From a virus, in IMG/VR virus record IMGVR_UViG_3300035162_001121, positions 1-31,026 of that record: a stretch of DNA of 31,026 bases; one strand, given 5' to 3'. Both the position numbers and the translations under genes were made by a program. This document shows, piece by piece, positions 1 through 31,026 of this stretch; positions within the stretch are counted from its first letter, which is position 1; every line of letters begins with the position of its first letter. The notes beneath the pieces are model-generated. The model had not been told where the DNA came from and made no database searches. It was given only the letters and a program-made list of their open reading frames with translations.

Positions 1-2
1 TT

Positions 3-506
3 CCATACACTCCGCAGATTATTTTACAACATAGTGCAAACTATGGATCAATGCGTCCTACTCATAGTAACTATCCCTTTCCAGTTTACCAAAATAGTCA
101 AGCTGATACAATTAGTATAACTGGAGACTTTTTAGTTGAAAATGCCGATGAAGCAATTTATTGGATAGCAGCAGTACACTATTTGAGAAGTGTAACTAAA
201 ATGTCATACGGTATTGATACTACTAACCAAGGATCTCCGCCACCAGTAGTTAGACTAAACGGATACGGTGATTTTGTGTTAAAAAATGTACCAGTTGTTG
301 TAAATTTGTTTTCAGTTGATTTACCATCAGATGTTGATTATATTCATGTTCCGGGTATTGGCCCAGAAGGAACTTGGGTACCAACAAGAAGTCAGATAGC
401 TATACAAGTTACACCGACATACAGCAGACGATCAGTTCAATCGTTTAGTCTTGACAAATTCATTGCTGGCGGTTATGCTAATGGCAGTGGAGTAGGATTT
501 ATCTAA
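3..506 (+). CDS. Tail tube/baseplate junction protein, gp48/gp54-like (5' partial)
   Basis: The reading frame is open to the left edge of the window, so this is the C-terminal part of a longer protein; the first ATG at 51 is probably internal. About 168 residues are visible, against 320-364 for T4 gp54 and gp48. They show a predicted helix (DEAIYWIAAVHYLRSVTKM), then a beta-rich segment with VPVVVNLFSVDLPSDVDYI and WVPTRSQIAIQVTPTYSRR, ending in FSLDKFIAGG. This layout (helix, paired strands, a P-rich turn, a final strand pair) fits the tube-like fold shared by gp48, gp54 and tail-tube proteins, which sit on the hub and start tube polymerisation. The call also rests on position next to gp53 and the hub genes. 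Which of gp48 or gp54 it is cannot be decided here. Its TAA overlaps the next ATG by one base (TAATG). Confidence 0.6.
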   Translation, partial: PYTPQIILQHSANYGSMRPTHSNYPFPVYQNSQADTISITGDFLVENADEAIYWIAAVHYLRSVTKMSYGIDTTNQGSPPPVVRLNGYGDFVLKNVPVVVNLFSVDLPSDVDYIHVPGIGPEGTWVPTRSQIAIQVTPTYSRRSVQSFSLDKFIAGGYANGSGVGFI

Positions 507-808
507 TGGCATCATACACACCTTCAAGTCCTTACTACAAAACTAGCAATGTAAGAAATCAATATCTTGACACGCTTTCTATTAGACCAGTACCTTCAGA
601 GTCAGACGATGTATTATATACTATTGAAGTACAATATACTCACAGACCAGATCTTTTAGCATATGATTTATACGGCGACAAAGATCTATGGTGGGTCTTT
701 GCTCAACGAAATATGGATACAATAAAAGATCCAATATATGATATTGAAGCAGGTACTGCAATATATATTCCAAAAGGCGAAGCACTACAACGAGTTTTAG
801 GATTATAA
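506..808 (+). CDS. 53: Baseplate wedge subunit gp53
   Basis: A 100-residue protein of the gp53 family. In T4, gp53 is a wedge protein that joins neighbouring wedges around the hub. The diagnostic core lies at about residues 40-95: an IEVQYTHRPDLLAYDLYGD segment, LWWVFAQRN, then DPIYDIEAGTAIYIP. This is the RPDLLA...LWW...N...I.DP...F.aGt.I.iP pattern of the family, whose C-terminal part resembles a LysM fold. At 100 residues it is much shorter than T4 gp53 (196), so it is close to the conserved core alone. The start at 506 overlaps the upstream stop and has AGGA at 494-497, eight bases upstream. The stop abuts the next start (TAAATG), so translation is probably coupled on both sides. Confidence 0.85.
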   Translation: MASYTPSSPYYKTSNVRNQYLDTLSIRPVPSESDDVLYTIEVQYTHRPDLLAYDLYGDKDLWWVFAQRNMDTIKDPIYDIEAGTAIYIPKGEALQRVLGL

Positions 809-3208
809 ATGACAATAGAAGCGCAAAACTGGGCAGACCGACTAACAGCAGCAGGCAACACAATTGAAGAACGTGCTAACACGGTAGTATCAAACGTTAC
901 TGACGCTGAATCGATAATAGTAGGAGCAGTAGAAGAAGCTGGCGCTACTGTAACACAAGGTGTTAACGGACTTGTAAGCAACCTTACTAATAAATTTAGT
1001 AGTCAGTTAAGTGGTCTTTTAGGAGGATTGCTTTCTGGAAGCGGAAAGATGCCTAATGAATTAGATCAATTTGCTAGTTACAGTTATATTTTTACTTTAG
1101 GTGTATTAACCCCATTTGAAGTAAACTATCCTGCTGCAACATATAGAAATCGAGAACCTATTTTTACAATTCTAAGAAGCGGCGGCGGTAAAACTACCTC
1201 AGGTCGCACAGTCTATGATAAAGAAGGCAAAACAGAATATTTTATAGAAGATATTGATATTGACACAATTATTGCACCTACTGATAGAACTAAGTTAACA
1301 AATGCTACTGCATTATCTTTTAAAGTACTTGAACCGTATAGTATGGGAAATTTCCTTCAAGCTCTACAAGTTTCAGCACTACAGGCCGGCTATAAAAATT
1401 ATTTAGAAGCTCCGTTTGTATTACAGGTGCAATTTAAAGGATGGGATGATCACGGCAGGCCTATAAATGCTAGCAGGGCACGGCGTGTTTACCCAATAAA
1501 GATAGTAAACGTAAATTTTAATGTCACCGAAGAAGGAAGTACATACGATGTACAAGCAATTCCTTTTAACGAATCAGCCTTTACTGATCAAACACAGTCG
1601 TCGCATACTGATATACAAATTTCAGGTGCTACTGTTTCAGAAATGCTACAGTCTGGCGCAGCTAGTTTAACTACTGTGTTAAACAATAGAGAACTACAGT
1701 TAGTTAACGCAAAACAAGCTGACACTGCTAATCAATACACAATACTATTTCCAACTGAAATAGGATCATCCGGTGCTGGAGACTTTGCTCCTACAACTAA
1801 TAACGACGGAGCAACTGATAAGAGTTCTCAGGATAGTTCAAGTGAAGGTATGCGAGAATTGTCTGCAGAAGACTTACAGCGATTATACACTAGTGTGACT
1901 GGAATAGCAAACGGAAAAGTTCCGGATACTTTTGAAGAACAAATACAAAATGTTGCCGGAGTAGTAGTTAGTAGAAGTCAATTAGGTGAACAAATTAGAG
2001 ACTTTTCTGATGATCTAGCTAATTTAAATAAAATTGGCCTAGCTGAAATTGTTAAGAGTAATTTAGACGGCGGACAAATGCCAATGGGAGTTCCGGCGTT
2101 AGCAGAAAACGATGAACGTCCAGGAAAAATAGATAGGTGTAAAGTTCAACGGAGTCAAGATGTTAGATCGATGACATTCTCCAGTGGCATTAAAATCCAA
2201 GACATGATTGAACAAGTTGTGATTGCTAGTGAGTATGGCCGGCAAATTGCTACAGTAAAGGCGGACGGGAACGGTATGGTTCCGTGGTTTCGAATTTCTA
2301 GTCAAGTCTATCTAGTGTCCGGAAATGAACAAGTAGACAGAACAGGACAATCTGGCAGAATACTTGTTTATAGGGTAACTCCGTATATGGTACATCGTAG
2401 TGTGTTTCAAGGACCTACTGAAGAATCACCTGGAATTATACAACTTAAACGTCAAGCAGTAAAAGAATACAATTACATTTATACTGGGTTAAACAAAGAT
2501 ATAATTGACTTTGACATTAAATTTAATTATGCATTTTTTACAGGTTATCACGGAGATCTAGGACAGCTAACTTCGGATAGTGTACAAGGCGGCTCGCAAG
2601 AACTAGCTGGAGGAAACGCTAGATCTACCCCTGGTACCAACACAGGAAATACTGAAGCAGTTGCTGAAGGACTATTAAAACCAATAGTTCCAACTGCAAA
2701 TATAGTAGACGGTGGTGGTTTGGTAATGCATCCAGAAAGCATAGTAGCGATGAGCTTTAATGAAGCTCTAGTTAATAGTCCAGTTGACTTGTTGCAAGTA
2801 GACTTAGTGATTCACGGCGATCCTTATTTTATGGCAGACAGTGGTATGGGCAACTATAGTTCTCCTAGTCTAGCAGGGGCACTAAATTTGTTAAGCAACG
2901 GTGCAATGTCTTATGAAACTGGAGAAGTTGATATTATATTAAACTTTAGAACTCCGTTAGATTACGGTTCTAACGGATATATGGACTTTCCAGGATTTGG
3001 ATCTCAACCAGTTGCTAATTTTAGTGGATTGTACAAAGTAATACAAGTAAGCAACAAATTTAGCAATGGTGAATATACACAAGAATTACAATTAATTAGG
3101 CGCAGGAATCAAGAAAATACAGGATTCTCAACTTCGGAATCTACAGGAGCAGTTGCTCTGACAGACTCAAAGCAGCAAATTTCCGACACTCCGGAAGCCT
3201 TTAAATAA
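809..3208 (+). CDS. Large baseplate hub protein, probable gp27 equivalent
   Basis: A 799-residue protein between gp53 and gp5. Residues 1-75 are low-complexity with a small hydrophobic/glycine patch (LSGLLGGLLSGSG). Residues from about 84 begin a beta-rich domain (ASYSYIFTLGVLTPFEVNYP); at about 228-262 comes YPIKIVNVNFNVTEEGSTY. A Ser/Thr/Asp-rich spacer follows near 330-350. A later segment near 454 (MTFSSGIKIQDMIEQVVIAS) and the C-terminal YKVIQVSNKFSNGEYTQELQ near 742-765 have the form seen in gp27 and gpD/VgrG-type hub proteins, where a strand pair ends the tube-like domain. The role as the trimeric hub ring under the tail tube is inferred from these patterns and from lying directly upstream of gp5. 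It is about twice the length of T4 gp27 (391 residues). The start abuts the gp53 stop, with AGGA at 799-802. Confidence 0.55.
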   Translation: MTIEAQNWADRLTAAGNTIEERANTVVSNVTDAESIIVGAVEEAGATVTQGVNGLVSNLTNKFSSQLSGLLGGLLSGSGKMPNELDQFASYSYIFTLGVLTPFEVNYPAATYRNREPIFTILRSGGGKTTSGRTVYDKEGKTEYFIEDIDIDTIIAPTDRTKLTNATALSFKVLEPYSMGNFLQALQVSALQAGYKNYLEAPFVLQVQFKGWDDHGRPINASRARRVYPIKIVNVNFNVTEEGSTYDVQAIPFNESAFTDQTQSSHTDIQISGATVSEMLQSGAASLTTVLNNRELQLVNAKQADTANQYTILFPTEIGSSGAGDFAPTTNNDGATDKSSQDSSSEGMRELSAEDLQRLYTSVTGIANGKVPDTFEEQIQNVAGVVVSRSQLGEQIRDFSDDLANLNKIGLAEIVKSNLDGGQMPMGVPALAENDERPGKIDRCKVQRSQDVRSMTFSSGIKIQDMIEQVVIASEYGRQIATVKADGNGMVPWFRISSQVYLVSGNEQVDRTGQSGRILVYRVTPYMVHRSVFQGPTEESPGIIQLKRQAVKEYNYIYTGLNKDIIDFDIKFNYAFFTGYHGDLGQLTSDSVQGGSQELAGGNARSTPGTNTGNTEAVAEGLLKPIVPTANIVDGGGLVMHPESIVAMSFNEALVNSPVDLLQVDLVIHGDPYFMADSGMGNYSSPSLAGALNLLSNGAMSYETGEVDIILNFRTPLDYGSNGYMDFPGFGSQPVANFSGLYKVIQVSNKFSNGEYTQELQLIRRRNQENTGFSTSESTGAVALTDSKQQISDTPEAFK

Positions 3209-3231
3209 CAGTACCATTCTAAGGAATAAAA

Positions 3232-4734
3232 ATGGAAGAACAACGTACTCCAGGAAGTCAAACTAGCATAGACGGTCCAGGCCCATTTCTAGCTAAAGTT
3301 AGAAATCATTTAGATACTGAATATATGGGTCAACTTCAAGTTGAATTATTAAAACACAACAGCGAAGGTAATTCTGTTGAAACTTCAGGACAAATGGTAA
3401 CAGTTAGTTATCTAAGCCCGTTTTATGGAGTTACACCTTATAAGGGAGTTACTGAAAACGAAGGTTTTGAGAATAGTCAACAAAGTTATGGATTTTGGGC
3501 AGTTCCTCCTGATGTTGATTCTACTGTATTAGTTATTTTTGCTGAAGGCAATAGAGGACAAGGATATTGGATTGGTTGTGTGCAAGACCAATATGCAAAT
3601 TTTATGGTCCCAGGCAATGCAAGCACAACTTATAATAGAGAAGAAACTGGACAATTACGACCAGTAGGCGAATATAATAAACAATTAGAAGAAGCAACAG
3701 GAAACAATCCTACACAATTTAAAAAGCCTGTACATACTGATGCATACGCTGCTCTCCAAAGAGCTGGATTAGAAAATGATTCTATTAGAGGACATACTAC
3801 AAGTAGTGCCAGGCGTGAAACTCCTAGCATGGTGTTTGGGTGGAATAGTCCGGGCCCTGCAGACTGGAGAGACGGCAAGCCAAGAGTAGCATACGGTGAA
3901 CAATTTGGACAAACTCAAGTTCCGTTTAACAGATTAGGCGGATCTAGTTTTGTAATGGACGACGGCGATCCAAGTCTTTATAGAACAAGTTCTCCTTCAG
4001 AAGGACCTAGTGCATATGCTAGTTTAGACGCAGGCGGAAATCCATTATACCCTGCTAATGACTTGATGCGTTTTAAAACACGATCAGGTCATCAAATTCT
4101 TATGCATAACAGTGAAGATTTACTATTAATAAGTCACGGCAATGGCACAATGATTGAAATGACTGCTGGAGGAAAAATTGACATTTATGCTAAAGATAGT
4201 GTAAACGTGCATGCAACTACTGACATTAATTTAAAAGCAGATCGAAACATTAATATAGAAGCAGGTAATGCAATTAATATGAAATCAGGAACAAACACTA
4301 ATTTTGAAAGTGTAGCTGATCTAAATATAAAAGTTGGAGCAAACGGAAGAATTACCACAGGCGGAAAAACTAATATTACTGCTGGCGGAATTTATATGAC
4401 ATCAGACCCAATACATTTTAACGGCCCTGTTGCTGAAGCAGCAACTGGTGCAGCAGCACCTACTAGAGTTCCTAACGGTGGCGGTTGGACTGGCGCAGAA
4501 AATAGAAATCCACCTGCACATACTGCTGAACAAACTGACAATGTAGAAGGAACAAGTTCTCCTGTAGTTAATACTACTGACGGAACTACCGCAGTACAAA
4601 CCCCAGCAGATGCCGGCGAAGTAGTAGTTGAAGATACTTTTAAACAATGCCCACCTGAGCCTGCAATTAATCCTGCTCAAACAACGACTGAAAGTAATGC
4701 TACAATAGTAACTACAAATAGTGGCGCACAATAA
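3232..4734 (+). CDS. 5: Baseplate central spike gp5, without lysozyme domain
   Basis: A 500-residue central spike protein. Residues about 15-125 form the OB-fold domain (GPFLAKVRNHLDTEYMGQLQ; GFWAVPPDVDSTVLVIFAEG; QGYWIGCVQD), as in gp5 and VgrG. From about 285 a VgrG-like segment starts (FKTRSGHQILMHNSEDLLLI), leading at residue 316 into about eleven 8-residue repeats (IDIYAKDS, VNVHATTD, INLKADRN, INIEAGNA, INMKSGTN and so on). This octad repeat is the signature of the triple-stranded beta-helix needle of T4 gp5. T4 gp5 has a lysozyme domain between the OB fold and the helix; here that stretch (about 125-285) shows no T4-lysozyme motif. The last 95 residues are a Pro/Thr/Ala-rich tail. AAGGA at 3221-3225 precedes the start. 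Expected location: the tip of the tail tube, penetrating the outer membrane. Confidence 0.85.
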   Translation: MEEQRTPGSQTSIDGPGPFLAKVRNHLDTEYMGQLQVELLKHNSEGNSVETSGQMVTVSYLSPFYGVTPYKGVTENEGFENSQQSYGFWAVPPDVDSTVLVIFAEGNRGQGYWIGCVQDQYANFMVPGNASTTYNREETGQLRPVGEYNKQLEEATGNNPTQFKKPVHTDAYAALQRAGLENDSIRGHTTSSARRETPSMVFGWNSPGPADWRDGKPRVAYGEQFGQTQVPFNRLGGSSFVMDDGDPSLYRTSSPSEGPSAYASLDAGGNPLYPANDLMRFKTRSGHQILMHNSEDLLLISHGNGTMIEMTAGGKIDIYAKDSVNVHATTDINLKADRNINIEAGNAINMKSGTNTNFESVADLNIKVGANGRITTGGKTNITAGGIYMTSDPIHFNGPVAEAATGAAAPTRVPNGGGWTGAENRNPPAHTAEQTDNVEGTSSPVVNTTDGTTAVQTPADAGEVVVEDTFKQCPPEPAINPAQTTTESNATIVTTNSGAQ

Positions 4735-4736
4735 GA

Positions 4737-4744
4737 GGTAAATA
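4737..4744 (+). promoter_or_regulatory. Degenerate late-promoter-like element before gp25
   Basis: GGTAAATA is followed by CAGTAT; the 12-mer taaatacagtat (4739-4750) is identical to one at 23663-23674. It matches the T4 late -10 (TATAAATA) only partly. A transcript from it would start at or inside the gp25 ATG, so promoter function is doubtful. Confidence 0.3.
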
Positions 4745-4748
4745 CAGT

Positions 4749-5198
4749 ATGAGCACATTAGAGAAAAAACTGTACAGTGAAATTACAATACGTCCTAACG
4801 TAAAAGCTGACTATGGTGTTGGCACAAGAACCTATAGGGGATTTAGTACAGTTAATTCCGAAGCTAGTAGTTTTGTATTATACGATATAGAATTAATTAA
4901 ACAGGACATTATTAATAATTTTCATGTTAGGCAAGGAGAATTACTTAGTGATCCTGAATTTGGAACAATTATATGGGATATAATCTTTGAGCCATTAACA
5001 GAGCAGCTTAAGAATGCTATTACTGAGAATGTAACACAAATTATTAATAGCGATCCGCGTGTGCAAGTAGACAGCATATCAATTGACCAATATGATAGTG
5101 GCATACAATTGGATGCTACACTGGTATATCTTCCTTATAATATTGCAGAACGTATGCAATTAACATTTGACGAAAACAACGGCTTTACTTCGCAGTAA
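4749..5198 (+). CDS. 25: Baseplate wedge subunit gp25
   Basis: A 149-residue protein of the gp25 family, the most conserved wedge protein of contractile injection systems. It primes sheath assembly. The core lies at about 55-90: FHVRQGELLSDPEFG followed by TIIWDIIFEPL, matching the family pattern of a GE(R)..DPEFG...  turn and a F-E-P helix end (the EPR region). The C-terminal half (AITENVTQIINSDPRVQVDS, then strands) matches the alpha/beta end of the family. The length is close to T4 gp25 (132). GAGG at 4735-4738 is ten bases upstream of the ATG, and a TAAATACAGTAT element lies between the ribosome site and the start. The adjacent genes gp5 and gp6 support the call. Confidence 0.92.
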   Translation: MSTLEKKLYSEITIRPNVKADYGVGTRTYRGFSTVNSEASSFVLYDIELIKQDIINNFHVRQGELLSDPEFGTIIWDIIFEPLTEQLKNAITENVTQIINSDPRVQVDSISIDQYDSGIQLDATLVYLPYNIAERMQLTFDENNGFTSQ

Positions 5199-5222
5199 TT
5201 AAGTACGTAGTTTTGTAGATTC

Positions 5223-5230
5223 AATAAATA
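5223..5230 (+). promoter_or_regulatory. Putative late promoter -10 (AATAAATA) upstream of gp6
   Basis: AATAAATA in the 57-nt gap between gp25 and gp6. It differs from the T4 late consensus TATAAATA only at the first base. A start about 6-7 nt downstream would give a leader of about 20 nt carrying the GAGGAA ribosome site. Confidence 0.5.
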
Positions 5231-5255
5231 CTATGTATAAAAGAGGAAGCAAAGC

Positions 5256-8200
5256 ATGTCATCAACAGACAGACAAAATAGACTTTTAGTAGCTGAAGAT
5301 TGGAAACGAATCTATCAGAGCTACCGAAATGCTGATTTTAAGAGTTACGATTTTGATAATTTACGTAGGACGATGATTAATTATCTACGTCAAAACTATC
5401 CAGAGGACTTTAACGATTATATTGAGTCAAGTGAATATCTTGCACTTATAGATCTTATTGCATTTTTAGGTCAAAACTTTGCTTTCCGCAACGATTTAAA
5501 TGCTCGTGAAAACTTCCTCGAACTAGCAGAACGTAGAGAAAGTGTATTACGATTAGCTAGGATGCTTTCTTATAATCCTAAACGTAATCAAGCAGCAAAC
5601 GGCTTACTTAAAATTGAAAGTGTACAAACTTCGGAAGAAGTGCGAGATTCAAACAATCTTAATTTAGCAAAACAAACTGTTATATGGAACGATCCTAGTA
5701 ATTCAAATTGGTACGAGCAATTTATAAAAATTATGAATTCTGCTTTGCCTGTAAACAACACATTTGGCAGACCTATTAAAAGTGAAACCGTAAATGGTGT
5801 TCCTACACAGCAATATCGCTTTAGTAGTTCTAATTCTGATATTCCTGTTTTTAGCTTTAATAAAGCAATTGACGGAATTACTAATAGATTTGAGATTGTT
5901 AGTACTGATATAGTTAATAGTAACATTGAAGAAGAAGCTCCTTTCCCAGGAAACAACTTTGCATTTTTATATAGAGATGACGGCCGAGGATCTGCAAGTT
6001 CTAATTCAGGATTCTTTTGTCACTTTAGACAAGGAACATTAGACCAAGGAGCGTTTACTGTTAACAATCCTAGTACAAATCAAGTAGTTGCAATTGATGC
6101 AACTAATATTAACAATAGTGATATTTGGCTTTATAAATTAGACAATTATGGCAATGAAGAAGAGTTATGGTCTAAAGTAGATGCAGTTGAAGGTAACAAT
6201 GTTATCTATAATAGTTTAAGTAAAAGTATTAGAAATATCTATAGTGTATTAACTAGAGCAAATGACAGAGTTAGTTTAATATTTTCAGATGGCGTGTTTG
6301 GTACGTTACCGCAAGGACAATTTAGAGCATACTACAGAACAAGTAAAAACAGAAGAATTGTTATTAATCCTGGCGACATGCGCGGCGTTAGTGTACGTGT
6401 TCCGTATTTGAGTAAAACTGGAAAACAAGAAACACTTACTATTGTATATCAGTTAAAGTATACTGTTGACAATAGTACAGTAAGTGAAACTAATGCAAGT
6501 ATCAAAGCAAACGCTCCAGCGACATATTACACTCAAAATAGAATGATTACAGCAGAAGACTATCAAATTGGTCCACTTGGTGTAAGTCAAGAAATTATAA
6601 AAGCAAAAAGTGTAAATCGAATTGCAAGCGGAATTAGTAGATATCTAGATCTAAAAGATGCTACTGGAAAATATTCTAAAACAAATTTATTTGGTATTGA
6701 CGGAATTGTTTATAAAGAATTTTTAACTCCTAAACAAACATTTAGTTTTACGACAAGAACTGATGTTGAAGGAGCAATTGTTAATACAATAGAACCTATA
6801 TTAAATGACAGAAAAATTAAAAACTATTATCTTAATACGTTTCCATTTTTCCTTCTAGGAGATCTTAATATTTCCTGGAATAATCTTACAACTGATACAA
6901 ACCAGTCAACAGGTTATTTTACTAATGCTAATAACCTGCGAACTGAATTAGGTACATTTACTGCGAGTACATTAAAATTAGTTAAATCAGATAGCTTGGT
7001 TAAATTTGAAGCACCGACAGGAAAATATTTTAATACTAAAAATAATAATGCATTAGTTAGTATTCCGTCAAGTGGAGTTATTCCGTTAAACGGAGTAACA
7101 TATAAATGGACAAAGGTTATTAGTGTTGTAGATAACGGTACTGTAACAAATGCCGACGGAACTGGTCCTGTTATTTTTAATGATATAATTCCTAGTACTA
7201 GTAAACTTATAGAAGTTAGACCTAGGCTAGCAATATCTTTACAAGACCAAGTTAAAACTCAAATTATTGATCAAACATTTGCTTATAAAACGTTTGGACT
7301 ACGCTTTGATACAAATATAGGCGAATGGCGTGTTATTACAAACAATAACTTAGACATTAGTAGTAACTTTAGTATTGGTAAAACTGGCGATAATACTAGT
7401 CAGCAATTAGATGCAAGTTGGTTATTGTTATTTGAAACCAACGGCGACAAGTATACTATTACATATCGGGCTAGTCGTTATGTGTTTGAGAGTGATGACG
7501 AGATTAGATTCTATTACGATTCGAGTGATAAAATTTATAATAATCAAACCGGTAAAGTTATTAAAGATAAAATTTCTGTATTAAGCATTAATACAAAACC
7601 AGACAGTACTGCTTCTTTTACTGAAGACTTTGAGTGGGAAGTAGTAGAAGAATATCGTGATGCAGAAGGCTATGTAAATAGTAAAAAGATACAAGTTAGT
7701 TTCTTTGATGAAGACGATGATGGCATAGTTGATGATCCGCAAATATTTGAAGAAATTGTAGACGAAGCATCTGCACCAACTACTAAGTATGTATTTTTAC
7801 AAAAGCGCACAGCTACAGACGGCGTTGAAGACTTTAACTATGTTCCTCAAGCAACGCACAATATTATTACCCTATCAACTAAGGATAATATTGGAGCATT
7901 AAGTCAGTACAATGACGCACAGGTATTTTATTATATTGCTGAAGATATATTTGAAGTATTAAATAAAAATGCCGGAACGTTAACTATTACGCAAGATTAT
8001 AAAGCAAGAATTGGCCGCGACAATTTAAAATTCCAGTATATACATGCAGCAGATGCAAGTGCAAGAATTGACCCAAGTGTAAGTAATATTATCGACACAT
8101 ACTTATTAACAAGAAGTTATGATACTAGTTATCGTCAGTATTTGGTTGGCACAACTGCTACTATGCCGCTAGCTCCTAGTTCAGATCAATTGTACTCAAA

Positions 8201-8699
8201 TTATGGCGCAGAAATTAATAAAATTAAATCATTAAGTGACGAAGTTATATATCATCCGGTTAAGTATAAGATACTATTTGGTGATAAGGCAGAAACTGAT
8301 TTGCAAGCTAAGTTTAAGATTGTTAAAAACCCAGATTTAGTTTTAAATAACAACGATGTAAAGTCAAGAGTTATTTCAGCAATTAATGAATTTTTTGCAT
8401 TAGAGAATTGGGAATTTGGAGAAACTTTCTACTTTTCGGAACTTAGTGCATATGTAATGCAGCAATTAGCACCAGACTTAGTTACGTTCGTTGTTGTTCC
8501 AAATCAATCTACACAAAGTTTTGGTAGTTTGTTTGAAGTTAAAGCAGAAGTAGATCAAATTTTTATTAGTGGAGCAACTGTAGACGATATTGATATCATT
8601 GACGCAGTTACCGCATCTAGACTTAAAGCAACTAATGCCGTTGTTACAAGTACAGCATCATCTAACGTAGGTATTCAGAGTATTAGGAGTAGCAATTAA
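5256..8699 (+). CDS. 6: Baseplate wedge subunit gp6, enlarged
   Basis: A 1147-residue gp6, the wedge backbone protein that forms the continuous inner ring of the baseplate. The N-terminus is typical (NLRRTMINYLRQNYPEDFND, SSEYLALIDLIAFLGQNFAF, then RENFLELAERRESVLRLARM). A baseplate-J-like segment near 428 (NRMITAEDYQIGPLGVSQEI) is followed by SGISRYLDLKDATG. The C-terminal signature runs from about 933 (SNIIDTYLLTRSYDTSYRQY) through NEFFALENWEFGETFYFSEL near 1040 to FEVKAEVDQIFISGATVDDI near 1093. T4 gp6 has 660 residues, so roughly 480 extra residues appear to sit mostly between about 450 and 930; that part is beta-rich and contains an acidic DEDDDGIVDD motif at 818-827. GAGGAA at 5243-5248 precedes the start. 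The stop overlaps the next ATG (TAATG). Confidence 0.9.
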   Translation: MSSTDRQNRLLVAEDWKRIYQSYRNADFKSYDFDNLRRTMINYLRQNYPEDFNDYIESSEYLALIDLIAFLGQNFAFRNDLNARENFLELAERRESVLRLARMLSYNPKRNQAANGLLKIESVQTSEEVRDSNNLNLAKQTVIWNDPSNSNWYEQFIKIMNSALPVNNTFGRPIKSETVNGVPTQQYRFSSSNSDIPVFSFNKAIDGITNRFEIVSTDIVNSNIEEEAPFPGNNFAFLYRDDGRGSASSNSGFFCHFRQGTLDQGAFTVNNPSTNQVVAIDATNINNSDIWLYKLDNYGNEEELWSKVDAVEGNNVIYNSLSKSIRNIYSVLTRANDRVSLIFSDGVFGTLPQGQFRAYYRTSKNRRIVINPGDMRGVSVRVPYLSKTGKQETLTIVYQLKYTVDNSTVSETNASIKANAPATYYTQNRMITAEDYQIGPLGVSQEIIKAKSVNRIASGISRYLDLKDATGKYSKTNLFGIDGIVYKEFLTPKQTFSFTTRTDVEGAIVNTIEPILNDRKIKNYYLNTFPFFLLGDLNISWNNLTTDTNQSTGYFTNANNLRTELGTFTASTLKLVKSDSLVKFEAPTGKYFNTKNNNALVSIPSSGVIPLNGVTYKWTKVISVVDNGTVTNADGTGPVIFNDIIPSTSKLIEVRPRLAISLQDQVKTQIIDQTFAYKTFGLRFDTNIGEWRVITNNNLDISSNFSIGKTGDNTSQQLDASWLLLFETNGDKYTITYRASRYVFESDDEIRFYYDSSDKIYNNQTGKVIKDKISVLSINTKPDSTASFTEDFEWEVVEEYRDAEGYVNSKKIQVSFFDEDDDGIVDDPQIFEEIVDEASAPTTKYVFLQKRTATDGVEDFNYVPQATHNIITLSTKDNIGALSQYNDAQVFYYIAEDIFEVLNKNAGTLTITQDYKARIGRDNLKFQYIHAADASARIDPSVSNIIDTYLLTRSYDTSYRQYLVGTTATMPLAPSSDQLYSNYGAEINKIKSLSDEVIYHPVKYKILFGDKAETDLQAKFKIVKNPDLVLNNNDVKSRVISAINEFFALENWEFGETFYFSELSAYVMQQLAPDLVTFVVVPNQSTQSFGSLFEVKAEVDQIFISGATVDDIDIIDAVTASRLKATNAVVTSTASSNVGIQSIRSSN

Positions 8700-11600
8700 T
8701 GTCATTTAATGATGATCAACAAGAACCAGCACTACCAGCAAATGGTTCTAGTAAACGTAAAAGCGAAAATCATTTACCACGGTATTATAGAACGCAGGCT
8801 AACAAAAAGTTTTTAAATAGTACCCTTGATCAATTAATCCAACCCGGTGTTGTAGAAAAAATTAATGGATATTATGGTAGAAAATCTGCAAAAGCATTTG
8901 AACAAAATGACAACTATGTTGGCGATGTTAGTTCTGCAAGAGAAAACTATCAATTTGAACCAGCAACAATAATTAAAGATGATTTAAATAATGTTAGCTT
9001 TTTTAAAGATTACAATGACTTTATTAATCAGCTAGACAGTTTTAACAAAGGCGAGAATGATCATAGTGTAGTTAACGCACAAGAATACTATGCCTGGAAC
9101 CCAAATATTGATTGGGATAAGGTGGCAAACTTTCGTGAGTATTATTGGTTGCCAACTGGTCCTCAATCAGTAGGTGTTGCTGGTAATACTGTTGATGTTG
9201 AAAGTACAATTAAAGTTTCTATAGGTGACAATGTTGATAACAATACCTATATGTTCTCTAATGCAGGAACTGTTAATAACCCTACTATTACTTTATATAG
9301 AGGAATGACTTATAGATTTGAAGTTGATACTCCAAATCTTCCATTTACTATTAAAACTCAGCGTACTTTAGAAGACGATTTTAATTTAGATTCAAGTTCA
9401 ATTTTAGTACTTGAAGGAGTAAGTTTACAAAATCTTGAAAAAGGAACAACTACTCTTCAAATAGGCGCAGATGTTCCTGACATAATTTATTATGTTGCTG
9501 GAAACGATATTAATGCTGCCGGTACTATCATTGTTAAAGATATAGATGAAGCTACATTTATTGATGTACAATCAGAAGTTATAGGAAAACGTTTTTATAA
9601 AACTTCTTCAGGATTCAATTTATCAAACGGTATGAAAGTTTATTTTTCTGGAATGGTAGAACCTGTAGCGTATTCAGAAGGTTATTACTATGTTGAAGGC
9701 GTTGGCGATAGTATTCAGTTAATTTCAGAAACTAGCCTAAACGTACCGTCTGCTTTTACTGACGATATTGTATTAGAATTTGACAACGACAATGTTGGCT
9801 TTGACAGATTACCGTACGGAAGTGCAATAGGTTACCCTAAAGATAAAGATTACTTTGTTATTAACAGAGCAAGTAAAGACGGAAATTTATGGAGTCGTTA
9901 TAATAGATGGTTCCATAAAAGTATTATTGAAGAATCAGCAAGAATAAACAATCAGCCAGTTGAAGTTGACCAGGCTCAACGAGCTAAAAGACCAATTATT
10001 GAATTTAATGCAGGTTTGAAGTTACATAAATTTGGCACAGAAGCAAAGACAGATGTTGATCTAGTAGACAATTACACAACTGATGCATTTAGCATAATTG
10101 AAGGATCTCAAGGTTATAATATAGACGGTATTGATATTGTAGAAGGCATGCGAGTCTTATTCACTGCTGACACTGATCTTCTAGTTAAAAACAAAATCTT
10201 TCAAGTAACTTATATTAACTTTGCAAGCGGTAGTGCAACTAATAGACAGATTCATTTAGTAGAAGTTAGCGATAGTACTCCATTAGAAAATGAAGTTATT
10301 CTTGTTAAAGACGGCACTTCTTTTAAAGGTAAGCAATTTTATTTTAACGGAACAACCTGGGCATTAACCCAAGATAAAACAAGCACAAATCAACCTCCAG
10401 TATTTGATGTGTTTGATAGTTTAAATGTTTCTTATAGTGATACTACAGTATATGAAGCAAATAACTTTACAGGAACAAAAGTATTTTCTTATAAAACCGG
10501 CACCGGTGCTGTTGATTCAGAAATTGGAATTGCACTAGCTTATAGAAATATTGCTAATACTGGTGATATTATCTTTGACTTTAATCTGTTGCAAGACACG
10601 TTTACTTACACTTTAGATAATGCTATTGTTACTAAGAGTACCGATGTTGGATTTTTAAGATCATACAGTAATAGAGTAACCTACAATACAATTAGTGGCT
10701 GGACAAAGGCTGAAACAGATAGTGACCAACCTGTAATTCGTCAATATGTATTTGACAATACGTCAACTGGTTTTGAAATTGACACTTATTTAGATAGCGC
10801 ATCTTTAACTGATATGTGGTTAAGGGTATATTTAAATAATGATTTACAATTTAAAGATGTTGATTATACAATATCAACGTCTACAAATAATAATTCAGTT
10901 ATTAATTTTGTTAACACGCTTACAATAGGCGATGTAATTATTATTAAGACTAAGACAGCAGCACTAAAAAATGATAATGGCTTTTATGAAATTCCTATTA
11001 ACTTAGAAAGAAATCCGCTAAATGAAAATATATCAGATTTTACATTAGGTGAAATAAATGACCATGTTAGTACAATTGTTGAAGGCACTGACGAATTTTT
11101 AGGAAAGTTTCCAGGTGTTGGTAATTTAAGAGATATAGGACCGATATCAAAGTACGGAAGACGCTTTGTACAACATAGTGCTCCTTTAAATTTAAGCCTA
11201 TATCACACTGTTGATAAAGATGCTAATATTGTAAAAGCTATTCGATTTGCAAAAAATGAATATGCGAAATTTAAAAGACTTTTTATATCAACTGCTAGTA
11301 GTTTAGGATATGACGGAGACGTTAAAACTCATGTAGATAAAATACTTGAAGAAATTAATAAAGACAAAACTAAAAGTATGCCATTCTTCTTTACAGACAT
11401 GGTAGCACTTGGCGCTACGAAAAAGAATACATATATTGTAGAAGATTCTAACTTTACGTTTTACGGACTAAGCCAAACTTTTTTACTTAGTGAACAAACT
11501 CGTAGGGCTGTACATGTTTACCTTAACGGAACGCAGTTAATACACCTTAAGGATTATACATTTAATACTGACGGATTTTGTGTAATAACAGCACCTAAAG

Positions 11601-14600
11601 CAGTAGATGATGTTATTGAAATCTACGAATATGAAAATACTAACGGTAGTTATATACCTCCTACTCCAACTAAACTTGGATTATTTCCAAAGTACGAGCC
11701 AACAGTATTTGTTGATGATACATATCAAACAAACACATTATCGATACAAGGACATGATGGCAGTATCATTGTTGCATATAATGACTACCGTGATGCTCTT
11801 ATTTTAGAATTAGAAAAGAGAATTTTTAATAACATTAAAGTAGAATACGATACTACACTATTTGATGTCCATGATTTTGTTGGCGGCGAATTTAGAAATA
11901 CTCAACTTGATAGAACAGAATTAAATAGTCCTATGTTAGGCGACTTTGTAGAATGGAGTAATTTAGTCGAATCTGATTATACATTACACAACTTCTTTGA
12001 GCGCACAAATAGATTTACATTTAATTATAAAAATTTACAATCACCGAGTGGAAAGACTGTTCCGGGTTTTTGGCGACAAATATATATAGAAGCATTTGAC
12101 ACAGATCGTCCGCATACACATCCTTGGGAAATGTTAGGATTTACTATTAAACCAACTTGGTGGGAAGCACAGTATGGCCCAGCACCGTATACTAAAGATA
12201 ATTTAATTTTATGGCAAGACCTTGAAAGTGGTGTCGTAAGAAAACCTAACAAAAAGTTAGTTACTTTAGAAAAGTATAAGCGCAATGGATTGACACAACA
12301 TATTCCAGTTAACGAAAGTGGTGAGTTATTGTCGCCTATTGATTGCGGATATATTAATAATTATAATTCAGGCGAAATTGACACTAGTTTTGTTTTTGGC
12401 GACGGAGCACCGGTGGAGGCTGCTTGGAGACGTAGTTCAGAATATCAATTTAGTTTATTAAGAAGTTTAGTAATTAATAAGCCAAATAAAGTTTTTGCAA
12501 CAGGGTTTGACAGAATTCGACAAGTGCGAAACATTGCAAACGAAATAGTTTATTCAGCTACTAACAAGCGAATTAAATTAAGTGATATAGTATTTCCAAA
12601 TACTTCAGTAGATACTACGCAGGTATATACATCAGGTCTTATAAATTATGTATTTAATTATATGGCATCAGATGTATTAACGTCTTACAATGCATATAAA
12701 TCAAATATTAAATCTATTAAAAATCAGCTAGGATTTAAAATTGCAGGATTTACAGACAAAGATAAATTTAGATTAATATTAGATAGTCGCACTCCTTTAA
12801 ACGAAGGCAATGTTTTTGTTCCGAATGAAAATTATCAAGTTATTTTAAACACAAGTTCACCTATTGAAACTATAAGTTATAGTGGTGTAATTATTGAACG
12901 TAGAGAAGACGGCTATGTTATTAAAGGATACGATAAAGAAGATACTACTTTTAGATTTCATAAAGCTGTGTCAACGCAAAAAGATCCAAGTATAAACATA
13001 GGCGGAATAAGCGAGCCTTTCTTAAACTGGGATTCAGCAAAACAATACGTTGCAGGTTCAAATATTGAATACCAGGGAGCATATTACAGAGTAAAGTCTA
13101 ACTTTATAAGTAGCACAGACTTTGATACAACTAATCTTTCTAAACTTTCATCACTACCGTTAATTGGTGGCAGAGATGCAGTTTTACGTAAATCGTTTGT
13201 TGAGATTGAAGACAACATAAAATACGGCACTTTAATACCAACAGTGCAAGGTGTTGTTGATTTTCTATTAGGTTACGGAAATTGGTTAGAATCAAAAGGA
13301 TTTGTATTTGATTATTATGACGGCGAAAGTAGTGCAGTATTAAATTGGCGACACAGTGTTAATGAATTCCTATTTTGGACAACACAAAATTGGGCATCAG
13401 GGAGTGTTATAACACTTTCGCCAGGAGCATCTCAGCTTAAATTTGTCTCACAATCTAGTGTAGTTGATAATGTGTTTGATCCGTTTTATGGATATTCGTT
13501 AATTAAATCTGATGGTAAAAAACTTATTGAAGAGTTTGCAAGTCTAGGAAGACAGCCAAATGAGTTTATATTAAGACCTAAGTCAACAGCTGATGGTATA
13601 TTTGGTATTAGACTACCACTAGTTCAAAAAGAACATGTAGTATTAATAGATAATAAAACTGTATTTGGCGATGTAATATATGACTTACAACCAGGATACA
13701 GACAAGAACGAATTAAAGTTTTAGGATACAGAACAGGTGAATGGGATGGCAGTTTAAATATCCCTGGATTTATATACGATGATGTTATTATCGAAGAATG
13801 GGAATCTTGGAAAGATTATACTATTGGCCAGGTTGTAAAATATAAAGAATTCTATTATAGTGCAGCTAATAAAATTCCTGGAGAAACTACATTTACTTCT
13901 TCTAACTGGAATAGATTAACTGACAAACCCGAATCAGGACTGTATGCAAACTTTGAATATAAGACAAATCAATTTGCAGATTTTTACGATCTAGATAGCG
14001 ACAACTTTGACACCGAACAGCAGCGCCTTGCGCAGCATTTAATTGGATATCAAAAGCGCACTTATCTTGAAAACATTATCAATGATAGTGTAAGTCAGTA
14101 TAAATTTTATCAAGGATATATTGCAGATAAAGGTACATCAAATGCTCTTACAAAATTATTTGATGTATTAAGCTCAGATGGTAAAGATAGTCTTGAGTTC
14201 TACGAAGAATGGGCAATTAAAGATGGCCAGTACGGAGCATCAGATGGATTTAACGAAGTTGAATTTAAATTAGATGAAAGTAAATTTAGACTAAGTCCCC
14301 AACCTATTGAACTTGTTAATAGTATAACTGGCAATGAAACTGATTTAACTTATCGTATACTACCTTATGAAGTATATTTAAAAGACTCTACCTACAACCA
14401 TGCTAGTGCATTTCCAGAAAAGACAATAACTGATACCTATGTTAAAAATGCAGGGTACGTTAATCAACAAGACGTTACTGGTATTACACGAAATTATACT
14501 GATATTGTAGAATTTAGTTATGCTCAAGTTAAACAGGGAGCGTACATTTGGACAGGTACTGATAACAGAACCTGGAATGTTTACCAACATGTGCTAACAA

Positions 14601-17600
14601 GTTATACTATTGAATCTATTAGTAAAGGAAACGGTACTGAGTTTACAATTACTGTTGATGCAACACCTGCAGATATTGCTGCTAATGATATAATTGGCTT
14701 TGGTGACGTTTACAAATACAATGCTGTTGGAAACTCAGATAGTTCAGCAAACGCATCCTATGAAAACTATGAGTTAGAAGGATTCTTTAAAGTAAAGTCT
14801 ATTTCTAATAATGTAATAACATTGTTAAGTAACAGCACTAATTCTGCTATCGACGGCGTTAGAGGGACACTTACTAAGTTTAGATCAGTTAGAGCAAGCA
14901 ACGCACTTGCAGCAAATGCAATTTTGCAAGCTGGCACAGAAAAAGATGAATTAGTTTGGATAGATGATAACGGATCAGGTTATTGGAATGTTCTAAAGAA
15001 TAATCAGCCTTATACTTCCCAACAAAAACTGTCAAATACAACAGCATCAAGTGATAACTATGGTACTGCAATTAGTGCAAATGATAGGAATACTACATTA
15101 TTAGTTGGCGCACCAGACTATGCTGATGGCAGAGTCTTTGTTTATAATAGACCTGCTAGTAGTACTAACTTCACACAAACACAAATTATTAATCCAGTTA
15201 AGTTTGGTGACGACGGCGAAAGATTTGGAGCAAGTGTAGCAATTAGCCCCGACGGCGAGTATGCTATGATAGGTTCGCCTAACGCTTCAAACGTTAAATC
15301 AAAATACGCAGGATCGTTTGTTGCAGCAACAGATTATAATAAAGGCTCAATTGTTTCTAAAGATCAAAGTTTGTGGCAGTCATTAATTGCTATACAAGGT
15401 CAAGAAGCTAACATTGAATTTTCTAGTTTTGCAAGCACAGTTGCAGCAGTTGAAACATTAGGAATAGACACAGATACTACATTGCAAGCACCTGCATTAT
15501 TGGTTGGAAATTACGCAATTGATGCTACTACTGGAAATTATGCATTTCCAGATACTCCTACTACCCACATTCTTGTTAGAGTACCATTAACAATGTATGA
15601 AGGAAGCGGAGTTGACGATCAAATTAGGTTATCGTGGAATACTAAAACTTATGCTAATCAAGACTTGTCAACCCTTACAGCACGACAGCCATTTAACGGA
15701 GACTATCCTTTAATAACTGCTGATTACTTAGAAGCATTAGACCGGACTATAAAGCATAAAGTAGATACAATTTTATATATTAATGCTGCTACTACTGTAC
15801 CGCAAGTTGGCGAATTAATAGAAACTAATGTTGCTAATGGAATAGTTGCGTATGTGTTTTCAGATGCATCAGAAACAGTAATATACTTAAAAAATACAAA
15901 TGGAACATTTAACAATACAGATAGTGTGTTTAAATCAAACGGCGACTTTATTGGCGAATACCTAAAACAGGCTCCTGTTGATAGTTTGGATACTTCAACT
16001 GTATGGGGTGGATATTGGTTTATAGAAACTAGTGGGTATACACCTACTACTGTAACTAACGCTAGTGATGAAGGTAAAGCACTAGTAATTTATGATGTTA
16101 TTACTGATAGTAGTGATACTGGTAGATTCTTTTACAATAGTTTAGAGTTTACAGCAAATGTATCAAGCAGTCAAAATACAATTGGAAGTTTAATTCAAAC
16201 TCTTAGTTTCACAGGTTCACCAGGACCTGCAGGTGTTAGTGGTGACTTTAAATCTAATCTCTTTGTTGTAAGAGCACCAAAACAGGTTACAGATAATTTC
16301 TCAGCAGGACAAACTATTGATCTTTATGTTAATCAATTAGCAAGATATAGCACACAATTTGTAAAAGATTTAACTTCTATTGGATTGGCATCTGAAGTTA
16401 CTAACAAATCACATGTAATTAACGATGTGTGGGATGGTTATATTAACTATGTAAACACTAAAAACTTGGTCGGAAACGCAATTGAGCCTAAAATCGGCAC
16501 AATTGTAAGAGATAAATCTAAAGGAGGAACAGCAGAAGTTGCGTTCTACCAACGTAGTAGTAATGACGTAACAATATATGTTAAAAACGTTACTGGTACT
16601 TGGTCACTTGGTGACGATTTTGCACAAAACGCTGAAATTGAATTCATTGGCGTACCTTCAGATTCTGATCCAGTATATCAAGTAGATCGTACTATGGGAC
16701 AAATACAAAATACCGGATTAGGGTATGATTCTGCAAATATTGGCGGATTGCTTGTTCTTGAAGCACCGGCACTGATTGAGGTTCCTGTAAGTAATACACT
16801 TATTGACGTTGAGTGCTGGATCTATAATAGCGGAACAGTACAAGGTATTCCTAGAGCTGCAAATGCCCCGACTCCTATTAATAATGACTGGATGCAAATT
16901 TACAAGATTCCAGCGGATGCAACTGGCACTGCTAGTGGGTTAACAAATGAAGGAACATATTCTTTATATAAAAAAGCTCGACCAGGAACGTATGACTTAG
17001 TAGGTACATATACTGTACCAGAAAAAGCAGCTAACTTCTTTTTAGGTAGCGAAATACAAATTACTAAATTTAATGATATATACAGAGCGTTTATTCATGC
17101 CAAGGGAGAAGAAACTTCGTCTAATCCAGGTAGAATTTATATGGTCAAAGACGGTACAGAAAATGGCAACACTTATGATTGGGAATATGCTAAGAATAAG
17201 AAGTTTAAAGGAGCATTTAGTGAGTCGTTAAGTTATTTTACTGGTGATATTGTATATCGTGATACGTTAACTGGAACATTGTATACTGCATTAACTAATA
17301 TAGCAGCAGGTACATTTAATGTATCTGATTGGACGTCAACTGATGATGTTATTGACTATGTTGGCTATATTCCAAATAATACTGGACTAAGTGTATTCAA
17401 TGATAGTTCGGTAATTTCAACAGTATTAGATCAAACAGATATGTATGCATTTGGTACGTCTTATGATGTTTCTAAAAATGGCGATGTGTTTATCACTTCG
17501 GCATTATACGAAAATTCACAGCCTAATAGAGTAGTTATATACCGTTCAAATAACGGACATTTTGAAAGACGCCAAGAAATACTTGCACCGACAAATACCA

Positions 17601-20600
17601 CAGGGTTTGGACAAAGCATATCAATTAGTGATGACGGTATGTTAATTGCAATTGGTGCACCGTATGACGATGATATCCAACTTGATCAAGGACTTGTTTA
17701 TATCTACAAGCAAGTAAACGGAACATTTGCGTTACAGCAAACTTTAAATAGTCCAAATAACGAACGTGCAGAAATGTTTGGCTGGAGCTTACAATTTGAT
17801 GGCGGAAATCTTGCCATAACAGCTAGAAATGCCGACTCTTATACTTCAACAATATTAGATGCTAATACTACTACACTTGATAAAGGATTTACTGGATTTA
17901 AAACGGTTAATGAAAATAGCGGAGTTGTATACTTGTATGAAAATTATAATAATACAATGCTATTTGGACAAACACTACAAGTTGCAGATATAGGAGTTAA
18001 TTACTTTGGTAGAAATATCCATACAAAAAATAATCATGTGTATGTAGGTTTACCAAATTTAACAGAACTAACTTTAAAAGGTCAATTACTTGACTTCCGT
18101 AAGCCTGAAAATACTGATATTTGGAGTATTCATAGTGCGTCAAAAACCGCGGTAGACATTGATAAAATTAAGAAATTATTTTTGTATGACACTGCAACAA
18201 AAGAATTAGTAACTTACTTAGATTACATTGATCCCTTACAAGGAAAAGTGTCAGGTGAAGCAGAACAAAATATTAGATTTAAAACATATTATGATCCGGC
18301 TACTTACACTAATACTGATGCTAGTGTATCAACAGTAGTAGTTGATGCAACTAACGGTTGGGGAGTAGAACATGTAGGCGAAGTATGGTGGAATTTAACT
18401 AACGCTAAGTTTATTAATCCTTACCAAGGTTCGGTAATTTATAGTACACAAAATTGGAATAAACTATTCCAAGGAAATAGCATAGATGTATATGAGTGGG
18501 TAGAATCTAGTATAATTCCTAGCAAATGGGATTTATTAGCAGATACTAACGAAGGATTTCCTAAAGGTTACAGCGGAACAAGTGTATACGGCGATGCAGT
18601 GTACTCTACAAAATCTGTATTTGACAGTGTTGCACAAAACTTTAAAACAAAATATTATTTTTGGGTTACTAACAAGAAAACAGTTCCGCAGGTTGAATTT
18701 AGAAATTTAACTATATCTGATATTAAAGCATATATCCAAGATCCGCAAAGTGCAGGCCTACGTTTTGCTGCATTAGTTAGTCCAACTCAATTTGTACTTT
18801 ATAACTGCGACGATTTGATTAAAGATAGTGATGTTGCATTAAGTGTGCAGTACTGGACTATTGAAAACCAAGAACAAAACATACATAATCAATATCAGAT
18901 TATATCCGATGGTTTAGAAACTAGTTTACCAAAGGCAGATATAACTAAAAAATGGTTTGATAGTTTAATCGGGTATGATGCACAACGTCGATTAGTACCA
19001 GATCCTGCACTAAGTGCAAAGTATAAGTATGGATCGTTGAATTCTCCAAGACAGAGTTGGTTTGTAAATAAAGTCGAAGCTCTTAAACAATTTATTGAAA
19101 GAACTAACAGTGTATTAGCAAAGAATTTAATTATTGATGATAAAGATATTACACCGTTATTTTTAAATGAAGTTGCTCCGTCTGCTGAAGAAAAGATTTA
19201 CGACACAACTGTAGAAACTCTTACAGACTTAGAATTTATTGGAGTTTCAAAAGCTACAAGAGCTAATATAACACCAATAGTTGAAGATGGTAAAATTATT
19301 CGAGTAGTTATTAATGATGCAGGACGAGGATATCGTGTTGCTCCGACAGTTACTGTTACCGGTAACGGTTCAGATGCAGTCATTGAATTAGGAATTAATA
19401 CAGTTGGCCAAATTACTAGTGCTACTGTAGTAGAACAAGGCACTAATTATGATAGTGCAACATTGTTAACTGTTCGTAGATTTACAGTATTAGTTAAGAG
19501 TGACAGTTCTATCCAAGGAAAATGGTCATTATATGAGCGTGTACAAGATACTATAGGATATTGGAACAGAATTAAAAGTCAGTCTTACGATACGTCACTT
19601 TACTGGAATTACATTGATTGGTATGCCACAGGATATAACGATTTAATTAGTATAGATTACTTAATAGATAATTCATATGAATTAACAAGTTTAGGTAATA
19701 GTACAGGTAGTATTGTTAAGATATCAAACATTGGCACAGGCGGATGGTTATTGCTTGAAAAGATAGCTAACCAAGATACATCAGATTATACTGTAAATTA
19801 TAAAACTGTAGGTAGACAAAACGGTACTATTGAATTTAAAGATTCACTATACAATTCTGCTTCGTCAAGTGTAGGTTTTGATACTATTAGTTTTGATACT
19901 AAAATTTATGACGGTGAGCCGATAGACGAATTAACAATTATATTAGCTGCAATTAAAGATAACTTATTAATTGACGAATTACAAATTGAATTTAATCAGC
20001 TATTCTTTGCTGGTTTGCGATATGTATTTTCAGAACAACCTTATGTTGACTGGGCGTTTAAGACTAGCTTCATTAAAGCAAAGCATAATGTAGGATCACT
20101 AAGAAAAGATATTACATTTAATAATGACAATCTGCCTAGTTACGAAGCATATGTAAAAGAAGTTAAGCCGTTTGCAACAAAAATTAGAGAATATTTAAGT
20201 GCATACGAAGGTCTTGATAATACAAATACTGTAGTGACTGATTTTGATTTACCTCCTAGCTACAAAGCTTCGCAAGGTAAAATAGTACCAGAATTAATTA
20301 CAATTTTAGATAACACATTAATCGGTGTTGATGCAGATATTGAAACATACCCAAATAAGAATTGGGTAGATAATAATTCTTATAAAATTGTTTCTGTTAA
20401 TGTTGTTAACAATGGTGCAGGATATTTAAGTACCCCACAGTTAATTCTAACAGGTGGCGGCGGATCCGGCGCTGAACTTAAAGCATACTTAGGCCGTGAC
20501 GGAAGAATTACTTCAGTAGATGTAGTTAATCCAGGCACAGGCTATTATAGTTCACCGACAGTTACAATAAATGGCAATTTGCGTGATAACGGAACTCCTG

Positions 20601-23600
20601 CAACTCTTAGTGTACAAATAGGAGACAATCCTGTTCGAGGAATTAAAACTGCTGTTAAGTTTGACAGAACAACAAGCGAATATTTACATACTGTATTAGC
20701 CCAGACACAAAATTTTGTAGGATCCGGCAGTAAGCTTAATTACACACTTACCTGGCCAATGGATTTAACCAACACTAATGTAACTGTTACTGTTGATAAC
20801 ATTGAATTATTAACTAGTGAATACAACTATACTAATATACTTGATGTAACTAAAGGATATGATAGATATTTTGGACAAATTACTTTTACTCAAGCACCTG
20901 CTGTAGATGCAGTTATTGAGATTGTTTATAAAAAAGCAGTAGAAATGTTGCATGCTCAAGATAGAATTAATAATTATTATCAATCAGTGCCCGGCCAGTT
21001 TGGAGCAGATCTTTCACAGTTAATGACTGGTGTAGATTACGGCGGAGTTGAAGTTAAAAGCTTTGGATTTGGCGGAGCTGGTGGCTGGGACGGCGATGAA
21101 TGGTATTCAGATACTTGGGATACGTCTTATGACACTACATTTGAAGATGAAACGTTTGTTATGGCAGACGATAGTACAACAGCGTATAATTTTGTTACTC
21201 CTCTTGAAGTAGGAACAATCTATAATGTTTATAAAAATGGCGTAAGAATTGACGATCCTAGCTTTGGATTAGCAGGACAAACTAATACTAATGCACTTAT
21301 TACTAGTATTACCGGCGCTGGCCAAACAAGTTGGATTCGTAGCGATGACGGAATAATTGCTAATAACGTGCTTACTTTTGATGAAGATGCAGTTACTTTT
21401 GCCACAGATGATGTTGTTATTATTAGAAAATCATCCAGCGACGGAACGTTTGATATTGATCCAGAAGGTTACGACACAATCCTAACTGGCGGCAACTTAA
21501 ACTATACAACCGCAACCGGCTTAAACGCAGCAGATATTACTATTGACGGTGATGGATTTGTAACACAAACTACAAGTGCTGGACCAGAAGAACTTGTTCC
21601 TGGACAACTACTCGACACTGTTGATATTACAGTATACGAAAGACCTAAAGGTGGATCTAGTCCGATTACTTCAAGAGTTTACATCGGCGACGGTACTACT
21701 AAAACTTTTGATATAGGTACAGCACCAATACTTGCTGAAAGCTTATTTGTTAAAGTTGGATTTGACATTAAAGCAGCAAGTGCATACACAATAAACTATG
21801 CAGCAAACTCTGTTACATTAACTACTGCTCCAAGTGTAAATGAAAAAATTAACATAACAACACTAGGTGTAAGTGGCACAAATGTATTAGATATTGACCA
21901 ATTTGTTGCAGACGGAAGTACTGCTGAATTTTTAACTAACGTTCGTTGGAGTAACAACTTATCTTATTATATTACAATTGACGGAGTTAAGGTTGAAAAT
22001 GTAATTTATCAATCCGATGCATCATACGAAGTTCCAAATAATGTAATAATTAGACTTGCATCAGCACCTGCGATTGGAAGCGTAATTAGATTTGCATTTT
22101 TTGAAAATAGCATTACAGATGTTCAAAACTTTAGTGAAGTGTTAATAGATAACTTTGTTGCAGATGGAAGCACTACTAGCTTTACACTAAGTCAAACTCC
22201 GTTTACTCAACAAGTAGAATCTTGGTTTGCTATTGTAAAAGTTAATAATAAAATACTAAATGCAGGCTATAATAAAAAGTTTACTTGTACAGCAGCCAAA
22301 TTAGAATATCAATTAGACGAATGGCAGCTTCCTGCAGGATCAGTTAGTGCTGGTCAAATCAAAGTGTTCTTAAAAGGAATAGAACTAGCATACATCGACG
22401 AGTGGTCGTTTATAGGTTCAGCAACTTCGGGTGTACAAAACGGTGCATTAATTAGGTTAACTAATGACGTTCTTCAACAAGATGGTGACATTTTACATGT
22501 TTACATTTTAAGTGATGGTGAATACCGCTTTGGCACATTTAATAATACTGAATTTACAGCTACACCCGGAGTACTTCATATAGACGGTGCTTATAATCCT
22601 GATGATACTATAACTGTATACCAGTTTAGTAACCATGATAGTCAAGGATTTGAAAGACTGCAATATGACGTAATTGATAGATTTAATGTTACAGCAGGCA
22701 ACGATGGTAGTACAATATCTGCAGAAGATGCAACATATCCTGAAGAATGGTATACTATACAGCATTTGCGTAACGGCTTAATTGAATTAAGAGCAGAAGC
22801 AATTGATGCACAGTACGTTTGGGTATCTATTAACGGTGACTTATTAACTCCTAATGTACACTATTATATTACTGATAATAAGCAATATGTCAAGATTGAT
22901 GCAACTATTAATGATAATGACACAATAGAAGTTATACAATTTTCTAATCCAATTACAACTAATAGATTTGGTTGGAGACAGTTTAAAGATATGTTAAACC
23001 GTACACACTATAAGCGGTTAGACGGCAGTAAAAATATTACTCTTGCACAAGAGTTAAACTGGTATGACAATGAAATAGTATTAATTAATGCTGATAGCTT
23101 ACCGACCCCTACGCCAAATTCTAAAATACCTAGTGTGCTCTTTATTGAAAGCGAGCGCATTGAATACTTTATTAAAGATGGTAACAGTATAAAGCAACTT
23201 CGTCGAGGAACACTAGGTACTGGAGTTAAAACAACGTATGATGCTGGTACAGAACTATACAACCAAAGTGTTGATGCTACAGTTCCGTATAAAGATGAAA
23301 CGCTAACAACGCAATTTATAGCAGACGGTACAACTGCAACTTACGAACTTGATTTTATACCTAACAGTGTAAATGAATTTGAAGTATTTGTAGCAGGAAA
23401 ACGTTTGCGTAAAAATGCTATTAGTGTATACACTATGCCAAATCCAACAGCGCAAGACAGTAGTGAAGGAGATACAACACTTGAAGCAGAGTTTAGTATT
23501 AATAGTGCTTCATTAACACTTCTAAATGCTCCTTTAGAAAATCAAAAGGTGATAATTATTAGAAGACAAGGTAAACTCTGGAATAATCCAGGTACTGCAT

Positions 23601-23665
23601 TAGCAAACGCTGATACAGACATTTCAAGATTCTTGCGTGCCACGTCTCCGGACGCACCGCGATAA
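8699..23665 (+). CDS. Giant modular baseplate-associated virion protein (4988 aa), in gp7 position
   Basis: One uninterrupted 14,967-nt frame. The position after gp6 is that of gp7 (1032 residues in T4), so a wedge-periphery role is likely, but homology to gp7 is inferred. Visible modules: N-terminal conserved part with NIDWDKVANFREYYWLPTGP (about 136-155); a PHTHPWE...KPTWW...YGPAPYT signature (about 1134-1165); GYRQERIKVLGYRTG...WDGSLNIPGF (about 1665-1695); aromatic segments resembling small carbohydrate-binding modules near 1444, 1704, 2205 and 2840; FG-GAP-like propeller repeats at about 2121 and 2176, then 2917, 2970, 3027 and 3102; GxGY glycine repeats near 3542, 3906 and 3945; and five [AG]D[GD][ST]T-type repeats between 4155 and 4900. 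No signal peptide, membrane segment or catalytic motif was recognised. I recall similar large 'virion structural proteins' in marine T4-like phages. AGGAG at 8685-8689 supports the start, which overlaps the gp6 stop by one base. Confidence 0.75.
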   Translation: MSFNDDQQEPALPANGSSKRKSENHLPRYYRTQANKKFLNSTLDQLIQPGVVEKINGYYGRKSAKAFEQNDNYVGDVSSARENYQFEPATIIKDDLNNVSFFKDYNDFINQLDSFNKGENDHSVVNAQEYYAWNPNIDWDKVANFREYYWLPTGPQSVGVAGNTVDVESTIKVSIGDNVDNNTYMFSNAGTVNNPTITLYRGMTYRFEVDTPNLPFTIKTQRTLEDDFNLDSSSILVLEGVSLQNLEKGTTTLQIGADVPDIIYYVAGNDINAAGTIIVKDIDEATFIDVQSEVIGKRFYKTSSGFNLSNGMKVYFSGMVEPVAYSEGYYYVEGVGDSIQLISETSLNVPSAFTDDIVLEFDNDNVGFDRLPYGSAIGYPKDKDYFVINRASKDGNLWSRYNRWFHKSIIEESARINNQPVEVDQAQRAKRPIIEFNAGLKLHKFGTEAKTDVDLVDNYTTDAFSIIEGSQGYNIDGIDIVEGMRVLFTADTDLLVKNKIFQVTYINFASGSATNRQIHLVEVSDSTPLENEVILVKDGTSFKGKQFYFNGTTWALTQDKTSTNQPPVFDVFDSLNVSYSDTTVYEANNFTGTKVFSYKTGTGAVDSEIGIALAYRNIANTGDIIFDFNLLQDTFTYTLDNAIVTKSTDVGFLRSYSNRVTYNTISGWTKAETDSDQPVIRQYVFDNTSTGFEIDTYLDSASLTDMWLRVYLNNDLQFKDVDYTISTSTNNNSVINFVNTLTIGDVIIIKTKTAALKNDNGFYEIPINLERNPLNENISDFTLGEINDHVSTIVEGTDEFLGKFPGVGNLRDIGPISKYGRRFVQHSAPLNLSLYHTVDKDANIVKAIRFAKNEYAKFKRLFISTASSLGYDGDVKTHVDKILEEINKDKTKSMPFFFTDMVALGATKKNTYIVEDSNFTFYGLSQTFLLSEQTRRAVHVYLNGTQLIHLKDYTFNTDGFCVITAPKAVDDVIEIYEYENTNGSYIPPTPTKLGLFPKYEPTVFVDDTYQTNTLSIQGHDGSIIVAYNDYRDALILELEKRIFNNIKVEYDTTLFDVHDFVGGEFRNTQLDRTELNSPMLGDFVEWSNLVESDYTLHNFFERTNRFTFNYKNLQSPSGKTVPGFWRQIYIEAFDTDRPHTHPWEMLGFTIKPTWWEAQYGPAPYTKDNLILWQDLESGVVRKPNKKLVTLEKYKRNGLTQHIPVNESGELLSPIDCGYINNYNSGEIDTSFVFGDGAPVEAAWRRSSEYQFSLLRSLVINKPNKVFATGFDRIRQVRNIANEIVYSATNKRIKLSDIVFPNTSVDTTQVYTSGLINYVFNYMASDVLTSYNAYKSNIKSIKNQLGFKIAGFTDKDKFRLILDSRTPLNEGNVFVPNENYQVILNTSSPIETISYSGVIIERREDGYVIKGYDKEDTTFRFHKAVSTQKDPSINIGGISEPFLNWDSAKQYVAGSNIEYQGAYYRVKSNFISSTDFDTTNLSKLSSLPLIGGRDAVLRKSFVEIEDNIKYGTLIPTVQGVVDFLLGYGNWLESKGFVFDYYDGESSAVLNWRHSVNEFLFWTTQNWASGSVITLSPGASQLKFVSQSSVVDNVFDPFYGYSLIKSDGKKLIEEFASLGRQPNEFILRPKSTADGIFGIRLPLVQKEHVVLIDNKTVFGDVIYDLQPGYRQERIKVLGYRTGEWDGSLNIPGFIYDDVIIEEWESWKDYTIGQVVKYKEFYYSAANKIPGETTFTSSNWNRLTDKPESGLYANFEYKTNQFADFYDLDSDNFDTEQQRLAQHLIGYQKRTYLENIINDSVSQYKFYQGYIADKGTSNALTKLFDVLSSDGKDSLEFYEEWAIKDGQYGASDGFNEVEFKLDESKFRLSPQPIELVNSITGNETDLTYRILPYEVYLKDSTYNHASAFPEKTITDTYVKNAGYVNQQDVTGITRNYTDIVEFSYAQVKQGAYIWTGTDNRTWNVYQHVLTSYTIESISKGNGTEFTITVDATPADIAANDIIGFGDVYKYNAVGNSDSSANASYENYELEGFFKVKSISNNVITLLSNSTNSAIDGVRGTLTKFRSVRASNALAANAILQAGTEKDELVWIDDNGSGYWNVLKNNQPYTSQQKLSNTTASSDNYGTAISANDRNTTLLVGAPDYADGRVFVYNRPASSTNFTQTQIINPVKFGDDGERFGASVAISPDGEYAMIGSPNASNVKSKYAGSFVAATDYNKGSIVSKDQSLWQSLIAIQGQEANIEFSSFASTVAAVETLGIDTDTTLQAPALLVGNYAIDATTGNYAFPDTPTTHILVRVPLTMYEGSGVDDQIRLSWNTKTYANQDLSTLTARQPFNGDYPLITADYLEALDRTIKHKVDTILYINAATTVPQVGELIETNVANGIVAYVFSDASETVIYLKNTNGTFNNTDSVFKSNGDFIGEYLKQAPVDSLDTSTVWGGYWFIETSGYTPTTVTNASDEGKALVIYDVITDSSDTGRFFYNSLEFTANVSSSQNTIGSLIQTLSFTGSPGPAGVSGDFKSNLFVVRAPKQVTDNFSAGQTIDLYVNQLARYSTQFVKDLTSIGLASEVTNKSHVINDVWDGYINYVNTKNLVGNAIEPKIGTIVRDKSKGGTAEVAFYQRSSNDVTIYVKNVTGTWSLGDDFAQNAEIEFIGVPSDSDPVYQVDRTMGQIQNTGLGYDSANIGGLLVLEAPALIEVPVSNTLIDVECWIYNSGTVQGIPRAANAPTPINNDWMQIYKIPADATGTASGLTNEGTYSLYKKARPGTYDLVGTYTVPEKAANFFLGSEIQITKFNDIYRAFIHAKGEETSSNPGRIYMVKDGTENGNTYDWEYAKNKKFKGAFSESLSYFTGDIVYRDTLTGTLYTALTNIAAGTFNVSDWTSTDDVIDYVGYIPNNTGLSVFNDSSVISTVLDQTDMYAFGTSYDVSKNGDVFITSALYENSQPNRVVIYRSNNGHFERRQEILAPTNTTGFGQSISISDDGMLIAIGAPYDDDIQLDQGLVYIYKQVNGTFALQQTLNSPNNERAEMFGWSLQFDGGNLAITARNADSYTSTILDANTTTLDKGFTGFKTVNENSGVVYLYENYNNTMLFGQTLQVADIGVNYFGRNIHTKNNHVYVGLPNLTELTLKGQLLDFRKPENTDIWSIHSASKTAVDIDKIKKLFLYDTATKELVTYLDYIDPLQGKVSGEAEQNIRFKTYYDPATYTNTDASVSTVVVDATNGWGVEHVGEVWWNLTNAKFINPYQGSVIYSTQNWNKLFQGNSIDVYEWVESSIIPSKWDLLADTNEGFPKGYSGTSVYGDAVYSTKSVFDSVAQNFKTKYYFWVTNKKTVPQVEFRNLTISDIKAYIQDPQSAGLRFAALVSPTQFVLYNCDDLIKDSDVALSVQYWTIENQEQNIHNQYQIISDGLETSLPKADITKKWFDSLIGYDAQRRLVPDPALSAKYKYGSLNSPRQSWFVNKVEALKQFIERTNSVLAKNLIIDDKDITPLFLNEVAPSAEEKIYDTTVETLTDLEFIGVSKATRANITPIVEDGKIIRVVINDAGRGYRVAPTVTVTGNGSDAVIELGINTVGQITSATVVEQGTNYDSATLLTVRRFTVLVKSDSSIQGKWSLYERVQDTIGYWNRIKSQSYDTSLYWNYIDWYATGYNDLISIDYLIDNSYELTSLGNSTGSIVKISNIGTGGWLLLEKIANQDTSDYTVNYKTVGRQNGTIEFKDSLYNSASSSVGFDTISFDTKIYDGEPIDELTIILAAIKDNLLIDELQIEFNQLFFAGLRYVFSEQPYVDWAFKTSFIKAKHNVGSLRKDITFNNDNLPSYEAYVKEVKPFATKIREYLSAYEGLDNTNTVVTDFDLPPSYKASQGKIVPELITILDNTLIGVDADIETYPNKNWVDNNSYKIVSVNVVNNGAGYLSTPQLILTGGGGSGAELKAYLGRDGRITSVDVVNPGTGYYSSPTVTINGNLRDNGTPATLSVQIGDNPVRGIKTAVKFDRTTSEYLHTVLAQTQNFVGSGSKLNYTLTWPMDLTNTNVTVTVDNIELLTSEYNYTNILDVTKGYDRYFGQITFTQAPAVDAVIEIVYKKAVEMLHAQDRINNYYQSVPGQFGADLSQLMTGVDYGGVEVKSFGFGGAGGWDGDEWYSDTWDTSYDTTFEDETFVMADDSTTAYNFVTPLEVGTIYNVYKNGVRIDDPSFGLAGQTNTNALITSITGAGQTSWIRSDDGIIANNVLTFDEDAVTFATDDVVIIRKSSSDGTFDIDPEGYDTILTGGNLNYTTATGLNAADITIDGDGFVTQTTSAGPEELVPGQLLDTVDITVYERPKGGSSPITSRVYIGDGTTKTFDIGTAPILAESLFVKVGFDIKAASAYTINYAANSVTLTTAPSVNEKINITTLGVSGTNVLDIDQFVADGSTAEFLTNVRWSNNLSYYITIDGVKVENVIYQSDASYEVPNNVIIRLASAPAIGSVIRFAFFENSITDVQNFSEVLIDNFVADGSTTSFTLSQTPFTQQVESWFAIVKVNNKILNAGYNKKFTCTAAKLEYQLDEWQLPAGSVSAGQIKVFLKGIELAYIDEWSFIGSATSGVQNGALIRLTNDVLQQDGDILHVYILSDGEYRFGTFNNTEFTATPGVLHIDGAYNPDDTITVYQFSNHDSQGFERLQYDVIDRFNVTAGNDGSTISAEDATYPEEWYTIQHLRNGLIELRAEAIDAQYVWVSINGDLLTPNVHYYITDNKQYVKIDATINDNDTIEVIQFSNPITTNRFGWRQFKDMLNRTHYKRLDGSKNITLAQELNWYDNEIVLINADSLPTPTPNSKIPSVLFIESERIEYFIKDGNSIKQLRRGTLGTGVKTTYDAGTELYNQSVDATVPYKDETLTTQFIADGTTATYELDFIPNSVNEFEVFVAGKRLRKNAISVYTMPNPTAQDSSEGDTTLEAEFSINSASLTLLNAPLENQKVIIIRRQGKLWNNPGTALANADTDISRFLRATSPDAPR
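8765..9165 (+). other. Conserved N-terminal module of the giant protein
   Basis: This part of the giant gene encodes residues of about 23-155, with LPRYYRTQANKKFLNSTLDQ, a YYGRKS turn, and the tryptophan-rich EYYAWNPNIDWDKV...REYYWLPTGP ending. It is the segment I most strongly associate with large wedge-periphery proteins of marine T4-like phages. It is therefore the likely anchor to gp6 and the rest of the baseplate. The anchoring role is inference from the terminal position and the adjacent gp6 gene. Confidence 0.5.
12098..12250 (+). other. HPWE/KPTWW signature segment of the giant protein
   Basis: Encodes residues about 1134-1184: DTDRPHTHPWEMLGF, then KPTWWEAQYGPAPYT and NLILWQDLESGVVRKP. 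The density of Trp, Pro and His is far above the surrounding Asn/Thr/Asp-rich sequence, which marks a structured, probably conserved core. The H-T-H pair at 1139 and 1141 could bind a metal, but no family with known metal binding is recognised. Confidence 0.45.
15059..15290 (+). other. FG-GAP-like propeller blades, first group
   Basis: Encodes two repeats of the pattern FG.S.aIS.d...l.vGaP......v.vY: YGTAISANDRNTTLLVGAPD from residue 2121 and RFGASVAISPDGEYAMIGSP from about 2175. These match the FG-GAP repeat of integrin-alpha-type beta-propellers. Only two blades are present before the pattern stops at about residue 2197. Confidence 0.6.
17441..18105 (+). other. FG-GAP-like propeller blades, second group
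   Basis: Encodes four further repeats at residues of about 2917 (AFGTSYDVSKNGDVFITSAL), 2970 (GFGQSISISDDGMLIAIGAP), 3027 (MFGWSLQFDGGNLAITARN) and 3102 (YFGRNIHTKNNHVYVGLPN), with VVIYR, GLVYIYK and GVVYLYE strands between them. Together with the two blades about 720 residues upstream they would give a six- or seven-bladed propeller if they pack together. Confidence 0.6.
19280..20620 (+). other. GxGY glycine-rich beta repeats in the giant protein
   Basis: Three copies of a GxGY...P.v.vtG.G..A repeat are encoded near residues 3542 (DAGRGYRVAPTVTVTGNGSD), 3906 (NNGAGYLSTPQLILTGGGGS) and 3945 (NPGTGYYSSPTVTINGN), with linking strands such as GRITSVDVVN and GQITSATVVE. I know this repeat type from structural proteins of marine phages. 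The last two copies are adjacent; the first is separated from them by about 350 residues of a different, helical-looking sequence. Confidence 0.55.
21161..23420 (+). other. C-terminal DGST-type fibre repeats of the giant protein
   Basis: Five segments share [AG]D[GD][ST]T..F followed by strands and an aP..g..i.i end: residues about 4155 (MADDSTTAYNF), 4328 (YIGDGTTKTFDIG), 4401 (QFVADGSTAEF), 4485 (NFVADGSTTSFTLS) and 4872 (QFIADGTTATYEL). Such repeats form stacked beta modules in phage fibre and tail-tip proteins. Copies three and four are also close at DNA level: ttgttgcaga[c/t]ggaag[t/c]act occurs at 21903 and 22155. Confidence 0.55.
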
Positions 23666-23668
23666 ATA
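23661..23668 (+). promoter_or_regulatory. Putative late promoter -10 (GATAAATA) after the giant gene
   Basis: GATAAATA overlaps the giant gene's stop codon and lies 17 nt before the next ATG. The 12-mer gcgataaataca (23659-23670) recurs exactly at 28319-28330. The leader would be very short, starting at about the AGGAAA ribosome site. Confidence 0.45.
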
Positions 23669-23685
23669 CAGTATAGGAAAATCAA

Positions 23686-24300
23686 ATGACAGACAACATA
23701 AATGAAAAAAGCGGTATACTAATGCAGGGTCATATTAAAATATTTGAACCTGAGACAGGCAATGTTCTTATCGATAAGAGGAATGCAATTCATTATGAAA
23801 ACATGAGTATTTCATTAGCTGAAAGTATAGGTAATGGTGGTACTGGTTGGATTTATGAAATGGGGTTTGGTAACGGCGGCACTAGTGTTGACCCAACAGG
23901 TATTATTACATACCTAACTCCAAACAGCACAGGCACAAATGCTAGTTTATATAACGAAACATTTACAAAAGTAGTTGATGACAGATCGATTAATAACTTA
24001 GATCCTGCAAGAAATAAAATTGAAACTCGACATGTAAGTGGTACAAATTATACTGATGTATTAATTAGTTGCTTACTTGATTACGGTGAACCAAGTGGCC
24101 AAGACGCATTTGATACAGCAACAGATGGTGATAGTTTGTATGTATTTGATGAATTAGGTCTAAAGGCTTATTCAGCTAACGGTACTGGACGTCTACTAAC
24201 ACATGTTATTTTCCACCCTGTGCAGAAAAGTTTAAACAGATTAGTACAAATTGATTATACGGTTAGAATACAAAGTTTAACTGGATTTAACGAGGGATAA
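23686..24300 (+). CDS. Conserved virion protein of unknown function
   Basis: A 204-residue protein. I know similar sequences from marine T4-like phages only as unnamed structural proteins. Recognisable stretches are GHIKIFEPETGNVLIDKRNA near residue 15 and WIYEMGFGNGGTSVDPTGII near 55. The C-terminal part is beta-rich (LLTHVIFHPVQKSLNRLVQI). No signal peptide or membrane segment is visible. It lies between the giant protein and the fibre genes, the region where T4 has gp8-gp11, so it may be a baseplate-edge or fibre-attachment protein; no sequence match to those T4 proteins is apparent to me. AGGAAA at 23675-23680 precedes the ATG, and a GATAAATA element is at 23661-23668. Four bases separate it from the next gene. 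Confidence 0.6.
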   Translation: MTDNINEKSGILMQGHIKIFEPETGNVLIDKRNAIHYENMSISLAESIGNGGTGWIYEMGFGNGGTSVDPTGIITYLTPNSTGTNASLYNETFTKVVDDRSINNLDPARNKIETRHVSGTNYTDVLISCLLDYGEPSGQDAFDTATDGDSLYVFDELGLKAYSANGTGRLLTHVIFHPVQKSLNRLVQIDYTVRIQSLTGFNEG

Positions 24301-24304
24301 TTAA

Positions 24305-26407
24305 ATGGCATATACAATACAATATACTGATAGTGCTAATAAAGACGATCTTATCGTTGAAGATGGTACTATTAACACTGAAACTAGTTTAAGTTTACCG
24401 GGCAAAAACTCTACTGGTTACGGGCAAATCATAGCAGAAGACTTACTGCACTTGCTAGAAAATTTTGCAAGTGCAACTGAGCCATCTACTCCGGTTGAAG
24501 GGCAGTTATGGTATAATAATAATACCAACCAACTATTAATATATGATAGCACGTTATGGGTACCATCCGGCGGTTTAAGAAAAAGTATAACACAGCCTGA
24601 TCCAAATCAAGCATTAGAAGGCGACCTTTGGGTTGACACTGATAATCAACAGTTGTATTTGTTTTCAGGATCTACATGGGTATTAGTTGGTCCGTCGTTT
24701 AGTCAAGGATTAACTACTGGAACAACACCTACTACAATTACTGGTCAAGATAATTTAGAGTACACGGTAATTGAAGTACAAGTGAGAGCGCAAGTAGTTG
24801 CAATTATTGCATTTGACCAGTTTACTCCTAAAGCGACTATTCCCGGATTTGCTGCAACAGTAATTAAACCGGGAATTAATTTAGCTAACAGAGATACTAG
24901 CGGTAACGGCATTAACGATGTTAAGTTTCACGGCGTAGCTGAAAAAGCAGAAAGTTTAATTGTTAGCAACTTAGCAATCCCAGCTGCTAACTTTTTAAGA
25001 GGCGATGCTACTTCTACAACAACCTTTCCAGTAAATGTTCAAAACAATACTGGTATTGCGTATGGTATTAATGCAGAGCTAAATGTAGGTGTTGAAGGCA
25101 GCGCAGGAGTGTTACAACACAATATTGAAGGATCAAACATTGATGTAAGAGTAAGAAATGCTGGTGCAAGTAAAACAGTATTACGTGTTGATTCTAGTTT
25201 AAGAGTAGGAATTAATAATGTAGCCCCTGATGAAGCTCTTGATATTACTGGAAATGTTTTATCTAGCGGCACAATTAAAACTAACAGTACTGTACAAAGT
25301 ACTAATATTAGTGACGGCTCATTAATTGTTAAAGGCGGCGCTGGCATTGCTAAAAATTTAAATGTAGGCGAAAATGCACTAATACAAAAAACATTAACAT
25401 TAGGAAGCACAGATCTTACTGTAGACACAAATGATAGTGACGTATTACTTCCAGACTCAAATAATACTAGAGATATTGGTAGAGATACATTACGGTTTCG
25501 CAGGATGTATGCAACTACATTTATCGGAAACGTAGAAGGCACTGTTAGTGGTAACGTATCAGGTAAATCAAATAGCTCAGACAAACTTACAAGTGCAACT
25601 ACCTTCCGTTTACAAGGTGATGTTGAAACAGTAGAGCAAAGTTTTGATGGTCAAACAGGCGGCGGTCTAAAAGCATTTGATCTTACTGTTAAAAATAGTA
25701 TTATATCTTCAAGAACATCAGTTGATGCTTCTGAAGGCGCTGATGAATTTCTTATTAATAGATCTACAGGGTTAGCAAAAATTAATCGTTCAGCATTATT
25801 TTCTTCCATTGCAGGACTTTCTCCTGTAGGATCTATAATGCCATTTGCTGGAGCATCAGAACCGGCAGGATGGAAATTTTGTAATGGACAAGAATTAGGA
25901 CAATCATTATATGCAACTTTATATGCTCTTGTAGGTTACACTTATGGGCCTGACATCGAAACAACTGATGGATTTTTTAAAGTTCCAGACTTACGAGGCA
26001 GATTTGCATTAGGTAATTTAGCAATGGGATCGATCCCAGCTGTAAGTTCACCTGATACTAGATCTAGAGATGCTAACGCACAAATCTTAGGAGCAGTTGA
26101 TGGTGACGATGCAGTCTTAATTGATCCTAGTAACTTACCAGAACACGAACATGATATGAAAGATCCAACTGGTAGACAATTCTTTGGAATGCGCGATGCT
26201 GTTGGTGCCGGTGATAAACCTGACGGAGTATCTGATTCTGTTATTAATTCCGGCGCAGTAAATTCAACAGAACGGTTGTCTAACACAGGCGGCATTAGAA
26301 CAGATATTATTGGTTCAGAAATTTCAACGCTTGGAAATGCATTAAATGTTATGAATCCTTATCAAACAATTAATTACATCATCTATACAGGAATAACAGG
26401 AACATGA
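24305..26407 (+). CDS. Tail fibre protein with phage tail collar domain (gp12-like C-terminus)
   Basis: A 700-residue fibre protein and the first of three tandem paralogues. The N-terminus holds LLENFASATEPSTPVEGQLW and two W-repeats (GQLWYNNNTNQLLIYD; GDLWVDTDNQQLYLF). The middle is a beta-rich shaft with NSTRDIG-type and FRRMYATTFIGNVEGTVSG segments. The C-terminus has a tail collar domain (about 507-570): PVGSIMPFAGASEPAGWKFC...YGP...F.VPDLRGRFALG. It is followed by PEHEHDM, with His614 and His616 forming an HxH pair. In T4 gp12, three chains coordinate a metal ion through such a pair. T4 gp12 is the short tail fibre that fixes the phage irreversibly to the host surface; that role is inferred for this protein. 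Its stop overlaps the next start by four bases (ATGA). Confidence 0.8.
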   Translation: MAYTIQYTDSANKDDLIVEDGTINTETSLSLPGKNSTGYGQIIAEDLLHLLENFASATEPSTPVEGQLWYNNNTNQLLIYDSTLWVPSGGLRKSITQPDPNQALEGDLWVDTDNQQLYLFSGSTWVLVGPSFSQGLTTGTTPTTITGQDNLEYTVIEVQVRAQVVAIIAFDQFTPKATIPGFAATVIKPGINLANRDTSGNGINDVKFHGVAEKAESLIVSNLAIPAANFLRGDATSTTTFPVNVQNNTGIAYGINAELNVGVEGSAGVLQHNIEGSNIDVRVRNAGASKTVLRVDSSLRVGINNVAPDEALDITGNVLSSGTIKTNSTVQSTNISDGSLIVKGGAGIAKNLNVGENALIQKTLTLGSTDLTVDTNDSDVLLPDSNNTRDIGRDTLRFRRMYATTFIGNVEGTVSGNVSGKSNSSDKLTSATTFRLQGDVETVEQSFDGQTGGGLKAFDLTVKNSIISSRTSVDASEGADEFLINRSTGLAKINRSALFSSIAGLSPVGSIMPFAGASEPAGWKFCNGQELGQSLYATLYALVGYTYGPDIETTDGFFKVPDLRGRFALGNLAMGSIPAVSSPDTRSRDANAQILGAVDGDDAVLIDPSNLPEHEHDMKDPTGRQFFGMRDAVGAGDKPDGVSDSVINSGAVNSTERLSNTGGIRTDIIGSEISTLGNALNVMNPYQTINYIIYTGITGT

Positions 26408-28317
26408 GCTACAGAATAAACAAAACCAATGGAGATTTATTAGTTGATCTAGTAGATGGAGTAATAGATACAAGTTCGTCTGATATTACACTTGTAGGTA
26501 AAAATTACAAAGGGTTCGGCGAAGCATTTAATGAAAATTTTGTTGCATTGTTAGAAAATTTTGCAAGCTCAAGCGCACCGAGTAATCCTTTAAAAGGACA
26601 GATATGGTATGACTTAGGTGATAATCGACTTAAACTGTATGACGGAACATCATTTAGAACTGCCGGAGGGCCAATTGTAAGTTCGACACAGCCGAGTAAT
26701 TTAGTTACAGGCGATCTTTGGATAGACAATAATCAAAATAAACTTTATATGTGGGACGGCACAGATTTAACGTTAGTTGGACCTACATACACTGCCGGGC
26801 AAGGCAAAACAGGTTACGAAGCAGTAACAATGGTTGATACCGGAAATCAATCACGTACTATTTTAGCATTGTACATTGGTGGAGTGCTTGCAGGTATACA
26901 AAGTAGACAAGAATTTACACCAAGTAGTTCATATGCGCTTGCTCCTTATGCAGTAGGAAGAGTTATTAAAATTGGATTTAATCCTGTTGTAGTAGCTGAT
27001 TATAAATTTAATGGCATTGCAACTTCTGCAGAAAGTTTAGCAGATAATCAAGGAAATACTTATTCTAATACAGACTTTGTTAGCACAAACGAACGAGATG
27101 TTAGTAACGTAGTTGTGCCACAGTCGATGTTAGGTGCATTGTTTGTTAAAGGCACCAATGGTGTTAAAGTAGGCATAGGTGATACTGAATATGCACATTT
27201 TAAAACATTAACAGGGGATACTACTTCTGTTATAGAAACACAGCAAAACAACTTTGACCTAGCATTAAGAGTTAAGCAAGGCAGTGATTATGTAAATGCT
27301 GTAAAAATTGATACAAGTGCAAGCTCAGTAGGTATTTTTAATAATAGTCCTAGTTACAATCTTGATGTTACTGGTACAGGTCGATATACTGGAGATCTTA
27401 CAGTTGACGGAAGTCTTCTTGTAAAAGGTGATACTAGTTATTTTAACGTAGCTACTATGCGGGTTGAAGATCCTAACATTGAATTAGGGTTATTAGATGA
27501 TAGCACTGAAGGTGATGATACTAATGCCGACGGTGGTGGTATAACACTGCGTTCGAGTAATGGTAGTAAGGATATTAGCTGGGTACAATCAACAGGCAAC
27601 TGGACATTTAATCAAAATGTTGATTTGGGCATTAGTAAAGAATATAGAATTGAAAATGTTCAAGTATTAAGTAAAACAAAATTAGGCGATACTGTTACAC
27701 AAGCTAACGGTATTACGTCAATAGGCACTCTTGCATCGTTAACTGTTACTAATGATATAAATTTATCAGGTAATATTGTAAATGCAGGGCCAATGAGTAT
27801 TACTACAGGCGGCACTATTACACTTAATAATGCAAAAGTTACAGGATTGGCTACTCCGGCAGCAGCATCTGATGCAGTCACAAAAGCTTATTCTGATAAT
27901 ATTGTGGCTACAATACCTACAAGTTTTAGTTTAGATATTACAGCATTTGCTGATCCAAATGCAGCCGGTGCAGGCAACGGCCCGATCAATGATGTAAAGA
28001 ATGTGTTAGATGATATTTCACCTGTAGGCGTAGTAAATAATGGAGCAACTGCTAAAATACATTGCGTATCGTATGCTAACTCTACAGTTACAGGAATTGC
28101 AGTAAGTATTACTACTGATCCAGATACTAGCGGAACACTAACTAAATCAACAATTGCAGTAGATAGTGCCGGCACACAAAACGAAACTGTAGTACAGGAT
28201 ATTGTAGCAGCTAACGCAACGTCAGGTACTTTTACACCGTCACCGAATAGATATACGATGACATTTGAAGTGCAAGCAGGTGTGTGGGCACATACCAATA
28301 CAAGCAATTACAGTTAA
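26404..28317 (+). CDS. Tail fibre paralogue without collar domain
   Basis: A 637-residue fibre protein whose first 190 residues are clearly paralogous to the previous gene: GKNYKGFGEAFNENFVALLE, then ENFASSSAPSNPLKGQIWYD and GDLWIDNNQNKLYMWDG. The shaft contains NNSPSYNLDVTGTGRYTGDL and MRVEDPNIELGLLDD, sequences of the kind seen in fibre shafts. The C-terminal 130 residues (from FSLDITAFADPNAAGAGNGP) are not recognised and lack both the collar and the HxH pair. AGGA at 26389-26392 is suitably spaced from the overlapping start. The likely role is a receptor-binding or structural fibre that uses the same attachment point as its neighbours. Confidence 0.7.
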   Translation: MSYRINKTNGDLLVDLVDGVIDTSSSDITLVGKNYKGFGEAFNENFVALLENFASSSAPSNPLKGQIWYDLGDNRLKLYDGTSFRTAGGPIVSSTQPSNLVTGDLWIDNNQNKLYMWDGTDLTLVGPTYTAGQGKTGYEAVTMVDTGNQSRTILALYIGGVLAGIQSRQEFTPSSSYALAPYAVGRVIKIGFNPVVVADYKFNGIATSAESLADNQGNTYSNTDFVSTNERDVSNVVVPQSMLGALFVKGTNGVKVGIGDTEYAHFKTLTGDTTSVIETQQNNFDLALRVKQGSDYVNAVKIDTSASSVGIFNNSPSYNLDVTGTGRYTGDLTVDGSLLVKGDTSYFNVATMRVEDPNIELGLLDDSTEGDDTNADGGGITLRSSNGSKDISWVQSTGNWTFNQNVDLGISKEYRIENVQVLSKTKLGDTVTQANGITSIGTLASLTVTNDINLSGNIVNAGPMSITTGGTITLNNAKVTGLATPAAASDAVTKAYSDNIVATIPTSFSLDITAFADPNAAGAGNGPINDVKNVLDDISPVGVVNNGATAKIHCVSYANSTVTGIAVSITTDPDTSGTLTKSTIAVDSAGTQNETVVQDIVAANATSGTFTPSPNRYTMTFEVQAGVWAHTNTSNYS

Positions 28318-28320
28318 TGC

Positions 28321-28328
28321 GATAAATA
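28321..28328 (+). promoter_or_regulatory. Putative late promoter -10 (GATAAATA) before the third fibre gene
   Basis: GATAAATA in the 38-nt gap between the second and third fibre genes, inside the 12-mer gcgataaataca shared with 23659-23670. The expected leader is about 20 nt. Confidence 0.5.
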
Positions 28329-28355
28329 CAATTGTACAAGGGGTTTAAATAAAAC

Positions 28356-29879
28356 ATGGCATACACTATTAATAGATACAGCAACGCAACACTAACAGTT
28401 GTTGAGGACGGTACAATTGATCAAACTACCGACCTAAAACTTGTCGGTAAGAATTACGCAGGATACGGCGAAATACAAAACGAAAATATGGTATTTTTGC
28501 TAGAAAACTTTAGTGGTGCAAATCCTCCACCTAAAGCTATCAGCGGACAAATTTGGTTTGACACTGGAAATTCTAAATTAAAATTTTATGACGGCACACA
28601 ATGGCGAACAACAGGTGGCGCTGAAATTGCAGCAACACAGCCAGCAGGATTGTCCCAGGGTGATTTTTGGTGGGATACTGGCAACGAGCAATTGTATGCA
28701 TACAACGGAACTGATTTCGTACTTGTTGGACCTCAAGATGCAGGCGAAGGCATTACCCAGATGCAAAGTCGCAGTGTTAGAGATACTGAAAACTTAACAA
28801 AAAGTGTAATTACTGCTACTGTAAACGATGAAGTTATATTTGTAATCAGTGCCCATGTCGGAAACGGAGCCGGGTTTACTATTGATAGTTCAGATGCAGA
28901 AAATGCTATTTCAGGATTTGATGTAATAAGACCAGGTATTACTTTAAAGAACACAACTAATGCTACTGGCGGAGTAACTAATACTAATCATCAGTTCCAT
29001 GGCACTGCATCAAACGCTTTAAAACTTAACGGAGTTGCTGCATCTAACTATGTTACTACTAGTGCTGGCGTCCCTACAGTGTTTACTCAGCTTACTAACT
29101 TTCAAACAGATGCAGGTCTTGCTATTGGAGCAGGTCTTGATCTAAAATTATATATTGAGAATGATAACGAAGGCGTTATTGCTAACGAAGTTGGGTCTGT
29201 AGTTAAATTAAGAGCTAACGATAGCGGCACAAATAAAAACATCCTACAACTACAACCAGGCAGTGTACTACCTGGAAGAAATATTGCTAATACTGGAGTT
29301 GAAAGTATTACTTTAGGAGCAATCGGTAGTGAATTTACAAACATACATGCTACGACATTTACAGGAACTGCAACATTAGCAGGCTCTCTTGTTGTAGGCG
29401 GATCTGCACGGGCTGGATATGTTGGATCAGCAGGGGCCGCTACTCCAAATACAGTAGCGGTTAGAGACGGCGGCGGAAACCTAAATGCAGTATTATTTCA
29501 AGGTATTGCAACTAGCGCACAGTATGCTGACCTTGCAGAAAAATACACAACAGCAGAAGAATTACCAGCAGGCACAGCAGTTGCAGTGTCGTACGGTGAT
29601 GATGCAGAAGTAGAACCAGCAAATGCAAGCAAACATTGTATTGGTGTTGTTTCAACTGACCCTGCATTTTTAATGAATAGTGAAATTGACGGACAGTATA
29701 TTGGTCTTAAAGGACGTCTTCCAGTAAGAGTTTCGGGTGTTGTTAAAAAAGGTCAAGCAATATATGCTTGGGACAATGGTGTTTGTTCAACACTTGCAAC
29801 AACAGCTCTAGTTGGAGTCGCACTTGAATCAAGTACTGACGAAAACGAAAAACTTATTGAGTGTGTTCTAAAAGTATAA
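28356..29879 (+). CDS. Tail fibre paralogue with YADLAEKY-type C-terminal domain
   Basis: A 507-residue third paralogue. The N-terminus repeats the shared module (GKNYAGYGEIQNENMVFLLE, GQIWFDTGNSKLKFYDG, GDFWWDTGNEQLYAYNG). The shaft is shorter and includes SEFTNIHATTFTGTATLAGS. The last 115 residues start with AQYADLAEKYTTAEELPAGT and continue through HCIGVVSTDPAFLMNS and GLKGRLPVRVSGVVKKGQAI. I recognise this as a recurrent C-terminal domain of phage structural proteins, which resembles but is not clearly the same as the self-cleaving intramolecular chaperone domains of some fibres. No cleavage residue can be assigned. A GATAAATA element is at 28321-28328, and AAGGGG at 28338-28343 is a somewhat distant ribosome site. 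Confidence 0.7.
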   Translation: MAYTINRYSNATLTVVEDGTIDQTTDLKLVGKNYAGYGEIQNENMVFLLENFSGANPPPKAISGQIWFDTGNSKLKFYDGTQWRTTGGAEIAATQPAGLSQGDFWWDTGNEQLYAYNGTDFVLVGPQDAGEGITQMQSRSVRDTENLTKSVITATVNDEVIFVISAHVGNGAGFTIDSSDAENAISGFDVIRPGITLKNTTNATGGVTNTNHQFHGTASNALKLNGVAASNYVTTSAGVPTVFTQLTNFQTDAGLAIGAGLDLKLYIENDNEGVIANEVGSVVKLRANDSGTNKNILQLQPGSVLPGRNIANTGVESITLGAIGSEFTNIHATTFTGTATLAGSLVVGGSARAGYVGSAGAATPNTVAVRDGGGNLNAVLFQGIATSAQYADLAEKYTTAEELPAGTAVAVSYGDDAEVEPANASKHCIGVVSTDPAFLMNSEIDGQYIGLKGRLPVRVSGVVKKGQAIYAWDNGVCSTLATTALVGVALESSTDENEKLIECVLKV

Positions 29880-29882
29880 ATA
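29875..29882 (+). promoter_or_regulatory. Putative late promoter -10, exact TATAAATA
   Basis: An exact copy of the T4 late promoter -10 sequence, which overlaps the stop of the third fibre gene and lies 26 nt before the next ATG. In T4 this element is read by the gp55 sigma factor with the gp45 clamp and gp33; those factors are not encoded in this window. Confidence 0.55.
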
Positions 29883-29908
29883 TACATAGTTAATTAGGAG
29901 CGGTAAGT

Positions 29909-30841
29909 ATGGCTAAAGCAGTCGGTGATAAAGTAACAGAATTAGATTACAACACTTTACAAAGTGGAATTAATGTAATTATGGGTACACCTGCAGGAAC
30001 AACAGAGACTAATGCAACAGGATATAATCAATCTTTAGCAAGTGCTCAAGTTAGTGTAGGTAATAGTGTAACAGCAGCACAGTGGGATAATCTGCGTGGT
30101 GATATTACTAAAGCATACACACACCAATTTGGCTCAGGTCCTACTATAACAAATGTCGGAGACGATGATACCGTCACAGCAACAGTACACAATCAATACG
30201 AAACTTTAGTTTCTACAGTAAGTAGCGATCCTAATAGATATACTGTAGGCGCTGCACAGTTTAGTACTGTAGCAGGTATTACTGGTACTAAAGCAGCAGG
30301 ATGGAATGGCACAGAAACACATATGGTTAGCGTAACGTTTACTAATGCTAACCATCGACAGTCTTTTTTTAATGCTGGTGGCCAAATAAGAATTTATGTT
30401 AGTAATGATAAATCTTCCCCTGATGCTAAGACTCAAGACTGGCAACACATTTTAAATGACGGCGGTCAGGTGTTTTTAAATTACAAAGAGTCTGCTAGAG
30501 TAGCAGGAACTGGTAGCGCAGATTATTATGGTACAGGAAGTACTGATGGTAACTACAATCTTACTACAGCCTATAAAACAATTTGGACAGCATCAGGTGC
30601 GAATCCGTATAGTGAAAATAATTTAGCTATAGCAGTAAAAGCATCTGCAAGCAACGTACTTCAATTTAGAATCAGACTATCTGATGACGATGCTGGTGAC
30701 CAAACCGGCACAGGTCCAGCAGTTGACGAAACTGTACAAGGTACAACAACTAGTGCAGTAACTTATATTCGTCCAACTGGTGCTAACGTAAGTATTCCAG
30801 CACCAGTATTTGCAGCAGCTACCGGAAATACATTCGCATAA
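29909..30841 (+). CDS. Conserved virion structural protein of unknown function
   Basis: A 310-residue protein of a type I associate with marine T4-like virions; no function is assigned. The N-terminus looks helical (DKVTELDYNTLQSGINVIMG, then GNSVTAAQWDNLRGDITKAY). The middle has a recognisable VSVTFTNANHRQSFFNAGGQ...IRIYVS segment followed by QDWQHILNDGGQVFLNYKES, which looks like a beta-sandwich. The C-terminus is Thr/Gly/Ala-rich. No signal or membrane segment is seen. AGGAG at 29896-29900 is eight bases upstream of the ATG, and an exact TATAAATA lies at 29875-29882. It is the last gene of the structural block. Confidence 0.65.
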   Translation: MAKAVGDKVTELDYNTLQSGINVIMGTPAGTTETNATGYNQSLASAQVSVGNSVTAAQWDNLRGDITKAYTHQFGSGPTITNVGDDDTVTATVHNQYETLVSTVSSDPNRYTVGAAQFSTVAGITGTKAAGWNGTETHMVSVTFTNANHRQSFFNAGGQIRIYVSNDKSSPDAKTQDWQHILNDGGQVFLNYKESARVAGTGSADYYGTGSTDGNYNLTTAYKTIWTASGANPYSENNLAIAVKASASNVLQFRIRLSDDDAGDQTGTGPAVDETVQGTTTSAVTYIRPTGANVSIPAPVFAAATGNTFA

Positions 30842-30844
30842 TGC

Positions 30845-30873
30845 TTGACATATAGATAGATTGAGTATATACT
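30845..30873 (+). promoter_or_regulatory. Sigma70-type promoter for the gene at 30901
   Basis: TTGACA (30845-30850), a 17-nt spacer and TATACT (30868-30873). The -35 is perfect, the -10 has one mismatch to TATAAT, and the spacing is optimal. A start near 30880 gives a leader of about 20 nt with GAGG at 30888-30891. This differs from the TAAATA-type elements in all upstream gaps, so the next gene is probably read by host-type RNA polymerase. Confidence 0.7.
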
Positions 30874-30887
30874 TGTTATAAGTATAT
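30867..30887. repeat. Perfect 8-bp inverted repeat over the -10 (possible operator)
   Basis: The arms atatactt (30867-30874) and aagtatat (30880-30887) are exact reverse complements around a 5-nt loop gttat. The left arm contains the -10 hexamer and the right arm spans the expected start site. It is A+T-rich and has no following T-run, so a terminator is unlikely. A binding site for a dimeric regulator is the simplest reading, but this is inference. Confidence 0.5.
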
Positions 30888-30900
30888 GAGGATTTATCTA

Positions 30901-31026
30901 TGGACGAACGACTAGAAAAAGCATTAGAGTTTTCTAATTTTTTAGAAACTCAAAACAATCAAAAAAGTATTTTCCTAAAACAATATTACGATAATTTAGT
31001 TCATTATGTAGATGGACATAAGATAT
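30901..31026 (+). CDS. Small protein of unknown function (3' partial)
   Basis: The frame is open from ATG 30901 to the right edge, giving 42 residues that begin MDERLEKALEFSNFLETQNN and continue QKSIFLKQYYDN. The sequence is helical, charged and Asn/Gln-rich, unlike the Gly/Thr-rich structural proteins upstream. It faintly recalls small conserved hypothetical proteins beside tail genes of cyanophages, but no function can be given. GAGG at 30888-30891 serves as ribosome site, and it has its own sigma70-like promoter just upstream. Confidence 0.65.

Follow-up and report, generated by a model that had tools for sequence, protein, structure and literature searches.

Gene content of the window

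The window, which is the complete 31,026-base IMG/VR record, is a genome fragment, and gene content is known for this fragment alone. All genes described here lie on the plus strand, in the order gp53-type protein, 799-residue virion protein, gp5-type protein, gp25-type protein, gp6-type protein, giant protein, 204-residue protein and three fibre-like paralogues; together they form a baseplate operon. The gp53-type wedge protein (506..808; PF11246, phrog_7145) is followed by the uncharacterised 799-residue virion protein (809..3208; phrog_11190) and by a gp5-type hub/spike protein (3232..4734; phrog_13211) in which we found OB-fold and spike-like domains only, both below cut-off. While T4 gp5 has a lysozyme domain, Pfam and PHROG scans of the gp5-type hub gave no lysozyme domain match. 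Next come a gp25-type sheath initiator (4749..5198; PF04965 over cut-off, phrog_261 and phrog_43) and a gp6-type baseplate wedge protein of 1,147 residues (5256..8699; phrog_10646 with E=1.7e-300, phrog_219).

The gene that follows gp6, at 8699..23665, begins with ATG, is preceded by an AGGAG motif and continues for 4,988 codons without an internal stop. Its start codon overlaps the stop codon of gp6 (TTAATG), which bears out the first-pass annotation of a single intact frame directly after gp6. The product has a computed mass of 555.7 kDa (approximately 556 kDa) and a pI of 4.63, and belongs to the phrog_10938 family. A chance origin of this 14,967-nt frame is ruled out by conservation: 46 IMG/VR homologues align to the giant over 991 residues with 49-69% identity, and four relatives of 4,577-4,999 residues are full-length.

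Downstream of the giant lie an uncharacterised protein of 204 residues (23686..24300; phrog_11259) and the three fibre-like paralogues (24305-29879), which have an N-terminal domain in common. The first of them ends in a phage collar domain (24305..26407; PF07484), the second is at 26404..28317, and the third ends in an autoproteolytic chaperone-like (Peptidase_G2-like) domain detected below cut-off (28356..29879; PF11962).

A widespread family of very large virion proteins

The giant matches phrog_10938, a 3,324-position model annotated as "virion structural protein", in four stretches with E=0 and 1,099.7 bits, and its sub-segments also match this model separately in the PHROG scan. A tblastn search with the first 1,200 residues found homologues in 84 phage records, with identities under 60% throughout. 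The closest isolate is Agrobacterium phage Atu_ph07 (32.5% identity, 4,449 residues); further homologues are found in Pseudomonas phage PA5oct and its relatives (30.7% identity, 3,857 residues), Salicola phage SCTP-2 (3,807 residues), and CBB and other RaK2-type phages (3,340 residues). ORF325 of XacN1 (3,313 residues) is still more diverged, but is a collinear member of the family (1e-55), so that isolate homologues span 3,313-4,449 residues. At least 598 matching stretches were confirmed among at least 600 listed in a scan of IMG/VR, and four uncultured relatives could be joined to full length, with 4,932, 4,999, 4,914 and 4,577 residues. All four are followed by the same 204-residue protein and fibre-like genes as in the window.

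With these findings, the giant adds a very large new protein to a family that is known and widespread but uncharacterised; that its family might be known already had been suspected when the sequence was first read. The isolate members CBB_236, phAPEC6 gp245, PA5oct gp355 and AP-J-162 gp58 resemble it in possessing both conserved cores, in their place after gp6 and in the order of blocks. They differ in sequence and size: identity to the nearest isolates is about 31-33% in the N-terminal part, and the giant is 500-1,700 residues longer, its propeller region being larger and extra repeats being present toward the C-terminus. Phage proteins of up to 7,694 residues have been described before (PMC7162821). 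The giant is ordinary in its family and its slot; its size and the scant knowledge about it are unusual. Although numerous in IMG/VR and encoded by well-studied jumbo phages, members of the family are annotated just as "structural" or "hypothetical".

Gene order is strict in this family, with gp6 directly upstream of the giant in 80 of 81 loci. The exception is SCTP-2, where gp6 was not detectable in the slot before the giant; this slot (10606-19896 of locus L004, ORF 141) is taken by a beta-propeller repeat protein of 3,096 residues that matches phrog_8401.

Members of the family are virion proteins in several isolates. CBB_236 is reported from virions with 21 unique peptides (PMC5259590), and the 381.9-kDa gp245 of phAPEC6, whose gene adjoins that of gp244 annotated as "baseplate wedge", with 17 peptides (PMC7247149). 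The database record of PA5oct gp355 notes detection by mass spectrometry, and AP-J-162 gp58 (4,455 residues) is listed as structural (PMC11242549). By analogy with these relatives, the giant of the window is probably a virion component as well. Peptide coverage in the published datasets is low, about 8% (PMC7247149, PMC5259590), and the portions of the CBB, phAPEC6 and AP-J-162 papers drawn on here neither assign a function to the homologue nor report processing (PMC5259590, PMC7247149, PMC11242549).

Anatomy of the giant protein

Conservation mapping divides the protein into a conserved core A (about residues 1-1900; 8699..14398), a variable middle part (1900-3100), a conserved core B (about 3136-3850; 18104..20248), which is kept in distant isolates, and a variable C-terminal part. 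Core A opens with an aromatic block at residues 1-155 (8699..9163) that is retained in Atu_ph07, PA5oct, SCTP-2, CBB and XacN1. A profile search with this block alone matched phrog_10938 (E=4.7e-26), so the N-terminus, described earlier as conserved, is indeed conserved family-wide. Residues 1000-1650 are predicted, for the most part confidently (pLDDT about 85), to adopt a fold which matched only family members in BFVD and, apart from one small carbohydrate-binding domain, nothing convincing in the PDB using Foldseek. This domain, at residues 1440-1485 (13016..13153), is of the chitin-binding CBM5/12 type; PF02839 reaches it below cut-off (E=4.6e-4), and its predicted structure matches chitin-binding domains with Foldseek probabilities of 0.99-1.00. 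Residues 1697-1742 (13787..13924) resemble it and constitute a candidate second CBM5/12-like domain, which served as a model seed and is therefore not independent. Core A also contains a helical block at residues 1735-1875 (13901..14323), among the best conserved parts of the protein, which we refer to as the KGT block.

The variable middle part contains FG-GAP propeller blades in two stretches, residues 2118-2210 (15050..15328) and 2967-3085 (17597..17953), with FG-GAP_2 (PF14312) scoring 49.6 bits (cut-off 23). Alignment with relatives revealed an insert between the blades at residues 2240-2725 (15416..16873). This insert of approximately 490 residues corresponds to 8-13 residues in four relatives and to 455-759 residues in the other marine ones, and modular exchange is therefore directly evidenced. 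GxGY repeats occur as one pair at residues 3524-3594 (19268..19480), which resembles cyanophage wedge proteins (phrog_2885) and Dpo31/36 tail proteins, and as a second pair identified by the PHROG scan at 3896-3974 (20384..20620); the repeats match phrog_460 and phrog_701 in addition to the cyanophage baseplate-wedge families phrog_2885 and phrog_708. Toward the C-terminus, a repeat model located three Ig-like "DGST" repeats at residues 4326-4559 (21674..22375) and a further copy at 4870-4958 (23306..23572), after an RRGTLGT motif. Two more copies (4004-4077 and 4702-4764) were found by models for which they had not been used as seed. The PF14312 match, the CBM5/12 fold, the PHROG matches and the repeat models together confirm the initial description of a mosaic of propeller, aromatic, GxGY and DGST modules.

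Searching PDB sequences with the full protein, two segment profiles, the KGT block and the CBB homologue was useful only for the CBM and GxGY modules. For segment 3140-4140, Foldseek gave matches to chains from phage tails and necks, which were short with high rmsd and were set aside. A viral scan with the C-terminal 1,288 residues returned zero loci, its patterns being too specific.

The KGT block and its possible similarity to gp7 and gpI

The KGT block reads FYxGxIxxKGT...EEWAxxxGxYG. Ten of its positions are invariant among 31 sequences (G49, Y55, Q66, F69, Y70, G72, K77, G78, E103 and G112), and the block is retained as far as XacN1 in the form KGT...EFW...AEFG. When it was aligned by hhalign with profiles of P2 gpI, T4 gp7 and cyanophage gp7, the best match fell on a KGT motif each time, in the same register, with non-significant probabilities of 3.6, 0.3 and 2.1%, respectively. 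The P2 gpI profile was built from GTDB genomes because every relative in IMG/VR had an identity of 99% or more. Of 62 windows placed along the giant, only the two with the KGT block hit KGT in all three profiles; with gpI and with cyanophage gp7 they took the top rank, which they did not with T4 gp7. Column-shuffled controls covered KGT in 3-5 of 100 trials per profile. The motif was spotted by eye before testing, and the three gp7-type profiles are not independent. This similarity at the sequence level is suggestive and no proof.

Other comparisons gave no sign of common descent with gp7. Whole-length hhalign of the giant with T4 gp7 yielded no match (probability below 1%), and a Pfam scan detected none of the gp7 domains (Gp7_helical, Gp7_5th, Gp7_6th), of which Gp7_5th exceeds its cut-off only in T4. 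Tail_P2_I (PF09684) did not match the giant either, an uninformative negative since this model misses T4 gp7 too. When the KGT block was scanned with Pfam and PHROG models, its own PHROG was the sole convincing match. The first-pass annotation had called the giant a wedge protein in the gp7 position: the position holds, with gp6 directly upstream in nearly all loci, whereas descent from gp7 finds no support in the T4 gp7 profile. Predicting structures by segment, as had been proposed for comparison with gp7, gp8 and gp10, went partly against this assignment, as two confidently predicted segments matched neither these proteins nor any solved wedge protein. The decisive helical core, predicted alone by AlphaFold, formed helices at low confidence (pLDDT about 33), which might be expected if this segment folds only together with gp6.

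The giant and T4 gp7 are thus alike in gene position after gp6 and possibly in a KG motif within a helical core; they differ in length, T4 gp7 having 1,032 residues and the giant nearly five times as many, and in Pfam domains and profile similarity. P2 gpI is likewise the third gene in W-J-I and has KGT followed by E-W about 22-25 residues later, but it is a protein of 176 residues with no significant profile match to the giant. The cyanophage S-SSM7 offers a parallel in size: SSSM7_101 and SSSM7_103 (phrog_4406 and phrog_2885; 3,007 and 3,001 residues) also follow gp25 and gp6 and are annotated as gp7; near its N-terminus, the former of the two matches T4 gp7 at the KGT motif (94.9%). Cyanophage gp7 shares GxGY repeats with the giant at significant scores, and these are the only significant matches of its profiles, the KGT match standing at about 2%. 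Its KGT core lies near the N-terminus, in contrast to a position near residue 1,800 in the giant, and the conserved cores lack significant similarity. S-SSM7 also has separate gp8 and gp9-type genes, which Pfam models do not detect over cut-off in four isolate relatives of the giant.

Proposed role in the baseplate wedge

We consider it probable that each baseplate wedge has the giant as its third subunit, which occupies the position of gp7 or gpI and serves as an outward scaffold. The main support for this role is gene position. The order gp25-gp6-giant-fibres parallels W-J-I-H of P2 and 6-7 of T4, and in phage A-1(L) the order is gp30-gp31-gp32-fibres and the wedge is a (gp31)2-gp32 heterotrimer (PMC10966104). 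Also in favour are the start codon overlapping the gp6 stop, the conserved KGT block, the homologues detected in virions, the S-SSM7 proteins annotated as gp7 in this slot, and the lack of gp8-gp11 domains over cut-off in four relatives. The central helical block (about residues 1735-1875) would pack against two gp6 chains at their N-terminal helices, and the flanking regions, of approximately 1,700 residues on the N-terminal side and 3,100 on the C-terminal side, would extend outwards as a peripheral frame, presumably in six copies per virion. This frame may hold the fibre proteins encoded downstream. Exposed, interchangeable CBM5/12, FG-GAP propeller, GxGY and Ig-like modules may touch sugars on the host surface, and an adhesin role is plausible. 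Points against a wedge subunit are the lack of significant similarity to T4 gp7 or P2 gpI, the T4 gp7 profile not ranking KGT first and the two unmatched segments. If the giant is a wedge subunit, this would account for baseplates without recognizable gp8-gp11, show where a whole group of phages carries its adhesin-like modules, and make the KGT block with gp6 a defined structural target.

Alternatively, the giant could be a peripheral adhesin or fibre anchor whose gene stands after gp6 by happenstance, the true gp7 equivalent being small and encoded elsewhere. Adhesin-type modules do dominate the protein, no confident gp7 similarity was found, and gp7-type subunits can be very small, gp32 of A-1(L) being described up to about residue 151 (PMC10966104). 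We regard this alternative as unlikely given the strict gene order across very diverged phages and the strongly conserved central KGT block, whose retention would be unexpected in an adhesin that faces outwards. The unusual tail whiskers reported in RaK2-type phages such as CBB (PMC5259590) and phAPEC6 (PMC7247149) might also be made of a large, repeat-rich protein of this kind. However, the gene lies within the wedge operon, and a filament decorating the sheath needs many copies, at odds with the low peptide coverage recovered in those phages as far as reported (PMC5259590, PMC7247149), making a whisker protein very improbable.

The relation to gp8-gp11 bears on a further alternative, a polyprotein that fuses the functions of gp7, gp8, gp10 and gp11 and from which cleavage during assembly releases the individual wedge proteins. 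Pfam models of gp8, gp9/10 and gp11 (PF09215, PF07880 and PF08677) found none of these in the giant or in the other window genes scanned. When the whole genomes of Atu_ph07, PA5oct, SCTP-2 and CBB and four uncultured contigs (75-122 kb) were searched, again nothing exceeded the cut-offs. As positive controls, all three models found T4, and those of gp8 and gp9/10 found S-SSM7. The earlier remark that no gp8, gp9, gp10 or gp11 is recognizable nearby therefore stands at Pfam sensitivity and extends to four relatives' whole genomes. This absence and the separation of conserved blocks by variable linkers would suit a polyprotein, as would the low published peptide coverage, which leaves full length unproven. 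On the other hand, we found no protease or cleavage motif and no family member with the blocks as separate genes, and no report of processing came up in the portions of the literature covered, so that we judge cleavage improbable.

The absence of gp8-gp11 does not show that the giant replaces them: some of their tasks could fall to the fibre-like paralogues encoded downstream. We infer that the giant may act as an adhesin and may replace several peripheral baseplate proteins. A bolder and rather doubtful suggestion is that in each wedge one chain of approximately 5,000 residues performs the tasks of T4 gp7, gp8, gp10 and gp11 together, so that the rim would consist of six giants whose exposed modules are exchanged to alter surface contacts.

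Observations at other loci

In Vibrio phage 2.275.O, the annotation of the gp6-type protein (25903-29766 of locus L315), encoded beside the giant, includes a carbohydrate-binding module 5/12; such modules therefore decorate more than one wedge protein. At another locus (L070:11123-11125), the giant gene has a single in-frame TAG at approximately codon 379, the other 4,159 codons being open and conserved; TAG reassignment, a recent mutation or a sequencing error may account for this. The record of locus L049 has, downstream of the giant, genes of a KDO-8-phosphate synthase, KdsA, over the NCBIfam cut-off (L197:10666-11439), and a uroporphyrinogen decarboxylase-like protein, HemE, with 257 bits and below cut-off (L197:12434-13375). 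Standing amid phage genes, these two are possible host-derived metabolic genes.
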